Shown here: in pieces, positions 1 to 64,000 of the stretch
How the letters are laid out: each line of letters begins with the position of its first letter
Numbering within the stretch: the stretch's first letter is position 1
Origin: Vicinamibacterales bacterium
Lineage (GTDB): Bacteria > Acidobacteriota > Vicinamibacteria > Vicinamibacterales > UBA2999
Assembly: GCA_030680175.1 (NCBI GenBank)
Contig: JAUXWO010000070.1
Span: 28,896-92,895 of the forward strand
DNA: 64,000 nt
Reading direction: 5' to 3'
The notes under the pieces: model-generated
Seen by the model: only the letters and a program-made list of their open reading frames with translations
Told to the model about the DNA's origin: nothing
Database searches by the model: none
Program-made: the position numbers and the translations under genes

Positions 1-719
1 ACGAGGCCGTAGAGCGCCGAGCCCAGCGCGAAGACCCAGAACGACGGCGTGGCCACCGCGTCGCGCCAGGCCCAGCCCGCCGGCGTCTGGTCGATGATTG
101 CCGCGGTCGTCACGGCCCCACCATCGGGCACGAGGCCCAGCGCTTCGGGCCCGCGGCGGACGAGCCACCAGGCCAGCGGGGCGAGCCCCGCGACGAGCGC
201 GAGGCCCAGCGCGGCCCACGCCGTCCGCCAGCCGCGCGCCTGCACAAGGGCCCCGACCGCGGGAAACGCGATCATGAACCCGAGGCTCATCACCACCGAG
301 TAGACGCCCATCGCGAGCGACACCCGGCGCACGAACCACTGCCCGACCATCGTGAGGCTGATCACGGAAAGCGCGCTCTGGCCGACGCCGCGCGTAAGGG
401 TGACGAGCACCGCCATCGCCAGAAGACCGGACGCCGCGCTCATGGCGAGGACGATGACGCCGAGGGCGAGGGCGGTGAGGGTGAGGACGAGACGGGCGCC
501 GGCGCGGTCGAGGATCCGGCCGATGCCGAGCGCGAAGCCCGACCCGATGAGCGTGGCCCAGAAGTTGATCTGGGCCCAGCCCACGCGGTCGAGGCCGAGG
601 TCGGCAAGGAGCGGCTCGGTGACGAGGCCGAGCCCCTGGGTGCGGCCGGGCAGCGTGCCGACCATCGCCGCGGCGGCAACGGCAAGCACGGTCCAGCCGT
701 AGTAGGGACGAGCGGACAC
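1..719 (-). CDS. MFS transporter, N-terminal part (gene runs off the left edge)
   Basis: The first about 239 residues of a major facilitator superfamily permease are visible. The protein opens with SARPYYGWTVLAVAAAAM, typical of the first helix of oxalate/formate-antiporter-like MFS proteins, and continues with alternating hydrophobic helices and short basic loops, including a loop-2 style GRILDRAGARL segment and a TRGVGQSALSV helix 4-like stretch. I chose the GTG start at 719 because it opens directly on the conserved YYGW segment; the Shine-Dalgarno is weak. The C-terminal half lies outside the window, so the substrate cannot be judged. It is probably an anion or organic-acid carrier in the inner membrane. 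A short relic of a similar MFS gene lies near 40.9 kb. Confidence 0.85.
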   Translation of the reverse strand, partial: MSARPYYGWTVLAVAAAAMVGTLPGRTQGLGLVTEPLLADLGLDRVGWAQINFWATLIGSGFALGIGRILDRAGARLVLTLTALALGVIVLAMSAASGLLAMAVLVTLTRGVGQSALSVISLTMVGQWFVRRVSLAMGVYSVVMSLGFMIAFPAVGALVQARGWRTAWAALGLALVAGLAPLAWWLVRRGPEALGLVPDGGAVTTAAIIDQTPAGWAWRDAVATPSFWVFALGSALYGL

Positions 720-780
720 GCCCAATACGATACCCGGACTCGCAGGGTGGCCTGCGAGTCCGGGCGCGTTCAGGACGGAG

Positions 781-879
781 GGCTGTCAGCGATCAGCTGT
801 CGGCTGTCGGCTGTCAGCTACCAGCTATCGGCGAACAGCGAACAGCGAATCGCGAATAGCGAACGGCGAATAGCGAGCG
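781..879. repeat. Heptamer repeat array A
   Basis: About 14 consecutive 7-bp units run from the CTGTCGG/CTGTCAG class into the CGAACAG/CGAATAG class. The array stops 2 nt before the stop codon of the TPR gene. Unit phase is kept almost throughout. It has no spacers and no coding signal, so it is not CRISPR. Confidence 0.85.
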
Positions 880-880
880 C

Positions 881-2620
881 CTACCGTCGCGCGTTGGTCA
901 TCGCCGGCACGCGGCCGAAGCGCGAGCCGGGGAGCGTCACGTCGGCGCGTGCCCACGCGTCGGTGAGCCGGCCCTCGACGAGGACGGCCTCGTCGGTCTT
1001 GCCCTGGGCGCGGAGCGCCGTGGCCAGGCCCTGGAGCGCCCATCCGCTGTTGCGGTTGCGCTTCAGATCCTCCCAGTAGACGGTCTCCGCCTCGGCGGCG
1101 CGGCCGGCCTCCAGCAGGATGGCCCCGAGCGTCAGCCGCGGCGGCGACTGCCACTCGGCCGGCTCGGTGTAGACGAACGCGTCCTCGAGGCGCACGGCGC
1201 GTTCGAGGTGCGCGATGGCGCGGTCGTAGTCGCCGCGCGCGGCCGCGATCTCACCGGCCAGCACCTCCGGTCCGGGGCCGAGCACGATGCGGCCCGTGTT
1301 CGGCGAGAAGAGCGGCGCGTCGAGCGACGGGTCCGGCATCACGGCGCGGAGCTTCGCCAGTTCCTGCTCGGCCTGGTCGACCCGGCCGAGCGCGACGAGC
1401 GAGAGCCCGCGCGCGAAGTGCCAGCCGCCGCGCAGGAACGCGTTCGAGGCGGGCGGCGCGGGCTCGCGCAGCATGTCGTCCCAGCGGCCGAAGCGCGTCA
1501 TCGCCCAGTACGGCACCACCCGGAACGCCGCCAGCATCGGCATCGCCGCCAGCGTCTCATCGTCGATCCGAGAGGCGACCTTGCGGGCGGACTCGAGCGC
1601 CAGCGCGCTCTGGCCATCCGCCGTCGCCGCGAACCAGAGGAAGTGGATGTTGTGCGGGTAGTACCCCATCGGGTACAGCCCCTGCGCGCGGCACTGCGTG
1701 ATGTAGTCCTCGTCGGCGACGATCGCGAGCTGATTGCTCTTGATCGCATCGGCGTAGCGGCCCACGCGCTGATAGATATGCGCGGGCATGTGCACCATGT
1801 GGCCCGCCGCCGGCATCAGCGTCAGCAGCGTGTCGGCGGCCTGCTCGGCGCGCTCCGGCGTGCTGGTGGCCTCGACGAGATGGATGTAGAGGTGCAGCGC
1901 GCCCGGGTGCTTCGGGTTGCGCGCGAGGACGCGCTCGACGAGCGCGACGGCTTCCGCGGTGCCGGCGTTCGGCGTGCCGTCGGGCATCCAGTAGCCCCAG
2001 GGCCGCAGGTCCATCAACGACTCGACGTAGAGCGTCGCGACGTCGAGGTCGTCGGGAAACTGCTGGTGCACGCCGCGCATCGCGTCGGCGTACGCCTTGT
2101 CGTTCGTCGTGCGGTCACCGGCCTGACCGCTGTAGCGCGCCTCGAGCGCGCGGATGAGCGCCTGCTCCTTCGGCGAGGCGTGGGCCATCAGCGACGTGGC
2201 CTTCTGGACGAGCTCGTACGCCTCGGGCTCCTCGTTCGGCTCCATCATCGCGTTGATGTTCGGACCGAGGACGAGCGCCTGGCCCCAGTACGCCATCGCC
2301 AGGTTCGGGTCGAGCCGTGCGGCCTCGCGGAACGCGCGGCGTGATTCCGCGTGGTTGAACGCGAACGACAGGTTCAGGCCCTGGTTCATGAAGCGCTGTG
2401 CGTCCGCGTGCCTGGTGCTCACCGGAAAGGTGTGCGACCCCAGGTTCTGCAGGCGCGGCGCGAGCTGGCCATCCGGCCCCGGCTGTGTGGCCAGGTCCGA
2501 GTGCTCGTAGTGCTTGTGCGTGGGCCCGGCGTTCGATGCCTCGGGCTGTGCGCCGGCCAGCGACGGGCCGGCGAGAAGGATCGAGAGTGACAGGACGACG
2601 GGAAGACTGCGGGTATGCAT
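881..2620 (-). CDS. Secreted TPR-repeat protein
   Basis: A 579-residue protein with a signal peptide (residues 1-24, cleavage near AGAQPEA) followed by helical TPR-like repeats. Recognisable repeat signatures include the FNHAESRRAFREAARLDP segment and later GDYDRAIAHLERAVRLE and GRAAEAETVYWEDLKRN. A His-rich stretch (THKHYEHSD) follows the signal peptide. Such periplasmic TPR proteins are widespread in soil bacteria and usually act as protein-interaction scaffolds; no catalytic motif is visible. The ATG at 2620 is preceded by AAGGAG at 2629-2634, 8 nt upstream. Heptamer repeats lie at both ends of the gene. Specific partner unknown. Confidence 0.85.
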   Translation of the reverse strand: MHTRSLPVVLSLSILLAGPSLAGAQPEASNAGPTHKHYEHSDLATQPGPDGQLAPRLQNLGSHTFPVSTRHADAQRFMNQGLNLSFAFNHAESRRAFREAARLDPNLAMAYWGQALVLGPNINAMMEPNEEPEAYELVQKATSLMAHASPKEQALIRALEARYSGQAGDRTTNDKAYADAMRGVHQQFPDDLDVATLYVESLMDLRPWGYWMPDGTPNAGTAEAVALVERVLARNPKHPGALHLYIHLVEATSTPERAEQAADTLLTLMPAAGHMVHMPAHIYQRVGRYADAIKSNQLAIVADEDYITQCRAQGLYPMGYYPHNIHFLWFAATADGQSALALESARKVASRIDDETLAAMPMLAAFRVVPYWAMTRFGRWDDMLREPAPPASNAFLRGGWHFARGLSLVALGRVDQAEQELAKLRAVMPDPSLDAPLFSPNTGRIVLGPGPEVLAGEIAAARGDYDRAIAHLERAVRLEDAFVYTEPAEWQSPPRLTLGAILLEAGRAAEAETVYWEDLKRNRNSGWALQGLATALRAQGKTDEAVLVEGRLTDAWARADVTLPGSRFGRVPAMTNARR

Positions 2621-2713
2621 GGAACGTTCTCCTTAACTTGTCCCTAGATACGTCCAAACCCTCCGGCGCGATCTATCCGATTGGTAACGAAGTGGTAAGG
2701 AAGGAGGCCATCC

Positions 2714-2894
2714 GCTGTTCGCAGTTCGCCATTCGCTTGTTCGCTTCCGGTTCCGCTGCTTCTTGGGCCGGGGCGGTCGGTCGCCCGCGCGAATAGCGAA
2801 TAGCGAACGGCGAAGAGCGAACGGCGAACGGCGAACGGCGAAGAGCAAAGAGCGAACAGCGAAGAGCGAACGGCGAACGGCGAACGGCGAACAG
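2714..2894. repeat. Heptamer repeat array B, fold-back type
   Basis: A left block (about 2714-2755) of units such as CTGTTCG and CCATTCG is followed, after a GC-rich centre, by about 15 units of CGAACGG, CGAAGAG and CGAATAG (2790-2894). The left units are reverse complements of the right class, so the transcript could fold into a long imperfect stem. The array ends 1 nt before the stop codon of the PQQ dehydrogenase. Confidence 0.85.
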
Positions 2895-4826
2895 CTACTG
2901 CGGCAGCGCGAACGCGACGAGTTCCGCCGGCATCTTGCGATCCTGGTCTCCCACCGTGAAGGCGACATACTGCTGGCCTTCATGCAGATAGGTCATCGGC
3001 GGCCCGGTCTGCATGCCGGGAATCTCGATTTCCCAGAGCGTCTCGCCCGTCGCCTTGTCGAGCGCGCGGAAGAACGGCAGCCCGCCCCATCCCTCCCCCG
3101 CAAACAGCAGCGTCTTCGTCGCCAGTAGCCCGGCCCGCGAGCGGCTCCCCATCGGCGGCAGGTCGAGCCCCGCCAGCAGCGCGTGGTTCCGGATCGCCGG
3201 CGGCGTCTCCCCGTTCACGCGCTGCCAGGCGATCGTGCCCGTCTTCAGGTCGATCGCCGTGATCCGCCCGTACGGCGGCTTCACGATCGGCAACCCCTGC
3301 ACGTTCGGCACCCCCATGCCGCCCGCCACCCAGTCGAGGTCCGACTGATCGCTCTTCGCCAGCGCGCCGAGTGACGGGTTCGTCGCCGATCCCACATAGA
3401 TGAGCCCCGTCTCGGGATCGGCCGCGCCGTGCTCCCACTGCGCCCCGCCCGTGAATCCCGGCACGACGATCGTCCCGCGGGTGCCGTCCGGCGCCGCCGC
3501 CAGCGACGGCGGGGTGTAGAGCGGTCCCATGCGGTAACCCTTCACGGCCTCGAGCGCCAGGCGCCGGATCTCCGGCGTGAAGTCGATGAGGTCCCCTTCC
3601 GAGATGCCCTGCCGATCGAACGCGGGCGGCTTCGTCGGAAACGGCTGCGTCGCGGCCGTCCGCTCGCCCGGCACATCGCTCTGCGGCACCGCGCGGTCCT
3701 CGATGGGCCAGATCGGCCGTCCCGTCACACGGTCGAACACGTAGGTGAACGACTGCTTCGTGAAGAGCGCCACCATCTTCACCGTGCGCCCCTCGACGTC
3801 GACATCGATCAGCATCGGCGCCGTGGTGTTGTCGTAGTCCCAGATGTCGTGGCGAATCAGCTGGTAGTGCCACACCACGCGGCCGGTCCGCGCATCCAGG
3901 CACACAAGGCTGCTTGAGTAGACGTTGTCGCCGAGCCGGTGCCCGCCGTAGAGATCGCTCGTGCCGGCTTCGACCGGCAGATACACGTAGCCGAGTTCCG
4001 CATCGGCCGAGAACGGCGCCCACACCCCGGCGTTGCCGGTATAGCGCCACGATTCCTGCTCCCAGGTCTCCGCGAACGGCTCGTCGCCCTGCGGGATCGT
4101 GTGGAAGCGCCACAACGCCTTCCCCGTCCTGACGTCGAAGCCCCGCACGAACCCCGCCACGTTCTTCATCGTCGGGGGCCGGAACCCGAGTTCGAGCGCG
4201 GGCCCGACGATGATCACGCCGTTGACGATGACGGCCGGGGAGCTGCTGCCGATGGGCGCGAGGGGATCGTCGGGATCGCGGCCCATGTCGCGCTTCATGT
4301 CGACGATGCCGCCGGCGCCGAAGGTGGGGATTTGGCGGCCCGTCTTTGCGTCGAGCGCGACGAGTTGGAAGCCCGGCGTCACGACGATGATCCGCTCATC
4401 GCCCTTGTCGTCGGTCCAGTAGGCGACGCCGCGGCCGGAGTTGCGGCGCGGCGACTTCTCTCCCCGCTCTCCTTCGTCGAGCGTCCACGTCCACTTGATG
4501 CGTCCGGTCGCCGGGTCGAGCGCGACGACATCGCGGCGGTTGCCGGCGGTCATGTAGAGCGTGCCGTTGGCGTAGAGCGGCGCCGCGGAGTTCTTGAACT
4601 CGGCCGGGCTGCCGAAGTTCTCGGTCCGGAAGCGCCACCTCATCTGGAGGCTGGCGACGTTCTCGCGTGTGATCTGATCGAGCGGCGAGTAGCGCAGGCT
4701 GCCGAGATCGCCGTGGTAGTGCCGCCACTCCCCCGCCGGATTCCCCTGCTGCGCCACGACGGCACCACTGGGCAGCCACAACACGGCCATCACCACGGCC
4801 AGAAAGCCGAACAGTCTCGCCCACAT
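2895..4826 (-). CDS. PQQ-dependent dehydrogenase (quinoprotein, no heme)
   Basis: A 643-residue exported quinoprotein. After a hydrophobic signal segment (residues 1-26, ending VVAQ) it shows the usual opening of the eight-bladed PQQ propeller (GEWRHYHGDLGSLRYSPL), repeated tryptophan-docking blades (for example GRIKWTWTLD, GKALWRFHT, GTIAWQRVN) and the IRHDIWDYDNT segment characteristic of glucose/alcohol quinoproteins. No CxxCH heme motif is present, so electrons probably pass to a separate acceptor. The substrate, probably a sugar or alcohol in the periplasm, cannot be assigned. The ATG at 4826 is preferred because the upstream in-frame extension is only the 9-bp repeat, read as a proline-valine polymer. 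Confidence 0.85.
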   Translation of the reverse strand: MWARLFGFLAVVMAVLWLPSGAVVAQQGNPAGEWRHYHGDLGSLRYSPLDQITRENVASLQMRWRFRTENFGSPAEFKNSAAPLYANGTLYMTAGNRRDVVALDPATGRIKWTWTLDEGERGEKSPRRNSGRGVAYWTDDKGDERIIVVTPGFQLVALDAKTGRQIPTFGAGGIVDMKRDMGRDPDDPLAPIGSSSPAVIVNGVIIVGPALELGFRPPTMKNVAGFVRGFDVRTGKALWRFHTIPQGDEPFAETWEQESWRYTGNAGVWAPFSADAELGYVYLPVEAGTSDLYGGHRLGDNVYSSSLVCLDARTGRVVWHYQLIRHDIWDYDNTTAPMLIDVDVEGRTVKMVALFTKQSFTYVFDRVTGRPIWPIEDRAVPQSDVPGERTAATQPFPTKPPAFDRQGISEGDLIDFTPEIRRLALEAVKGYRMGPLYTPPSLAAAPDGTRGTIVVPGFTGGAQWEHGAADPETGLIYVGSATNPSLGALAKSDQSDLDWVAGGMGVPNVQGLPIVKPPYGRITAIDLKTGTIAWQRVNGETPPAIRNHALLAGLDLPPMGSRSRAGLLATKTLLFAGEGWGGLPFFRALDKATGETLWEIEIPGMQTGPPMTYLHEGQQYVAFTVGDQDRKMPAELVAFALPQ

Positions 4827-4852
4827 GGCCGAACAGGGTAACAGACTCTCTA

Positions 4853-5061
4853 GCACCCCGGGCACCTTGGGCACCCCGGGCACCTTGGGCACCTTGGGCA
4901 CCTTGGGCACCTTGGGCACCTTGGGCACCTTGGGCACCTTGGGCACCCCGGGCACCGTGGGCACCCCGGGCACCGTGGGCACCTCGGGCACCTTGGGCAC
5001 CCCGGGCACCGTGAGCACCGTGAGCACCCCGAGCACCCCGGGCACCGTGAGCACTCCGGCA
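4853..5061. repeat. 9-bp tandem repeat array (NNGGGCACC)
   Basis: About 23 units of period 9 with consensus NNGGGCACC, where the first two bases are usually TT, CC or GT. Because 9 is a multiple of 3 and no unit contains a stop, it stays open on both strands and artificially lengthens both flanking genes (GTL/GTP on one strand, VPKVPG on the other). It fills the space between the divergent PQQ dehydrogenase and metalloprotease genes, where their promoters should be. Confidence 0.9.
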
Positions 5062-5130
5062 CCCCCTATCTCTTGTCTCTGCGGCCCCGGTGAGGCAGGA
5101 TGGGCGGCACCCACAGCTTTTCAACAGGAT

Positions 5131-5177
5131 GGAGTGCAGGAACTGCGCCGTTTTCGATGTCACGGTGCCAGACCCCT
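5131..5177 (-). repeat. Solo arm of the inverted-repeat element family
   Basis: This 47-bp block is identical, except for one base, to 58608-58654, and on the minus strand matches the left arm of the palindromic element at 56848-56961 (AGGGGTCTGGCACCGTGACA start). It sits 5 to 60 nt upstream of the metalloprotease start and ends just before its ribosome binding site. Confidence 0.8.
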
Positions 5178-5193
5178 GCCCGCGGAGGACCGG

Positions 5194-7689
5194 ATGAGAC
5201 GCACGGTTGTCACCCTGATTGCCCTTCTCGCGATCGCCGCCAGTGCGACCGCCCAGCCTGCTGCCTCCCTCGCCGAGCGGACGAAGGGCCTGACGCGCAC
5301 CGACGGGTTCGTCCCCTTCTACTGGGACGCCGCCCGCGGGCGGCTGCTGCTCGAGGTGCCGGCGTTCGACACCGACGTCCTCTACTACGTCTCCATCGCC
5401 CAGGGCGCCGGGTCCGTCGAGATGTCGCTCGACCGCGGCATCGTCGGCACGGCCGTGATTCATTTCGTACGCGCGGGCGGGCGCGTGCTCGTCGAGCAGC
5501 AGAACCTGGACTACCGCGTCATCAACGGCACGCCGGCGATGCAGGAGAACGTGCGCGACTCGTTCGCCACGTCCGTGCTGGCCGCGCTGCCCGTCGAAGC
5601 CGAGGAGGGCGGGCGCGTGCTGGTGGATGGCACGCCGCTCTTCATGCGCGACGCGGCGGGCGTGGAAGGCCGCCTGCGGCAGGCGAACCAGGGGGCGTTC
5701 CGGCTCGACGTGGGGCGCAGCGCGTTCCACCTGGCACGGACCGGGGCGTTTCCCCGCAACACGGAGGTCGAGACCGTCGTGACGTTCGGCGCCGAGCAGG
5801 CGGGCCTGCTCGTCAACAACGTCACGCCCGACGGCCGGTCGTTCACGATCCGCATTCATCACTCGTTCCTGCAGGCGCCGGAGGGGTACACCCCGCGGCC
5901 CGCCGACCCGCGCATCGGCGTGAGCGCCGTGCGCTTCCGCGACTACGGCCGGCCGTTCAACGAGAGCACCGAGGTGGCGTGGGTCTCGCGGTTCCGGCTG
6001 CAGAAGAAGGACCCCGGCGCGGCGATGAGCGAGCCGGTGGCGCCGATCGTGTTCTATCTGGACCTCGGCATCCCGGAGCCCACGCGCACGGCGATGCGCG
6101 AGGGTGCGCTCTGGTGGAACCGCGCGTTCGAGGCCGCGGGCTACCGCAACGCGGTGCAGGTGCGCGACCCGACGCCCGACATGGATCCGATGGACATCCG
6201 CTATCCGTGGATCCTGTGGATCAACCGTGACGAGCGCGGGTTCTCGAGCGGCGGCACGTATCGCGACCCGCGCACGGGCGAGATCCTGGGATCGAAGACG
6301 CGCATGGACTCGCACCGCATCCGCACGATCGGCAACTACTGGGAGTCGTACACGCCGACGACCGAGGGCGCGGGCGGCGACGAGTGCGCGCTGTTCCTGC
6401 CGGTGCCCGACTTCCTGGTCGACCAGGCGCAGCCGCCGGACCATGCGGGGGCAAGTCCCGGGGGGCTGAACGAGATGGTGCTGCTCCGCCAGGCGTTGCT
6501 GACGGCGCACGAACTCGGCCACGTGTTCGGCTTCGGCCACAACTGGGCGTCGAGCGCCAACGACCGCGCGTCGGTGATGGAGTATCCGACGCCGCGCGTG
6601 AAGGTGCGGGCCGACGGCACGCTCGACTTGAGCGAGTCGTTCGAGGAGGGCACGGGTGTCTACGACGCGTTCATGGCGCGCTATGCCTACACGGAGTTTC
6701 CGGCCGGCCAGGAGGCCGCGGGGCTGGACGCGATCATCCGCGAGATGCGCGCGAAGAACGTGCTCTACACGCCGTCCACCGACCCGCGCTGGGCATGGTA
6801 CGACGACCGCAACGGCCCCACCGAGTACCTGCGCGAGACAATGGCGGCGCGGCGGATCATGCTGAACCGGTATGGCCCGGCGATCCTGCAGCCGGGGGAG
6901 CCGATCGGCGCGCTGCGCGACCTCCGGCTGTGGATGGTCTATCTGCACCACCGGTGGGCGATCGAAGCCGGCGCCCGCTACGTCGGCGGGCAGTACCACA
7001 ACATCGCGGTGAAGGGCGAGAGCCTGCCGCCGACCGCGCCGGTCCCGGCGGCGCTGCAGCGCGAGGTGCTGGGGCTGCTGATGGAGGCGCTCGATCCGGC
7101 GAACCTGGCGATGCCGGAGGCGCTGCTGGCACAGCTCACGCCGGACCCGGGCAGCAACCGGGAAGACATGTCGGAGGACTACCTGTTCGATCATCTGCGC
7201 GCGGCGCGCATTCTCTCGGCGCTCGTGCTCGGCGACCTGCTGGAGCCGGCGCGGGCGGCGCGGCTCGTCGCGCTCAGCGACCGCGACCCGTCGACGGTGT
7301 CGCTCCAGGAGGTGGTGGCGGCCGTCGTCGATCGGACGTGGAGCGCACCGCCGGACGCGGACGCACGGCACAGGGCACTGCGGCGCGTCACCGAGCGCGT
7401 CGCGCTGGATGCGCTGATGATGCTCGGCGCGCACCGGGACGCGACGCCGGAGGTGCGGGCGTTCGTGCTCGACCGGCTGTCGCAGCTCGAGGCGCAGCTC
7501 CGCGCGGGGCCGCATGACCCCGAGCCGCTGACGGCGGCGCACCAGCGCCAGGCCGCACGCGATCTGGCGCGGTATCTCGAGAATCCCTCGGCGAACGCCC
7601 CGACGGCGCTCGCGCCGAACTGGGGCGCACGTCCGCGGTCGCGGTTCCCGCTGCATCCGGGACCGCCGCTTGGGGGGGACATTCAGTAG
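5194..7689 (+). CDS. Zinc-dependent metalloprotease (DUF5117/DUF4953-like)
   Basis: An 831-residue secreted protease. A signal peptide (about residues 1-20, ending ATAQP) is followed by a long beta-rich region of the DUF5117 type and a catalytic domain with HELGHVFGFGH, a metzincin HExxHxxGxxH site starting at His439. A Met-turn-like SVMEYP follows, with Met462. The C-terminal part (DUF4953-like) is helical and ends in a proline-rich tail. The family consists of large extracytoplasmic proteases common in Bacteroidota and Acidobacteriota; the substrate is unknown. The ATG at 5194 is preceded by GGAGGA. The upstream open frame through the 9-bp repeat and the solo element arm is spurious. Confidence 0.88.
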   Translation: MRRTVVTLIALLAIAASATAQPAASLAERTKGLTRTDGFVPFYWDAARGRLLLEVPAFDTDVLYYVSIAQGAGSVEMSLDRGIVGTAVIHFVRAGGRVLVEQQNLDYRVINGTPAMQENVRDSFATSVLAALPVEAEEGGRVLVDGTPLFMRDAAGVEGRLRQANQGAFRLDVGRSAFHLARTGAFPRNTEVETVVTFGAEQAGLLVNNVTPDGRSFTIRIHHSFLQAPEGYTPRPADPRIGVSAVRFRDYGRPFNESTEVAWVSRFRLQKKDPGAAMSEPVAPIVFYLDLGIPEPTRTAMREGALWWNRAFEAAGYRNAVQVRDPTPDMDPMDIRYPWILWINRDERGFSSGGTYRDPRTGEILGSKTRMDSHRIRTIGNYWESYTPTTEGAGGDECALFLPVPDFLVDQAQPPDHAGASPGGLNEMVLLRQALLTAHELGHVFGFGHNWASSANDRASVMEYPTPRVKVRADGTLDLSESFEEGTGVYDAFMARYAYTEFPAGQEAAGLDAIIREMRAKNVLYTPSTDPRWAWYDDRNGPTEYLRETMAARRIMLNRYGPAILQPGEPIGALRDLRLWMVYLHHRWAIEAGARYVGGQYHNIAVKGESLPPTAPVPAALQREVLGLLMEALDPANLAMPEALLAQLTPDPGSNREDMSEDYLFDHLRAARILSALVLGDLLEPARAARLVALSDRDPSTVSLQEVVAAVVDRTWSAPPDADARHRALRRVTERVALDALMMLGAHRDATPEVRAFVLDRLSQLEAQLRAGPHDPEPLTAAHQRQAARDLARYLENPSANAPTALAPNWGARPRSRFPLHPGPPLGGDIQ

Positions 7690-7690
7690 G

Positions 7691-7824
7691 CGACAGGCGA
7701 TCGGCTGTCGGCCTTCAGCTTTCGGCTTCCGGCTGTCGGCTGTCGGCGGTCGGCTTCGGCTTTTTCCGAGAGCTGAGAGCCGGCCGCTGAGAGCCGAGAG
7801 CTGATCGCCGCCGGCCGACAGCTC
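7691..7824. repeat. Heptamer repeat array C, symmetric fold-back
   Basis: The left half has about 9 units of CTGTCGG, CTTTCGG, CCTTCAG and similar. The centre near 7760 reads CTTTTT. The right half has about 8 units of the reverse-complement class (CCGAGAG, CTGAGAG, CCGACAG). The array begins 2 nt after the metalloprotease stop codon and could form a long 3'-end hairpin. Confidence 0.85.
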
Positions 7825-7845
7825 CCATCGGCCGGCGTTTCGCTC

Positions 7846-7875
7846 TTGTCGCCGGCTCGTGCGGTTGTGTATAGT
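7846..7875 (+). promoter_or_regulatory. Putative sigma-70 promoter of tRNA-Lys
   Basis: TTGTCG at 7846-7851 and TATAGT at 7870-7875 are separated by 18 bp, about 57 bp upstream of the tRNA. The match to consensus is moderate at -35 and good at -10. It lies just after heptamer array C. Confidence 0.5.
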
Positions 7876-7932
7876 GAAGGACTGCCGTCTGGCGCGCACG
7901 GGAAACCGTGCGCGCCTGCACTCCTCACGAGT

Positions 7933-8008
7933 GGGCCCGTAGCTCAACTGGCAGAGCAGCAGACTCTTAATCTGTTGGTTGTAGGTTCGATTCCTACCGG
8001 GCTCACCA
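7933..8008 (+). tRNA. tRNA-Lys (anticodon CTT)
   Basis: A 76-nt cloverleaf with genome-encoded CCA. The acceptor arm GGGCCCG pairs with CGGGCTC (one G-U). The D arm is GCTC/GAGC with AACTGGCA in the loop. The anticodon arm GCAGA/TCTGT has loop CTCTTAA, giving anticodon CTT. The T arm is GTAGG/CCTAC with TTCGATT in the loop. It decodes AAG. Confidence 0.97.
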
Positions 8009-8177
8009 CTTCTCGCCCCAGCTCGAACGGGTTCGCCCGGAACTCATCAGACACGCGGCATCGGCCTCCGGCCTCGCCTTCCCGCGGTCGGCACGCCACT
8101 AAGATTGCGCGGTCGGCCCATACTATCGTGGGTTGTGTGCCGAGTTGGCTCGCGAACCCGGCCGGGGAGATCAAGTG

Positions 8178-9149
8178 ATGACCAGGGTATCCATGGCAGC
8201 GGTGAGCCTGCTTCTCCTGACGGCGGCGTGCACGAAGAGCAGCTCGTCCCCGACCAGCCCGACCTCGGGCTCGTCGAGTTCCCCGAGTAGCTGGACGCTC
8301 GCCGGCGAAGTCGTCGCGACCTCGGGGAGCGCGGTTGGCGGCGCCGCGGTGAGCTTCGCCGGCCAGCAGGCGTCCACCGACGCCGCGGGCCGCTTCATGA
8401 TCCAGCATCAGTCCGCGAGTAGCGGACAACTCCTGCTCTCGCACCCGAGCCTCCTCGACCGACGCATCTGGCTGCGCGGCGGAACGAGCCGCACCGATCT
8501 CACGCTCGACCCGATCGCCCTCGTGGCGCCGTTCGACCTGGCGTTCTACCGGCAGATGGTCCGCAATGCGTTCGAGGGCACCGGCCAGGAGCCCGTACGC
8601 CGCTGGACTGTGGCGCCGAAGTTCTACGTCCGCACCACAGAGGACAGCGGAACCGCCATCGACAGCGACACGCTCGCGCGCGTCCGCGATGGACTCATCG
8701 AGGGCGTCGCGCACTACTCGCCGCTCGACCCACCGCACATTGAGATGGGCGCCGAAGACCGTCCGGAGTCGAACGGCTGGATCATCGTCCGGCTCCACCG
8801 CCGCTGGCAATCGGGCGACCCGTGCGGGCAGGCGACGGTCGGCGGGAACCAGGGGTGGATCTCGCTCTACATGGACAACTGCCGATGCCCGGGTGAGCGC
8901 AGCCGGATGGCAGTGGGCACCGTGATGCACGAAGTCGGGCACTCGATGGGCTTCTGGCACGTCTCGGAGCGTCCGCACATCCTATCGGTGCCCTACGCGT
9001 GTGGGCGGGTCGCGACCGAAAAGGAACGCTTCCACACCCGCATCGCGTACCGCCGCCCCGTTGGGAACACCGACCCGGACAACGACCCGAGCACGGCGTT
9101 CGCCTCCACGGCGGAAGCGGCGCCGGTCGTCGTGTCGTGTCATCCCTAG
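8178..9149 (+). CDS. Lipoprotein metzincin-type metalloprotease, paralogue 1
   Basis: A 323-residue lipoprotein: a hydrophobic leader ends in the lipobox LLTAAC with Cys18, followed by a Ser/Thr/Pro linker. A carboxypeptidase-regulatory-like beta domain (about residues 38-100, WTLAGEVV onward) precedes a catalytic domain with HEVGHSMGFWH starting at His251, a full HExxHxxGxxH zinc site. Conserved Cys pairs (DPCGQA, NCRCPGE) flank the site. It is closely related along its length to the lipoprotein at 36074-37081, down to the PIALxxPFDLxFYR and AYRRPVGNxDPDxDPS segments. It should be anchored to the outer membrane or periplasmic face. Start chosen at 8178 because it yields the lipoprotein signal; upstream in-frame codons do not. 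Confidence 0.85.
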   Translation: MTRVSMAAVSLLLLTAACTKSSSSPTSPTSGSSSSPSSWTLAGEVVATSGSAVGGAAVSFAGQQASTDAAGRFMIQHQSASSGQLLLSHPSLLDRRIWLRGGTSRTDLTLDPIALVAPFDLAFYRQMVRNAFEGTGQEPVRRWTVAPKFYVRTTEDSGTAIDSDTLARVRDGLIEGVAHYSPLDPPHIEMGAEDRPESNGWIIVRLHRRWQSGDPCGQATVGGNQGWISLYMDNCRCPGERSRMAVGTVMHEVGHSMGFWHVSERPHILSVPYACGRVATEKERFHTRIAYRRPVGNTDPDNDPSTAFASTAEAAPVVVSCHP

Positions 9150-9187
9150 CAGCCGGACCGTCGGGCATGGTTTGTGGGCCCACCTCG

Positions 9188-9206
9188 GGGCCTGCACCAC
9201 AGGCCC
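9188..9206. terminator. Hairpin between convergent genes
   Basis: GGGCCTG-CACCA-CAGGCCC forms a 7-bp GC-rich stem between the 3' ends of the metzincin gene (plus) and the desaturase-family gene (minus). No T-tract is present on either side, so intrinsic termination is only suggested. Confidence 0.4.
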
Positions 9207-9229
9207 GGCGCGCGAGGATGTCACGCGGC

Positions 9230-10348
9230 CTACCGGCGCCGCCGGAACGGGTACAGCAGCTGCGCGGTCCAGCGAGCGGGCATGTCGCCCCGGCTGTGAA
9301 GGCCGTACGCGGACGGCCAGCGGTCGGGATAGTAGTAGGTGCCGAAGAGGATGTCCCAGATGGGCGTGTGCACCGCGAAGTTCTTGTCGATCGCGTCGCG
9401 CTCGGCGGCGTGGTGCCAGTGGTGGAAGCCGGGCGTCGCCAGCACCTTGTGCAACGGACGGAACGTCCAGCGCACGTTGGCGTGGATGAACGTGGCCTGC
9501 GCGGCGACGATGAAGACGTAGAGGGCCAGCGCCGTGCGCGAGAAGCCGAGCACGAAGATCGGCACGTACACGAGCCCGCGCGTCACGACGACGTCCACGA
9601 GATGCAGCCGCGAGCCGGCCAGCCAGTCCATCTCCTCAGCCGAATGATGGATGGCGTGGAACGGCCAGAGCCACGGCACCGCATGAAACATGCGATGGAT
9701 CCAGTACTGCGTGAAGTCGGCGGCGAGCAGCAGCGCCGGCACCGCCAGGATCAGCGGCAGCGAGGCGACCGTCGCGCTCACCCACGGCACCCGCGCCCAG
9801 TCGAAGAAGATCAGCGCTGGCGTCAGCGTGAGAATGGCCAGCACCTCGATCAGCAGTGAGTTCACGAAGAAGTAGGTGAGATCGACCAGCCACTGACGCC
9901 GGAAGACGTGCTGCGAGGCACGCAGCGCGAACAGCCGTTCGAGCGGAATGAAGACCGCGGAGTACAACAGCAGGTTCAACACGAAGAAATCGAGCCCAAG
10001 CCACGAGCGCCGGCTCACGGCGCCCTCCACCGGCACGCCCGAACCGCCGAGCAGCGCGGCCGCCAGCGTGAAGCCGATGCCGATGAGCGCCAGCATCTTG
10101 TTGGCGCGAAGAAACGCGCTGACGGTGCCCAGCAGGAACGACGCCACCAGCGTGACGTGGATGGCGGCGCGCAGGTAGCCGAGCGAGTACATCGCGCGCA
10201 GGTCGGCCTGCGTCAGGTACTCGGGGAAGTGCAGGCAGAGCACGGCGCCCAGGCCCGCAATGCCGAGGATGGCCGACAGCAGGCCGCTGACGAAGCCGTG
10301 CCCGAACGACGTGGGCTCCGACGTCTGCATCGACAGGTGCGGCGTCAT
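9230..10348 (-). CDS. Sterol desaturase / fatty acid hydroxylase family membrane protein
   Basis: A 372-residue integral membrane protein. The N-terminal half carries four to five predicted helices; the C-terminal half carries the di-iron histidine clusters of the FA_hydroxylase family: WIHRMFH, PFHAIHHS and FHHWHHAAERD. Members insert oxygen or a double bond into lipids (sterols, fatty acids, alkylglycerols); the substrate here is not deducible. The ATG at 10348 has GGAG 10 nt upstream. The frame stays open for another 149 codons, but that extension is of low complexity and has no membrane character, so I excluded it. The gene converges on the metzincin gene. Confidence 0.8.
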   Translation of the reverse strand: MTPHLSMQTSEPTSFGHGFVSGLLSAILGIAGLGAVLCLHFPEYLTQADLRAMYSLGYLRAAIHVTLVASFLLGTVSAFLRANKMLALIGIGFTLAAALLGGSGVPVEGAVSRRSWLGLDFFVLNLLLYSAVFIPLERLFALRASQHVFRRQWLVDLTYFFVNSLLIEVLAILTLTPALIFFDWARVPWVSATVASLPLILAVPALLLAADFTQYWIHRMFHAVPWLWPFHAIHHSAEEMDWLAGSRLHLVDVVVTRGLVYVPIFVLGFSRTALALYVFIVAAQATFIHANVRWTFRPLHKVLATPGFHHWHHAAERDAIDKNFAVHTPIWDILFGTYYYPDRWPSAYGLHSRGDMPARWTAQLLYPFRRRR

Positions 10349-10846
10349 CGTGCCGCTCCATACCGCCGTCCGTACCGCGCGCCGTCCTCCCGCACCGCGT
10401 CTGTTGAAGCCACGCGCTCCCCCCCCGAATTCCATCGACATCGACGACACGACGGCCCCGCTGCCGTCCAGCTCGCTCACGATTCCCGTCGGGTAGTTGT
10501 ACAGGGACACGCCGTCATCCAACAGCGCGGCCACAGGGACACCAGGCGCGGAGAACGTCCGGAGCGGTGGCCATGTCGCGAGGCGCGTGCCATTGGTGTC
10601 AACATTACGCCACCCCCGCTTCACCGCCATCATGGCAGCTCCTGCGACCAGCCCTTCCCCGAAATCCGTTGGCTGCAGGGTCGCCTCACCGTCATCACAC
10701 GCCGCCTCGCGTGAGGCTTGTCGCCTGAGGCGACGCACCGATGCGCCGCCGTCGCCTTGCCGTGCGGACCCGACTCCCTTATCGTAGGCGTGCATTCACG
10801 CACACATCCCAGGCGGATGACACGCCACCAAGGAGAGGGAATCCAC
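10349..10846. other. About 500-bp intergenic region, no supported gene
   Basis: This lies between divergent genes (desaturase-family minus, DUF1028 plus). Frames are open on both strands, but neither translation resembles a known family. An in-frame minus-strand extension of the desaturase gene crosses it. It presumably holds both promoters; I see no clear hairpin or repeat. Confidence 0.4.
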
Positions 10847-11701
10847 ATGATCGGGACGTATCGAGTGCTCATGCTGCTGAGCGGGCTGCTGCTCGCGGCC
10901 TGTGCGCCCCAGGCGGTCGAATATCCCACCGAGATGGAGATGACCACCTGGTCCATCGTCGGGGTCGATCCGAAGACAGGCGACGTGGGCGTGGCGGTGG
11001 CGTCCTGCGTCGAATCGTTTGGCGATGCCGTGGCCGCGCTCGTGCCCGGCAAGGGCGCCGCGGCCACGCAGGCGGGCTTCGACGTCAAGAACCGGAACAT
11101 CGTGTTCGAGGCGATCAAGGAGGGCCTGACGGCTGAAGCCGTGATCGCCCGGGTCACTGACCCTGCGTCGGACGCGCAGACCGATCGGCGGCAGTACGGC
11201 GTGCTCACCATGCACGACGGGTTCGTGCGCGCGGCCGGGTTCACCACGCCCACGCGCCAGGGGGTGACCCTCGGCGAGGACGGCGTCGCCCGCTTCGCCG
11301 GCGTGATGGCCGACCCCAGCCGAGGCGTGAGTGCCCAGGGCAACACGCTGGCAAGCGCCGAGGTGGTCCAGGGGCCGCTCGACGCCTACCGCTATGAGGA
11401 CCCGGCAGGATTCAACACGCTGCCCGACCGGCTCATGCGCGCGCTCGAAGCCGGGGCCATTGCCGGCGGCGACGTCCGCTGCAACATCGGAAGCGTCAGA
11501 CAGACGACGTCGATGGCGGCCATCCTCGTCGCGCGCGGCACCGACCCGCCCTATGCCACCGAGAACATCGGGATGACCGATGCCGGCACCGACAAGGCGC
11601 CATGGCTCAACCTGTCGGTCAAGACCGAGCGCGGCAAGGAGAACCCGCTGCTCGACCTGCGCCGGCAGTACGATCAGTGGCGGCGCAACCAACCGAAGTA
11701 G
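10847..11701 (+). CDS. DUF1028 family lipoprotein (Ntn-hydrolase-like)
   Basis: A 284-residue protein with a lipoprotein leader (LLLAAC) followed by a DUF1028 domain: TTWSIVGVDPKTGDVGVAVA at its start, then GAAATQAGFD and the ISAQGN-like block GVSAQGNTL. DUF1028 proteins have an Ntn-hydrolase-like fold and are often encoded near peptidases or amidases, but the reaction is not established. The start ATG is preceded by AGGAGAGGG at 10831-10839. The lipobox makes this an exported version. The C-terminal tail is basic (LRRQYDQWRRNQPK). Confidence 0.85.
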   Translation: MIGTYRVLMLLSGLLLAACAPQAVEYPTEMEMTTWSIVGVDPKTGDVGVAVASCVESFGDAVAALVPGKGAAATQAGFDVKNRNIVFEAIKEGLTAEAVIARVTDPASDAQTDRRQYGVLTMHDGFVRAAGFTTPTRQGVTLGEDGVARFAGVMADPSRGVSAQGNTLASAEVVQGPLDAYRYEDPAGFNTLPDRLMRALEAGAIAGGDVRCNIGSVRQTTSMAAILVARGTDPPYATENIGMTDAGTDKAPWLNLSVKTERGKENPLLDLRRQYDQWRRNQPK

Positions 11702-11789
11702 GCCGGTGCGGTTCACGGTGGGGCACGCGGCCCGGCCCTGGCCCCGCCGGGGTCGCGTGTCCATGCCGTCGTGGCGTCTCGGCCGCTGA

Positions 11790-14510
11790 TCAGGCGGACT
11801 TCAGCGCCTCCGTCGGCTGAATCCGGAGCGCGCGGCGCACCGGTGGCACGCACGCGAGCGCCGTGATGCCCGCGACGGCCAGCGCTACCAGCGGCCCCGC
11901 GATGAGCGCCACCTGTGCGCCGTCACGCGTCGAGACCTCGGGCGCCAGGTTGGCGACCAGCAGCATGGCCGGCACACTGCCCACCACCACGCCGGCCGCC
12001 ACCTGCGCGAGCGCGCGCGCGAACGTGCCGAACACCACCCGCCGCGGCCCCGCCCCGAGCGCCAGCCGGATCCCGATCTCCATCGTCCGCCGCGACACGG
12101 TGAAGGACATCAGCGCGTAGACGCCCGCGCAGGCGAGGAATAGCGCGACGAGGCCGATGCCCGTCAGCAGGCGGCCGAAGAAGTCGATGGCGACCCGATC
12201 GGCGGCGCGCACCTCGTGGAGCGGCTGCAGATCGTTCAGGCGCAGGTCGGCATCGATGCCCGCCGCCACGACGCGCAGACGCGAGAGCAGTGCCGTCGTG
12301 TCGGCGCCGGCGCGCACGGCAAGATGGAGCGGCATCGTCTGGTGCGGCGGCGCGGGGATGAACACGATGCCGTCGCTCGCCCGCTTGCCGTCAGGCACCG
12401 TCAGGTCGCGGACGACGCCGACGATCTCGATCCAGTCCGCCCGCGGCTGACCGGCGACCGGCGCTTCGCGGAGGTGGCGGCCCACGGCCGGGCCCCCGCC
12501 GAGGATGAGCCGCGCGAACGTCTGGTCGACGATCGCCACCCGGCGGCCGGGGGCCAGATCCGCCTCGGTGAATCCACGTCCTGAGACCATCGACGCCTGG
12601 AACGACGGCAGGTAGTCCACGGCCACGGACGCCGTGCGCACCCACGGCGGCTCCGCCGGACTCGACGCGTGCTGGCCGTCCACCTCGATCGGCATCACGC
12701 CGAAGTCCATGCCCGGCAGCCGGGATCCGTAGGTCACGGCCGTGACGCCGGGCTCGGCGGCGAGCTGCCGGGCGAACTCTTCGTAACGCGCGCCGAGCCG
12801 GCGGCCGCGCGCGTCGTCACCGGTCGTGCCCCCCTCCTCCGCGCCCTGTGCATCGAGCGTCAGCCGCATCGCGACGTAGTCATCAGCGGGGATCGTCAGC
12901 GCGCGCTCGCCGGCGTTGGCGAAGTGCAGCCCCCATCCGAGCGTCCCGGCCACCGCGAGGAACACCACGGTGAGGGCAATCTGGGCGACGATGACCGCCG
13001 TCCAGACGCCGCCGAACCGCAGGCCCGGCGCTGACGCGCCCCGGGCCACGCGCAGCCTGTCCTGGACCTGCGCGCCGGTCGCCTTGAGCGCGGGCACGAC
13101 GCCGATCACCACCGCCGCCAGCAGCGCCAGCGCGGCCGCATAGAGATAGGTGGCGGGCGAGAGATCGTCGTTCCACCAGTACATCAGCCGCGATCCCTGG
13201 CCAGCCCAGATGACCTGTTTCACCCAGAGCAGCGAGGCCCGGGCGGTCAGGAGGCCGATGGCCGCGGCGAGGATCGAGAGCACCGCGGCTTCGGTGAACA
13301 TCTGGCCCACGATGCGCGCCCGGCTGGCGCCGAGCGCCGTGCGGATGCCGAACTCCGTCTCGCGCGTGACCGTGCGGGCGAACACGAGCGTGGCAATATT
13401 GGCGCCGCACACGAGCAGCAGGCCAATGAAGAACAGGTTCGCCCCATACAGGATCGCCGTCTGGATCGCCGAGTCCTGCACGGTCGACCAGAGCGACACC
13501 ACGTAGGGCTGCACCACCGGACGCAGGTGGCGGTGCGTCTCGGGGAACGCCGCGGCGAGGCGCTCGCCTGCCGCGGACACCTCGGCCTGCGCCGCCTCGA
13601 GTGGGACCCCGTCGCGCAACCGGCCCACCATCCGCGTGGCCTCGCCCTCGCGGCGGGGGTAGCCGGGCGCGTGCAGCGACAGCGGCACCCAGAAGCTCTG
13701 GCTGACCGGAAAGCCGAAGCCCTCCGGCATCACGCCGACGATCTCGTGCGGCTGGGCGCCCACGCGCACGCGCTGCCCGAGCACACCCGGGTGGCTGCCG
13801 AATCGGGCCGTCCACACGTCGTGCCCGATCACGATGACGGGCGGCGCTCCGGGCTGCTCGTCGGCGGCCTGCAGGGTGCGTCCGAGGTGCGGCGGCACGG
13901 CGAGAATCCCGAACGCCTGCGACGTGAGCGCCGCGCCGCGCGCCGGCTCCGCGCGCCCGTCCTCCGTCACGAGGTTTCGTTCGAGGTTGCGGTACGCCGC
14001 CAGGCCGTCGAGCGTCGTCAACGTGTCGCGCCAGGAGACGTAGTCGAACGTGACCCGGTCCTCGGGCCGGCCGGTCTGCTGATCCCACTGCACGATGCCA
14101 ACGATGCGTCGGCCGGGATCGGAGGGGAGCCGGCCGTGCATGAGATCGGCGGTGAATTCGAGATAGGCCGCGCCGGCGCCTATGGCGAGCGCGAGCGCGA
14201 AGACCGCCGTTGCCGTCAGGCCCGGGTAGCGGCCGAGTATGCGGAGGCTGAGCTTGACGTCGACCGACAGGCCGCGCGCCCAGGTGAGGTGCAGCGCATC
14301 GCGAGCCGCGCCGCGATACTTCTCGACGCCACCGAAGCGCAGCGCCGCCTGTCGGCGCGCCTCGACCGCGTCGAGCCCGTGTTCACGCATCAGGCGCTCG
14401 GCATCCTGTTCGAGGTGGAATTGCATCTCGTCCGCCATGCCGGCGTCGAGCGTGTCTGGGTGGCGGAGGCCGCGCCAGAGCGAGGCCACGCGCGCGAAGA
14501 TGCCGCGCAT
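11790..14510 (-). CDS. ADOP-family duplicated ABC permease (MacB/FtsX-like)
   Basis: A 906-residue permease with the Acidobacterial duplicated-orphan-permease layout: a cytoplasmic N-terminal segment rich in Glu and Arg (MADEMQFHLEQDAERL), a first transmembrane helix near residue 100, a MacB_PCD-like periplasmic domain, an FtsX three-helix block near residues 380-490, a second periplasmic domain and a second FtsX block at the C-terminus (MEIGIRLALGAGPRRVV segment), ending PVRRALRIQPTEALKSA. These permeases occur in many copies per acidobacterial genome without a dedicated ATPase next door. It starts 3 nt after the padR stop codon, so the two are co-transcribed; PadR probably controls it. Exported substrate unknown. 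Confidence 0.92.
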   Translation of the reverse strand: MRGIFARVASLWRGLRHPDTLDAGMADEMQFHLEQDAERLMREHGLDAVEARRQAALRFGGVEKYRGAARDALHLTWARGLSVDVKLSLRILGRYPGLTATAVFALALAIGAGAAYLEFTADLMHGRLPSDPGRRIVGIVQWDQQTGRPEDRVTFDYVSWRDTLTTLDGLAAYRNLERNLVTEDGRAEPARGAALTSQAFGILAVPPHLGRTLQAADEQPGAPPVIVIGHDVWTARFGSHPGVLGQRVRVGAQPHEIVGVMPEGFGFPVSQSFWVPLSLHAPGYPRREGEATRMVGRLRDGVPLEAAQAEVSAAGERLAAAFPETHRHLRPVVQPYVVSLWSTVQDSAIQTAILYGANLFFIGLLLVCGANIATLVFARTVTRETEFGIRTALGASRARIVGQMFTEAAVLSILAAAIGLLTARASLLWVKQVIWAGQGSRLMYWWNDDLSPATYLYAAALALLAAVVIGVVPALKATGAQVQDRLRVARGASAPGLRFGGVWTAVIVAQIALTVVFLAVAGTLGWGLHFANAGERALTIPADDYVAMRLTLDAQGAEEGGTTGDDARGRRLGARYEEFARQLAAEPGVTAVTYGSRLPGMDFGVMPIEVDGQHASSPAEPPWVRTASVAVDYLPSFQASMVSGRGFTEADLAPGRRVAIVDQTFARLILGGGPAVGRHLREAPVAGQPRADWIEIVGVVRDLTVPDGKRASDGIVFIPAPPHQTMPLHLAVRAGADTTALLSRLRVVAAGIDADLRLNDLQPLHEVRAADRVAIDFFGRLLTGIGLVALFLACAGVYALMSFTVSRRTMEIGIRLALGAGPRRVVFGTFARALAQVAAGVVVGSVPAMLLVANLAPEVSTRDGAQVALIAGPLVALAVAGITALACVPPVRRALRIQPTEALKSA

Positions 14511-14513
14511 GGA

Positions 14514-14855
14514 TCAGATCTCCTGGGTGGTGGCGCGCAGCGCGGTGGCCATGGCCTCGGCCAGGCGCTTCCATCCCGCGGCCTGGTCCTTGAGGCGCGC
14601 CCGGCCGAGCGGGGTCAGGGTGTAGTACTTGGCGCGCCGGTTGTTGTCCGACACGCCCCATTCGCTCGCGAGGAGGCCCTGCTGCTCGAGCCGGTACAGC
14701 GCCGGATAGAGCGCGCCCTGCTGGATGTGCAGTGCGCCGCCGGTGATCTGCTCGATGCGCAGCAGCACGGCGTAGCCGTGGAGTGTGCCGAGCGAGACGG
14801 ACTTCAGGATCAGCAGGTCGAGCGTGCCGGGCAGCAACTCGGCGGACTGGGTCAT
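14514..14855 (-). CDS. PadR-family transcriptional regulator (acidobacterial type)
   Basis: A 113-residue winged-helix repressor. The opening LLPGTLDLLILKSVSLGTLHGYAV is typical of PadR, followed by recognition-helix region IQQGALYPALYRLEQQGLLASE and the wing NRRAKYYTLTPLGRARL; a short C-terminal helix would mediate dimerisation. It is the first gene of a two-gene operon with the ADOP permease, a pairing seen repeatedly in Acidobacteriota. Its promoter region carries a perfect inverted repeat likely to be its own operator, implying autoregulation and ligand-controlled expression of the permease. Confidence 0.92.
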   Translation of the reverse strand: MTQSAELLPGTLDLLILKSVSLGTLHGYAVLLRIEQITGGALHIQQGALYPALYRLEQQGLLASEWGVSDNNRRAKYYTLTPLGRARLKDQAAGWKRLAEAMATALRATTQEI

Positions 14856-14860
14856 CGCAC

Positions 14861-14910
14861 TCTCCTAACACACATAGGAGAAGGTATCGCGCTCTCTCCT
14901 AAGCTGTCAA
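14861..14910 (-). promoter_or_regulatory. padR promoter and putative PadR operator
   Basis: On the minus strand TTGACA (14910-14905) is followed 17 bp later by ATACCT (14887-14882), a perfect -35 with a weak -10. Immediately downstream lies the inverted repeat TCTCCTA-N7-TAGGAGA (14861-14881, 7-bp perfect arms), and a further half-site TCTCCTAA lies at 14895-14902 within the spacer. A repressor bound here would block RNA polymerase. Assignment to PadR is inferred from position. Confidence 0.65.
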
Positions 14911-15052
14911 GGGGAGGAACACAGAGGCGCGGACCCGCGATCCCCCCACATGAACTGTGACCTCCTACGTCTCGCCTCTCCCCTACTGTGCAGGGAGCAC
15001 TCGCCCGCCCCCCAAACGGGATCGGCGTTCACCGTACAAGGAGACCCACGTC

Positions 15053-15517
15053 ATGCGTCACTCGCCACTGCAGCGCGCCATCAGCGCCATGCTCATCGTC
15101 CCGTTCGTGCTCGCGACCACGCTTCCCGCCAACGCCCAGACCGCGGGGCAGGCGCCCGCGGCGGCGCCTGCCACCACGTCCGCGGATCAGGGAGACACGC
15201 TCGCCGCCGGACTCGTCGACGGAGAGATGCTCGCCGAGCGCGTCGGGACGGGCAGCAAGCTCGGGACGGGACTCGCGGTCGGCGTCTTCACGGGCTTCAT
15301 CGGCACCGGCATCGGCTACTTCGCGATGGGTCCGGAGGGGATGACGCCGGAAGCGTACCAGCGCTACGCGAATCGCGGGCCCGAGTATCAGATGGGCTTC
15401 AAGACGGGGTGGGAACGCAAGACGCGCGCGCGCAAGCGCAACGCGTTCCTCGCTGGCGGGCTGCTCGGGACGGCGGCGTTTCTCGCGATCGTCCTCTCGG
15501 CCAACGCGGGCGAGTAG
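15053..15517 (+). CDS. Small exported membrane protein, function unknown
   Basis: A 154-residue protein. A signal peptide (residues 1-29, ending PANAQ) is followed by a linker rich in Ala, Pro and Thr, then a Gly-rich hydrophobic segment (about residues 75-98) and, after a strongly basic loop (WERKTRARKRNAF), a second C-terminal hydrophobic helix. The Gly-rich helix resembles glycine-zipper membrane proteins. The ATG has AAGGAGA 9 nt upstream. I do not recognise the family. Confidence 0.7.
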   Translation: MRHSPLQRAISAMLIVPFVLATTLPANAQTAGQAPAAAPATTSADQGDTLAAGLVDGEMLAERVGTGSKLGTGLAVGVFTGFIGTGIGYFAMGPEGMTPEAYQRYANRGPEYQMGFKTGWERKTRARKRNAFLAGGLLGTAAFLAIVLSANAGE

Positions 15518-15593
15518 CCCCCGGACGCGGTCGGGGCCCTGGCATGCGCCACTGGAGCGGCGTCGTGCCGGGCCCGGCCGCGGGTCACATCGC

Positions 15594-15923
15594 GTGACGT
15601 CGGGTCGGCCGGAAAGAGCGTGGCTTGCGCGCATCGATGAGGGTGTGGCCGCCGCGCAGAAGGTCATCGCGAACCCGTGGCGTGATACGCGCGCAGGAGG
15701 GCCGCGCCCGCAGCCTCAACGCGCGCCAGCGTCCGATCAGCCCGTCGTCACCGTCAACCGCCGGCGGTACGCGCTGAACGACACCGCGAAGGCGGCCGGC
15801 TTCTCGGAGATCACGCCGGTCCTGCGGCGGTCGCCCGACCCGCAGCTGGCCGCCCTCAACGTGAAGGCCGAGATCGCGCCGCTCCGCGCACGCGCGCTGC
15901 AGCTCTGCACGCCCGCGCCGTAG
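15594..15923 (+). pseudogene. 5'-truncated copy of the DUF2511 lipoprotein gene
   Basis: From 15729 to 15923 this is a near-perfect copy of 18776-18970: I count two base differences in 195 nt, both synonymous, so the last 63 residues are the same. The first half of the DUF2511 gene, including the lipoprotein signal and the TAAEFGDDWP segment, is missing and is replaced by unrelated sequence. An in-frame ATG at 15594 could give a 109-residue product without an export signal. It converges on hipA, 9 nt apart. I regard it as a relic of a duplication. Confidence 0.7.
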
Positions 15924-15932
15924 CCGGGACGG

Positions 15933-17246
15933 CTACACACGCGGCAGGTCCAGCCGCAGGTGCCCCTGGATCTGCTCGCGCCACGCGTCGGGCACGGCGG
16001 CCGCCGCCGCGAACGCCGGCCACTGCGCGACCGCCGCTCGGACCTCATCCACGATCGCCTCGGCGCGTCCGCGCTTCATCCCCGCACCCTTCGCGCACGC
16101 GCGGAAATCCGCCACCGTGCACCCATCACGCTTGCCCTGCAGCGTCATCTGGTGGCTGGCCGTCCAGCGGCCGGATGGGTTGTAGCTGTAGGAGACGTCG
16201 AAGGCCGGCGAGAGCGACCACGCGCCCGCCTTGTCCATCAGGAAGGCGATGTTCTTGACGTGGTCGTCCTGGTTGCGCGCGACGATGTTGAAGGCCATGC
16301 GGCGGAACTGCTCCTCGACGTCGCGCATCGGGAGACCGAGTTGGCGCATGATGAGCAGCGCCTGCTCGTAGCCGTACGCGCCCGGGCGGTTGAAGTCGAA
16401 GTGCGCCAGTGCGCCGAGCGACTGCATGTGCCGCTTCTCCCCGCCCTCGAGGCGGTCGAACCGGCGCGTCATGAAGTGCCGCCGTCCCTGCTCCTCGAGC
16501 AGCCGGCACTCCGTCATCGTGAGGCCCGCGGCCTTCGCCATCAGCGAGTACGCGTACTCGATGGCGCCGTAGCCCTGCGGATCCTCCAGCTCCTTGTCAC
16601 GGTTGCCCGTCACGCCGTCGAACTTCAGCAGCCAGTGCTCGAAGCCCTGGTCCACCGGCACCTGCCCCGACCGCACCTCGCCGGTCGCCGGGTTCCAGGC
16701 GATCACCGCCTTCGCGCGTGCGCCGCCCGCCGAGGTGCCGACACGCAGGATGTCGCGCAGCGCATCGGCCTTGTCCCCGTCGCGCGCAAACGACGCGTGC
16801 AGGGTGTCGCGGTGGCTCAACACCTCGGAGGCGAGCCGCACGAGCGCGTCGATGGCGATGGGCTTCGACTCGCGCTGGCGCGGGCCGGTGGACGGCACGA
16901 ACTCGAGCGCGCCCAGGCCGCGTGCGCCGATGTAGCACAGCCGCTCGACGACGTTGAAGCTGGCGGGGGTGCGGCCCTGGGTGGCGAGCCACGCGTCGAT
17001 CAGGGTGTGGCCGAACTGATCCGGCAGGGAATCGGCCAGCAGGCCGGGAAGGCCATGAAAGGTGCGGTGCGGGAGTTCGGGGAAGGTGTAGACGCGGTCG
17101 CTGAGCGGCATGACGAGCGGCGATACCTCGATGGCGCTCGCCGCGAAGGCCGGGTCGTACTGAAACCGCGCGTCCTCCTCATCGTCCTCGAGCGAGACGG
17201 CGCCGATCGTCCGTCCCCACAGACGCACGCTCGCGAGCGTCGCCAT
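15933..17246 (-). CDS. hipA: HipA-family serine/threonine kinase toxin
   Basis: A 437-residue HipA-type toxin. The N-terminal part (couple_hipA, about residues 1-110) contains LPHRTFHGLPGLLADSLPDQFG. The kinase part has the P-loop-like GTSAGGARAKAVIA, FEHWLLKFDG and the catalytic motif NQDDHVKN with Asp327. The family phosphorylates a cytosolic target (glutamyl-tRNA synthetase for E. coli HipA), causing growth arrest or persistence; the target here is unknown. The ATG at 17246 overlaps the antitoxin stop as TGATG, so the two are translationally coupled. A GTG seven codons upstream is a less likely start. Two decayed copies of its 3' end lie at about 18975-19140 and 22616-22770. Confidence 0.9.
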   Translation of the reverse strand: MATLASVRLWGRTIGAVSLEDDEEDARFQYDPAFAASAIEVSPLVMPLSDRVYTFPELPHRTFHGLPGLLADSLPDQFGHTLIDAWLATQGRTPASFNVVERLCYIGARGLGALEFVPSTGPRQRESKPIAIDALVRLASEVLSHRDTLHASFARDGDKADALRDILRVGTSAGGARAKAVIAWNPATGEVRSGQVPVDQGFEHWLLKFDGVTGNRDKELEDPQGYGAIEYAYSLMAKAAGLTMTECRLLEEQGRRHFMTRRFDRLEGGEKRHMQSLGALAHFDFNRPGAYGYEQALLIMRQLGLPMRDVEEQFRRMAFNIVARNQDDHVKNIAFLMDKAGAWSLSPAFDVSYSYNPSGRWTASHQMTLQGKRDGCTVADFRACAKGAGMKRGRAEAIVDEVRAAVAQWPAFAAAAAVPDAWREQIQGHLRLDLPRV

Positions 17247-17596
17247 CAGCGATCCCCCCACTCCCACTTCTTCGGCGACGGCACGGGCGCACGGGTGGAC
17301 GAGGCGCGCTGACGCTGCCGTCCGCGCAGCTTCACCTGCGCGATGGGGCTTGGCAGCGGTTCGGGAATGAGCGCGTCGATGCGGGCCAGGAGGCCGAGCG
17401 CGCCGCAGACGCGGAGAAAGCCGGAGAGATGCGTGGCCGCGGCACCGGACTCGAGCCGCTCGACCGTTCGCTTGGAGACGCCCGCCTGCTCGGCAAGTTC
17501 CGCCTGGGTGAGATTGCGATCGAGCCGAATCCGGGCGAGCCGCCCCCCCAGCTGCTGGAGCAGGGCCTCGGGAGCGAGCACACTAGACTTCGCCAT
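17246..17596 (-). CDS. hipB: HipB-like XRE antitoxin
   Basis: A 116-residue DNA-binding antitoxin. A helix-turn-helix of the XRE/Cro type occupies roughly residues 14-70 (RLDRNLTQAELAEQAGVSKR then TVERLESG). The C-terminal tail is basic and low in complexity (LRGRQRQRASSTR), likely to be disordered and to contact HipA. It is first in the operon, as in classical hipBA, and overlaps hipA by one base. It would bind the inverted repeat in its own promoter. The start codon has no Shine-Dalgarno and lies about 9 nt after the -10 box, suggesting leaderless translation. Confidence 0.88.
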   Translation of the reverse strand: MAKSSVLAPEALLQQLGGRLARIRLDRNLTQAELAEQAGVSKRTVERLESGAAATHLSGFLRVCGALGLLARIDALIPEPLPSPIAQVKLRGRQRQRASSTRAPVPSPKKWEWGDR

Positions 17597-17605
17597 AACA
17601 CGTCT

Positions 17606-17655
17606 ATTATGGCGAATTAAATCTACTCAGTCAATTAAATCGCCTTATTAGGCGA
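17606..17655 (-). promoter_or_regulatory. hipBA promoter and operator
   Basis: On the minus strand TTGACT (17634-17629), a 17-bp spacer and CATAAT (17611-17606) form a good sigma-70 promoter. An imperfect inverted repeat with 12-bp arms, GGCGATTTAATT and ATTTAATTCGCC (17633-17644 and 17611-17622, 10 of 12 matching), covers -35 to -10. A second perfect palindrome, TCGCCT-TATT-AGGCGA (17640-17655), lies just upstream. This AT-rich island contrasts sharply with its surroundings. HipB is the expected ligand. Confidence 0.75.
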
Positions 17656-17732
17656 CTACACTATCGCCCTTGGGGGCGTGCCGCAGATTTCACGCGATAC
17701 TGCGGAGTCCATTGTGGGCGTCGTTAGTGAAT

Positions 17733-17757
17733 CGGGGGCCGCGCGATGCGGCCCCCG
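17733..17757 (-). terminator. GC-rich hairpin after the collagen-like gene
   Basis: CGGGGGCCGC-GCGAT-GCGGCCCCCG has perfect 10-bp arms, 9 nt beyond the stop codon of the collagen-like gene on the minus strand. It is not followed by a clear T-run, so it may work with Rho or as an mRNA end-stabiliser. Confidence 0.55.
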
Positions 17758-17765
17758 GTTCCGCT

Positions 17766-18395
17766 CTACTCCGCGCAGATGGCGTACACCCACATGGTGG
17801 TTGACCCGCCCGGGTTGTTCAGAGTGACGGTCCACTGTGACATGGGGTAGTAGGGATCAGGGTAGTACTGCGGGAACGACCCCGCGATGTGCACGGCCGT
17901 GCCGTTGATGGTGTTCGTCTGCCAGCCGCCGCCGACGGGCTTCTTGCCGATGGGGCATTCCGCGCTGATCCCAAAGCCGTTGCCGGTCGGGAGGGTCCAC
18001 TGTCTGGTCACAACCTCGTGGCCTTCGAGGGCACCCGCCGGGCCGGCAGGCCCGATCGGCCCCGCCTCCCCCTGCGTGCCCTGCGGACCTGCCGGACCGG
18101 CCGGACCTGCCGGACCTTCCGGACCTGTCGCACCCTCCGGACCTGTCGCACCCGTCGCACCTGCCGGACCCATCGGACCTGTCTCACCGGTCTCGCCCTG
18201 CGGACCGACGACATTCCACTCGACGAAGACTTCGGGGTTGCGGCACTGCGCGGCGCTCGCGGCCAGGCGCATGTTGCCGTTGCTGCGATTGACGCAGGCA
18301 CCGAGCGTCGAGGAGGAGGGCTGTGCGAACGCCGACGGCGCCGCGAACGCGAGGCACACGGCGGCCATAAGGAACAGTCTGGAGGTTGAATTCAA
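17766..18395 (-). CDS. Secreted collagen-like repeat protein
   Basis: A 209-residue protein: signal peptide (residues 1-25, ending SAFAQ), a short Cys-containing region, then about 20 collagen-type Gly-X-Y triplets ([19 protein letters not shown] and onward), then a globular C-terminal domain with a Cys near each end ([15 protein letters not shown] ... VYAICAE). Bacterial collagen-like proteins form trimeric surface or secreted rods. I chose the TTG at 18395, which has GGAG 9 nt upstream and gives the signal peptide its basic residue; the ATG at 18368 has no ribosome site. A short fragment resembling the triplet-coding DNA recurs at 22770-22800. Confidence 0.8.
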
Positions 18396-18631
18396 GGGTG
18401 GATTCTCCGCGGTTGAGTCAAGACAGCCCGCGTCGCTGAGGAGCGCGGGCGCCAGCGCGCACACGTGGCACGCTCGGCAGCGGCATCGTATCCCACAGGA
18501 CACGTGGCGAGACAGAGAATCCGAAGCTCATCAGGTGCGACGACACCGCACGCGCGGGCGATAATATTCGGGTCACCGCCGCGGCGGGCCGTCACGACAC
18601 GGCCCCCGCGCCAGAAGGAGATCCGTTCATC

Positions 18632-18970
18632 GTGCTGACCCGCGCTGCCTTCGTCCTGATCATCGCCGCGCCCCTCGTCCTCACTGCCTGCGCCCCGGAC
18701 GGCCTCGCCGTCACCGCCGCGGAGTTCGGCGACGACTGGCCGCTCATCACGGCCACCGCCGCCCTCAGCTGCCCCGCGTCCGATCAGCCCGTCGTCACCG
18801 TCAACCGCCGGCGGTACGCGCTGAACGACACCGCGAAGGCGGCCGGCTTCTCGGAGATCACGCCGGTCCTGCGGCGGTCACCCGACCCGCAGCTGGCCGC
18901 CCTCAACGTGAAGGCCGAGATCGCGCCGCTCCGCGCACGCGCGCTGCAGCTCTGCACCCCCGCGCCGTAG
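18632..18970 (+). CDS. DUF2511 (YebY-like) lipoprotein
   Basis: A 112-residue lipoprotein. The leader ends in VLTAC. The mature part follows the YebY/DUF2511 pattern: AAEFGDDWPL near the start, LSC, RRRYALNDTAKAAG, then a C-terminal RARALQLC with two conserved cysteines likely to be disulfide-bonded. The function of the family is not established, although metal-related stress has been suggested. The GTG at 18632 has AGAAGGAG upstream. This is the intact member of a pair; 15729-15923 is its truncated copy. In both copies, hipA-derived DNA follows immediately in the convergent orientation. Confidence 0.7.
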   Translation: MLTRAAFVLIIAAPLVLTACAPDGLAVTAAEFGDDWPLITATAALSCPASDQPVVTVNRRRYALNDTAKAAGFSEITPVLRRSPDPQLAALNVKAEIAPLRARALQLCTPAP

Positions 18971-18974
18971 CCGG

Positions 18975-19140
18975 CACGGCGACGCGCGCGGCAGGTCCAG
19001 CGCAGGTGCCCCTGGATCTGCTCGCGCCACGTGTCGGGCACGGCGGCCACCGCGCGACGGGACGAGACGACGCCCACGCGTCGTGGCGCGTGCGGTATTC
19101 CCCGCACACCGGCGGAAATTCGGCACCTCACCGCGACCCC
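18975..19140 (-). pseudogene. Decayed copy of the hipA 3' end
   Basis: From about 18971 to 19048 the sequence parallels 15924-16001, which encodes the HipA C-terminus (VPDAWREQIQGHLRLD; here read as VPDTWREQIQGHLRWT). There is a one-base deletion and several substitutions. Similarity becomes patchy to about 19140. There is no start or catalytic region, so this is a relic. Confidence 0.6.
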
Positions 19141-19302
19141 GCCGCCGGGCCAGAGAGAGTCGCGCGCGGAACCTGCTGTTTCGCAGGGGTTTGGAGCCCT
19201 GTCCCCGGAGCGTGCTCGCTGGCAGCAGGCTTGTATGTCCTTCTGCTGGGGGGCGGGTCGTTCCTGTCGAGCGGCGGCGCTCCCCCCCTTGCGAGCGTCA
19301 CC

Positions 19303-19740
19303 ATGAAAGACATCCTTGTCGCCATCGATTTCGGCGCCGCGTCGGAGCGAGCCCTCAGCGAGGCTCGACGCCTGGCCAAGGCGTTTGACAGCGCGCTCCA
19401 CCTGGTGTGCGTCGTGCAGGACCCCTTCTGGTTGCCGTGGGCGCCGTCCGCGCGGCCGGAGATGCTGGCAGCCCTGCTCGCACGGATGCAGCAGGAGACC
19501 CAGGCGCACCTGGAACAAGTCGCCAAGGACGTGCCCACGCGGCATGCGCCGCAGGTCGCGACGCGGGTTGGCAAGCCGGCCGGCGAGATCCTGGCCTACG
19601 CGGGTGAGCACGGGATCGACCTGATCGTCGTCGGCAAGGACGGACACGGCGGCCCGGCCGCCGCCACCGGTATGGGTTCGGTCGCCGAAGCCGTCGCCCG
19701 GGACGCCCGCTGCCCCGTGCTCGTCGTTCCGACCACCTGA
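19303..19740 (+). CDS. Universal stress protein (UspA family)
   Basis: A 145-residue single-domain Usp protein. It begins MKDILVAIDFGAASERALSE, as in ATP-binding Usp proteins, has the DLIVVGKDGHGG nucleotide loop and ends GSVAEAVARDARCPVLVVPT. The Gly-rich loop has slightly unusual spacing (GKDGHGG-N-GMGS), so ATP binding is likely but not certain. It is the first of three co-directional genes (usp, PEP synthase 22 nt later, osmC overlapping), a plausible stress/energy-shift cluster. The Shine-Dalgarno is weak. The DNA just upstream contains decayed hipA sequence. Confidence 0.88.
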   Translation: MKDILVAIDFGAASERALSEARRLAKAFDSALHLVCVVQDPFWLPWAPSARPEMLAALLARMQQETQAHLEQVAKDVPTRHAPQVATRVGKPAGEILAYAGEHGIDLIVVGKDGHGGPAAATGMGSVAEAVARDARCPVLVVPTT

Positions 19741-19762
19741 CGGCCGCACGAAGAGGACGGCC

Positions 19763-22177
19763 ATGATCCGCTGGTTCGACGACATCGGCATCAACGACGT
19801 CGCCGCCGTCGGCGGCAAGAACGCGTCGCTCGGCGAGATGCGGCGCGCGCTGACGCCACTGGGCATTCACACGCCCGACGGCTTCGCCACGACGGCAGGC
19901 GCCTACCGGGCGTTTCTACGCGCCGGGGACCTCGACCGTGTGATTGCCGCGGCCATGGACGGCCTCGACGTCTCCGACCTCGAGCGCCTCCAGGCGGCCG
20001 GCGCACGCGTGCGGTCGGCGATGCTCGCGGCCCGCCTGCCGGACGAGCTCGCGGCGGGCATTGCCGAGGCGTACCGCCGGCTCGAGGCGACCTACGGCCC
20101 GCACTGTGACGTGGCCGTGCGGAGCAGCGCCACGGCAGAAGACCTGCCCGAAGCGAGCTTCGCCGGCCAGCAGGAGACCTACCTGAACATCCACGGCGAG
20201 GCCATGCTGCTCGACGCCGTGAAGCGCTGCTTCGCATCGCTCTTCACCGACCGGGCGATTTCGTACCGCGCGCACCACGGCTTCGATCATGCGGACGTGG
20301 CGCTCTCGGTCGGCGTCCAGAAGATGGTGCGGTCGGATCTGGCGTGCGCGGGCGTGATGTTCTCCATCGACACGGAAACCGGCTTCGCCAACGCCGTCCT
20401 CATCAACGGCGCCTACGGCCTGGGCGAGAGCGTCGTGCAGGGCACGGTCAACCCCGACGAGTGTTACGTCTTCAAGCCGACGCTCGCCTCGGGCTGCCGG
20501 CCGATCCTGCAGAAGAAGCTCGGCACCAAGGAGTTCAAGCTCGTCTACGAGGTGGGCGGCACGCGCCAGACCCGCAGCGTGCCGGTGCCCGCGGAGGATC
20601 GCGAACGGTTCGTACTGTCGGATGATGAGCTGCTGACGCTGGCACGCTGGGCAGTCCTCGTGGAAACGCACTATTCGCAACACCATGGCGTCCCGACGCC
20701 GATGGACATCGAATGGGCGAAGGACGGGCAGACCGGGGAGCTGTTCCTCGTGCAGGCACGGCCCGAGACCGTCCATGCGCGCCGGGACCCGCTCGTGCTC
20801 GAGCGCTTTCACCTCGAGGCCCGCGGCGAGGTGCTCGCCACCGGCCGGAGCGTGGGGGGGAAGATCGGACAGGGCCCGGCACGCGTCATCCGCTCGGTGG
20901 CCGACCTCGAGCAGCTTCGGGAGGGTGACGTGCTCGTCACCGAGATGACCGACCCCGACTGGGAGCCGGTGATGAAGCGCGCCTCGGCCGTCGTCACCGA
21001 CCGGGGCGGACGCACGTGTCACGCCGCCATCGTGAGCCGCGAACTGGGTCTGCCCGCGATCGTCGGTACCGGCACCGGGACGTCCGACGTGCCGGCTGGT
21101 GAGGACGTGACGGTGTCCTGCGCGGAGGGGGAAGAAGGCACCGTCTATCGGGGACGGCTGCCCGTGCGCGTCGAACGGACGAATCTGGCGGAGCTGCCAC
21201 GTCCGCGCACACAGATGATGATGAACGTGGCCAACCCCGGCGAGGCGTTCTCGCTGTCGTTCCTCCCGAACGACGGCGTCGGCCTGGCCCGCCTGGAGTT
21301 CATCATCAGCACGCACGTGCGCGCGCACCCGATGGCGCTCGTCCGGCCCGATCGCGTCACGGACGTGAAGGCGCGCCGGGAGATCGACCGCCTGACGCGG
21401 GGCTATGCCGACAAGGGGCAGTACTTCGTCGACCGGCTGGCCGAGGGCGCCGCCATGATCGCCGCCGCGTTCTGGCCCCGGGACGTCATCGTCCGGCTGT
21501 CGGACTTCAAGACGAACGAGTACGCCAACCTCGTGGGCGGCGCCGCGTTCGAACCGAAGGAGGAGAACCCGATGATCGGGTTCCGCGGGGCCTCGCGCTA
21601 CTACGACGACCGCTACCGGGACGGGTTCGCGCTGGAGTGCCGCGCCATGCGCAAGGTCCGTGAGGACATGGGACTGGAGAACGTCAAGCTGATGATCCCG
21701 TTCTGCCGGACGGTCGACGAGGGCCGCCGCGTCATCACGGAGCTGGCCCGCCACGGCCTCGTGCGGGGCGAGCGTGGCCTCGAGATCTACGTGATGTGCG
21801 AGATCCCGAGCAACGTCGTGCTGGCCCGGGAGTTCGCGGAGATCTTCGACGGCTTCTCGATCGGCAGCAACGATCTCACGCAGCTCGTCCTCGGCGTGGA
21901 CCGCGATTCGGAGCTCGTCGCGCACCTGTTCGACGAGCGCAACGAGGCCGTCACGCGCACCATCGCCGAGGTGATCCGCGCCGCGCACGCCGCCGGGCGG
22001 AAGATCGGCATCTGCGGCCAGGCGCCGAGCGACTATCCGGAGTTCGCCAGGTTCCTTGTCAGGGCCGGCATCGACAGTCTCTCGCTCAACCCCGATTCGC
22101 TGCTCGAAACGACGCTGGAGATCGCGGCGCTCGAAGCGACGCTGGCCCCGGCGCCACAGACAGGCACCGAACCATGA
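19763..22177 (+). CDS. ppsA: Phosphoenolpyruvate synthase
   Basis: An 804-residue, full-length PEP synthase (pyruvate + ATP + water to PEP + AMP + phosphate), the gluconeogenic entry from pyruvate. The N-terminal ATP-grasp domain has VGGKNASLGEM and VRSSATAEDLPEASFAGQQE. The central swivelling domain has GGRTCHAAIVSRELGLPAIVG with catalytic His420. The C-terminal PEP/pyruvate domain has GFRGASRYYDD, SIGSNDLTQLVLGVDRD and KIGICGQAPSD with catalytic Cys751. There is no PPDK-specific N-terminal signature, and the GQAPSD end is typical of PpsA. It overlaps osmC by 4 nt (ATGA). It is close enough to the usp gene to be co-transcribed. Confidence 0.95.
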   Translation: MIRWFDDIGINDVAAVGGKNASLGEMRRALTPLGIHTPDGFATTAGAYRAFLRAGDLDRVIAAAMDGLDVSDLERLQAAGARVRSAMLAARLPDELAAGIAEAYRRLEATYGPHCDVAVRSSATAEDLPEASFAGQQETYLNIHGEAMLLDAVKRCFASLFTDRAISYRAHHGFDHADVALSVGVQKMVRSDLACAGVMFSIDTETGFANAVLINGAYGLGESVVQGTVNPDECYVFKPTLASGCRPILQKKLGTKEFKLVYEVGGTRQTRSVPVPAEDRERFVLSDDELLTLARWAVLVETHYSQHHGVPTPMDIEWAKDGQTGELFLVQARPETVHARRDPLVLERFHLEARGEVLATGRSVGGKIGQGPARVIRSVADLEQLREGDVLVTEMTDPDWEPVMKRASAVVTDRGGRTCHAAIVSRELGLPAIVGTGTGTSDVPAGEDVTVSCAEGEEGTVYRGRLPVRVERTNLAELPRPRTQMMMNVANPGEAFSLSFLPNDGVGLARLEFIISTHVRAHPMALVRPDRVTDVKARREIDRLTRGYADKGQYFVDRLAEGAAMIAAAFWPRDVIVRLSDFKTNEYANLVGGAAFEPKEENPMIGFRGASRYYDDRYRDGFALECRAMRKVREDMGLENVKLMIPFCRTVDEGRRVITELARHGLVRGERGLEIYVMCEIPSNVVLAREFAEIFDGFSIGSNDLTQLVLGVDRDSELVAHLFDERNEAVTRTIAEVIRAAHAAGRKIGICGQAPSDYPEFARFLVRAGIDSLSLNPDSLLETTLEIAALEATLAPAPQTGTEP

Positions 22178-22608
22178 AGCCACTTCCCCATCTCTATGAG
22201 GTCTCGCTCACCGGCGGTCCGAACGGTTACGCGCAGGTCTCCACGCCCGGCGTTCCGTCCCTGCGGACGGCGCCGCCGGCCGACTACGACGGCCCCGGAG
22301 ACGCCTGGAGCCCTGAGCACCTCCTGCTGGCGTCCGTGCAGGCGTGCTTCCTCTTCACCCTGCGGGCGGTCGCACGCGTCTCGCAGGTCGAGTTCGTCGC
22401 GCTCGAGGTCGGTGCCGCCGGCACCGTCGACCGCGAGGAGGGCGCGGTCCGCTTCACCGAGATCGTCCTGCGCCCACGGATCACCGTGGTCCCCGGCACC
22501 GATCCCGCCCGGGCACGGCGGGTGCTCGAGAAGAGCGAGACGGCATGCCTGGTGTCGGCGTCGCTGCGGACGCCGATTCGACTCGAGCCGGAGATTGTTG
22601 AAGCCTGA
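22174..22608 (+). CDS. OsmC/Ohr family peroxiredoxin-like protein
   Basis: A 144-residue OsmC-fold protein. Conserved segments are AWSPEHLLLASVQACF with Cys58 and SETACLVSAS with Cys125, the thiol pair that reduces hydroperoxides in OsmC/Ohr proteins. EEGAVRFTEIVLRPRI forms the central strand. The sequence is nearer the YhfA/OsmC side than canonical Ohr. Its ATG overlaps the ppsA stop, so expression is coupled to PEP synthase, an unusual partner. It probably detoxifies organic peroxides in the cytoplasm. Confidence 0.88.
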   Translation: MKPLPHLYEVSLTGGPNGYAQVSTPGVPSLRTAPPADYDGPGDAWSPEHLLLASVQACFLFTLRAVARVSQVEFVALEVGAAGTVDREEGAVRFTEIVLRPRITVVPGTDPARARRVLEKSETACLVSASLRTPIRLEPEIVEA

Positions 22609-22615
22609 CCGCATC

Positions 22616-22803
22616 CCCGCCGGGCACGGCGGGCGCCGCCGCGAACGCCGGCCACCGTGCGACCGCCGCGCGGACCTCATCCACGATCGCCTCGGCACGT
22701 CCGCGCTTCATCCACGATCGCCTCGGCGCGTCCGCGCTTGATCCCCGCGCCCCTCGCGCACGCGCACGGACCTCCCGGACCTGTCGGACCTGCCGGACCT
22801 GTG
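22616..22803. pseudogene. Mosaic of hipA and collagen-gene fragments
   Basis: From 22616 to about 22770 the sequence matches the part of hipA encoding MKRGRAEAIVDEVRAAVAQW and following (compare 15990-16105), with a 31-bp tandem duplication (22678-22708 and 22709-22739). It then runs into CCCGGACCT GTCGGACCT GCCGGACCT, the same nonamer as the Gly-X-Y part of the collagen-like gene. It lies between the 3' ends of osmC and the S9 peptidase gene. Confidence 0.65.
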
Positions 22804-22804
22804 G

Positions 22805-24814
22805 TCATCTCCGGGTCTCACCCTCGTTCAGGTACCGGCGCAGCCACTCCGCCCACCGGCGATCGATGTCGCCCTGGCGCATCGGGTCCGCCGGCGAGTG
22901 GCCGCCGATCGGATACGCGATGAACTGCACCGGCACGCCGTTGGCCCGCAGCGCCTGCATCAGCTTGTAGGAGCCGGTGACGACGACACGCACGTCGGCG
23001 GTGTTGGAGAGCAGAAGCGTCGGCGTGCGGATCTTCGGGAGGTGGACAATCGGCGACATCGCGAATGCGGCCGTCAGGTTGTCCCCCACCCAGGGCGATT
23101 CGGTGATCGCATGGCGGATCATCGCGTTCAGGTCCGTCAGGCTCGACATGTCGGTCACGTCCACCGGCGCGGCGCCCGCCACCGCGGCGCGCCAGCGCTC
23201 CGGGTACTTGCCGATCAGCCACGCCGTCATGTAGCCGCCGTACGACCAGCCCGACACCGCCACGCGATCCGCATCCACGCCGCCGCGACGGATCACGGCG
23301 TCGAGTCCGGCCATGATGTCGCGCCCGGGGCCGTCGGCGGCGTCGTTCGCGATGGCGCGCTGGTAGGCGTTACCGAGGTTGTTGCTGCCGCGGTAGTTCG
23401 GCTGGAACACCACCCAGCCCTCGGCGGCGAGCTGCTGCGCCCGCAGGGAGAAGCCCTCGTTCGACGCGGCCGTGGGACCGCCGTGCACGAGGAGCACGAG
23501 CGGACGGCGATCGCCGTCACGGAAGTCCGGCGGGAACGTGAGGACACCGTCGCCGGGGAGCCCGTCGGGGCCGTCCCACGTGATGGCCTCCGTGCGGCCG
23601 AGCCGGAGCGCGGCGATCGCGCGATTGAAATCCGTCAGGCGGCGGGGCGCGGCCTCGGCCGACGCCTTCACATAGAGTTCCGCGGGGCGATCGGACTCGC
23701 TGCCCACCAGCGCGATCGTGCCGCCCGTGGCGAGCGACACGCCGCCGATCGAGGCCAGCGACCCGACATCCAGCCGTCGGGCCTCGCCCTCGATCGGCTG
23801 CTGCCACAGCGACACACGCGTGCCGTCCGCGCCGGTGAGCAGCAGCGACTGCGCATCCGCGCTCCACGCCGCCACCGACACGTCGCGATCGAGCGCCGCC
23901 GTCAGCACGCGGCCCTGGCCGCCGGTGGCCGGCGCCACCCAGGCCTGCGAGAGGTTCGCGGGGTCGCCGTCCTTCGCGAACGTGTAGGCCACGCCCGCGC
24001 CTGACGGCGCGAACGTCGCGTCGCCTTCGCGCGCGGTGCGGCCGGTGAGCGATCGCAGGGCGCCGGAGCGCGCGTCGACGAGCTGCACCGTGCCCTGATC
24101 GGAATCGCCGGGCGAGGCCGACGGGAAGCGGACGATCGAGATCCACCGGCCATCCGCGGACCAGGAGATCGCCGGCGATCGCAGCGCCGTGCGCACACTC
24201 CACGCCCCGTTGGTGAGACGCCGCGACTCGCCGCCCGCGAGGTCCGCGACCCACAGGTGCGACGGCTCCGGCGGCGCGGTCGTCAGGAAGTGGTCATTCC
24301 CCACCTCGAACGCATCATCGAATCTGGCGAGGCCGGACGTCTCCGGCGCGCGGTCGACGCTGACGAACGCGAGTGCCTGGCCATCGGGGCGCCACGCGAA
24401 CTGGACCACGCCGCTCGGAGCCGTCGTGACGACGCGGGCGTCGCCGCCGGCGGCGGGGAGGATCCAGACCTGGCGGCCGGAGGCGCCCGCGGGCGCGTTC
24501 GCGAGGACGGCGACCCGATCGCCCGACGGCGACCACCGCGCGTGGCCCACGTTGCGGAGCTCCGGCGCGACCGGGCGCTCGGCGCCTGACGCGACATCCA
24601 CCGCGACGAGCGTGCTGCGCCACTCGTTGACGTCGAAGTCGGCGCGCGAGACCGTGACGAGCACCGTCCGCCCATCCGGCGCGATGCGCGGGTCGCTCAC
24701 GCGCACGACGTCCCGTGCATCGTCGAGCGTCATCACACGAGGCGCCTGCGCGGCGGCGGGGGCGGCCACGAGTGCGAGGAGCACGACGAGGACCGTTCGA
24801 ATGGTGCGACGCAT
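22805..24814 (-). CDS. Secreted S9-family prolyl oligopeptidase
   Basis: A 669-residue serine peptidase. A signal peptide (residues 1-23, ending PAAAQA) precedes a seven-bladed WD40-like propeller (blade signatures RVSDPRIAPDGRTVLV, HARWSPSGDRVAVL, APSGAGVAYTF). The C-terminal alpha/beta-hydrolase has VHGGPTAAS, the nucleophile elbow GWSYGGYMTA with Ser524, and a final GGHSPADPMRQGD with the catalytic His. It probably cleaves peptides in the periplasm, like acylaminoacyl- or dipeptidyl-peptidases. The ATG at 24814 has GAGGAG upstream; a 65-codon extension upstream of it has no signal peptide and was discarded. Confidence 0.9.
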   Translation of the reverse strand: MRRTIRTVLVVLLALVAAPAAAQAPRVMTLDDARDVVRVSDPRIAPDGRTVLVTVSRADFDVNEWRSTLVAVDVASGAERPVAPELRNVGHARWSPSGDRVAVLANAPAGASGRQVWILPAAGGDARVVTTAPSGVVQFAWRPDGQALAFVSVDRAPETSGLARFDDAFEVGNDHFLTTAPPEPSHLWVADLAGGESRRLTNGAWSVRTALRSPAISWSADGRWISIVRFPSASPGDSDQGTVQLVDARSGALRSLTGRTAREGDATFAPSGAGVAYTFAKDGDPANLSQAWVAPATGGQGRVLTAALDRDVSVAAWSADAQSLLLTGADGTRVSLWQQPIEGEARRLDVGSLASIGGVSLATGGTIALVGSESDRPAELYVKASAEAAPRRLTDFNRAIAALRLGRTEAITWDGPDGLPGDGVLTFPPDFRDGDRRPLVLLVHGGPTAASNEGFSLRAQQLAAEGWVVFQPNYRGSNNLGNAYQRAIANDAADGPGRDIMAGLDAVIRRGGVDADRVAVSGWSYGGYMTAWLIGKYPERWRAAVAGAAPVDVTDMSSLTDLNAMIRHAITESPWVGDNLTAAFAMSPIVHLPKIRTPTLLLSNTADVRVVVTGSYKLMQALRANGVPVQFIAYPIGGHSPADPMRQGDIDRRWAEWLRRYLNEGETRR

Positions 24815-25054
24815 GGGTGTCACTCCTCTGCGGCTGGCAGCGACGCCTTGATGTCGGCCAGCAGGGTTGCCGTTTCCGTCCCCTACATTGCCCGGTATTC
24901 TAGCAACGAACCCCAGGCGTCCGTGGGCGGCTTTTCTGGTGCAGTTCACCCCATCCCGCCGGCACCGCGGGTTGGTGCCGCCGTAGAACAGGCCCCTGCC
25001 CGGCCGCACCTGTATGATTGGCGCAGCCGGCCATCACGACCGGAGGGGGGGCTC

Positions 25055-25984
25055 ATGCCGCTGATGCGCAAGGCGCTGCTCTGGGCGTCGACCAATACCT
25101 GGCTCCGCGAGAAGGCCATGCGCACGGCCTTCGTGAAGCGGTCGGTCTCGGCCTTCATGCCTGGCGAGCACATCGACGCGGCCATCGACGCCGCGATGTC
25201 GCTGCGATCCCAGGGACTGACGACGATCCTGACCAGGCTCGGCGAGAACATCACCCACTCAAGCGAAGCCGACGAGGTCTGCGCGCACTACCTCGACGTG
25301 ATCGACCGCGTGCAGGCGGCCGGGCTCGACGCGGAGATCTCGGTGAAGCCGACACAGCTCGGGTACGACCAGGACCCGGAGGCGTGCGTCCGGCATTGCC
25401 TCAGGCTCGTCGAGCGGTGCGAGCAGGCCGGAACGTTCCTCTGGCTCGACATGGAGAGCTCGCCCTACGTGGACGGCACGCTCGCGCTCTTCACGCGGCT
25501 GCGCGCGCGGACGGCCCGCATCGGCGTCGCCGTGCAGGCCTACCTCCATCGCACCGCACACGATGTCGAGGCATTGGTCGCGCTCGGCTCCGCCATCCGC
25601 GTCGTCAAGGGCGCGTACCTCGAGCCGGCCGACATCGCGTATCCGGCGAAGGCCGATGTCGACGAAAGCTTCTTCCGCCTCTGCGCGCGCCTGCTGCAGG
25701 ACGACAACACCCGCCCCGGCGCGCTCACGCACATCGCCACCCACGACATCCAGTTGCAGGAGCGGCTGCTGGCGCTGGCGGCGCAGCGCCGCGTGGCGCC
25801 AGAGCGCTACGAGATCGCGATGCTCTACGGGATCCAGACCGGGCGGCAGCGGCAGCTGTCGGCGAAGGGGATCCGCACCCGCTGCCTCATCAGTTACGGC
25901 GAGCACTGGTTCCCGTGGTACATGCGGCGGCTGGCAGAGCGGCCCGCCAACGTGTGGTTCGTCCTCCGCAACATCATCCGCTGA
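25055..25984 (+). CDS. Proline dehydrogenase (FAD-dependent)
   Basis: A 309-residue single-domain proline dehydrogenase (proline to pyrroline-5-carboxylate, electrons to the quinone pool). It has the TIM-barrel signatures of the PutA/ProDH family: SVKPTQLGYDQ, WLDMESSPYVDGTL, QAYLHRTAHD, RVVKGAYLEP, ATHDI, YEIAMLYGIQ and the C-terminal YMRRLAERPANVWFVLRN, whose Arg pair binds the proline carboxylate. It lacks the aldehyde dehydrogenase half of bifunctional PutA. The ATG at 25055 follows CGGAGGGGGG. It is divergent from the S9 peptidase, which fits use of peptide-derived proline, though that link is inference. Confidence 0.9.
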   Translation: MPLMRKALLWASTNTWLREKAMRTAFVKRSVSAFMPGEHIDAAIDAAMSLRSQGLTTILTRLGENITHSSEADEVCAHYLDVIDRVQAAGLDAEISVKPTQLGYDQDPEACVRHCLRLVERCEQAGTFLWLDMESSPYVDGTLALFTRLRARTARIGVAVQAYLHRTAHDVEALVALGSAIRVVKGAYLEPADIAYPAKADVDESFFRLCARLLQDDNTRPGALTHIATHDIQLQERLLALAAQRRVAPERYEIAMLYGIQTGRQRQLSAKGIRTRCLISYGEHWFPWYMRRLAERPANVWFVLRNIIR

Positions 25985-26084
25985 CACGGACCGGCGGCCG
26001 CGTCATCCGCAGAAGCCGCGGACCGCGCGGCCCTCCGGCCTCGCCGCATCCCGCCGTGTCCCAGACCAGAGCCGTGCGGGTCCG

Positions 26085-26999
26085 TCACCCGCCGATCGCC
26101 GCGCGGATACCGTCGCGGTAGTCGGTCGCGGCCAGGCCGAACGCCTGCTCGAACTTCGTGCTGTCGAAGCGGTAGTCGTGCTCGAACTGGTAGAGCATCT
26201 CCATGTTCTCGCGCAGCACCGGAACGAAGAGCCCCATCAGCCCCAGCAGCCAGCGCGGCGCGACCTGCAACGCGAACGGCCGGCCCGCGCACTCGCAGGC
26301 GAGGCGCACGTACTCCTCGCCGGTGATGGGCGCCTTGCTCGTGAGCGCGTGCCACACCTGACCGTACGCCGAGGGCGTGTTGCCCAGCAGGGCGACGCTC
26401 CGGCCGGCGTCGGGCGTGTAGGTGAAGGTGTGGACGGCCCTGGGATCGCCCACCCACTGGGGCGTCTTGCCCAGCCGCAGCCGCTCGTGGACCGTCGCGT
26501 GGGTGAGGCTCAGCGCGGCGCCGGGGCCGTAGAAGTCGGCCGCGCGCACGATCATGGCCTGGAGCTCGCCTCGCCCCACCTCCTCCATCAAGGTGGTGGC
26601 GATGCGCGCGCGCACCTCGCCCTTCCGGCTGCACGGGGCGTAGGGCGTGGCCTCCGTCATCACCCCCTCGACACGGCCGTAGGCGTACACGTTGTCGAAG
26701 AACACGAGCTTGCTGCCGTGCCGCTTGCAGGCGTCGATGGCGTGGCGCATCACGCGCGGCCACTCGTCCTGCCACACCCTGTGGTCGTACTTCAGGCCGG
26801 CCACCAGGTACGTGACCTCGCTCCCGGCGACTGCATCGGCCGTGGCCTTTGGATCCAGCAGATCGGCGCGCACCACCTCATCGGTGTCATGCACCTTCCG
26901 CGGATGGCGGCTCACCTGGCGGATCCGGTTGGTGTGCGGCAGCAGGCATCGGGACAACTCCCGGCCGATGACGCCATTGGCACCGAGGATGGTGTGCAT
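26085..26999 (-). CDS. NAD(P)-dependent epimerase/dehydratase (atypical SDR)
   Basis: A 304-residue Rossmann protein. It starts MHTILGANGVIGRELSRCLL, the glycine-rich nucleotide loop, followed by VVRADLLDPKATADAV and FFDNVYAYGRVEG, where the usual YxxxK is not obvious; this resembles extended/atypical SDR proteins of the NmrA/epimerase kind. IVRAADFYGPG and VHTFTYTPDAGR complete the family pattern. The substrate is unknown. The start at 26999 is preferred since the glycine loop should lie near the N-terminus; the nearest AGGAG is 13 nt upstream. Confidence 0.82.
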   Translation of the reverse strand: MHTILGANGVIGRELSRCLLPHTNRIRQVSRHPRKVHDTDEVVRADLLDPKATADAVAGSEVTYLVAGLKYDHRVWQDEWPRVMRHAIDACKRHGSKLVFFDNVYAYGRVEGVMTEATPYAPCSRKGEVRARIATTLMEEVGRGELQAMIVRAADFYGPGAALSLTHATVHERLRLGKTPQWVGDPRAVHTFTYTPDAGRSVALLGNTPSAYGQVWHALTSKAPITGEEYVRLACECAGRPFALQVAPRWLLGLMGLFVPVLRENMEMLYQFEHDYRFDSTKFEQAFGLAATDYRDGIRAAIGG

Positions 27000-27133
27000 G
27001 TGGTGGACAGCGGCTCCTGCGGTGGAAAATAGCATGCGCGGGGACACATCCGGACCGCGCCGTGATCCCTACCGGGGCGGCCGTTCTTTCTGCTACAGTG
27101 CGCCTGATCGGGCGCCGTGCGGGCGCGGACGGC

Positions 27134-27161
27134 GCTCGGCTGTCAGCGTTCGGCGTTCGGC
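27134..27161. repeat. Short heptamer tract D
   Basis: Three to four units of the heptamer family (CTGTCAG, CGTTCGG, CGTTCGG) just upstream of the ribosome binding site of the DUF1592 gene. This is the only tract in the window next to a start codon alone. Confidence 0.55.
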
Positions 27162-27181
27162 CCGCGGCAGGAGGCGGATTC

Positions 27182-29710
27182 GTGGGACAGGCACCGGCGC
27201 CAGCGCTTCTCGTCGTGGCATCCCTGGTGTGGCTCGGCGCCGCCTCGCACGCCGGTTCGAGCACCGCCGTCCTGCCGGCTTTCCCAGACGCCGCCACTGC
27301 CGGCAGCGCGGTGATGCCTGCGGACACCGCGACGGCCGTCCACGCCGTCACCGCGCCCGTATCGGTGCAGAGCCGGGCCGCCGATCCTTCTCCGGGCGCC
27401 TTCGTCGAGACCTACTGCCTCACCTGCCACAACGACCGTGCGCGCGCCGGCGGGCTGACGCTGGCCGGCGTTGACCTGCTGGATGTCGAGACGCACGCCG
27501 CCCTTGCGGAGAAGGCCCTGCACAAGGTGCGCACGCACCAGATGCCACCGGCCGCGGCACGGCAGCCCGCCCCGGACGCCACGCGGGCCGTCCTGGCCAC
27601 GATCGAACGCGCGCTGGACACGGCGGCGGCGGCGCGCCCGCAGCCGGGCCGCATCGGCGTCCACCGGCTGAACCGCGCGGAGTACGCCAACGCCATCCGC
27701 GACTTGCTGGCGCTCGAAGTCGACACGCACGCGCTGCTGCTGCCCGACGAAGCCGACGAGGGCTTCGACAACGTCGCGGTGAGCCTCGCGCTGTCGCCGG
27801 CGCACCTCGAGCGGTACCTCGACGCCGCGCGGCACATCAGCCGGCTCGCCGTCGGGGATCCCGCGCTCGGCGTCTCGCCGGGCTCGACCGCCTACACCGT
27901 GCCGAAGCTGCTCGAGCAGGACCGGCGGGTCGACGAGGCGCTGCCCTTCGGATCCCGCGGCGGGCTGAGCGTCCGGCATCACTTCCCGTTGAGCGGCGAG
28001 TACACGTTCAAGGTGCGCCTGCGCCGGCAGGTCTACGACTACATCATCGGGATGGGCGTGCCGCAGGCGCTCGACCTCCGCATCGACGGCCGGCGGGTCG
28101 AGCGCTTCACCGTCGGCGGCGACGCGCCCGGGATGCCGGGGCCGCTCACGTGGAACGGCGAGATCGTCGGCGAGACGCCGTGGGAGCTCTTCATGCACGC
28201 CGCCGACGCGGGCCTCGAGGTTCGCCTACCCGTCGAGGCCGGCACGCGGACGGTGAGCGCGTCGTTCGTCGACACGCCGTGGGAGTTCGAAGGGGTGGCG
28301 CAGCCGCCGGCCGTGGACTTCGGCCGCGGATCGGACGAGCGCTACGACGGCCACGCCGCCGTGGACACGCTCGCGATTGCGGGGCCGTACCGTGCCGCCG
28401 GCGCCGGCGACACCGCGAGCCGCCGCGCCATCTTCACCTGCACCCCGGCGACGGCCCGCGCCGAGGACGCATGCGCCACCGAGATCCTCTCGCGCCTGGC
28501 CCGCCGGGCCTACCGCCGTCCCGTGACCACGGACGACGTGCAGACGCTGCTCGCCTTCTACGATCGCGCGCGGTCGACGGGCGGGTTCGAGACCGGCATC
28601 CAGACCGCGATCGAGCGGATGCTCGTCAGCTTCCACTTCCTGTTCCGTGTCGAGACCGATCCGGCGCGCGCGGCGGATGGGGCGCCCTACCGGCTGAGCG
28701 ACCTCGACCTCGCCTCGCGTCTCTCGTTCTTCCTCTGGAGCAGCATCCCCGACGAGGAGCTGTTGGGCCTGGCCGAGGGCGGACGGCTCAGGGATCCGGC
28801 GGTGCTCGAGGCGCAGGTGCGGCGGCTGCTGACGGACCCGCGGTCGCGGGCGCTCGTCGAGAACTTCGGACGCCAGTGGCTGGGCCTGCGCAAGGCGATC
28901 AACTGGGCGCCGGATCCGAACGTCTTCCCCGAGTTCGACGAGAACCTGCGCCGCGCGTTCCTGCAGGAGACGGCGCTCCTGATGGAGGACCAGCTCCGCG
29001 CCGACCGCAGCGTGCTGGACCTGCTGACCGCCGACTACTCGTTCCTGAACGAACGGCTCGCGCGGCACTATGCGATCGACGGCGTCCGCGGGGAACGCTA
29101 TCGCCGCGTGAGGTTCGACGACGACACGCGCGGCGGGCTGCTGGGCCAGGGCGGGATCCTGATGGTGACGTCGTACCCGGACCGCACGGCGCCGGTGCTG
29201 CGCGGCATGTGGGTGCTCGACACACTCCTCGGGATGCCGCCGCCCCCGCCGCCGCCCGACATCCCCACGCTCGAGGCCCGGGCGCCGGACGGCCGCGCGC
29301 TGTCGATGCGCGCGCAGATGGAACAGCACCGGCGGAATCCCGCGTGTGCGACGTGCCACGTGCGCATGGACCCGCTCGGCTTCGCCCTCGAACACTACGA
29401 CGCAGTCGGCCGCTGGCGGGCGCAGGCCGAGGGGCAGCCGGTCGATGCCACGGCCGTCTTCGCCGACGGCACGCCGCTCGATGGCGCGCGCGGTCTCCGC
29501 GCCTTCATCCTGCGCCACGAGGACGACTACATCCACACGTTCACGGCCAAGCTGCTCACCTATGCGCTCGGCCGCCATGTCGACTACCGCGACCAGCCCG
29601 CGCTGCGCGCGATCACCCGCCAGACCGCCGCCGGCGGCCACCGCTGGTCCGCCATCATCCTCGCCATCGTCCAGAGTCCGCCGTTCCAGATGAGGAGTCC
29701 CGCATCATGA
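27182..29710 (+). CDS. DUF1592-type exported protein with cytochrome-like motifs (DUF1587/1592/1588/1585)
   Basis: An 842-residue exported protein. I chose the GTG at 27182: AGGAGG lies 7 nt upstream and it opens on a signal peptide (ALLVVASLVWLGAASHAG). The domain order follows the planctomycete/acidobacterial type: a PSCyt1-like heme motif YCLTCHND (Cys79, Cys82, His83), DUF1587 (VHRLNRAEYANAIRDLLALE), a carbohydrate-binding-like region, DUF1595 (LARRAYRRPVT), DUF1592 (FLWSSIPDEEL), DUF1588 (NPACATCHVRMDPLGFALEH, with a second CxxCH) and DUF1585 at the end. Its stop overlaps the DUF1552 start (ATGA). Such proteins are thought to act in extracytoplasmic polymer metabolism or secretion, but no activity is proven. 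Confidence 0.9.
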   Translation: MGQAPAPALLVVASLVWLGAASHAGSSTAVLPAFPDAATAGSAVMPADTATAVHAVTAPVSVQSRAADPSPGAFVETYCLTCHNDRARAGGLTLAGVDLLDVETHAALAEKALHKVRTHQMPPAAARQPAPDATRAVLATIERALDTAAAARPQPGRIGVHRLNRAEYANAIRDLLALEVDTHALLLPDEADEGFDNVAVSLALSPAHLERYLDAARHISRLAVGDPALGVSPGSTAYTVPKLLEQDRRVDEALPFGSRGGLSVRHHFPLSGEYTFKVRLRRQVYDYIIGMGVPQALDLRIDGRRVERFTVGGDAPGMPGPLTWNGEIVGETPWELFMHAADAGLEVRLPVEAGTRTVSASFVDTPWEFEGVAQPPAVDFGRGSDERYDGHAAVDTLAIAGPYRAAGAGDTASRRAIFTCTPATARAEDACATEILSRLARRAYRRPVTTDDVQTLLAFYDRARSTGGFETGIQTAIERMLVSFHFLFRVETDPARAADGAPYRLSDLDLASRLSFFLWSSIPDEELLGLAEGGRLRDPAVLEAQVRRLLTDPRSRALVENFGRQWLGLRKAINWAPDPNVFPEFDENLRRAFLQETALLMEDQLRADRSVLDLLTADYSFLNERLARHYAIDGVRGERYRRVRFDDDTRGGLLGQGGILMVTSYPDRTAPVLRGMWVLDTLLGMPPPPPPPDIPTLEARAPDGRALSMRAQMEQHRRNPACATCHVRMDPLGFALEHYDAVGRWRAQAEGQPVDATAVFADGTPLDGARGLRAFILRHEDDYIHTFTAKLLTYALGRHVDYRDQPALRAITRQTAAGGHRWSAIILAIVQSPPFQMRSPAS

Positions 29711-31038
29711 TGATCGCCAGGAGGGCGCTGTCGCGCCGCACGATGCTGAAGGCGCTCGGGACGGCCGTGCCACTGCCGCTGCTCGACGCGATGGTGCCGG
29801 CGATGACCGCCCTCCGTCAGACGGCCGCCGCGCCGAAGCTCCGCTTCGGGACGGTGTACGTGCCGAACGGCGTCATCCCGGCGCAGTGGTTTCCGACGGG
29901 CGAGGGGGCGGCGTTCGAGTTCTCGCCGTCGCTCGCGCCGCTCTCGGCCTATCGCGATCGCCTGCTCGTGCTGAGCGGCCTCGACAGCGAGCCGCCGCCG
30001 CCGCCCGGCGAGCGCCAGTTCAACAACCACGCCGACGCCAGCACGCGCTTCCTGACCTCCGTGACGCCGAGCCGGACGCTGCGCGCCGGCGTCTCGATCG
30101 ATCAGATCGCCGCCGGCGTGCTCGGCGAGGACACACCGATGCGGTCGATGGAGCTGGCGCTCGAGTCGGTCGACTCCGGGACGTCGTGCGACTTCGGCCG
30201 GAGCTGCGTCTACACCGGCACGATCGCCTGGGCGGGCGAGACGTCGCCGCTGCCGATGGAGCACGACCCGAGCGCGGCGTTCGTCCGGCTGTTCGGCGAT
30301 GGCGACCTGAGCGACGGTGCGGCGCGGCGGCGGCGCATGCAGCAGCGCGGCAGCATCCTCGACTCCCTGGCCGACGAGGTCGCGCACCTGCGCACACGAC
30401 TGGCCGCCGCCGACCGTACACGGATCGCCGGCTACCTCGAGGCCGTGCGCGACGTGGAGCGGCGCATCCAGAAGACCATCGCGCACAACGCGGAGCTGCC
30501 GGCCTTCGATCGTCCGTCGGGCGTGCCCGAGTCGTTCGCCGAGCACGCACGGCTGATGTTCGACCTGCAGCTGCTGGCCTACCAGGGCGACGTGACGCGC
30601 GTGACGACGTTCATGATCGGGCGGGAGTTCAGCGGACGCACGTATCCGGAGATCGGCGTCCCCGATGCGCATCACCCCATCTCGCATCATCAGCGCGACC
30701 CGGTGCGCATGGAGAAGTGCGCGAAGATCAATCACTACCACGTGTCGCTCTTCGCCGAGTACGTCGAGAAGCTGCGGACGACGCCCGACGGCGACGGCTC
30801 GCTGCTGGACCACTCGGTGATCCTGTACGGCGCGGGGATGAACGAAGGCAACGGCCACGTGCCGCGCAACCTGCCGATCCTGCTCGTCGGCGGTGGCAGC
30901 GGACGCCTGCGGCCCGGGCGGCACATCACGTACGCCGACCGCACCCCGCTCGCCAACATGCAGCTCGGCCTGCTCGACAAGCTGGGCGTGCGCGTCGACG
31001 AGCACGGCAACAGCACGGGACCGGTCAGCCTGGACTGA
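29707..31038 (+). CDS. DUF1552 protein with Tat signal
   Basis: A 443-residue DUF1552 protein. The N-terminus SRRTMLKALG is a twin-arginine signal, meaning it is exported folded, probably with a cofactor. Conserved stretches are RFGTVYVPNGVIPAQWFP, the Cys pair region GTSCDFGRSCVYT, AYQGDVTRVTTFMIGREFS and LYGAGMNEGNGHVPRNLPIL. The HHPISHHQRD cluster could bind metal. DUF1552 genes almost always follow DUF1592 genes, as here, with a 4-nt overlap implying coupled translation. The function is unknown; the fold is thought to be alkaline-phosphatase/sulfatase-like in related families. Confidence 0.92.
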   Translation: MMIARRALSRRTMLKALGTAVPLPLLDAMVPAMTALRQTAAAPKLRFGTVYVPNGVIPAQWFPTGEGAAFEFSPSLAPLSAYRDRLLVLSGLDSEPPPPPGERQFNNHADASTRFLTSVTPSRTLRAGVSIDQIAAGVLGEDTPMRSMELALESVDSGTSCDFGRSCVYTGTIAWAGETSPLPMEHDPSAAFVRLFGDGDLSDGAARRRRMQQRGSILDSLADEVAHLRTRLAAADRTRIAGYLEAVRDVERRIQKTIAHNAELPAFDRPSGVPESFAEHARLMFDLQLLAYQGDVTRVTTFMIGREFSGRTYPEIGVPDAHHPISHHQRDPVRMEKCAKINHYHVSLFAEYVEKLRTTPDGDGSLLDHSVILYGAGMNEGNGHVPRNLPILLVGGGSGRLRPGRHITYADRTPLANMQLGLLDKLGVRVDEHGNSTGPVSLD

Positions 31039-31059
31039 CGCTGAAAGCGTCAGTCCAGG
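31029..31059 (+). terminator. Hairpin overlapping the DUF1552 stop codon
   Basis: CCTGGACTGACGCT-GAA-AGCGTCAGTCCAGG has perfect 14-bp arms and a 3-nt loop, and the TGA stop lies inside the left arm. There is no T-tract. Heptamer array E begins 2 nt later, so the 3' end is doubly structured. Confidence 0.6.
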
Positions 31060-31060
31060 G

Positions 31061-31169
31061 AGCGATCAGCTGTCAGCGATCGGCTGTCAGCGGCGATCAG
31101 CTGTCAGCTCTCGGCTATCGGCGCTTCATCGCTGAACGCTGATCGCCGACAGCCGATCGCCGACAGCCA
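31061..31169. repeat. Heptamer repeat array E, fold-back, inside the DUF1552-ankyrin gap
   Basis: Units CGATCAG, CTGTCAG, CGATCGG, CTGTCAG, CTCTCGG, CTATCGG run to about 31115 and are then answered by reverse-complement units (CTGATCG, CCGACAG, CCGATCG, CCGACAG). The array occupies nearly all of the space between two co-directional genes and ends just before the ankyrin ribosome site. Confidence 0.85.
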
Positions 31170-31186
31170 ACCAGGAGTTCGAACTT

Positions 31187-32650
31187 GTGATGGCGTTGAT
31201 ACTCGCGATGTTGCTCGCGCTGTCTCCCCTGATCGAAGCAATCAGATCGGGCGACGTGGAGGGCGTGCGTGCGCTGGTCGCCTCCGGGACCGACGTGAAC
31301 GCCGCCGAGGGTGATGGCGCCACGGCGCTGCATTGGGCCGCGTACGAAAACGACGAGGCCCTGGTCGAGACGCTCCTCGCCGCGGGCGCTCGGGTCGCGG
31401 CCGCCAACGACCTCGGCATCACCCCTCTGCATCTGGCCAGCGCCAACGGCCACCTCGCCATCGTGTCGCGGCTCCTCGCGCGCGGCGCTGCCGTGGAGGC
31501 GGCCTCCGAGGCCGGCGTCACGCCGCTGATGGAAGCGGCCCGCAGCGGGAACGCGGACGTCGTGCGGGCGCTGCTGGCACGCGGCGCCAACCCGAATACG
31601 CGCGAGTCGGCGCGCCAGCAGACCGCCCTCATGTGGGCGGCGGGGCGCCGGCACCATGAGGCGGTCACGGCGCTCGTCGAGGGAGGCGCGGACGTGGACG
31701 CGCGCACCAGCGTCCGAACGCTCACGGTCATGCTCGACCGCGGGCCGCGGCGCACCGTGAAGACGTCGATGCAGGATGCCCATCCGCTCGGCACGGGCGG
31801 CGGCACCGCGCTCCATTTCGCCGCGCAGTCGGGCGATACGCCGTCCGCACGGACGCTCCTCGCCGCCGGCGCCGGCGTGAACGTGGCGGCCGCGGATGGC
31901 CGCACCCCGCTCGTGCTGGCCGCCTTCTCGGGGCACGGCGAGATCGCGCGCGCGCTCATCGAGGCCGGCGCCGACGTGCACGCGGACGCGGCCGGCTACA
32001 CGGCGCTTCACGCCGCCACGCTGCGCGGGGACCTGGCGACCGTCCGGGCGCTCCTGGCGCGGGGCGCGAGCCCGAACGCCCGGCTCACGCGCGGGAGCCC
32101 GGTGCGGCGGTTCGGGTCGCAGTGGGCGTTCACGACGCCCATGACCGGCGGCACGCCGCTGCTCGTCGCGGCCACCTACCTGGAAGTGGAGATTCTCACC
32201 GCGCTGCTCGCGGCGGGCGCCGATCCGGATGTCCCGCTCGACGACGGCACGACGCCGCTGCTGGCCGCGGCCGGCATCCCCGTCGAGAAGGAGGCGCGCC
32301 CCACGGACCTGGAGCGCTGGCAGATGGTGGACTCCGACAACCCGCCCGTGCCGCGCGACGAGGCCGACGCGCTCGAGGCCGTGCGCCAGCTCATCGCCGC
32401 GGGCGCCGACGTGACCCGCGCCAACGAAGCCGGCGACACTGCGCTCCACGCCGCCGCCGGCGCCGGACTCGTGCCGCTCATCCGGATCCTGGCGGAGGCC
32501 GGTGCCGTGCTGGACGCCACAAACGCCAACGGCCAGACGCCGCTCGACCTGACCCTCCCACGGCCGCCCGCCCCCGGCCGCGGCCCCGGCGCGCCGGGAC
32601 ATCCCGAGGCCGCAGAGCTACTCCGCACGCTGGCGGCACCTCGCCTGTAG
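31187..32650 (+). CDS. Ankyrin-repeat protein
   Basis: A 487-residue protein with a short hydrophobic N-terminus (LILAMLLALSPLIEAI) that may be a weak export signal, followed by about 11 ankyrin repeats, many with the TPLH/TALH turn (GATALHWAAYENDEALVETL, GITPLHLASANGHLAIVSRL, GYTALHAATLRGDLATVRAL). Two inserts interrupt the array, around residues 168-205 and 300-330. It is the third gene after DUF1592-DUF1552, a neighbourhood seen repeatedly in Acidobacteriota and Planctomycetota. It is probably a binding scaffold for that exported system. AGGAG at 31173 favours the GTG at 31187; the ATG one codon later is possible. Confidence 0.9.
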   Translation: MMALILAMLLALSPLIEAIRSGDVEGVRALVASGTDVNAAEGDGATALHWAAYENDEALVETLLAAGARVAAANDLGITPLHLASANGHLAIVSRLLARGAAVEAASEAGVTPLMEAARSGNADVVRALLARGANPNTRESARQQTALMWAAGRRHHEAVTALVEGGADVDARTSVRTLTVMLDRGPRRTVKTSMQDAHPLGTGGGTALHFAAQSGDTPSARTLLAAGAGVNVAAADGRTPLVLAAFSGHGEIARALIEAGADVHADAAGYTALHAATLRGDLATVRALLARGASPNARLTRGSPVRRFGSQWAFTTPMTGGTPLLVAATYLEVEILTALLAAGADPDVPLDDGTTPLLAAAGIPVEKEARPTDLERWQMVDSDNPPVPRDEADALEAVRQLIAAGADVTRANEAGDTALHAAAGAGLVPLIRILAEAGAVLDATNANGQTPLDLTLPRPPAPGRGPGAPGHPEAAELLRTLAAPRL

Positions 32651-32671
32651 TCACGTCGCGCGAGTCGCCGT

Positions 32672-32748
32672 AGCTGTCGGCTTTCGGCTGTCGGCTTTCA
32701 GCAGCTCTCAGCTTTCAGCATTTCGCATTCTGCATCTTGCATTCGCCT
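32672..32748. repeat. Heptamer repeat array F
   Basis: About 11 units (CTGTCGG, CTTTCGG, CTTTCAG, CTCTCAG, then drifting to CATTTCG, CATTCTG, CATCTTG) lie between the convergent stop codons of the ankyrin and NHL genes. The drift to AT-richer units suggests older copies. Confidence 0.8.
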
Positions 32749-32753
32749 GAGAT

Positions 32754-33719
32754 CTACTGCCGGTAGCGCTGCGGGACGAGCTCCGGGCCTGGCGCGTGGA
32801 CGAGGTCGCCGTTCGGCAGGACGTCCATGCCGTGATTGCCGAGCGCGTCCACCACGCCGATCAGCGCACCCGTCGCCGGGTTGATCTTGATCAGCCAGCC
32901 CGGCACGTTGTTCGGGCCGCGCGGGATGCTCGACAGCCACATCGCATCGCCCGCGAGCGTGATTCCGAACGTCTTGCCGTACTGCGACCACTCGCCCAGG
33001 TACGTCCCGTCCGACGTGAAGCGCTGGATGCGCCCGTTCTCGCGATCCGCGACGTAGACGATGCCCTGGGCGTCGACCTGGATGGAGTGCGGCAGACGGA
33101 ACTCACCGGGGCCTGTGCCCGCCGTCCCCCACTCGCGGATCTTCGTCCCGTCGGCCGTGTACTCGAGGATGCGCGCGTTGCGATAGCCGTCGGCAATGAA
33201 CAGGTGCCCGTTCGGTGCGAAGGCGATGTCGGTCGTGCTGCAGAAGGCGCCGCACGGGTCAGGCTGCCCCCCGACTTCGATCTGCATCAGCAGCTCGCCC
33301 TGCGGCGAGAACTTGTACACCATCGAACTCGCCGAGTCGGTCGTCCAGACATTGCCCTGGGGGTCGAGGCGAATCGCATGTGGCGTCGTGTACAAGCCCT
33401 TCCCCCACGAGCGCACGATCCGCCCCTCCGCGTCGAGGACGATGACGGGGTCGGCCTTGTCGCCACGCTGGAGCAGGTACACGAGTCCATCGCGGCCGGC
33501 CGCCACCCAGGACACCATGCCGAGGCCCCACCCCTCGGCGGCGGGCGCCTGCACCGGGATCGGTGACGGCGCCAGCGGCAGGCGCGGCGCCGTCCGCATG
33601 GTGTCGGCCAGCGCCGCGTTCTGCGCCTCCATGCGCGCACGCTCGTCCGGCGTCAGGCTGTTCGGGTTCTGCAGCCCCAGCGGGGCCAGGAGGAGGAGCG
33701 CAACCAGTCGGCTGACCAT
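32754..33719 (-). CDS. Secreted NHL-repeat beta-propeller protein
   Basis: A 321-residue protein with an N-terminal signal segment (VSRLVALLLLAPLGLQ) and at least four NHL-type repeats (GLYTTPHAIRLDPQGNVWTT, STTDIAFAPNGHLFIAD, FRLPHSIQVDAQGIVYVAD, NHGMDVLPNGDLVHA). The ADGYRNARIL and ADRENGRIQRF turns resemble peptidyl-hydroxyglycine alpha-amidating-lyase-like propellers, though catalytic equivalence is not shown. It is probably a periplasmic binding protein or a lyase. It has the same architecture as the lipoprotein at 55696-56817. Confidence 0.82.
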   Translation of the reverse strand: MVSRLVALLLLAPLGLQNPNSLTPDERARMEAQNAALADTMRTAPRLPLAPSPIPVQAPAAEGWGLGMVSWVAAGRDGLVYLLQRGDKADPVIVLDAEGRIVRSWGKGLYTTPHAIRLDPQGNVWTTDSASSMVYKFSPQGELLMQIEVGGQPDPCGAFCSTTDIAFAPNGHLFIADGYRNARILEYTADGTKIREWGTAGTGPGEFRLPHSIQVDAQGIVYVADRENGRIQRFTSDGTYLGEWSQYGKTFGITLAGDAMWLSSIPRGPNNVPGWLIKINPATGALIGVVDALGNHGMDVLPNGDLVHAPGPELVPQRYRQ

Positions 33720-33893
33720 GGCGCGAACGCTATCACACCCGGCGGCGCGCCACGGAGCGCCCGCCGCGCTCATGCCCGGGTCCCGTTGTGCCGATGTCTC
33801 TCAGGCGATACACCACTCACCACACGACCCGATTCGACTACACTGGTGCGCTGCGATTGCTGGACATCAGCAGGCCGCCCCATGGAGCTCTCG

Positions 33894-35039
33894 ATGCGAT
33901 CTGACGCGCGCCCGTGCCGGTTGAACACCGTCCTGTCATGGACGCTTGCCGTCGTTCTGCTGCTGTCGGTGCTCTCCACCGGGGCTGCGGCGCAGGACCG
34001 TCCAGGCGTCCACGTCACCCCGAAGGGCTACCGTGTCCCGGTCTACGGCATGTCCGTGGTCCGCGACGCCGACGGACGCGTCGACGTGCTCTGCGCGCGG
34101 CTGACCGACGCCGAACTCGCCAGCACGCCGCTCGCGCGGTCGATGAGCCGTTCGATGCTCGCGCGTTCGCCGCAGGTCCTCGTGCAGGAAGGCGAGGACC
34201 GGCTGGCCTTCACGGTGATCTATGGCGATGCCCCCGGGACCGGCTTCTTCGACGGGGACGTGGGCGAGCAGCGCCGCGCCGCCTTCGAGGCCAGCCTGGC
34301 GACCTGGTCCGCGGCCCTCCGCGGGCGCGCCCCCGTCACGGTGCACGTCCGGATGGAGGAGATGGACGAAGACAGCCAGGTGCTGGCGCACGCGGGGCCC
34401 GTGGACTTCATCGAGATCGACGGCGTGGCCGTCCCGTACGCCCTCGCGGCCCAGCTCCGGGAGGAGCCGGTCGGCGACGGGGGGGCGCATATCGAGGCGG
34501 TCTTCAACAGCCGCATGGCCTGGGACTACTCGCTCGAGGGGACGACATCGAACGAGGAGCAGACGAGCTTCCTCTACACGGCCCTCCACGAGGTCGGCCA
34601 TGGCCTGGGCTTTCTCGACACCTTCGACCCCGACGAGGGCGCGCTGCTGAACGGCGTGCCCACGCCATACGACACCTTCGTCAACCGCGGTCACGGCGAG
34701 GACGGCCGCCTCACCGGGAGGGGGTCCGGCGACGTCCGGGGCGATCTGGTCAGCGATGACCTGTTCTTCGCCGGCCCCGCCGCCACCGATGCGAGCCAGG
34801 CGTCGGTCGTGCCGCTCCCGCTCGTGAAGCTGCACGCCCCCGATCCGTACGAGCAGGGGTCGAGCGTGTCGCACGTGGATCAGGAGACGTACTCCCAGGT
34901 CGAGGTTGGCCTGATGACGCCAGGCGCCTTCGGCGCGAGCGCCAACATGATCGACATCCTGACACTCGGCATCCTTGCCGATCTCGGCTACCAGGTCGCG
35001 CCCCGCGAAGAGACCGTCACGACCACACGGCGGCAGTAG
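33894..35039 (+). CDS. Secreted metalloprotease with HExxHxxGxxD site
   Basis: A 381-residue exported protein. The signal peptide includes TLAVVLLLSVLSTGAAAQ. The zinc motif is HEVGHGLGFLD (His232, Glu233, His236, Asp242), in which the third ligand is Asp rather than His, as in snapalysin-type enzymes. VHVRMEEMD and VFNSRMAWDYS precede it; VGLMTPGAFGASANMIDIL with a Met-turn-like LMTP follows. The family name cannot be fixed from sequence alone. The ATG at 33894 is favoured because GGAG lies 6 nt upstream; an ATG four codons earlier lacks a ribosome site. Confidence 0.78.
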   Translation: MRSDARPCRLNTVLSWTLAVVLLLSVLSTGAAAQDRPGVHVTPKGYRVPVYGMSVVRDADGRVDVLCARLTDAELASTPLARSMSRSMLARSPQVLVQEGEDRLAFTVIYGDAPGTGFFDGDVGEQRRAAFEASLATWSAALRGRAPVTVHVRMEEMDEDSQVLAHAGPVDFIEIDGVAVPYALAAQLREEPVGDGGAHIEAVFNSRMAWDYSLEGTTSNEEQTSFLYTALHEVGHGLGFLDTFDPDEGALLNGVPTPYDTFVNRGHGEDGRLTGRGSGDVRGDLVSDDLFFAGPAATDASQASVVPLPLVKLHAPDPYEQGSSVSHVDQETYSQVEVGLMTPGAFGASANMIDILTLGILADLGYQVAPREETVTTTRRQ

Positions 35040-35056
35040 CGCGCACCGGATCACCC

Positions 35057-35446
35057 TCAGTCGCCGGTGCCCCCGCGGCGGACGATGTGCTCGGGATCGT
35101 GCCAGTCGGTCCCGCAGAAGCGGCACTGCCGGGCCTCGGCCGTCCGCAGGGGCTCCCCGCAGTACGGGCAGGGCGGTCCTGGCGCGCCTTCGACGCCGAA
35201 GCACGCCGAGATGTCGAAGTAGATCTCCTGCAGCGCCCCGGAGGGCAACTGCAGGGTCAGAATGTCGAACGGGCGATCGCCCCGCCGGCCCATCGCCTGC
35301 GACACCAGGCGCGCGCCAGGCAGATGCGCCGCCACCCAGGCGTACTCGTCCGACACGGCGGCGACGGCGATCCCCGTCTCGGGCGACGTGCCGTCCACTC
35401 CATTCCAGGAGGGGGATGCCGCATCGCGTGTGTGCTCGTCGTCCAT
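35057..35446 (-). CDS. Small zinc-ribbon protein, function unknown
   Basis: A 129-residue cytosolic protein with a C-terminal double CxxC zinc ribbon (CPYCGEPLRTAEARQCRFCG). The middle part DRPFDILTLQLPSGALQEIYFDIS resembles a small ligand-binding or NTF2-like strand region but is not assignable. It lies 7 nt after the lipoprotein gene at 35454-35996, so the two are probably co-transcribed. There is no export signal. Confidence 0.7.
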   Translation of the reverse strand: MDDEHTRDAASPSWNGVDGTSPETGIAVAAVSDEYAWVAAHLPGARLVSQAMGRRGDRPFDILTLQLPSGALQEIYFDISACFGVEGAPGPPCPYCGEPLRTAEARQCRFCGTDWHDPEHIVRRGGTGD

Positions 35447-35453
35447 CACGCCC

Positions 35454-35996
35454 TCACCGCTTGAAGACGCTCTGGAGCGTCGTGACCACGACCGCCACGC
35501 CCGGGATGTTCGTATAGGTGGCGTTGAAGGTGAAGTAGCCATCCATCGCGTTGCCGATCGCCCGCGTATCCCAGTAGGTGATTTCGGCCGTCGTCGTGCC
35601 GCCGCGTGCGGTGCCGCTCAGCGTGAGCAGGCCGTTCGACCGCACGACGCCGCTGACCACGCCGGTCACGGCGCCCAGTTCGATGCGGCCGGTCACCGTG
35701 CTCCCCGTCTGCGTCAGGTCGATGCGAAGGGGCAGCGTCGTCCCCGGCGGGTAGATCCCGCGCTGCGGGCTGCAGAGCAGATCCTGAATGGAGCCGGTCC
35801 CGTCGCACCTCTCGATCCGGTAGCGGCCCTCCCACACGCCGCTGTACGGCGTGGCCGGCACGGCGGGCGGCGGCGCCGCGGTGACCGCCGGGGGCGGCGC
35901 GGACGATGTCGGAGCGGTGGGCGACGGGGACTTGCCGTTGCATGCGGCGCTGACACACGCCATCACGCCGATCATCACGAGCGCTCGAATCTGCAT
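35454..35996 (-). CDS. Hypothetical lipoprotein
   Basis: A 180-residue lipoprotein: the leader ends in CVSAAC, followed by a long Pro/Ala/Thr linker and a beta-rich domain (YSGVWEGRYRIERC, LRIDLTQTGSTVTGRIELG, TLSGTARGGTTTAEITYW) of the kind found in small lipocalin-like or beta-barrel lipoproteins. Two cysteines (ERCDG and LLCSP) could be bonded. The ATG follows GGGAGGAC. It is flanked by the paralogous metzincin gene, transcribed in the same direction. Confidence 0.75.
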   Translation of the reverse strand: MQIRALVMIGVMACVSAACNGKSPSPTAPTSSAPPPAVTAAPPPAVPATPYSGVWEGRYRIERCDGTGSIQDLLCSPQRGIYPPGTTLPLRIDLTQTGSTVTGRIELGAVTGVVSGVVRSNGLLTLSGTARGGTTTAEITYWDTRAIGNAMDGYFTFNATYTNIPGVAVVVTTLQSVFKR

Positions 35997-36073
35997 GGAT
36001 GTCCTCCCGCGGGACATCATCCAGCCCGTGTGCGACACGCGGGGTCACAGTTCCCGCGTGCCCGCCGTGCGCC

Positions 36074-37081
36074 TCAGCCGCCGCAGGACAGCAGCACGGG
36101 GGGCGCGGCGAAGTCCGCGGTGGACGCGAAGACGTGGCTCGGGTCGTGATCGGGATCCTGGTTGCCGACGGGACGCCGGTAGGCGATGGCGGCGTGGAAT
36201 CGCTCTTCGGGAGAGGCGATCACGTCAACCGCTCCGCACGCCACGATCGGCTGCATCACATGCCGTCCGTCGACATGCCAGAACCCGAGAGCGTGGCCCA
36301 CCTCGTGGACGACGAGCCCCTGGCCAATACGGCTGTGCTCGCCGGGACACCGGCATCGATCCAGCCACAGCCGAATCTCGCCGGGGTCCGCGCCGACAAA
36401 GGCCTGGCCACACGTCCCGCCTGCGGTAAAGGAGGCCGTCCACTGCTTGATCAAGACGCGAATCCACCCGCGTTCGGCCTCGCGCGGCTCAGGCCCCTGC
36501 TCAATCAGCGGCACCCCGTACGGCGTGAACTGCGTCACGCCGAGGACGATGCTCGCCCGAATGGACTGCAGTGTGTCACCGTCGACCGCCTGGCCGAAGT
36601 CATCGTTCGTCTGGATGTAGAACTTCGGCGCCGCCGCCAGGCGGCTCACGGGGCGCAAGCTCCCGGGCGCGTCGAGCGCATTCCTCACGAACTTCCGGTA
36701 GAACGTCAGGTCGAACGGCGGCGCGAGCGCAATGGGATCGACCGCCAGGTCGCTGCGTGACGCGCCGCCTCGCACCCAGAGACGCCGCTCGAGCAGCCCC
36801 GGGTGCGTCAGGGTCATCGACGACGCGCCGCTCGCGTGCTGATGCGTCAGGGTGAAGCGGCCGTTGCCGTCCGTCTGCGTGCTGAGGCTCGCGTAGTCGA
36901 TCGCCACCCCCGGCAACACCGGGCCATGCGTGGGCACCACCTGCCCGGCGAGCGTCCATGACGACGCGGCCGGCGTGGACACTGTCACGCTGGTCGAGGC
37001 GCCCGATGGCGACGTCGGGCTCGACGAACAGGCCGCCGTCGCCGCCAGCACGATCACTCCGACCCAGCGGTTGGTCCGCAT
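36074..37081 (-). CDS. Lipoprotein metzincin-type metalloprotease, paralogue 2
   Basis: A 335-residue lipoprotein with leader ending in ATAAC, a Ser/Thr/Pro linker, a carboxypeptidase-regulatory-like domain (WTLAGQVVPTHG) and a metzincin catalytic site HEVGHALGFWH. It is a clear paralogue of the protein at 8178-9149: shared blocks include DPIALAPPFDLTFYRKFVRNA, CRCPGEHSR and AYRRPVGNQDPDHDPS. The GGAGGGGGGAGCAGG ribosome site precedes the ATG at 37081. It is likely outer-membrane or periplasm-anchored. Confidence 0.85.
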   Translation of the reverse strand: MRTNRWVGVIVLAATAACSSSPTSPSGASTSVTVSTPAASSWTLAGQVVPTHGPVLPGVAIDYASLSTQTDGNGRFTLTHQHASGASSMTLTHPGLLERRLWVRGGASRSDLAVDPIALAPPFDLTFYRKFVRNALDAPGSLRPVSRLAAAPKFYIQTNDDFGQAVDGDTLQSIRASIVLGVTQFTPYGVPLIEQGPEPREAERGWIRVLIKQWTASFTAGGTCGQAFVGADPGEIRLWLDRCRCPGEHSRIGQGLVVHEVGHALGFWHVDGRHVMQPIVACGAVDVIASPEERFHAAIAYRRPVGNQDPDHDPSHVFASTADFAAPPVLLSCGG

Positions 37082-37223
37082 CCTGCTCCCCCCTCCGGGC
37101 GTCCCGTCGCCTCCCGGCACCCGCGTGGCCATCATAGTCCTGACATGAGACGCGGAAGGTCACAGTTCCCGTGTCGAGAGAATGCGCCGGGATCCCGCGC
37201 GTCCGGGATAAGATGACGGCCCG

Positions 37224-38273
37224 ATGCCGCGCAACGCTGAAGTCATCCGCCAATGGAAGCTCCTGCTGGCACTCGAGCCGGCGCGCTACGGGAAGACCGT
37301 GGACGAGCTGGCCGAGGCCCTCGGCTCGCACAAGCGGACGATCTGGCGGGACCTGAAGGCGCTGCAGGAGGCGGGCTTCCCGCTGACGGCCGACCGGCGC
37401 GATCGCAAGAGCATCTACCGGCTCACGGGCCTGCCGCTCAAGGCGCTGCACGAGGCGGGCCTGTCGACCAGCGAGGCCTGCGCGCTGTACGCCGGACGCG
37501 CGCTGCTGCTCACGCTCACCGGGTCTCCCTTCGAACGCGCGATGACGAGCCTCGTCCGGAAGATCGAGCGTGCGCTGCCCGCAGCGACGAAGGCGTTCCT
37601 CGACCAGCTGCCCGGCGTGATCAAGGTGAAGCCGGCGCCGCGCAAGTCCGCGCCGGCGGGTGACTACGGCGAGGTGGTGGCGCGCATCATCGAGGCGTGC
37701 GCCGACCGGCGCGTCGTGCGGATGACGTATTTCTCGGCCGGCCGCAACCGCGAGAAGGACTACGAGATTCACCCGTATCACGTGGCATACCACGACGGCG
37801 GCCTGTACCTGTCCGCCTACGTGCCCGAGTACCACGGCCTGCGGACGTTCGCGCTCGAGCGCATCCTGCGCTTCACGCCGCAGCGCGGCACGTTCACGCC
37901 CACCGCCGATCTCGGCGACGATGCCTTCGGCAACTCGCTCGGGGTGAACCAGGGCGCCGCCGAACGCATCGTGATCGACTTCTCGCCGCGCGTCGCGCGC
38001 TACGTGCACGAGCGGACATGGCATCCCACACAGTCGCTCGTCGATCGCCCCGGCGGCGGCGTGCGCTGCACGCTGAAGGTCTGCCGCGACTACGCGCTCG
38101 AGCACTGGATCCTCGGCTGGGGCCCGCACGCGCGCGTGGTGTCGCCGTCGGCGCTGGCCGAACAGATCCTCGAGCAGCTGAGCGCCGCGCGTGACGGCTA
38201 CGTGCCCCGTCTCGATCTCGAGGCCGTGGTCGCCCCCGCGCGGGCCGCACGCCAGCCGCGCCTGCGGCTCTGA
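37224..38273 (+). CDS. WYL-domain transcriptional regulator (YafY/PafBC-like)
   Basis: A 349-residue DNA-binding protein. It has an N-terminal winged helix (AEALGSHKRTIWRDLKALQE, residues 31-50), then a WYL domain around residues 150-215 (RVVRMTYFSAGRNREKDYEI, then GLYLSAYVPEYHGLRTFALERI) and a C-terminal WCX extension ending in basic residues. WYL proteins sense nucleic acids or small ligands, often in DNA damage or defence contexts. Here no defence genes adjoin. Its neighbour downstream is the TonB receptor, transcribed the same way after 133 bp, so control of that gene is possible but unproven. Confidence 0.9.
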   Translation: MPRNAEVIRQWKLLLALEPARYGKTVDELAEALGSHKRTIWRDLKALQEAGFPLTADRRDRKSIYRLTGLPLKALHEAGLSTSEACALYAGRALLLTLTGSPFERAMTSLVRKIERALPAATKAFLDQLPGVIKVKPAPRKSAPAGDYGEVVARIIEACADRRVVRMTYFSAGRNREKDYEIHPYHVAYHDGGLYLSAYVPEYHGLRTFALERILRFTPQRGTFTPTADLGDDAFGNSLGVNQGAAERIVIDFSPRVARYVHERTWHPTQSLVDRPGGGVRCTLKVCRDYALEHWILGWGPHARVVSPSALAEQILEQLSAARDGYVPRLDLEAVVAPARAARQPRLRL

Positions 38274-38406
38274 CGAGCGCACGGCACACCGGCGCCCCGC
38301 GCCGCCGCCCGATCGTCTCCGGATGTCTTTCGCTGCGACATCGTGACGCAGTGACTTCCCGCCGCTCGCCTTCCTACACTGGAGGCAGTTGTCCCGGGAG
38401 GTTACC

Positions 38407-40710
38407 GTGTCCATGCGCCGTGTCCTGCTCGCTCTTGTCCTCGTCCTCGGTGGCCTGTGGCCGTCACCCGGAGACGCCCAGACGCCCGTCGCCTCGGTTG
38501 CCGGGACCGTCGCCACGCACGACGGCGCGCGCATCCCCTTCGCCACGCTCACGCTCACGGACACGGCCACCGGGCGCACGTGGCGCGGGGCGACCGACGG
38601 GCGCGGGCTGTTCCTGTTCGATCAGATTCCCGCGGGCACCTACGATCTCACGATCGACGCGGCGGGCTACGCGCCGCGCGCGGTGCCGGCCCTCGAGGTC
38701 CCGGCGGGCGCGACCCACCGCCTCTCCGTCACGCTGGCGCCGGCCTCGCTCTCGGAGCACGTCACCGTCTCGGCGGCCATGCCGCGCGACAGCCTCGAAC
38801 AGACCGCCGTGCGCGAGAGCGGGGCGCGCGATGTCGGCGAGGCCCTGGCCGGGACCGCTGGCGTCTGGCGGGTGCGGCGCGGCGCCATCGCGAGCGACGT
38901 CGTGGTCCGCGGGCTCCCGAGCCGCGACCTCAACGTGCTCATCGACGGCCAGCGCGTCTACGGCGCCTGCCCGAACCGCATGGACCCGCCCGCCTTTCAC
39001 GTCGACTTCTCGGAGGTCGAGCGTGTCGAGGTCGGGAAGGGCCCCTTCGATGTCCGCTACCAGGGCAGCATGGGCGGACTCGTCAACATCGTCACCCGCC
39101 GTCCGCCAGACGGCTGGCATGCGTCGCCCACGCTGTCGGTCGGGTCCTTCGGCTTCGTGAATCCCTCGGCCTCGGTCTCGTACGGCGGTGAACGGATGGC
39201 GCTGCTCGCCGGCTACTCGTTCCGCCGGTCGGCGCCGTACACCGATGGCCGCGGCGCGCTCTTCACGGCCACCGCCAACTACGCGGACGCCCACGTCGAC
39301 GCCGAGGCGTTCCGCGCGACGACGGCCTGGGGGCGCGCGGCGTGGCGGCTGGCGGGCGGCGGCCAGATCGAGGCCAGCTACACCCGGCAGCAGGCCGACC
39401 AGATGCTCTATCCCTACCTGCAGATGGACGCGGTCTACGACAACGCCGACCGCGTCGCCGTACGCCTCGAGCAGCCCCGGAGCGGCGCGCGCCTCTCTGC
39501 GATCCGCGCCGACCTCACCTGGTCGCGCGTCGACCACTGGATGACCGACGCGCTCCGCCGATCGGCCGCCAACGCCCCGCGCGGCTACTCGATGGGCACC
39601 GACGCCGAGACGCGCACGCTCGGTGGGCGCGCCGAGGCGCAGCTGGGCGCCGGGCTGACGTTCGGCGCCGAAGCCTACCGCCGGACGTGGGATACCACCA
39701 CCGTCATGGCCGGCATGGGCTACGCGGTCCAGCACTCCATCCCCGACGCCACGATCGACACCGCCGGCGTCTTCGCCGAGTACCGCCGCGCGCTCGGGTC
39801 GAAGACCACGCTCGATGCCGGCGGGCGGCTCGACCGCATCCGCTCGGCCGCCGAGGCCGGGGCCCCCACCCTCGCGCTCTATCGCGCCTATCACGCCACG
39901 AGCACGACCGCCCGGATCGACGTCCTGCCGGCCGGCCGCCTGAAGCTCACGCGGCAGATCGCCCCCGCACTGCTCGTCAGCGCGGGGCTCGGACACAACG
40001 CCCGCGTCGCCGAACCGAACGAACGGTTCTTCGCGCTGCGGCGGATGGGCACCGACTGGGTCGGCAACCCGGACCTGGCGCCGTCACGCAACACCGGGAT
40101 CGATCTCACGGCCGCGCTCGATGGCGGCGGACGCGCGCTCACCGTGAACGTGTTCGCCAACCGCCTGCACGATTACGTCGCCCTCTACTCGGCCCGCCGC
40201 GTGGCGATGGTGCCCGGCGTCATGAACACGAGCGCGCGCTCGTACACCAACGTGGACGGCTGGCTCCGCGGCGTGGAGATCACCGGCTCCACCCAGCTCT
40301 GGCCGGCCGTCTCGCTGGCGGCCGACGTCTCGTATACCCGCGGCACCTTCGAGGCCAACGGCCTCCCCGGCGTCGCGGGCGGCGATCTCGCCGAGATGCC
40401 GCCGCTCCGGGCGCAGGCGCGCCTCCGCGTGGACAACGGCCGCGCCTTCGGCGAACTGGGCGGGATCGCCAGCGCGGCGCAGCGCCGCGTGGATACGGCG
40501 CTCGGCGAGGCGGAGACGCCCGCCTACGCGCTCCTGAACCTCCACGGCGGCCTTCGGGCCGGCGCGTTCGCCGTCAGCGTGGGCGTGGCCAACCTGCTCG
40601 ACCACTACTACGTGGAGCACCTGTCCTACCAGCGCGACCCGTTCCGCTCGGGGGTGCGCGTGGCGGAGCCGGGCCGCAACCTGTTCATGAACGCGAGCTG
40701 GAAGTTCTAG
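38407..40710 (+). CDS. TonB-dependent receptor, OprC-like (putative copper uptake)
   Basis: A 767-residue outer-membrane receptor. After a signal peptide there is a carboxypeptidase-regulatory domain (about residues 30-110), a plug with DVVVRGLPSRDLNVLIDGQR and MGGLVNIVTRRP, then a 22-strand barrel ending in the terminal aromatic residue (ASWKF). The plug loop GACPNRMDPP contains CxxxM (Cys188, Met192), the metal-binding pair of OprC-type copper receptors, and the barrel contains a YPYLQMDAVYDN segment resembling that family. Copper as substrate is inferred from these motifs. The GTG at 38407 lies 5 nt after GGGAGG; an ATG two codons on is also possible. Confidence 0.85.
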   Translation: MSMRRVLLALVLVLGGLWPSPGDAQTPVASVAGTVATHDGARIPFATLTLTDTATGRTWRGATDGRGLFLFDQIPAGTYDLTIDAAGYAPRAVPALEVPAGATHRLSVTLAPASLSEHVTVSAAMPRDSLEQTAVRESGARDVGEALAGTAGVWRVRRGAIASDVVVRGLPSRDLNVLIDGQRVYGACPNRMDPPAFHVDFSEVERVEVGKGPFDVRYQGSMGGLVNIVTRRPPDGWHASPTLSVGSFGFVNPSASVSYGGERMALLAGYSFRRSAPYTDGRGALFTATANYADAHVDAEAFRATTAWGRAAWRLAGGGQIEASYTRQQADQMLYPYLQMDAVYDNADRVAVRLEQPRSGARLSAIRADLTWSRVDHWMTDALRRSAANAPRGYSMGTDAETRTLGGRAEAQLGAGLTFGAEAYRRTWDTTTVMAGMGYAVQHSIPDATIDTAGVFAEYRRALGSKTTLDAGGRLDRIRSAAEAGAPTLALYRAYHATSTTARIDVLPAGRLKLTRQIAPALLVSAGLGHNARVAEPNERFFALRRMGTDWVGNPDLAPSRNTGIDLTAALDGGGRALTVNVFANRLHDYVALYSARRVAMVPGVMNTSARSYTNVDGWLRGVEITGSTQLWPAVSLAADVSYTRGTFEANGLPGVAGGDLAEMPPLRAQARLRVDNGRAFGELGGIASAAQRRVDTALGEAETPAYALLNLHGGLRAGAFAVSVGVANLLDHYYVEHLSYQRDPFRSGVRVAEPGRNLFMNASWKF

Positions 40711-40731
40711 CGGAGTGTCATTGACGATCCA

Positions 40732-40866
40732 CTACCGGGCCTCGGGGCCGAGCCCCTCGAGGCGCGCCTTGGCGGCATCCGCTTCCTCGGTTGGCGGACT
40801 GGCGCATCCCACGCCGAACGTCGCAACCAACAAGGTCATCAGTACCATCGTGATGCGCGTGCGCAT
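40732..40866 (-). CDS. Very small lipoprotein
   Basis: A 44-residue lipoprotein: leader MRTRITMVLMTLLVATFG with lipobox GVGC, then a 24-residue charged tail (EEADAAKARLEGLGPEAR). AGGAGGGACACC precedes the ATG at 40866. It converges on the TonB receptor with a 21-nt gap. Small lipoproteins of this size are hard to assign; the strong ribosome site and lipobox argue that it is real. Confidence 0.6.
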   Translation of the reverse strand: MRTRITMVLMTLLVATFGVGCASPPTEEADAAKARLEGLGPEAR

Positions 40867-40914
40867 GGTGTCCCTCCTGATCTCACCTTGCCTGTGGGAG
40901 GGATCAGGACCAGA

Positions 40915-41034
40915 CAGCATTTTGGCGTCGCCGAGGAACAGCACGCCCGTCAGGAAGCCCTTCTTGTCGGGGAACCACTTCGCCCCGGTGGACACGGACG
41001 TCACGTAGTCCACTCCGTTCCCGATCCCGGGGCC
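40915..41034 (-). pseudogene. Relic of an oxalate/formate-type MFS gene
   Basis: On the minus strand the translation reads GIGNGVDYVTSVSTGAKWFP then DKKGFLTGVLFLGDAK, the helix 4-5 loop signature of OFA-family MFS transporters (compare the usual KWFPDKRGLATG). Nothing of the rest of such a gene is present on either side. The frame runs directly into the small lipoprotein gene, which has its own start. Confidence 0.6.
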
Positions 41035-41125
41035 GTGCGCGCGACGAGAGGATCGCAGCCACGCGGCGCCAGCTGGCGGCGTCCACGCGGGTTGTGGACG
41101 CCTCCGACTGCAGGGGTGACCGGCC

Positions 41126-41338
41126 TCAGCGTCGCTCGCGCGGCGGCTTGGTGACTTTGTTCACCACCTCTTCGGTCTTTCGCTTCACGGTCCCGACGGT
41201 CTCGCGTACCTTGCCGGCCACCTGGTCCCCCACCCCTTCGGCTTCGAGGTCGGGATCGCTAATCAACGCCCCGGTCTTCTGCTTGACCTTCCCCTTCAAC
41301 TGTTCGGCCTTGCCGGCCACTTCATCCTTGTTCACCAT
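41126..41338 (-). CDS. CsbD family stress protein
   Basis: A 70-residue hydrophilic protein of the CsbD type: VNKDEVAGKAEQLKGKVKQK at the start and DQVAGKVRETVGTVK in the middle, rich in Lys, Glu and Gly. CsbD proteins are abundant in general stress and stationary phase; the molecular role is unknown. The ATG is preceded by GGAGG. No operon partner is evident. Confidence 0.9.
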   Translation of the reverse strand: MVNKDEVAGKAEQLKGKVKQKTGALISDPDLEAEGVGDQVAGKVRETVGTVKRKTEEVVNKVTKPPRERR

Positions 41339-41490
41339 GTCGCTGCCTCCTGTTTGGCGCGCTTGTCACGTTCCGCTCGTAGGGACGCTCATGGATGAGC
41401 ATGAAGCGTACCGGCACGGGATGCGCGTGGCACGGCCCATGCACCGTCTTCCAGCAGAATAGGTTACGGTGCGGACACGAGGTGTACTCG

Positions 41491-41718
41491 ATGGAACAGC
41501 GGAAAGACACGACGAAGGCCGGCCCGGATCCCACGCGGCCGCACGATCCAACACCCACGGGACCCCCGTCCCCGACACCGCCCGTCGTGCCGCCAGACGA
41601 CCCGCACGCGCCGGACGTCGAGCGTGAGCCGAGCATCGATCCGCCGCCGATCGAACCGCCGCTCCAGGCCCCGTCTGAAACGCCCGGCGACGGCGAGCCT
41701 CCAGCGCCACGGGCGTAG
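41491..41718 (+). CDS. Small proline-rich protein
   Basis: A 75-residue protein, about one third proline, with repeated DPT/PPT motifs (TRPHDPTPTGPPSPTPPVVP) and an acidic middle. A GAGGTG ribosome site precedes the ATG. It has no hydrophobic segment and is probably disordered. Coding status rests on the ribosome site and proline codon use; there is no family match. It converges on the kinase gene with a 9-nt gap. Confidence 0.45.
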   Translation: MEQRKDTTKAGPDPTRPHDPTPTGPPSPTPPVVPPDDPHAPDVEREPSIDPPPIEPPLQAPSETPGDGEPPAPRA

Positions 41719-41727
41719 CCCCTCGCG

Positions 41728-44157
41728 CTAGCGGCGCGCGTCGCGCACGGCCGCGAGTTCCTTCTCGAGGCTCGCCACGTCGGGGTGGCCGTCGCCGAGA
41801 CGCTCGCGGCGGATGGCCAGCGCCTCGGCGAGGTGCTGCGCCGCCTCCGCGGGCCGGCCCTGGTCCCGAAGCACACGGCCCAGCACGACCAGGCTCGACG
41901 AGATCTCCAGGCCCCCGGCCTCGACGAGCGTCCGGTGCTCGAGCACCTGCCGCGCCAATACCTCGGCTTCGGCGAGGCGGCCCTGACGACGGAGGGTCTC
42001 GCTCAGGTTCGAGCGATACATCACCAGTTCTGGATCGTCGGTCTGGCCGCGCGCTTCCTTTCCCGCAATGAGCTCGCGAAACATCGCCTCGCTCTCCCGG
42101 TTGCGGTCGAGGCGCATCAGGACGGTCGCCAGGTTGTTGACGGCGCGCGTCACGGCCGGGTGGTCCGGCGCGAAGAGCTGGCGGCGCATCTCGAGCGTCT
42201 CGCGGAACAGCCCTTCGGCGGCCACCAGGTTGCCCTGCCGCGCCCTGAGGTTCGCGAGGTTGTTGATGGTGATCGCGAGGCTCGGATGGCGCTCGCCGTA
42301 GACGGCGCGGTAGACCTCCAGCGCCCGCTCGTAGTGCTGTGCCGCGTCGTCGTACTCCCCGAGGTCGCTCAGGTTGACCGCCAGGTTCTGATGCGAGCGG
42401 GCCACCTGCGGATGCCGCGACCCGAGGCGCTGGCGGTGAATCGCGAGCGCCTCCTCGTAGAGCGGCACGGCGTCGCGCGGAAAGCCCTGCCGTGAGCGCG
42501 CGTATGCCACACCGCTCAGGCTTTCGGCCACGTCCACATGACCCGGCCCGAGGTGTGCCTGCCGCATCGCCAGCGCCTCTCGGAAGAGCTGCTCGCCGTC
42601 CGCGAAGCGGCCCTGCTCGACGTAGACGTGCCCCAGCTCATGCAGGCTCGCCGCGTAGGCCCGTCCGCCCTCTGGCGACAGGACCCGTTCGGTGGCCAGG
42701 GCACGGTCGAACTCGCGCTCCGCGCCCTCGAAGTCGCCCAGGAAGCGCAGCACGACGCCGAGGTGGCGGTGGCTCTGCGCCACGTCGGCATGCGTCTCGC
42801 CATGGGCGGCGCGCCGCGCCTCGAGCGCCCGCTCGATGAGCGGCCGCGCCCGCGCGTACTCCCCGAGGCTGCGGTAGACGCCACCGATCGTGTCGAGCAG
42901 CTGCGCCTGCAGCACCGGTTCGTCCGACAGCTCCGCCGCGCGTGCGACGCCCCGGTCGAGCAGCTCGCGCCCGGTAATCTCCGCGCCCTGCGCGTTGTCC
43001 GGGTCGTTGCCCTCGAACATGCGCACCATGAAGGCCGACACCTGCTCGGCCTTGGCCGCCTCCTGCTGCGCGCGCGCCAGCGCCGCCTGCAGCTCGGCCG
43101 CGTGCTGCAGGCTCACGAGGATGTAGCCGGCCAGCATCACGACGAGGGCCGCGGCCGCCGTCACGAGCACGCGGTGGCGCCCCACGAACTTCGAGGCCCG
43201 GTAGCCGATCGAGTGGCCCCGGGCATGGACGGGTTGCCCCGTCAGGAAGCGATCGATGTCCTCGGCGAGCAGCCCGACCGAGGCATAGCGCAGTTCCGGC
43301 TCCTTGCGGAGCGCCATCGCGACGATGCGATCGAGGTCGCCGCGCAGGCGCCGCGCCAGCCTCGGCGGCGTCGTGCGCCGGGACACGGCGATCTGGTCCG
43401 AGGAGATCTCGGTGCGGCCGCTGCCGCTGAGCGACGTCTCGACCGCCAGGCTCGGGCGCGGCGCCTCGTCGCGCACGACCACGCGCTCGATCTCGCCCGG
43501 CACCCGCTTCTCGAGCCGCTGGGCGCGCCGGCCGCACAGCAACTCGTAGAGCAGCAGGCCCAGCCCGTAGATGTCGGTGGCCGTCGTAATACGGCCGCCG
43601 GTCACCTGCTCCGGGCTGGCATACTCGGGCGTCATCAGGTGCACACCCGTCCGCGTGGCTTCGGTGTCGGCGTAGGTGGCCGCCATCAGCGGTTTCGCGA
43701 TGCCGAAGTCCACCAGCTTCACCTCGCCCGCCTCGGTGACGAGGATGTTGCGGGGCTTGATGTCGCGGTGGACGATGAGCTGCCGGTGCGCGTAGGCCAC
43801 CGCGTCGAGGACGTCGACGAACAGCCGGAGGCGGTCCGGGATGGTCAGCTGGCGCCGATCGCAGTAGGCGTCAATCGCCTCGCCCGCCACGAACTCCATC
43901 ACGAGGTAGGGACGGCCATCGGGCGCCGTGCCCCCGTCGAGGAACCGGGCCACCCCGGGGTGGTCCAGCGACGCGAGCAGCCGCTGCTCGGTCAGGAAGC
44001 GCGCGGAGTGCTCCGCATGGAGCGCATCGCGCAGGACCTTGATCGCCACCTCGCGCCGCGGCTCCGCGGTCTCGTCCACCGCGAGATAGACGGTGCCCAT
44101 CCCGCCGCGCCCAATCTCGCGCAGCAGCCGGTATCGTCCGATCGTGGTGCCTTCCAT
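41728..44157 (-). CDS. Serine/threonine protein kinase with TPR domain
   Basis: An 809-residue membrane kinase of the PknB type. The N-terminal kinase domain has IGRGGMGTVYLA, catalytic Lys40, HRD at 130-132 (VHRDIKPRN) and DFG at 150-152, followed by TPEYASPEQV. A transmembrane helix near residue 335 (TAAAALVVMLAGYILVSL) leads to an extracytoplasmic array of about ten TPRs of the TPR_10/12 type (HPSLAITINNLANLRARQGN, HPQVARSHQNLAVNLSDLGE). Such kinases sense external protein ligands. It lies downstream of the TonB receptor and S9 peptidase genes (110-bp gap), so it may be co-regulated with them. Confidence 0.92.
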   Translation of the reverse strand: MEGTTIGRYRLLREIGRGGMGTVYLAVDETAEPRREVAIKVLRDALHAEHSARFLTEQRLLASLDHPGVARFLDGGTAPDGRPYLVMEFVAGEAIDAYCDRRQLTIPDRLRLFVDVLDAVAYAHRQLIVHRDIKPRNILVTEAGEVKLVDFGIAKPLMAATYADTEATRTGVHLMTPEYASPEQVTGGRITTATDIYGLGLLLYELLCGRRAQRLEKRVPGEIERVVVRDEAPRPSLAVETSLSGSGRTEISSDQIAVSRRTTPPRLARRLRGDLDRIVAMALRKEPELRYASVGLLAEDIDRFLTGQPVHARGHSIGYRASKFVGRHRVLVTAAAALVVMLAGYILVSLQHAAELQAALARAQQEAAKAEQVSAFMVRMFEGNDPDNAQGAEITGRELLDRGVARAAELSDEPVLQAQLLDTIGGVYRSLGEYARARPLIERALEARRAAHGETHADVAQSHRHLGVVLRFLGDFEGAEREFDRALATERVLSPEGGRAYAASLHELGHVYVEQGRFADGEQLFREALAMRQAHLGPGHVDVAESLSGVAYARSRQGFPRDAVPLYEEALAIHRQRLGSRHPQVARSHQNLAVNLSDLGEYDDAAQHYERALEVYRAVYGERHPSLAITINNLANLRARQGNLVAAEGLFRETLEMRRQLFAPDHPAVTRAVNNLATVLMRLDRNRESEAMFRELIAGKEARGQTDDPELVMYRSNLSETLRRQGRLAEAEVLARQVLEHRTLVEAGGLEISSSLVVLGRVLRDQGRPAEAAQHLAEALAIRRERLGDGHPDVASLEKELAAVRDARR

Positions 44158-44267
44158 CGCCGTTCGCCCCCCGTACGATCGCCCAGTGTACCCCGGCCGG
44201 GGCGGCGCTCTGCACAGCCCCCCCGCGCGCGCGGTCAGCATGCGGTAAGGAAATGGTGTCGGCCTCC

Positions 44268-46304
44268 TTACCCCCCGTGACGCACGGGCGGCGACGTGGC
44301 AGCGCCCGCCCGCAGGTAGCGGCCGTACCACGCCAGGTACCGTTCCAGCCGGTCGCGCTGGAAGCTCAGCTTCGTCAGCCCGTGGTTCTGGCCGGGATAG
44401 ACCACGAGCTCTGTCGGCACCTTCAGCGTCTTGAGCGCCTGGTACATCTGTTCGCTGCCGAGGATCGGCACGTTCCAGTCGTCCTCGCCGCCCATGTAGA
44501 GGGTCGGCGTGGTGATGCGGTTGGCATTGAAGAACGCGTACGACGACGTGATCCAGAGCGCCGTGTTCTCCCACGGCGGGCCGAACTCGTTGTCGTAGAG
44601 AAACGTGTACTGCTCGTGCCCGTAGAGCGCGGTGCGGTTGGCGCTGCCCGCGCCGCTGATCCCGGCCTTGAAGCGCGTGTCGCTGGCGATGATGAAGTTG
44701 GTCATCAGGCCGCCGTAGCTCCAGCCGCCGAGGCCGAGCCGGTCGGGATCGGCGACACCCTGCGCCACCAGATAGTCCACGCCGGCCAGCACGTCGGCCA
44801 CCTCGAGGCGGCCCCAGTCGGCGAAGATCGCCTCGCTGAACGCCGCGCCGCGGCCTGAACTGCCGCGGTAGTTGATGTTCACCACGGCGTAGCCATGGGC
44901 GGCGAAGAGCTGCCGCTCGAAGTTGAACCCGTGGGTGTCCTGCGCGGTGGGCCCGCCATGGATGCGCACGAGCAGCGGCACACGCGTGCCGGCGCGGTGC
45001 CCCGCCGGCCTGGTCAGCAGCGCCCCGACGCGCGTGCCGTCCGCGCTCGGAAAGTCGATCGCCTCGGCCGGCTGCAGCACGAGCTCCGCCACCAGGGCGT
45101 CGTTGTGCATCGTCAGCCGGCGCGGCCCCGAGGGTTCGATCGCGTAGATCTCTCCAGGCTGGGTATCCGACGTGATCAGCGCCGCCAGCCGCCGCGCCAC
45201 GAGGGACGGCTGACTGACGACGCGGGGGCCGTCGAGGACGCGCTCGACCTCGCCCCCCGCGACGGGCACGCGCGCGAGGTAGACCGTGCGGTCGTCCGCC
45301 ACCGTGACGACGATCGCGCGGCCATCCGCGGTGAACGCCGGCGACGAGACACCGCGGTCGAGGGCCTCGGTGAGGACCCGCGTCTCCCCGCCGGCCGCCG
45401 GCACGACGCCGAGGCGCAGCAGGTTGTGGAAGTCGAACTTCCGCGCGCTGCCCCGCTGGTACGCAATCAGCGTGCTGTCGGGGCTCCACGCGAGCGTGCC
45501 GCCATCCATCCCCTCCCAGGTCGTCAACCGCCGCGAGCGCGCCCCGGCGCGCGCATCGACGACGAAGACGTCGTTGTTGCGCACGCGGTCCCAGTCGTCC
45601 TCGTGATTGCTGACAAACGCGATGCGCGTCCCGTCGGGCGCCCACTGCGGGTCGCTCTCCTCGTAGTCGCCATCCGCCGTCAGCGCCTCGAGGCGGGCCG
45701 AGGCGATGTCGTACAGGTAGAGCCGCGTCCGCACGTCGCCGGTCAGGTACTTCACCCCGTCGCGCTTGAACTGGTAGCGGTTGACGACGATCGGCGCGGC
45801 ATTGCGGTTCTCCGCCGGGGGCTCGTCCCGATAGACGAGCACCAGCCGCGTCGCGTCGGGCGACCATTCGTAGCTGCTGATGCGTCCAGGCAGCGCCGTG
45901 AGCGGCCGCGCTTCGCCACCCGCGCGGCTGAGCACCCAGACTTGCGAGCCTTTCGCCGGGCCCGGCCGCGACGACAGGAAGCTGATGTACCTGCCGTCGG
46001 GACTCCAGCGCGGCGCACTCTCGCTCTCCGGTGAGTGCGTCAGGCGCACCCGCTCGGATCCGTCCCACTTCACCATCCAGAGGTCGGTGTCGCGCCGGTC
46101 CGCGACCAGGTCGGCGCTCGACACGGTGTAGAGCACCCACTCGCCGTCCGGCGACACCTGCGGCGCCCCGACGTCGTGGACGCGGGAGAAGTCGTCCAGG
46201 ACCACCGCCCGCGGCAGCGTCTGGGCCGTGGCCCCGGCTGGCGCCGCCAGTCCGAGGCCCACGATGATGGCCGCGCGAAGGAACGTCGTGATGTGCGTAC
46301 GCAT
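44268..46304 (-). CDS. Secreted S9-family peptidase
   Basis: A 678-residue serine peptidase. It has a signal peptide (residues 1-28, ending GATAQ), a propeller with repeated WSPDG turns (SAPRWSPDGRYISFLSSRPG, YEWSPDATRLVLV, GTLAWSPDSTLIAYQ) and a hydrolase domain with IHGGPTAQDTHGFNFE, GGWSYGGLMTNF carrying Ser529, a GGEDDWNVP Asp region and GQNHGL with the catalytic His. It differs from the S9 enzyme at 22805-24814 in the propeller and oxyanion region. Its start lies 10 nt after the TonB receptor stop and has GGGGAGAGG upstream, so the two form an operon: uptake coupled to peptide breakdown is the likely theme. Confidence 0.92.
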   Translation of the reverse strand: MRTHITTFLRAAIIVGLGLAAPAGATAQTLPRAVVLDDFSRVHDVGAPQVSPDGEWVLYTVSSADLVADRRDTDLWMVKWDGSERVRLTHSPESESAPRWSPDGRYISFLSSRPGPAKGSQVWVLSRAGGEARPLTALPGRISSYEWSPDATRLVLVYRDEPPAENRNAAPIVVNRYQFKRDGVKYLTGDVRTRLYLYDIASARLEALTADGDYEESDPQWAPDGTRIAFVSNHEDDWDRVRNNDVFVVDARAGARSRRLTTWEGMDGGTLAWSPDSTLIAYQRGSARKFDFHNLLRLGVVPAAGGETRVLTEALDRGVSSPAFTADGRAIVVTVADDRTVYLARVPVAGGEVERVLDGPRVVSQPSLVARRLAALITSDTQPGEIYAIEPSGPRRLTMHNDALVAELVLQPAEAIDFPSADGTRVGALLTRPAGHRAGTRVPLLVRIHGGPTAQDTHGFNFERQLFAAHGYAVVNINYRGSSGRGAAFSEAIFADWGRLEVADVLAGVDYLVAQGVADPDRLGLGGWSYGGLMTNFIIASDTRFKAGISGAGSANRTALYGHEQYTFLYDNEFGPPWENTALWITSSYAFFNANRITTPTLYMGGEDDWNVPILGSEQMYQALKTLKVPTELVVYPGQNHGLTKLSFQRDRLERYLAWYGRYLRAGAATSPPVRHGG

Positions 46305-46314
46305 GACCTCTCCC

Positions 46315-49032
46315 CTAGAAACCGAACCGGACACCGAGTTCCACCTGCCGCGGCGTCGCACCGGTGGCAAGCCCCGTGGGCCGCCCGAACGCCGATGACG
46401 TGAGCGTGCCGACGGGCAGGCCGAGATTCGCCCGGTTCAGCAGATTGAAGGCCTCAACGAAGCCCTCGACCGAGTACCGGCCCGCGCGGACGAACTTCGA
46501 CAGCCGTGCGTCCACCTGGACGAAGCCCGGCCCCGTGTTCGTGTTACGGCCCAGACTACCCGAACGCCCGCGGAAGGCGCTGCCGTACGTGGCCCGGTCC
46601 CGTGGGTCGCCGCCCGGCACCAGCAGATCAGGGCGGTCGTTCAGGTTCTGATCGTTGTTGTTGTCAATCCCCGTGGTCACCGTCCAGGGGAGGCCGCGCC
46701 GTGCCTGCACCAGACCGGCGGCCTGCAGGCCGTACGGCAACGCCCACACGACCGACGCGACGATTTGGTGGCGCCGGTCGTTGCTGGCCAACGCCCACTC
46801 GGCCTCGGGGTCGAAGGCGTCCTGCGCCGTGAAGCCGAAGTCCTCGACGTTGCGCCGCTGCGTCGACCACGTATACGCCAGATTGAAGTGCGGCCCGCGG
46901 CCCGCCCGGCGCTCGAACGACACGAGCAGCGAGTCCGACCGGCTCTCCCCCGTCGTCTGGTACTGGACGACACGCTGATAGGCCGCGTCCGGCCTGACCC
47001 CGGTGCCCGGCAACGGCGCGTTGATGTCCACCGCATTGAACAGGTTGTAGCCGAGCGCGCGCACGACGTCGACGCCAAGCGCGAGCCCCGGCCGGAGTTC
47101 GCGGCGCACGCCGGCGCTGAACGTCCGCGTGGACGGCGTGTCGATCTCGGGCGCCGCAATGGTCCGATTCGGCCGTGGCACGGCGATCGTTCCGCCATCG
47201 AACGGGTCGGGATAGCCCGGATTGACCACCGTGATCGCCGTCGAGCGCGCCGAGTTGCTGATGTTGCCCGAGATGTTGTTGAAACCCTGATCGTAGTAGA
47301 TGCCGAACCCGCCACGCACCACGGTCCGCCCGTCGCCGGTGGGCGTGAACACCACGCCGATCCTCGGGCCGACGTTGTCGAGGTCCTGCGCCACATCAAT
47401 CGCCGCCGCCTTCGCGAAGATCGTCTCGGTGTCATACCGGAGGCCCAGGTTGAGCGTCAGCCGATCGTGCGCGCGCCACGTGGTCTGGGCGAACGCGGAG
47501 TAGATCTCGTTCGAGCGGCGGTCGTACCAGTCGCCGATGGTCTGCGTGAACTGGAACGGATAGGTCGACCGGTCGTTCGGATCGAATGGGGCATCCGTGC
47601 GGAACGTGAACGTGCCGTCCTTGTTGCCGAGGAAGTACGTATCCTGTCCGTCCGTCTGGACGTCCACGCCGATCTTGATGTCGTGGCGCCCGAAGGTATG
47701 CGAGAGCGTGTTGACGGCCTGGTAGCGGACCGACGACCAGCCTTGCGGCATGTTGCTGGCCTTGCCCAGGTTGATCGAGGGCCGGCTGATGCTCACACCC
47801 GACGGATCGGAGTACCGATCCACCGTCCAGAACGTCGACAGCGAGCCGCGCAGCAGTCGCAGTTCGTTGACCGTCCGCGACGTCAGCACCGACGTCAGGG
47901 TGACGATGGCATCCGCGTATTCGTTCGCCTGGTCGTGGCCGCGCTCGTACGGATTGAGCCCGCCGATCCCGCCGCCCTCGGTCGTGCTCTGGTCGAAGCG
48001 GTAGCGGACGCCGATTTGATGAGCCTGGCTGGCCTGGAACTCTGACCGCGCGAAGATCTGGTCGCGGGCGCCGGTCCGGGGAAACTCGCGCCGGTCCACC
48101 GGGACGAGCGGCGAGGTGACGACGCTGGTCGTCTCGTCGCGGAGCAGCTCGACCGTCCCGAAGTAGTGCCACCGGTTCTTCAGGATCGGGCCGCCGAGGA
48201 AGCCGCCGGCCCGTTGTTCGCTGAACGGCGCCTCCCCCGACCCCTGCGCCTTCGAGAACGGATTCTGCGCGTCGAAGGCGTCGTCACGGTGAAACGCGAA
48301 CAGGCGGCCGCTCAGGCGGTTGGTGCCCGACCGCGTGACCACGTTGATGAGCGCGCCCGAGGCGAGACCGTGCTCGGCCGCGAACTGGTTCGTGTAGACG
48401 ACGAACTCGCGCACCGCTTCGAGCGAGAGGCTGCCGCGCTGGCCGGCCACGCCCTGTTCGTCGTTGCTGACGCCGTCGATGACGACGCTGTTGTTGCGGC
48501 TCAACTGGCCGCCGGCGTTGATGCCGCCGCCGCCGACGCCCGTCACGCCTGGCGCCAGGTTGGCGAGGCCGGCGAAGTTCCGGCCGGCCAGCGGCAGGTG
48601 GTCCAACTGGGTGGAGGTCACCGTCGTGCCGAGCGCGCTCGACGCGGTGTCGACGAGCGGGGCGCGCGCCTCGACGGTCACCACCTCGGAGATGGACGCC
48701 ACGTGCAGCGCCACGTCCACCGTGGCCGTCTGGCCGACGGTGAGCACGAGCCCGGTCCGCTCGTGGGGCACGAAGCCATCGAGGCTCGCACGCAGCACGT
48801 ACGCCCCTGGCGGCAGGGCCGTCACACGATAGAAGCCGGCGCCATCCGCGGGCGCTTCGCGCACGAGGCCGGTCTCGACGTTCGTGATCACCACCGTGAC
48901 ACCAGGCAAGACCCCGCCTTCGCTGTCGGCCACGACGCCCTGCAGTGCGGCGCTCGTGACCTGCGCGGAGGCGGCGCCCGCCAACGCGAGCCACGCCAAT
49001 GCAACCCCTACCCCTCGAATCAGTCTCTTCAT
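46315..49032 (-). CDS. Oar-like TonB-dependent receptor
   Basis: A 905-residue outer-membrane receptor of the acidobacterial Oar/CarboxypepD_reg type. Signal peptide (ending ASAQ), a carboxypeptidase-regulatory beta domain (about residues 27-110: LQGVVADSEGGVLPGVTVVI), a plug with GGQLSRNNSVVIDGVSNDEQ and SGALINVVTRSGTN, and a long barrel ending GVRFGF, as required for BAM recognition. Such receptors import large or peptide-like substrates. It is the first gene of an operon with the S9 peptidase. The ATG at 49032 has GGAGAAGG upstream. A hairpin lies about 70 nt before the gene. Confidence 0.92.
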   Translation of the reverse strand: MKRLIRGVGVALAWLALAGAASAQVTSAALQGVVADSEGGVLPGVTVVITNVETGLVREAPADGAGFYRVTALPPGAYVLRASLDGFVPHERTGLVLTVGQTATVDVALHVASISEVVTVEARAPLVDTASSALGTTVTSTQLDHLPLAGRNFAGLANLAPGVTGVGGGGINAGGQLSRNNSVVIDGVSNDEQGVAGQRGSLSLEAVREFVVYTNQFAAEHGLASGALINVVTRSGTNRLSGRLFAFHRDDAFDAQNPFSKAQGSGEAPFSEQRAGGFLGGPILKNRWHYFGTVELLRDETTSVVTSPLVPVDRREFPRTGARDQIFARSEFQASQAHQIGVRYRFDQSTTEGGGIGGLNPYERGHDQANEYADAIVTLTSVLTSRTVNELRLLRGSLSTFWTVDRYSDPSGVSISRPSINLGKASNMPQGWSSVRYQAVNTLSHTFGRHDIKIGVDVQTDGQDTYFLGNKDGTFTFRTDAPFDPNDRSTYPFQFTQTIGDWYDRRSNEIYSAFAQTTWRAHDRLTLNLGLRYDTETIFAKAAAIDVAQDLDNVGPRIGVVFTPTGDGRTVVRGGFGIYYDQGFNNISGNISNSARSTAITVVNPGYPDPFDGGTIAVPRPNRTIAAPEIDTPSTRTFSAGVRRELRPGLALGVDVVRALGYNLFNAVDINAPLPGTGVRPDAAYQRVVQYQTTGESRSDSLLVSFERRAGRGPHFNLAYTWSTQRRNVEDFGFTAQDAFDPEAEWALASNDRRHQIVASVVWALPYGLQAAGLVQARRGLPWTVTTGIDNNNDQNLNDRPDLLVPGGDPRDRATYGSAFRGRSGSLGRNTNTGPGFVQVDARLSKFVRAGRYSVEGFVEAFNLLNRANLGLPVGTLTSSAFGRPTGLATGATPRQVELGVRFGF

Positions 49033-49104
49033 GGTTCCTTCTCCTCGACTGGCGGCCGGCCACCCGCGGAGCACGGAACACTTCAGGCGCTGCCGAACGC
49101 AGCG

Positions 49105-49134
49105 AAGGGCCGTCATCCACGGATGACGGCCCTT
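49105..49134 (-). terminator. Strong hairpin in the leader of the TonB receptor operon
   Basis: AAGGGCCGTCAT-CCACGG-ATGACGGCCCTT has perfect 12-bp arms. It lies 72 nt upstream of the TonB receptor start, inside its probable 5' leader. No T-tract follows on the minus strand, so it may be a structural or regulatory hairpin rather than a terminator. Confidence 0.5.
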
Positions 49135-49251
49135 CAACGATCCGCCCGGACTACCCGGACGGACACTCCTGCTGTTGAGACACCCTCATCCACTCGCCTC
49201 GACGTGACAGCGCATTCGACAACGGAGGATGTGGGCAGTGATGAACATGGC

Positions 49252-49342
49252 GGCGATCAGTCGGCTCTCAGCTCTCGGCTCTCGGCTCTCGGCTCTCGGC
49301 TCTCAGCAATCGGCTATCGGCTATCGGCTCTCGGCGATCAGT
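49252..49342. repeat. Heptamer repeat array G
   Basis: About 12 units of the CTCTCGG/CTATCGG class between CGATCAG units at each end; four CTCTCGG copies in a row are identical. It lies between the two hairpins upstream of the TonB receptor gene. The homogeneity suggests recent expansion. Confidence 0.85.
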
Positions 49343-49352
49343 TCCAGAACGC

Positions 49353-49387
49353 AAAAAGGCCCGGACGGCGGTGACGCCATCCGGGCC
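49353..49387 (-). terminator. Intrinsic terminator (minus strand)
   Basis: GGCCCGGATGGC-GTCACC-GCCGTCCGGGCC with 12-bp arms and one mismatch, followed on the minus strand by TTTTT (49357-49353). It is the best Rho-independent terminator in the window. It most likely ends transcription of the small zinc-ribbon gene at 49535-49771. Confidence 0.75.
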
Positions 49388-49413
49388 AGTGTGCAGTTCC
49401 TGTGGTCGTGCGG

Positions 49414-49494
49414 TTACGCGGGCACGATGGACGACACAGCATGGCGCACGGAGGCGTGGCCCCCGAAGTCGCAACACATGCAGGTCATCATCAT
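49414..49494 (-). CDS. Possible 26-residue Cys/Met-rich mini-ORF before the terminator
   Basis: ATG ATG ATG start codons open a short frame with MMMTCMCCDFGGHASVRHAV and a TAA stop 27 nt before the terminator stem. Three of its first eight residues are Cys and two more are His. It lacks a clear ribosome site. It could be a leader peptide, a small metal-binding peptide or chance; I list it as tentative. Confidence 0.25.
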   Translation of the reverse strand: MMMTCMCCDFGGHASVRHAVSSIVPA

Positions 49495-49534
49495 CAACAC
49501 GATGGAGGACTATCCCACGTGACGCCCGTACGTG

Positions 49535-49771
49535 TCAACGGGGTGGCCGACGATCCGCGGCACGGCGACGCAGACGCGCGCCGGCCGGGTCCGCGTGCTG
49601 ACGGCGATCCCAGCTCCGGTTGGCCCAGCCGCGCCAGCGACACGAGACGCAGCGGTATGGCCACTGCTGGGTGAGCCAGTGGCGCAGGCGATCCCACGCG
49701 CCATGGAGGTGCGACGGCCGCAGCGGATAGCGCCCGCAGTGTGGGCACCCCTGGAGCACGCGGTACGACAC
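49535..49771 (-). CDS. Small zinc-ribbon protein
   Basis: A 78-residue protein from a GTG at 49771, which has AGGAG exactly 7 nt upstream. It has a four-cysteine zinc finger split around a helical stretch: GCPHCGRYPLRPSHLHGAWD and WPYRCVSCRWRGWANRSW, a pattern typical of small acidobacterial zinc-ribbon proteins of unknown role. The C-terminus is Arg-rich and may bind nucleic acid. It is divergent from the zinc-ribbon gene at 49972, and its transcript would end at the terminator at 49353-49387. Confidence 0.6.
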   Translation of the reverse strand: MSYRVLQGCPHCGRYPLRPSHLHGAWDRLRHWLTQQWPYRCVSCRWRGWANRSWDRRQHADPAGARLRRRAADRRPPR

Positions 49772-49971
49772 GTGGCGTCTCCTGGCGCAGGCGTTCCCAG
49801 CACGGCAGGGGGGCCAGCGCTGGCGCGAAGCCTGACTGACCCGCATTGTGCCACCTGGGGCGCCGCCCGTGGCGGCGGCGTCGTGGTTTTCGTGCAGGGG
49901 ACTCCCGCCCCTCCGCGCGCGGCGGTGCCTGGGCGGGACGCGCGGCGCCGGCATAGAATCAGACGACCACC

Positions 49972-50607
49972 ATGACGCTCTCCCGCCAGTATCGCGCCGG
50001 TCAATCGGTCGAAGACCACTGCCGTTCGTGCCACGAGGATCGCACGCACACCGTCATCGTCGTGGATGCGCAGGCGCAGCCGCTGCGCGTCTCCTGCGAT
50101 CTCTGCCGATCCGAACACAACTACCGCGGCGGCCCCCGTTTCGGGGGGCCGCGTTCCCCATCCACGGGCGCGCCGCCGGCGCGCGCGCCCCAGACGCCCC
50201 CCGCGGCATTTCCGCTCGTCAGCCCGCGCGAGCGACAGGCCCCGCCCATGCCTCACGACGCCCCGACCGACGACCTCGAACTGCTGATCCGCCGCATCAT
50301 CCGCGAGGAGACCGGGTTGACGCCCGTGGCCCCTGCCGAGAAGTGGCGCGGCGGCGCACTCGTCCTGCAGCCCGGCAAGCCCGGCGTGCAGGAGAAGCGC
50401 TGGCCGATCGAGTCGTTCTTCCACAAGGTCGTGATGCTGCGGAACCGGCTGCGGACGCTCGAGCAGCAGGTGAACGCATCGGACCTGCCCGACGACCAGA
50501 AGCTGAAGATCCAGAGCTACATCACCGGCTGCTACGGTTCGCTCACGAGCTTCAACGTGCTGTTCGCGGATGAGGACGACCGTTTCGTCGGCGCTGCCCA
50601 GGACTAG
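49972..50607 (+). CDS. Zinc-ribbon protein of unknown function
   Basis: A 211-residue protein with an N-terminal double-CxxC ribbon (EDHCRSCHEDRTHTVIVV then VSCDLCRSEHNY), a Pro-rich linker (about residues 55-95) and a helical C-terminal domain (FFHKVVMLRNRLRTLEQQVN, LKIQSYITGCYGSLTSFNVL). The C-terminal domain resembles conserved unnamed proteins in Deltaproteobacteria and Acidobacteriota. It has no export signal. It is divergent from the other zinc-ribbon gene, 200 bp apart. Confidence 0.75.
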   Translation: MTLSRQYRAGQSVEDHCRSCHEDRTHTVIVVDAQAQPLRVSCDLCRSEHNYRGGPRFGGPRSPSTGAPPARAPQTPPAAFPLVSPRERQAPPMPHDAPTDDLELLIRRIIREETGLTPVAPAEKWRGGALVLQPGKPGVQEKRWPIESFFHKVVMLRNRLRTLEQQVNASDLPDDQKLKIQSYITGCYGSLTSFNVLFADEDDRFVGAAQD

Positions 50608-50638
50608 TGAAGGGTCGGTCAGGAATCGCCTTCGCCGG

Positions 50639-50902
50639 TCAGTCTGGTGGAGCGAGCCCGGCCGGGGATTGACGCTTCACGGCCGCGCGATCGCGTCGCC
50701 AGAGCACGGTCTTCCAGACCAGAAGCGCTGACGGGAACAGGTGCCAGACCACATCGAAGAGGTCGAGGGGGCGGGTGAGCGTGCCGTCCATCGCCATGCG
50801 CGCCTTTTCGACGAGGTGCGGCTCGGGAACGAAGGGCGCGCCAAGCATCAGCACGGCGACGACGATCAGGATCGAAAACGGAAGCTCGCGGATGATACGC
50901 AT
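50639..50902 (-). CDS. Small two-helix membrane protein (often labelled RND transporter)
   Basis: An 87-residue protein: helix 1 at residues 8-26 (PFSILIVVAVLMLGAPFVPE), a conserved PEPHLVEK turn and an amphipathic LTRPLDLFDVVWHLFP, then helix 2 and a basic tail. The pattern fits short proteins misnamed RND transporter in databases; it is far too small to be an RND pump. The function is unknown. It converges on the zinc-ribbon gene. Confidence 0.65.
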   Translation of the reverse strand: MRIIRELPFSILIVVAVLMLGAPFVPEPHLVEKARMAMDGTLTRPLDLFDVVWHLFPSALLVWKTVLWRRDRAAVKRQSPAGLAPPD

Positions 50903-51010
50903 GGTGGGTTCAATCAGCTGGTGAACGGGCCGGCACGCGGCAGGCTCCCTGCATCGGGATGGTCAACAGGGGGCGCTCCGGCTCGACCTGCGAGGGCGCG
51001 CCGTCCATGA

Positions 51011-51048
51011 CAAAGGGCCTGGAAGGCATCTGCCTTCCAGGCCCTTTG
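51011..51048. terminator. Perfect 18-bp palindromic hairpin, end of the LVIVD operon
   Basis: CAAAGGGCCTGGAAGGCA-TC-TGCCTTCCAGGCCCTTTG has perfect 18-bp arms, 25 nt after the stop codon of the last LVIVD gene. The short A/T runs at the outer ends could work on both strands. It is the most stable hairpin in the window. Confidence 0.75.
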
Positions 51049-51072
51049 CGTGTGTCGGTCGACCCGGCTTGC

Positions 51073-52968
51073 CTAGCGCAGCCGCGCGGTGCGGGCGGCG
51101 AGGTTCTCGGCCAGGGCGCGCAGACGCGCCTGGTCGCGGCCGCTCGCCGAGGCGGCGGTGCGTTCGAGGTCCGCCGCCAGCGTATCGACCTCCTTCATGA
51201 CCGCGGCCGCATTCGCCTCGCGGCCCGTGCGCAGCTGGTCGAGGCGATCGAGCGCGGCGTTCACGGCCTCGGCGCGTGAGGCCGGCACGGCGTCGGTTCG
51301 CCGCAGCTGATCGAGGTACGCCCGCGCCACCTGCGAGGTGGCCGGCCACTCGATAGCCGGCTGCTCCTGCGCGTTGAAGGTCGACAGCCGGATCTGCGAC
51401 GCGGCGTCGATTTCGTTCTGCGTCAGGTGCGCGCTCGGCAGCAGGCGGAAGATGTCCATCCCGCGCGCGATCTCCGAGCCGTAGACGTGGCCGTTGTACC
51501 AGTAGGTCGACCAGTAGCCGCCCGACATCAGGTGGACGGGGTCCACGGGGCCGCGGTCGAAGTACGCGATCTCGACCGGCTTGGCGGAATCGGTGAAGTC
51601 GAACACCGAGAGCCCGCCCTGGTACCACGCCTGCACCATGATGTCGCGGCCCGGCACCGGGATGAGCGACCCGTTGTGCGCGACGCAGTTCTCCTGCTCG
51701 GACTGCGGCGCCGGCAGCTTGTAGTAGCCCTTGAACACCAGCTTCCGATCGACGATGTCGAAGATGGCGTTGGCGCCCCACTCCATCGGATCGGTCGCGC
51801 GGCAGCGCGGACGCGAGCCGCCGCCCCACTCGTCGGTGAAGACGACCTTGGTGCCGTCGTTGTTGAACGTGGCCGAGTGCCAGTACGCGAAGCTCTTGTC
51901 GACGACCGCGTCGAGGCGCTTCGGGTGCACCGGGTCCGAGATATCCATCAGGATGCCGTTGCCTGAACAGGCGCCGGCGGCCAGGCCGATGGCCGGGTAG
52001 ACCGTGATGTCGTGGCACTGGTTGGTCATGCGCGAGCTCTGCGTGCCCTCGCCGTGGTTGCCGCCCTGCCAGAGGCCGGCGATGTTGCCCTGCTCGTCGG
52101 CGAAGATGCGCGGACGGTTGACGATGCGCGCCTTCTCGGGGGCCGCCACCGGCACGTGGATCACGTCGATGCTGAAGAGCGACGAGTTCTGATCCTCGGG
52201 GCCGGCGTCGGTGCAGCCCTCGAGCTCCTCGCCGGCGCGCGGCGCGCCGGTGCCCGAGCCATACACATAGATGTTGGCCGGGTCCTTCGGGTTCGTCACC
52301 ACCGTGTGCGTGTGCGAGCCGCGGCAGGTCTGGATCGCCGCCAGCTGGCGCGGACGGCTGATGTCGGTGACGTCGAAGATGCGGATGCCGCGGAAGCGCT
52401 CGGCGCTCACGGGCTCGGCCACGCCCTGCACGCCGCAGTCGAGGCGGCCGCGCGTCTGCTCCACCGACATGAACAGGAGGTTGCCGACCACCGACACGTC
52501 CCCCTGGCCGCCGGGGCACACCACCGAGGCGATGAGCCGCGGGTTGCGGGCGTTCTCGATGTCGTAGGTCACGAACCCGTGGTAGTTCCCCACGATCACG
52601 TTGTTGCCCTTGAAGGCCAGGTCGCTGTTGGTGAAGCCGAGCACGTTCGGCACGGGCGGCGGCGGCTCGCCGGCCGCGACGCGGCGCGCCTCCTCTTCCT
52701 TGGCCTTGGCGGCGCGCTCGGCGAACTCCTCGGGCGTGAGCTCGGGCCCGGCGGGGTTGCCGGCCGGCTTCTCGGGATCGAAGAAGCCGTCGGGCTTGGG
52801 CAGGCCCGCGACCCGCTCCATGTTCCAGGCGGCCTCGCCCGCATCGTGCAGGCCCGCCTTGAGGCCCACGCGCGGGTCGTTCATGGCACGCTCCTGCGCC
52901 ACGCCGGCCCCCGCCATCGCGACCGAAAGGGCCGCCGCCCACAGCATTCTGCTGGTCACCGACGTCAT
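51073..52968 (-). CDS. Secreted LVIVD-repeat protein, copy 2
   Basis: A 631-residue protein with a signal peptide (ending AGVAQ) and an LVIVD-type propeller. Conserved blocks are DIENARNPRLIASVVCPGGQ, FRGIRIFDVTDISRPRQLAA, TCRGSHTHTVVTNPKD and FTDEWGGGSRPRCRATDPME. The C-terminal about 80 residues form a coiled helical region ending LAENLAARTARLR. It is the same length as, and highly similar to, the protein at 53645-55540. The start codon overlaps the DUF305 stop as TGATG, so it is third in a coupled operon. LVIVD proteins are presumed extracellular; no activity is established. Confidence 0.88.
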   Translation of the reverse strand: MTSVTSRMLWAAALSVAMAGAGVAQERAMNDPRVGLKAGLHDAGEAAWNMERVAGLPKPDGFFDPEKPAGNPAGPELTPEEFAERAAKAKEEEARRVAAGEPPPPVPNVLGFTNSDLAFKGNNVIVGNYHGFVTYDIENARNPRLIASVVCPGGQGDVSVVGNLLFMSVEQTRGRLDCGVQGVAEPVSAERFRGIRIFDVTDISRPRQLAAIQTCRGSHTHTVVTNPKDPANIYVYGSGTGAPRAGEELEGCTDAGPEDQNSSLFSIDVIHVPVAAPEKARIVNRPRIFADEQGNIAGLWQGGNHGEGTQSSRMTNQCHDITVYPAIGLAAGACSGNGILMDISDPVHPKRLDAVVDKSFAYWHSATFNNDGTKVVFTDEWGGGSRPRCRATDPMEWGANAIFDIVDRKLVFKGYYKLPAPQSEQENCVAHNGSLIPVPGRDIMVQAWYQGGLSVFDFTDSAKPVEIAYFDRGPVDPVHLMSGGYWSTYWYNGHVYGSEIARGMDIFRLLPSAHLTQNEIDAASQIRLSTFNAQEQPAIEWPATSQVARAYLDQLRRTDAVPASRAEAVNAALDRLDQLRTGREANAAAVMKEVDTLAADLERTAASASGRDQARLRALAENLAARTARLR

Positions 52969-53645
52969 CACTGCAACTCCCTGAGCATCGCGCCCATGCG
53001 CTCGATTTCCATCCGCTGATCGGAATCCACGTCCGAGGCAAACGCGTAGATCTCGCCGTCCTGGCCGGCGCGCGGCGTCTTGAAGAGGGCCTCGACCATG
53101 ACGAGCGCCCCCATGTGGTGCTTGATCATGCCCTCGAGGAAGAGCCGGTCGAACTCGACGCCCCGGGCGGCCGCGAGCCGTGCCATCTCGTCCTGCGTCA
53201 GCATGCCCGGCATCAGCGTGGCGCCGTGCATGTGATGCGCGTGCGGGTTCGGCAGCGTCTGGCCGCGCGCGCGCAGCCAGCCCTGCATCATCCCGATCTC
53301 ATCCTCCTGCGAGATCTGGATGCGCTGCGAGAGCTTCCGCATGGCGTCGCTCGTGGTGCGCTCGTTGACGAGCGCGCTCATCTCGAGCGCCTGCTGGTGG
53401 TGGCCGATCATGCCCTGCATGAACTCGACGTCGGCCTCGGTGAACTGCACGCCCGACTGGTCGGTCGACTGGCTGGGCGTGATGGCCCGCGTATCCTGCC
53501 CGGGCGCGCCGGGTTGGACGAGCGGCGGCGGATCCTGCGGCGCCGGCGCAGGCGCGGGCGGCTGGGCCTGGGCGCCCGCCACGGCGGCGCCCAGGAGGCA
53601 CAGGGCGAGAAACAGGTGGGTCACGGTCATCCGTCCTTTCGTCAT
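52968..53645 (-). CDS. DUF305 domain protein, exported
   Basis: A 225-residue protein with a signal peptide (LFLALCLLGAAVAGAQAQ), a Pro-rich linker and a DUF305 ferritin-like helical bundle. Signatures are FMQGMIGHHQQALEMSALV, QISQEDEIGMMQGWL, NPHAHHMHGATLMPGMLT and FLEGMIKHHMGALVMVEALF; the paired HHxxA/HHMGA His and Met residues are typical metal-ligand candidates. DUF305 proteins are often linked to copper handling. It lies between two LVIVD paralogues, with one-base TGATG overlaps at both ends, and is thus translated together with them. Confidence 0.92.
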   Translation of the reverse strand: MTKGRMTVTHLFLALCLLGAAVAGAQAQPPAPAPAPQDPPPLVQPGAPGQDTRAITPSQSTDQSGVQFTEADVEFMQGMIGHHQQALEMSALVNERTTSDAMRKLSQRIQISQEDEIGMMQGWLRARGQTLPNPHAHHMHGATLMPGMLTQDEMARLAAARGVEFDRLFLEGMIKHHMGALVMVEALFKTPRAGQDGEIYAFASDVDSDQRMEIERMGAMLRELQ

Positions 53646-55540
53646 CACCGCAGGCGCGCGGTGCGCGCGGCGAGGTTCTCCGCCAGGGCGCGCAGGCGCA
53701 GCTGATCGCGGCCGCTCGCCGAGGCGGCGGCGCGCTCCATGTCGGCCGCGAGCGTGTCAACGTCCTTCAGGACTGCGGCGGCGTTCGCCTCCTGGCCCGT
53801 GCGCAGCTGGTCGAGCCGATCGAGCGCGGTGTTCACCGCCTCGGCGCGCGCCGCCGGCACGGCGTTGGCCCGCCGCAGCTGGTCGAGGTACGCCCGCGCC
53901 ACCTGCGACGTCGCCGGGTAGGTGATCCGCGGCTGCTCCTGCGCGTTGAACTCCGTCATGCGGATCTGCGACGCGGCGTCGATCTCGTTCTGCGTCAGGT
54001 GCGCGCTCGGCACCAGGCGGAAGATGTCCATCCCCCGCGCGATCTCCGAGCCGTAGATGTGGCCGTTGTACCAGTAGGTCGACCAGTAGCCGCCGGTGAT
54101 CAGGTGCTCGGCGTCGATCGGGCCGCGATCGAAGAACGCAACCTCGACCGGGTTGGCCGAGTCGGTGAAGTCGAACACCGACAGCCCGCCCTGATACCAG
54201 GCCTGCACCATCAGGTCACGGCCAGGCACCGGGATGATTGACCCGTTGTGCGCGACGCAGTTCTCCTGCTCGGTCTGCGGCGCCGGCAGCTTGAAGTAGC
54301 TCTTGAACACCAGCTTGCCGTCGACGATGTCGAAGATGGCGTTGGCGCCCCACTCCTTCGGGTCGGTCGCGCGGCAGCGCGGACGCGTGCCGCCGCCCCA
54401 CTCGTCGGTGAAGACGACCTTGGTGCCGTCGTTGTTGAACGTGGCCGAGTGCCAGTACGCGAAGCTCTTGTCGACGACCGCGTCGAGGCGCTTCGGGTGC
54501 ACGGGGTCCTTGATGTCGAGCAGGATGCCGTTGCCCGAGCACGCGCCGGCCGCGAGCCCCACTTCGGGGAACACGGTGATGTCGTGGCACTGGTTGGTCA
54601 TGCGCGAGCTCTGCGTGCCCGGCCCGTGATCGCCGCCCTGCCAGAGCCCCCCGACCCGCCCCGTCTCATCCGCGAAGATGCGCGGGCTGCTCACGATGCG
54701 CGCGGTCTCGGGCGCGGCGAGCGGCACCTCGATGACGTCGATGCTGAAGAGCGACGAGGAGGGATCCTCGGGGCCGGCCTCGTTGCAGCCCTCGAGCTCC
54801 TCGCCCGAGCGCGGGCTGCCGGTGCCCGAGTTGTAGACGTAGACCTTCGTGGTGTCGCGCGGGTTGGTCACGAGCGTGTGCGTGTGCGACCCGCGGCACG
54901 TCTGCACGGCCGCGATCTGCCGCGGACGCGCCACGTCGGTGATGTCGAAGATGCGGATGCCGCGGAAGCGCTCCGCGCTCACCGGCTCCGCCACGCCGCC
55001 GCCGCCGCAATCGACACGGCCGCGCGTCGCCTCGACCGACATGAAGAGCAGGTTGCCATGCACCGACACGTCGTTCTGACCGCCGGGACAGACGACCGAG
55101 GCGATCAGCCGCGGGCTGCGCGTGTTCTCGATGTCGTAGGCCGTGTAGCCGTGGAAGTTCCCGATGACCATCTGGTTGCCACGGAAGGCAAGGTCCGAGT
55201 TGGCGAAGTCGAGGCCGCCGCCGCGGGGCGGGGCCGGCGGCGCGCCGCTGGCCGCGGCCTTGGCGGCCGCTTCCTTGGCGGCCTCCGCCGCGGCCGCCGC
55301 CTCTTCTGGCGTGCGTTCAGGCGGCGAGGGCAGCCCGGCCGGGAGTTCGGGATCGAAGAATCCGTCGGGACGCGGCATCGAGGAGACGCGCTCCATGTTC
55401 CACGCGGCCTCGCCGGCATCGAACAGGCCCGCCTTCAGGCCGACGCGCGGATCCGGGCGTTCCTGCGCCACGCCCGCGACCACCACGGCCAGCCACACGA
55501 TGGCCGACATCCCCACCAACCGCTTCGTGACGGATCTCAT
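53645..55540 (-). CDS. Secreted LVIVD-repeat protein, copy 1
   Basis: A 631-residue secreted protein, first in the operon. It has a signal peptide (residues 1-27, ending AGVAQ), then the same blocks as copy 2: DIENTRSPRLIASVVCPGGQ, FRGIRIFDITDVARPRQIAA, CRGSHTHTLVTNPRDTTKVY and FTDEWGGGTRPRCRATDPKE. Cysteine positions are conserved between copies, suggesting disulfides. Differences concentrate in the Ala/Glu-rich N-terminal linker. The ATG at 55540 has AGGAGCAGCAGGAC upstream. The two copies probably arose by local duplication around the DUF305 gene, or by insertion of it between them. Confidence 0.88.
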   Translation of the reverse strand: MRSVTKRLVGMSAIVWLAVVVAGVAQERPDPRVGLKAGLFDAGEAAWNMERVSSMPRPDGFFDPELPAGLPSPPERTPEEAAAAAEAAKEAAAKAAASGAPPAPPRGGGLDFANSDLAFRGNQMVIGNFHGYTAYDIENTRSPRLIASVVCPGGQNDVSVHGNLLFMSVEATRGRVDCGGGGVAEPVSAERFRGIRIFDITDVARPRQIAAVQTCRGSHTHTLVTNPRDTTKVYVYNSGTGSPRSGEELEGCNEAGPEDPSSSLFSIDVIEVPLAAPETARIVSSPRIFADETGRVGGLWQGGDHGPGTQSSRMTNQCHDITVFPEVGLAAGACSGNGILLDIKDPVHPKRLDAVVDKSFAYWHSATFNNDGTKVVFTDEWGGGTRPRCRATDPKEWGANAIFDIVDGKLVFKSYFKLPAPQTEQENCVAHNGSIIPVPGRDLMVQAWYQGGLSVFDFTDSANPVEVAFFDRGPIDAEHLITGGYWSTYWYNGHIYGSEIARGMDIFRLVPSAHLTQNEIDAASQIRMTEFNAQEQPRITYPATSQVARAYLDQLRRANAVPAARAEAVNTALDRLDQLRTGQEANAAAVLKDVDTLAADMERAAASASGRDQLRLRALAENLAARTARLR

Positions 55541-55695
55541 GTCCTGCTGCTCCTTGACGATCCCACCGATCAGGCCCACGCCGGGGGCCGTGCCAAACCC
55601 CAAAAGAATACACGGGAGGCGAGGACAGGTCGAGCCGGTTCGGACGGGCGCGTGGTATCGTGGCCCGGTCTTTCGCCCGAAGGAGTTCGCGCCGT

Positions 55696-56817
55696 ATGAA
55701 GTCAGTCCGCCTCACCGCCCTGTCGCTCGTCCTGCTGCCCCTGCTGTTGACCGCCTGCAGCCAGCCGTCTGCCCCCGCGGACGCCCCGTCCACACCGGCC
55801 GCCGGCGCCACGCCGACGTTCGCCGTGGACCCGTCCTGGCCGAGGGAACTGCCGAACAACTGGATTCTCGGCGCCATCACCGGCGTCTTCGTCGACGCGC
55901 AGGATCACGTGTGGGTCACGCACCTGCCCGAGGTGCTGACGCCCGAGGAAACGTCGGCCGTCCAGGAGCCGCCGATCGGCACCTGCTGCGCGCCGGCGCC
56001 GATGGTGATCGAGTTCAACCCCCAGGGGGAGGTCGTCCAGGCGTGGGGCGACTGGCAGGACGCCCCCCGCTGGCCCCGGAACCCGCACGGGATCTTCGTC
56101 GATCACAACAACTTCGTCTGGATTGGCAGCTACCAGCACCACCGCGTGATGAAGTTCACGCGCGACGGCACGCTCGTCCTGACCATCGGGGAGTACGACA
56201 AGACGGCCGGCAGCAACGACGAGACGCTGCTCGGCGGCCCGGCCGGTATCTACGTGGAGCCCACCACCAACGAGGTGTTCATCGCCGACGGCTACCGCAA
56301 CCGCCGCGTCACCGTGCACGACGGGGAGACCGGCAAGTACCTCCGCCACTGGGGCGCCTACGGCGAGCCGCCGGTCGACGACTACGACTTCGGCGATCGC
56401 GACCCCGACGGCCCGCCGGCGCGCGCGTTCCAGACGGTGCACGGGCTGGCCGGCTCGCACGACGGGCTGATCTACGTGGCCGATCGCCGCGGCAACCGCA
56501 TCCAGGTGTTCAAGCAGGACGGGTCGTTCGTCGAGGAGCGGATCATCGCGCCGCGCACGCTCTCGTCAGGTTCGGCGTTCGTGATCGCGTTCTCGCCCGA
56601 CGAGGCGCAGGAGTGGCTGTACCTGGCCGACGGCACGAACCACAAGGTGTGGGTGCTGAAGCGCGAGGGGCTCGAGGTGGTCGGCGAGTTCGGGCGCGGC
56701 GGACGCCAGGTCGGCCAGTTCCTCCGCCCGCACGGCATGAGCGTCGACTCGCAGGGCGCCATCTACGTGGGCGAAGCGTCCACGGGCCGCCGGATCCAGA
56801 AGTTCACCCGGCAGTAG
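55696..56817 (+). CDS. NHL-repeat lipoprotein (6-bladed propeller)
   Basis: A 373-residue lipoprotein with leader LLPLLLTAC, a Ser/Ala/Pro linker and a six-bladed NHL propeller (PRNPHGIFVDHNNFVWIGSY, LGGPAGIYVEPTTNEVFIAD, RAFQTVHGLAGSHDGLIYVA, QFLRPHGMSVDSQGAIYVGE). A double-Cys TCCAPAP loop is unusual. It resembles the NHL protein at 32754-33719. AAGGAG precedes the ATG at 55696. It is divergent from the LVIVD operon, 155 bp apart, and may share its regulation. Confidence 0.85.
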   Translation: MKSVRLTALSLVLLPLLLTACSQPSAPADAPSTPAAGATPTFAVDPSWPRELPNNWILGAITGVFVDAQDHVWVTHLPEVLTPEETSAVQEPPIGTCCAPAPMVIEFNPQGEVVQAWGDWQDAPRWPRNPHGIFVDHNNFVWIGSYQHHRVMKFTRDGTLVLTIGEYDKTAGSNDETLLGGPAGIYVEPTTNEVFIADGYRNRRVTVHDGETGKYLRHWGAYGEPPVDDYDFGDRDPDGPPARAFQTVHGLAGSHDGLIYVADRRGNRIQVFKQDGSFVEERIIAPRTLSSGSAFVIAFSPDEAQEWLYLADGTNHKVWVLKREGLEVVGEFGRGGRQVGQFLRPHGMSVDSQGAIYVGEASTGRRIQKFTRQ

Positions 56818-56847
56818 GGGCTGTTCACGTACAAACACGGGGGCGGG

Positions 56848-56961
56848 AGGGGTCTGGCACCGTGACATCGATTTCGTGGCAGTTCCTGCCATGGCCTGTG
56901 GATGGCTGTGGACGGCCGCGCAATTAGTGCCACGAAATCGATGTCACGGTGCCAGACCCCT
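56848..56961. repeat. 114-bp inverted-repeat element (REP/MITE-like)
   Basis: Left and right arms of 34 bp are perfect inverted repeats, opening with AGGGGTCTGGCACCGTGACA. The 46-bp centre contains GCAGTTCCTGC and CCATGGCCTG. It sits between the convergent ends of the NHL lipoprotein and PQQ-propeller genes. Two solo left arms lie at 5131-5177 and 58608-58654. The shape and GGTCTGGCACC ends fit REPIN-type elements mobilised by a RAYT transposase; no transposase gene is in the window. Confidence 0.85.
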
Positions 56962-56995
56962 CCCCGGCCGGTTTCGCAACCGGATCCTTGGAGAG

Positions 56996-57055
56996 GCGTT
57001 CTTTCGTGCGTCTTCGTGGCCTTCTTCGTGACCTTCGTGTTTGTCCGTGGGCGCC
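56996..57055. repeat. CTTCGTG-type short repeat tract
   Basis: Five imperfect CTTCGTG-containing units (TTCGTGCG, CTTCGTGGC, CTTCGTGACC, CTTCGTGTT, CCGTGGG) end at the stop codon of the PQQ-propeller gene. Similar interspersed TCACGAAG strings occur in many environmental bacteria; their role is unknown. Confidence 0.6.
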
Positions 57056-58540
57056 TCACCGCACGCGCAGGTCGAAGACGGCCATCTCCGCCAGGTTCCG
57101 CACCAGCAACCGCCCATCGTCGATGACCGGGTGGTTCCAGGTCTTGCCGTTCAGCACCGGGAAGCGCGCGCGCTCGTCGTGGCGGTCGGGCGTCGCGCGC
57201 ACGAGCGCGAGGTCGCCGTCCTCGGTCAGCACGATGAGGTGGCCGCTCGCCAGCACGAGCTGTCCATGCCCGTAGCGCCCCGCCTTCCACCGCACCTCGC
57301 CCGTCTCAAGATCCAGGCACGTCAGAATCGTCTCGTCGAGGCCGTAGACATGGCCCTCGTGCACGAGCGAACTCGAGAAGCGGTTCTTCAGCCGGTTGTG
57401 CTTCCACACCTCGCGCGTCTCGAACCCGCCGCCCGCCGCCCGCACCTCGATGAGCGCCGCGCCCGTCCCATAGCCGGACGAGAGCAGGATGCGGTCGCGG
57501 CCGGCGAGCACGGGCTGTGACGCGTTGATGTCGTTCGGCGCCGGCCAGGGGTGGCTCCACCGCAGCGCCCCGGTCTCGGGCGTGAGCGCCGCGATCCGCG
57601 CGGCCGTGATGACCAGGATCTGCCGCTCGCCGGCGATCGTCGCGAGGAGCGGCGACGAATACGCCGCCTTGTCGTCGAGCGCCGACCAGCGCCGCACCCC
57701 GGTGTGGCGGTCGTACGCCACCACCGACCGCCCCCCGGGGCCGCCGGGATGCACGACGACGAGGTCGTCGAACACGAGCGGCGACGCCGCCATGCCCCAC
57801 GTGAGGTTGGACACGCCGTTGTCCTCGAGGATGTTCACGCGCCAGATCTGCGCGCCCGTCTCGGCATCGAGCGCGCGCAACTCGCCCTCGGCGCCAAGCG
57901 CGTAGAGGCGGCCGTCGACCCAGGTGGGCGTTGCGCGCGGGCCATCGCCGCCCATCCACTCCTTGAAGTCACCGTCCCAGGCATGGGTCCACAGCTCGAG
58001 CCCCGTGGCCACGTCGTACGCCGCCACCACCTCCTCGGTCCGCCGCTGCTCGATGGTGAACGCGCGCCCCTCCGCAACGGCAAACGATGCATACCCGCCG
58101 CCGATCGGCTGCTTCCAGAGCGGCGTCAGGCCCGCCGCCGGCCAGTCCGTGCGCACCGGCCCCTCCTGATAGTGGCCATCGCGCAACGGCCCGCGGAAGC
58201 CCGTCCAGTAGAGGCGCCGTGATGGTGTCGCCGGGCGCGAAGCCTCCGGCGCGGCTGGGGCCGGCTCGCCGACCGACACTGCGGCGGCCTCAGGGGATAC
58301 GCTCGCGGAAGGCAACGGTTCGGCCGCCGCGACCGGGTCCGGCGTCTCACGACGCTGGCTCTGTCGATGCGCCTCCACCGATTCGGCGAGCTGCGCGGCC
58401 GGCAGGCGCAGGGCCAGTCGCGGCGTCCCGGATCCGTCGAGCTGGACGCGGTAGCCCGCCACCCAGATCGCTCCCGCCGCGGCCGCCGCAAGCACCACGA
58501 CGACGCCGACGCCTGCCGCGACGAATTTCAGAATGCGCAT
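57056..58540 (-). CDS. Membrane-anchored PQQ-like beta-propeller protein
   Basis: A 494-residue protein: an uncleaved N-terminal helix (VAAGVGVVVVLAAAAAGAIW), a Pro/Ala/Glu-rich linker (to about residue 105) and a seven- or eight-bladed PQQ_2/3-type propeller (YDVATGLELWTHAWDGDFKE, DAETGAQIWRVNI, DRHTGVRRWSALDDKA, DLETGEVRWKAGRYGHG). It lacks the catalytic Asp/Glu residues of quinoprotein dehydrogenases, so it is more likely a BamB- or YxaL-like scaffold. Convergent with the NHL lipoprotein. Confidence 0.8.
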   Translation of the reverse strand: MRILKFVAAGVGVVVVLAAAAAGAIWVAGYRVQLDGSGTPRLALRLPAAQLAESVEAHRQSQRRETPDPVAAAEPLPSASVSPEAAAVSVGEPAPAAPEASRPATPSRRLYWTGFRGPLRDGHYQEGPVRTDWPAAGLTPLWKQPIGGGYASFAVAEGRAFTIEQRRTEEVVAAYDVATGLELWTHAWDGDFKEWMGGDGPRATPTWVDGRLYALGAEGELRALDAETGAQIWRVNILEDNGVSNLTWGMAASPLVFDDLVVVHPGGPGGRSVVAYDRHTGVRRWSALDDKAAYSSPLLATIAGERQILVITAARIAALTPETGALRWSHPWPAPNDINASQPVLAGRDRILLSSGYGTGAALIEVRAAGGGFETREVWKHNRLKNRFSSSLVHEGHVYGLDETILTCLDLETGEVRWKAGRYGHGQLVLASGHLIVLTEDGDLALVRATPDRHDERARFPVLNGKTWNHPVIDDGRLLVRNLAEMAVFDLRVR

Positions 58541-58607
58541 GAAGAGGTAATACGCACCGGTACCCGTCGCTGTTTCAAGCGCCTCATGGGAAGTCCGTTC
58601 ACCCCAG

Positions 58608-58654
58608 GGAGTGCAGGAACTGCACCGTTTTCGATGTCACGGTGCCAGACCCCT
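58608..58654 (-). repeat. Solo arm of the inverted-repeat element, overlapping the fbpB stop
   Basis: The same 47 bp as at 5131-5177 with a single difference. On the minus strand the arm start AGGGGTCTGGCACCGTGA encodes Arg-Gly-Leu-Ala-Pro-stop, which forms the C-terminus of the permease gene. Confidence 0.85.
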
Positions 58655-60292
58655 CGTGTGGCCGACACGCGCCAGGACGAGCACGGGGATGAGGCCGACG
58701 ATCACGATCAGCAGCGCGGCAATCGCCGCGTCCTCGTAGGTGCCGCGGATCGCCTCGCCATAGAGATGCGTGGCCAGGGTCTCGAACCCGATCGGCCGCA
58801 GGAGCAGCGTCGCCGGCAGTTCCTTCATGCAGTCGACGAAGACGAGCAGCGCCGCCGTCGCAAGCGCCGGGCGCATCAGCGGCAGGTGAATCCGCCGCAG
58901 CCGCTGCCCCGCCGTCTCCCCCATCGTCCTCGCCGCGTCATCGAGCGAGGGCGAGATGCGGCTGAAGCCGGATTCGATGCCGCCGGACGCCACGGCCATG
59001 AACCGCACGACGTAGGCGTAGAGCAGCGCCGCGCCCGAGCCGAGGAGCAGCAATCCGGTCGACACGCCGAAGACCCGGGTGGCGGCGGCATCGATCGCGT
59101 GGTCCAGCCCGGTCACGACGGGCAGCAGCCCAATCGCGAGGACGGTGCCTGGCACGGCGTAGCCGAGCGCCGCGATGCGGCCGCACACCTCCGGCCACCA
59201 GCCGCGGTTGAGTCGCGCGGCGTAGACCACGACCACGCCGAGCACCACCGTCACGACCGTGGCCGCGAGGGACCAGGCCACGGTGGCGGCGGCCTCCGTC
59301 ACGATGTTCGACGACAGGCCCGCGAACCGCAGGCGGACGATGGCGGCGTGCACGAGATAGGCCGACGGCACGAGGAAGCCCACGGCCACGGGGACGGCGC
59401 CGAGCGCGAACGCGGCGGCCCCCGCCGCCCCGCGCAAGCGGTACGGTGTCAACGGGCGCGGTTGCTGCGCGTCGTTCGCGTAGCGGCGCTGCCGCCGGGC
59501 CGCCCGTTCGAACACGACGAGCCCGACGATGATGACCAGCATGGCGAGCGCGATCTGCGCGGCGCCTGCCAGATCAGAGCGCGTGACCCACGTCGTGTAG
59601 ATCGACACGGTCAGGGTGCGTACCCCGAGGAACTCCGACGCGCCGATGTCGTTGAGCGCCTCCATCAGCGCGAGGCTGGCCCCCACGGCGACCGCCGGGC
59701 GCGCCAGCGGCAAGGCCACGCGCCAGAACAACGCCCGACGGCCGACCCCGAGCGTCCGCGCGACATCCATCAGGTTCGCCGCCTGCATCAGGAACATCGC
59801 GCGCGTCGTCAGGTAGACGTAGGGGTACAGCACGAAGCCGAGCAGGACGATGCAGCCCGTCATCGACCGGATATCGGGGAGACGGAAGTCGCGGGGGCTG
59901 TCGTAGCCCAGCAGCGCACGGAGTGCCGTCTGCAGCGGGCCAACGGGATGGAGGATGTCGAGGTACGCGTACGCGATGATGTAGGTCGGTACCGCGAGCG
60001 GGAGCAGCAACGCCCAGTCGAGCACGCGCCGCCCGCGGAAGTCGTAGGCGGTGACGAGCCACGCCGTTGTCGTCCCGAGCGCGACGGCGAGCAGGCCGAC
60101 CCCGGTCAGCAGGATCGCCGTGGTCCGGATGGCGGCCGGCAGGACGAAGTCGAGCAGGTGCGCCCAGTGGCCCGCCTCCCCGCGCGAGGCGGCCAGGGCC
60201 AGCGCCGCGAGGGGCGCGAGCACCGCGAGGGCGACGAGGCCGGCGCCGGCGCTCCATCCGTCGGGAGGCGCCAGGCGCCGTGCGGCAGGCAT
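58637..60292 (-). CDS. fbpB: Ferric iron ABC transporter, permease
   Basis: A 551-residue two-domain permease with about 12 helices, as in FbpB/SfuB. Each half has a permease EAA loop: MDVARTLGVGRRALFWRVALP in the first and LDDAARTMGETAGQRLRRIH in the second. The ATG at 60292 overlaps the fbpA stop (TAATG). The C-terminus GHTRGLAP is contributed by an inserted repeat arm, which supplies the stop codon; the original end may have been longer or shorter by a few residues. It imports Fe(III) released by the binding protein. Confidence 0.92.
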   Translation of the reverse strand: MPAARRLAPPDGWSAGAGLVALAVLAPLAALALAASRGEAGHWAHLLDFVLPAAIRTTAILLTGVGLLAVALGTTTAWLVTAYDFRGRRVLDWALLLPLAVPTYIIAYAYLDILHPVGPLQTALRALLGYDSPRDFRLPDIRSMTGCIVLLGFVLYPYVYLTTRAMFLMQAANLMDVARTLGVGRRALFWRVALPLARPAVAVGASLALMEALNDIGASEFLGVRTLTVSIYTTWVTRSDLAGAAQIALAMLVIIVGLVVFERAARRQRRYANDAQQPRPLTPYRLRGAAGAAAFALGAVPVAVGFLVPSAYLVHAAIVRLRFAGLSSNIVTEAAATVAWSLAATVVTVVLGVVVVYAARLNRGWWPEVCGRIAALGYAVPGTVLAIGLLPVVTGLDHAIDAAATRVFGVSTGLLLLGSGAALLYAYVVRFMAVASGGIESGFSRISPSLDDAARTMGETAGQRLRRIHLPLMRPALATAALLVFVDCMKELPATLLLRPIGFETLATHLYGEAIRGTYEDAAIAALLIVIVGLIPVLVLARVGHTRGLAP

Positions 60293-61320
60293 TATTCGTC
60301 CAGGCCGACCTTGTCGATGAGCCGGCTGGCGGCGGCGCGGTGGCGCGCGATCTCGGCCAGCGACAGCGTGTCGACCTTGAGCGTGCCGAGCGCGGCGATG
60401 ATCGGGTGGACGGCGGCGCCGGCCTTCACCGGGTACTCGAAGTTCGCCTCGGCGTAGATCTTCTGCGCCGCGTCGGACACGAGGTACTCCAGGAAGCGGA
60501 CGGCCGCGGCCCGGTTCGGGGCGTGACGGGCGACGGACGCGCCGGAGACGTTCACCTGCGTGCCGCCGCCCTCGAACGTCGGGAGGATCACCTTGATGGC
60601 CGCACCCCACTTCTGCTGGTCGGGCCCGCCGGCCCCGCTCCGCATCAGGCCGACGTAGTACGAGTTGGCGATCCCGATGTCGCAGATGCCGCCCATGATG
60701 TCGCGGGCGACATCGCGGTCCCCGCCGGTGGCCTTGCGCGCCAGGTTGGCCTTGAGGCCGCGCAGCCACGCCTCGGTGCGCGCTTCGCCGTGCCGCGCCA
60801 GGTAGGCGGCCACCAGCGCGGTGTTGTAGGGGTGCTGGCCCGAACGGATGCAGACCTTGCCCTTCCACTGCGGATCCGCGAGCTGCTCGTAGGTGAAGGC
60901 GCTGATGCCGAGATCCTTGTCCGCATAGAGCACGCGCGCGCGGAGCGACAGCGCGAACCAGTCGCCCTTGTCCCCGCGCAGGTGCGCGGGAATCGCCTGC
61001 GCCAGGGTGGACGACTGCACGGGCTGCGTCAGCCCGCGGTCGACGAGGAGGATCAGCTCGCCGAAGTCCACCGTCATCAGGATGTCGGCCGGCGACCGGG
61101 TCCCCTCGGCGGCCACGCGCTCGGCGAGGCCGTCACGGACGAAGATGCTGTTCACCTTCACGCCCGTCTCCTTGGTGAACGCGTCGATGAACGGCTGCAC
61201 CAGCCCCGGCTCGCGCGTGGTGTAGAGGTTCAGCTCCTGCGCCGCCGCGGGCGTGGCGAGGCAGACGGCCGCGGCGCACAGCACGGCACGCGAGAGGCGG
61301 GACGGGAACAGGGTGATCAT
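60292..61320 (-). CDS. fbpA: Ferric iron ABC transporter, substrate-binding protein
   Basis: A 342-residue periplasmic protein. A signal peptide (residues 1-28, ending PAAAQ) is followed by the FbpA/FutA-type core: LNLYTTREPGLVQPFIDAFT, SPADILMTVDFGELI, KGKVCIRSGQHPYNTALVAA and CDIGIANSYYVGLMRSGAGG. The adjacent Tyr pair in NSYYVG is the usual Fe(III) ligand set, supporting iron over other cargo. It lies second in the fbpC-fbpA-fbpB order. Its ATG is 30 nt after the fbpC stop. Confidence 0.93.
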   Translation of the reverse strand: MITLFPSRLSRAVLCAAAVCLATPAAAQELNLYTTREPGLVQPFIDAFTKETGVKVNSIFVRDGLAERVAAEGTRSPADILMTVDFGELILLVDRGLTQPVQSSTLAQAIPAHLRGDKGDWFALSLRARVLYADKDLGISAFTYEQLADPQWKGKVCIRSGQHPYNTALVAAYLARHGEARTEAWLRGLKANLARKATGGDRDVARDIMGGICDIGIANSYYVGLMRSGAGGPDQQKWGAAIKVILPTFEGGGTQVNVSGASVARHAPNRAAAVRFLEYLVSDAAQKIYAEANFEYPVKAGAAVHPIIAALGTLKVDTLSLAEIARHRAAASRLIDKVGLDE

Positions 61321-61350
61321 CGTTGGCTCCGTGACAGAGGCAGGTGACGG

Positions 61351-62448
61351 TCAGCGGCCGTCATGCGCCACGACGAGCGCGTCGCGCGCGGGGACTTCGA
61401 GATAGACGAGATCGTCGGCGTCGAGGCCCGTGCGCCCGAAGGCGCGCACGGTGAGCCGCGTGTCGAGACCCGGCACGGCCACCACGACATGATCGATCTC
61501 GCCGAGGAACGCCGTCCGCACCACGCGGGCGGCGATGCCGGCGGGGCCGGCGACCAGGCGGACGTGCTCGGGCCGCAGGCACACGGAGGCGGCGGCGCCC
61601 TCGGGCAGCGCGGGGGCCGCGAAGGCGCCGAGCGGCGTCTCGACGCGGCCCGACCGGCAGGTGCCCGGCAGTTCGTTGATGTCACTGAAGAAGCGCGCGG
61701 CGAAGAGCGTGGCCGGCCGTGTGTAGAGGTCCTCGGCCTCGCCGCACTGGACGAGCCGCCCCTCGTGCAGCAGGGCGATCCGGTCGGCGGCGCGCATCGC
61801 CTCGTCCGGGTCATGCGTCACGAAGATCGTCGTGGTCGCCGTCTCGCGCAGCAGGTCGAGCGTCTCCTCGCGCACCTGATCGCGCAGCCGGCCGTCGAGG
61901 CTCGAGAACGGCTCATCCATGAGCAGGACGCGGGGCGCGGGGGCCAGCGCACGCGCCAGCGCGACGCGCTGCCGCTCGCCGCCGGAGAGCGTGTGCGGAT
62001 ACTGGCCGGCGTAGCGCGCCAGGCCCACGCGCTCGAGCAGGCCGGCGACGATGCGCCCCGCCTCGGCAGGCGGGCGGCCGCGCAGGCCGAACCGGACGTT
62101 GTCGGCAATGGTGAGGTGCGGGAACAGGGCGTAGTCCTGGAAGACCATCCCCACCTGCCGCGCCTCGGGCTCGACGAACCGGCCGGGGCCGGCCACCTCG
62201 ACGCCGTCGATCAGGATCCGGCCCTCGGAGGGGCGCTCGATGCCGGCGACCAGGCGCAGCAGGGTGGACTTGCCCGACCCCGACGGCCCCAGCAGGCAGA
62301 CGATCTCGCCCTCGGCCACCGCGAGCGACACCCCGGACAGGGCGGCGGTGCGGCCGTAATGCAGGCTGACGCCCTCGAGGGCGACGCGCGTGGGTGCGGC
62401 CACGGGGCGGGCGGCTACGGCCGCCGCCGTATTGAGATCCAGTCTCAT
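61351..62448 (-). CDS. fbpC: Ferric iron ABC transporter, ATPase
   Basis: A 365-residue ATPase. It has Walker A GPSGSGKST (residues 54-62), the Q-loop VGMVFQDYALFPHLT, the signature LSGGERQRVALARAL, Walker B RVLLMDEPFSSLD and the H-loop VTHDPDEA, then a TOBE_2 domain (SVCLRPEHVRLV). It is first in the operon. The start ATG has no Shine-Dalgarno and lies 7 nt after TACTAT, so it is probably leaderless. Confidence 0.93.
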   Translation of the reverse strand: MRLDLNTAAAVAARPVAAPTRVALEGVSLHYGRTAALSGVSLAVAEGEIVCLLGPSGSGKSTLLRLVAGIERPSEGRILIDGVEVAGPGRFVEPEARQVGMVFQDYALFPHLTIADNVRFGLRGRPPAEAGRIVAGLLERVGLARYAGQYPHTLSGGERQRVALARALAPAPRVLLMDEPFSSLDGRLRDQVREETLDLLRETATTTIFVTHDPDEAMRAADRIALLHEGRLVQCGEAEDLYTRPATLFAARFFSDINELPGTCRSGRVETPLGAFAAPALPEGAAASVCLRPEHVRLVAGPAGIAARVVRTAFLGEIDHVVVAVPGLDTRLTVRAFGRTGLDADDLVYLEVPARDALVVAHDGR

Positions 62449-62461
62449 TATTGCGATAGTA
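62449..62461 (-). promoter_or_regulatory. fbp operon -10 box and leaderless start
   Basis: On the minus strand TACTAT (62461-62456) is followed by seven bases and then the fbpC ATG, placing the transcription start at or next to the start codon. The -35 is poor, which suggests activator control. No classic Fur 19-mer is evident. The short divergent interval to the deacetylase gene would be shared. Confidence 0.5.
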
Positions 62462-62507
62462 TGACGGAAGGCCTCCTTCGGGGAAGAGGCAATTCCGGGA
62501 GCCTCGA

Positions 62508-63266
62508 ATGATCTGGCTACTCCTTGCCGCCCTCACCGCGGTGTTCCTGACCCACACCGCCCCCTTCCCGTTTCTGCTCGAGCGGTTCGCGCCGGCGGAC
62601 TCCATCTGGCGCATGCCGGACACCGACCCGCCCCGCGTCTACCTGACGTACGACGACGGGCCGAATCCGGCGGCGACGCCGGCGCTGCTCGATGCCCTCG
62701 CCGAGGACGGGGCGCGCGCCACCTTCTTCCTGATCGACGACCACCTCACCGCGGCCACCGCCCCGATCGTCCGCCGCATGTTCGAGGAGGGCCACGCCGT
62801 GGCGCTCCATGCCGGCACACGCGCGCTGATGCTCGCGGCCCCCGAGGACCTCGCCGCCCACCTGCTCGGCAACGCCTCGCGGATCGAAGAGCTGGCCGGT
62901 CACCGGCCGTGCGCGCTCTTCCGCCCCCATGCCGGGTGGCGCAGCGGCACGATGTACGAAGGACTCGCCGAGATCGACCACCGGCTTGTCGGCTGGAGCT
63001 GGGGCCTGTGGGACTGGCACTGGTACCGCACGCCCGACGGCCAGGAGATCGCGCGGCGGCTCGCCCGCGGCGTCGACCCCGGCGACATCATCGTCATGCA
63101 CGATGGCGACCACGCGCGCCAGGGTGCGGCGCGCGACTACACGGTCGAGGCCACCCGCGCGCTCGTGCCGGCGCTCGCACGGCGGGGCTACGTGTTCGAC
63201 GTGCTGTGCACGACGACGGCGATGCCTGCCGATGAAGGGCCCGCCGCCGGCATGGGAACTCCGTAG
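62508..63266 (+). CDS. Polysaccharide deacetylase family protein (degenerate metal site)
   Basis: A 252-residue NodB-fold protein with an N-terminal hydrophobic anchor. Motif 1 TYDDGPN (Asp49-Asp50) is intact, motif 3 RPHAGWRSG and motif 5 IVMHDGD are present, and WSWGLWDWHW is motif 4-like. Motif 2, usually HxxxH, reads HAGTR (His101, Arg105), so one metal ligand is missing. It may be inactive, use a different ligand, or act on a changed substrate. It is divergent from the fbp operon. Confidence 0.82.
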   Translation: MIWLLLAALTAVFLTHTAPFPFLLERFAPADSIWRMPDTDPPRVYLTYDDGPNPAATPALLDALAEDGARATFFLIDDHLTAATAPIVRRMFEEGHAVALHAGTRALMLAAPEDLAAHLLGNASRIEELAGHRPCALFRPHAGWRSGTMYEGLAEIDHRLVGWSWGLWDWHWYRTPDGQEIARRLARGVDPGDIIVMHDGDHARQGAARDYTVEATRALVPALARRGYVFDVLCTTTAMPADEGPAAGMGTP

Positions 63267-63412
63267 ACGCCGAGCGCGGCACCCCCGGCGGGCGTCGGCG
63301 CGGCCCCACGACCGTGACGGCACCGACGAGGTGCTGTCCGGCCTCCCCGTCATGGCCGAGGCGCGCGTCCGGTCGGCGGGCACCCGGCCGGCTGTGAGAG
63401 AATTCGCGGGTC

Positions 63413-64000
63413 GTGCCGCGCAGCCCTGCCCTAGTCGCCCTCGCGGCCGGAGTCCGGGCGCGCGCGCGGATCACGCCAGCGCACGCCCCCCTCGCACTCC
63501 TCCTGGCCATCGCCACCACCGTCGTCGCGGTCTCACAGAACGAATGGACCGCCGCCGGCTCAGACGCGTACGCGTATGTCACGCAGGCGGACCTGCTGCG
63601 GCAGGGGCGTCTGAGCGTCCCCGCGGGTATCCCCGATCACATGCCGTGGCCGAATGCGCTGGCCACGCTGACGCCGCTCGGGCATGGCCCCGCGCACGGC
63701 GGCACGGCGCTGGCGCCGATCACCTCGCCCGGTTTCCCGCTCCTGATGGCGAGCGCCGCGATGGTGGCCGGGCACTGCGCGCAGTTCGTCGTCGCACCGC
63801 TCGCGGCGGGCGTGCTCATCTGGACGACGGTCCTCATCGGCCGGCGCGCGGGCGGCGCGGGCCTCGGCCTTGGCGCGGCGTGGCTCGTGGCGACGAGCCC
63901 CGTGCTGCTCCTGATGGCGAAGTCGGTGATGAGCGACGTGCCGGCGGCGGCGGCCTGGGCGACGGTCGTGGCGGCAGCGCTCGCGGCAGCGGCGCCCCCC
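63413..64000 (+). CDS. GT39-like multi-pass membrane protein, N-terminal part (runs off right edge)
   Basis: The first 196 residues are visible, from a GTG at 63413. A basic N-terminus leads to helix 1 (PLALLLAIATTVVAVSQN) and then AGSDAYAYVTQADLLRQGRL, a motif typical of glycosyltransferase-39/DUF-type (ArnT-like) membrane proteins, with further hydrophobic helices and AKSVMSDVPAAAAW, a second characteristic loop. The rest of the gene is outside the window. It is probably a lipid-linked sugar transferase, by family resemblance only. Confidence 0.7.
   Translation, partial: MPRSPALVALAAGVRARARITPAHAPLALLLAIATTVVAVSQNEWTAAGSDAYAYVTQADLLRQGRLSVPAGIPDHMPWPNALATLTPLGHGPAHGGTALAPITSPGFPLLMASAAMVAGHCAQFVVAPLAAGVLIWTTVLIGRRAGGAGLGLGAAWLVATSPVLLLMAKSVMSDVPAAAAWATVVAAALAAAAPP

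What the first reader, a model, noticed from the sequence alone, without database searches (positions are those of the whole stretch)
2714..2894. A 7-bp-period intergenic repeat family at seven loci
Seen directly: tandem heptamers of two classes, CTNTCRG and CGAANRG (bridged by CGATCRG), occur at 781-879, 2714-2894, 7691-7824, 27134-27161, 31061-31169, 32672-32748 and 49252-49342. Five of the seven lie within about 25 nt of a stop codon. They lack spacers, coding potential and any adjacent transposase. I know of no named family with this unit. Inference: they may be 3'-end mRNA structure elements or slippage-expanded REP-like sequences.
Basis: seen in the sequence. Interest (0 to 1): 0.78.

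Follow-up and report, generated by a model that had tools for sequence, protein, structure and literature searches.

The report
Seven-base tandem repeats after stop codons
This bacterium's genome carries many short tandem repeats whose unit is seven bases long, mostly packed into the gaps just after genes; related bacteria carry the same seven-base rhythm with other letters, so the step length is shared rather than the sequence, and the arrays likely grow by a copying slip of seven bases where a slip does no harm.

Summary
In detail: heptads at all seven loci, 5 of 7 within 25 nt of a predicted stop. Genome-wide the two patterns match 434 and 502 times, overlapping matches counted. In this genome and six relatives together 97 of 121 arrays lie within 25 nt of a stop (null 66.4, sd 3.5); divergent spacers are avoided. 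Units are genome-specific and change at the same spacer between relatives. Hairpins are a minority, strand bias is absent overall, no reverse transcriptase was found here, and RAYT counts do not track arrays. The kind is known: heptameric intergenic repeats of Xanthomonas, Nostoc and Beggiatoaceae (PMC4692102, PMC4679880). New here: coexisting degenerate families, a genome-specific vocabulary, fixed and free unit columns, unit turnover at one site. Likely mechanism: 7-nt slippage plus exchange between arrays, filtered by selection.

The parts
782..879 (+). array of 14 heptads, RGCTNTC units turning in phase into RGCGAAN units; ends 1 nt from the stop (881-883) of the minus-strand gene 881-2620
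   Evidence: scan; gene calls; sequence
2709..2736 (-). left arm: 4 heptads of the RGCGAAN class on the minus strand
2789..2893 (+). right arm: 15 RGCGAAN heptads, 1 nt from the stop (2895-2897) of the minus-strand PQQ dehydrogenase gene 2895-5054
   Evidence: Pfam PF01011
7690..7752 (+). 9 heptads, RGCTNTC class, starting directly after the stop of gene 5134-7689
7766..7807 (-). inverted arm of the same class; pairs with 7698-7739 (31 of 42 positions)
27125..27159 (+). 5 weak heptads in a divergent spacer; below the lag-7 threshold
31062..31120 (+). 4 + 4 RGCTNTC/RGCGATC heptads with a 3-bp phase break, 23 nt after the stop of gene 29710-31038
   Evidence: period-14/17/31 rows
31126..31167 (-). 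6 heptads of the same class on the opposite strand
32673..32748 (+). 4 clear heptads (32673-32700) and looser ones beyond, between two convergent stops (32650 and 32754)
49264..49340 (+). 11 RGCTNTC heptads in a stretch without called genes (48999 to 50248)

Best explanation
The window holds seven of the many tandem 7-bp arrays in this genome, which lie mostly in the gap right after stop codons, and they likely arise and turn over by misalignment of the copying strand in 7-nt steps, wherever a length change that is not a multiple of three is tolerated. Shown: the 7-bp period, intergenic placement, closeness to stops, avoidance of divergent (promoter) spacers, genome-specific units, and presence or absence at orthologous spacers. 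Inferred: (1) birth and length change by slipped-strand or repair synthesis with a 7-nt (rarely 8-nt) quantum; (2) occasional template switching between arrays, which would keep one vocabulary of units within a genome; (3) purifying selection, which would remove arrays from genes (frameshift) and from 5' regulatory DNA, leaving the stop-side edge of spacers. The arrays would be mainly mutational passengers of tolerant sites, not strand-specific RNA signals.
For: Period: lag 7 covers 661 bp per 100 kb here, lags 4, 5 and 10 cover 20, 0 and 0; among lags 4-16, lag 7 is the highest one not divisible by 3 (its multiple 14 aside) in 10 of 10 genomes sampled. Placement: 45.6 against 0.46 bp per kb; 31 of 45 within 25 nt of a stop, null 20.5 sd 2.4, while closeness to starts is not raised (14 of 39, null 16.7); pooled 97 of 121, null 66.4 sd 3.5; divergent spacers 10 of 132 against 96 of 481, Fisher p 6e-4. 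Turnover: one orthologous spacer holds GGGTAGT arrays here, AATAACG and CTGCCTT arrays in G107, GGGAGTC in G112 and none in G114 and G117; in G107 and G112 it is about 2.5 kb long. Another holds RGCTTTC in G107 and AAGGCAG in G111 at the same place and none in five siblings. Local duplication: adjacent units are identical more often than shuffled in two of four classes (0.193 against 0.131; 0.415 against 0.334), at unit lag 2 in a third (0.330 against 0.200). Exchange: ordered unit strings are shared between arrays more than after shuffling in class C (3-mers 9 against 2.9, sd 1.8; 4-mers 4 against 0.3, sd 0.6) and B (3-mers 8 against 3.1, sd 2.0) (two arms of one locus count as two arrays there). 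Vocabulary: consensus units differ by at most 1 base in 20.3% of within-genome pairs, 5.5% between genomes, label-shuffle maximum 11.5%. In very similar Cyanothece strains TAACTGA sets differ mostly by indels of 7 nt (passage of PMC4679880); slippage with a 7-nt polymerase contact is an earlier proposal reported in PMC4692102 and PMC4679880.
Against: Plain slippage predicts a spread of periods, not 7 with a little 8; and unit letters set by the local seed, not shared genome-wide. Variation sits unevenly in the columns of the unit in 12 of 13 clusters, which neutral mutation plus slippage does not give. In the GCGAAN class adjacent units are no more alike than array mates (0.192 against 0.204), and in class A shared ordered 3-mers do not exceed shuffles (3 against 1.8, sd 1.3). 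Siblings mostly share about 70-90% protein identity in the compared blocks, too diverged to date arrays. Of 15 orthologous spacers compared, 7 hold no array in any genome, and whether two lineages share a site more often than chance was not tested.
Confidence: 0.5

Rival explanations
1. Recognition-driven arrays: a DNA-binding or DNA-cutting protein recognises the fixed columns of the heptad, and its action or its selective value builds and keeps the arrays; for example 7-nt staggered breaks filled in and joined would add exactly one unit per round.
For: Uneven columns in 12 of 13 clusters of at least 4 arrays (heptads treated as independent); Xanthomonas units are likewise reported as most conserved at positions 1-4 and 6; the GCGAAY unit recurs in many phyla; Ku present in 19 of 22 genomes including this one.
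Against: No candidate protein; several motifs coexist in one genome; Ku is also present in array-poor G112, G114, G094 and G086 and was not found in G059, rich in GCTNTCR (79% complete); one cluster of 15 heptads shows no column effect (p 0.98).
Confidence: 0.22
2. Functional 3'-end elements: transcribed arrays act as terminators or mRNA stabilisers, bidirectional where the arms are inverted.
For: Closeness to stops; long inverted arms at some convergent sites, e.g. C11 175037-175324, 106 of 139 positions; a tilt to sense within 30 nt of the stop, 20 against 13 here and 9 against 5 in G107 (not significance-tested).
Against: Only 8 of 49 arrays are hairpin-like; overall orientation is even; the same spacers are empty in siblings; units differ between genomes.
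Confidence: 0.15
3. REP/BIME-type elements moved by a RAYT (TnpA-REP) transposase.
For: Three Y1_Tnp genes in this genome, one with a short heptad stretch upstream (L085 about 1207-1252).
Against: All three are flanked by other repeats (GGGGTCAGATC, GGGGTCAGGTC and GGGGTCTGGCAC types); array-rich G044 (97% complete) has no Y1_Tnp match and array-poor G112 and G114 have 5 and 6; no conserved element body.
Confidence: 0.03
4. Templated addition by a reverse transcriptase (telomerase-like or diversity-generating).
For: Genome-specific vocabulary with degenerate columns.
Against: No RVT_1 match in this genome, G107, G111 or the single-contig G189, all array-bearing; 6 of 22 genomes have one, and the search rings in 3 of 14 control genomes.
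Confidence: 0.02

Closest known systems
GGGAATC / GGGGA(C/T)T heptamer repeats of Xanthomonas and Nostoc (PMC4692102; sections 10 and 16 and passages read)
   Same: 7-bp unit, 89-93% intergenic in Xanthomonas, mean 28 nt to the 5' ORF, inverted pairs (70 and 75 cases beside 186 and 183 arrays), few between divergent ORFs, units most conserved at positions 1-4 and 6
   Different: There one G-tract unit type studied per genus and read as G-quadruplex; here several families at once, the two window classes have no G-run of three in their consensus, and units differ between relatives
TAACTGA direct repeats of Beggiatoaceae, cyanobacteria, Bacteroidetes (PMC4679880; abstract and passages read)
   Same: Intergenic heptamers, patchy distribution, 7-nt indels between very similar strains
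   Different: There one unit, mostly just upstream of start codons in the BOGUAY genome; here degenerate units near stops, both orientations
STRR heptanucleotide repeats of Calothrix/Anabaena (Mazel 1990; recalled; three tandem heptanucleotides of Calothrix PCC7601 are mentioned in a passage of PMC4692102)
   Same: Tandem heptanucleotides, several kinds in one genome
   Different: Not compared by sequence here
REP/BIME with RAYT
   Same: Intergenic, some inverted pairs
   Different: No common hairpin core and no RAYT that tracks the arrays

Membership tests
Heptameric intergenic tandem repeats (Xanthomonas/Nostoc/Beggiatoaceae kind) | 7-bp unit in tandem | tested here: met
Heptameric intergenic tandem repeats (Xanthomonas/Nostoc/Beggiatoaceae kind) | intergenic, near the upstream ORF's stop, rare between divergent ORFs (Xanthomonas form) | tested here: met
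Heptameric intergenic tandem repeats (Xanthomonas/Nostoc/Beggiatoaceae kind) | a share in inverted pairs | tested here: met
   8 of 49 arrays score 30 or more (11 of 196 random segments); 5 score 60 or more against a control maximum of 49
G-quadruplex-forming heptamers (GGGAATC type) | G-run of three or more in each unit | tested here: not met
   consensus RGCTNTC and RGCGAAN lack it; GGTNGTR units have it when R is G
REP/RAYT | RAYT gene co-distributed with the repeat | tested here: not met
   flanks
CRISPR arrays | repeats separated by unique spacers | tested here: not met
   units are contiguous
RT-made repeats (telomerase-like, DGR) | reverse transcriptase in the genome | tested here: not met
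   no RVT_1 match in G000
Transcription terminators | RNA 3' ends at the arrays | not testable with these tools
   no RNA-seq
Known RNA families | Rfam match at an array | tested here: not met
   the only gathering-level match in the window is a tRNA at 7933-8005

The most novel reading that the evidence does not exclude
Bacterial heptad arrays are products of a dedicated, sequence-reading DNA process with a fixed 7-bp step: each genome has its own heptad vocabulary with fixed and free columns, written into the stop-side edge of spacers and rewritten as lineages diverge. The conserved thing would be the step, not the sequence, and the responsible activity, which needs no reverse transcriptase or RAYT, is unknown.
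Probability: 0.2. Interest if true: 0.85.

Novelty: new variant of a known kind. Interest (0 to 1): 0.6.

Why it matters
Heptameric repeats have been seen in scattered bacteria and discussed case by case (G-quadruplex, translation signal). Here the same 7-bp period, stop-side placement and divergent-spacer avoidance occur with genome-specific units that need no G-run, and the unit can differ at one site while the period stays. That separates the period from any one sequence and makes the old question 'why seven' testable: by strain comparison, mutation accumulation and a search for the responsible polymerase or nuclease.

Tried and rejected
RAYT/REP: disfavoured by distribution and flanks; the heptad stretch upstream of one RAYT (L085 about 1207-1252) was not followed up. 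Reverse transcriptase templating: no RVT_1 match in this genome. SbcCD loss as the cause of array richness: SbcD has no match at E 0.001 in 26 of 32 genomes, rich and poor alike, and the one genome over the cut-off (G189) also has arrays; its absence may permit the long palindromes but does not explain richness. Ku: present in 19 of 22, does not separate rich from poor. Hairpin as the general form: 8 of 49. Strand-specific RNA signal such as Rho loading sites: orientation even overall (11 divergent and 11 coding arrays of this genome and G107 left out of that count). Known RNA family: none at an array. Simple vertical inheritance of the GCTNTCR class: counts jump between same-genus species, 495 in G059 and 0 in G058, 140 in G107 and 0-3 in its eight genus mates. 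Papers: on heptamer repeats led to the two known cases; some searches listed one or both again; one search added nothing; a search for six 14-mers of these units found no paper in the held library.

Limits: gene calls are from my own script, not a standard gene finder; array edges by lag-7 windows can overshoot by some bases, so 'overlaps a stop codon' (53 of 131) is an upper figure; the G107 stretches were chosen around GCTNTCR arrays and are biased to that class (repeats the test without G107: 17.1% against 3.8%, shuffle maximum 10.1%); the cross-phylum loci were chosen by holding a GCGAAYA array. Of 52 arrays, 2 were mostly coding and 2 lay at sequence ends, leaving 48. Units containing N were left out, and clusters of fewer than 4 arrays. 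In one search the G116 row was dropped at the key spacer and G110 was missing there; spacers without orthologues were not compared. Class A's invariant G and C hold in a scan that allowed one mismatch per heptad; in the unfiltered clusters those columns are 100% and 94%.

Full report
OBSERVATION. The seven stretches are as described. Two unit classes fill them: RGCTNTC (with RGCGATC bridging) and RGCGAAN. Five of the seven lie within 25 nt of a predicted stop codon; 27134 is in a divergent spacer and 49252 in a stretch without called genes. In the whole genome (4.98 Mb, 143 contigs) GCTNTCRGCTNTCRGCT matches 502 times (reversed control 241, but that control shares the unit in another register) and GCGAANRGCGAANRGCGAA 434 times (control 1); successive units of one array count as separate matches.

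SCAN WITHOUT A SEQUENCE MODEL. I fetched 390.9 kb of this genome (C11, C2 and C1, chosen because the first listed matches showed them to be long; each taken from base 1 in one run) and added the window. Regions self-similar at lag 7 number 49, against 0 in one shuffled sequence. With a 21-base window, lag 7 covers 45.6 bp per kb of intergenic and 0.46 of coding DNA; lags 4, 5, 6, 10, 11 and 13 lie at 0 to 1.1 intergenic, lag 8 at 8.6, lag 9 at 11.2. The arrays include families the window does not show: GGTNGTR, GGTGRAC, GATTGCA, TTCTGCA and a minor 8-bp ATCACCAC family.

PLACEMENT. Of 48 intergenic arrays (4 of 52 set aside: 2 coding, 2 at ends), 31 of the 45 that have a neighbouring stop lie within 25 nt of it; random placement in the same spacers gives 20.5 (sd 2.4). 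Closeness to starts is not raised (14 of 39, null 16.7), and in tandem spacers arrays are nearer to the stop than to the start in 21 of 36, null 17.2, not significant. Divergent spacers of 60 bp or more hold arrays in 3 of 44 cases, others in 37 of 144 (p 0.006). Over seven genomes, this one included: 97 of 121 near a stop, null 66.4 (sd 3.5); divergent 10 of 132, others 96 of 481 (p 6e-4); 29 of 165 arrays were mostly coding. Of 82 GCGAAYA arrays from many phyla, 14 lay inside long ORFs and 16 at edges; 27 of the 45 with a neighbouring long-ORF stop were within 25 nt of it, null 16.5 (sd 2.2).

RELATIVES. GCGAAN arrays are rich only here (24 of 193 genomes of the class have any; next best 9 matches). 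GCTNTCR arrays are patchy: 54 of 193 genomes, with 0 and 495 matches in two species of one genus. Yet lag 7 is the strongest lag not divisible by 3 (14, its multiple, aside) in all ten genomes sampled, at 70 to 694 bp per 100 kb (60 to 454 kb each). Units differ: GGGATCA in G112, GGGCTCC and AAGGCAG in G107, CCCGATT in G189, which is the Xanthomonas unit GGGAATC on the other strand. With one unit per locus (157 loci, seven genomes), 20.3% of within-genome pairs differ by at most one base, 5.5% of between-genome pairs, and at most 11.5% when labels are shuffled.

TURNOVER. At the spacer beside this genome's C11:107024-107692 gene five lineages could be compared: two GGGTAGT arrays here (310 bp), AATAACG and CTGCCTT arrays in G107 and GGGAGTC in G112 (spacers of about 2.5 kb in both), none in G114 and G117 (139 and 173 bp). 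In a second 14-kb block, 5 of 7 spacers hold an array in at least one of seven genus mates, 3 of 7 in two of them; one spacer has RGCTTTC in G107 and AAGGCAG in G111 at the same position, another the same unit in G112 and G111. Of the 15 spacers compared in both blocks, 7 hold no array in any genome. Heptads also sit inside a coding gene that I recognise from recalled motifs as enolase: the loop before LPVPMMNILNGG is short in G110 and G112 and longer in the other five genomes examined, read in one frame in all seven; GGGATCC and GGGCTCC units are plain in G109 and G107.

UNIT GRAMMAR. Variation is not spread evenly over the unit. In RGCTNTC, G2 and C3 are invariant in 163 heptads of a scan that allowed one mismatch per unit, while column 5 takes all four bases; in RGCGAAN, columns 2-6 are 96-100% fixed; GGTNGTR has a free column 4 and a purine column 7. 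De novo clustering without a mismatch filter agrees, with fixed columns at 90-100% in the GCGAAN cluster and 92-100% in RGCTNTC apart from its T4 (68%); column unevenness has chi-square p between 9e-4 and 1e-46 in 12 of 13 clusters of at least 4 arrays, and 0.98 in one of 15 heptads (heptads counted as independent). Xanthomonas units show the like. This is the least explained observation.

WHAT IT IS NOT. No overall strand bias to the gene with the nearest stop (26 sense, 28 antisense here; 9 and 10 in G107), with a tilt to sense within 30 nt (20 against 13; 9 against 5). Hairpins in 8 of 49 arrays, though five exceed every control. No RVT_1 match in this genome, G107, G111 or G189. RAYTs are present, carry other repeats and do not track arrays, though one has heptads upstream. 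SbcD has no match in 26 of 32 genomes, rich or poor, and Ku is present in 19 of 22.

READING. Best supported: local growth by 7-nt misalignment during copying, some exchange between arrays (shared unit strings exceed shuffles in two of four classes), and selection that leaves them at the stop side of spacers. Slippage, exchange and selection are inferred. Two facts strain it: the narrow 7 (and little 8) period, and the fixed and free columns. A sequence-reading DNA process with a 7-bp step remains open and is the novel reading.

KNOWN WORK. PMC4692102 (sections 10 and 16 and passages read) reports 186 and 183 GGGAATC arrays in two Xanthomonas genomes with the same placement and inverted pairs. 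PMC4679880 (abstract and passages) reports TAACTGA sets, mostly before start codons, and describes an earlier survey, which I take to be Mrazek 2007 and did not see, in which heptanucleotides were the commonest long-repeat category in most genomes, with the polymerase-contact idea. Three general surveys were read by passages only: PMC12699852 notes that a subset of 6-9 bp units is highly enriched in prokaryotic phyla, PMC6749651 that some abundant bacterial satellites derive from heptamers and hexamers, PMC4060949 that units of 4-11 bp are normally or weakly over-represented.

Noticed in passing
L142 5660-5830 and orthologues in L171-L176: Heptad repeats inside a coding gene (enolase by recalled motif): a loop lengthened in frame by 7-bp units in G107 and G109; the loop is longer in 5 of the 7 genus mates examined.
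   Followed up: partly
G000:C11:175037-175324 (L069): 288-bp near-palindrome made of GGGTAGT and GGTGGAC heptads between convergent genes, arms of 139 columns with 106 matches and a 2-nt loop; no SbcD match was found in this genome.
   Followed up: partly
L083 1261-1310, 2294-2342, 3060-3106: Short hairpins of the type GGGGTCAGATCTTGATCC on both sides of a RAYT gene: a REP-like family of its own.
   Followed up: no
L085 about 1207-1252: A short run of heptads (GGTGGAC, then RGCGATC/AGCAATC-like units) some 200 bp upstream of a RAYT gene.
   Followed up: no
window 4853-5063: 9-bp/18-bp tandem repeat (GGGCACCTT, about 12 copies of 18) at the start of the PQQ dehydrogenase gene or in the divergent spacer before it.
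   Followed up: no
window 18080-18192 and 22677-22802: Two stretches of 9/18/27/31-bp tandem repeats sharing the CGGACCTGC unit.
   Followed up: no
G000:C1:26493-33745 and C2:1402-73988: An 8-bp repeat family (ATCACCAC/ATCACCAG) several times, with stretches like ATCTGACATC nearby.
   Followed up: no
L142 4694-4803 and 6180-6299: A roughly 110-bp sequence present twice in opposite orientation and matched at many places in G113 and G114: a dispersed inverted element in genus g2.
   Followed up: no
32 genomes of the class: SbcD (TIGR00619) has no match at E 0.001 in 26 of 32 genomes although it rings in 13 of 14 control genomes.
   Followed up: no
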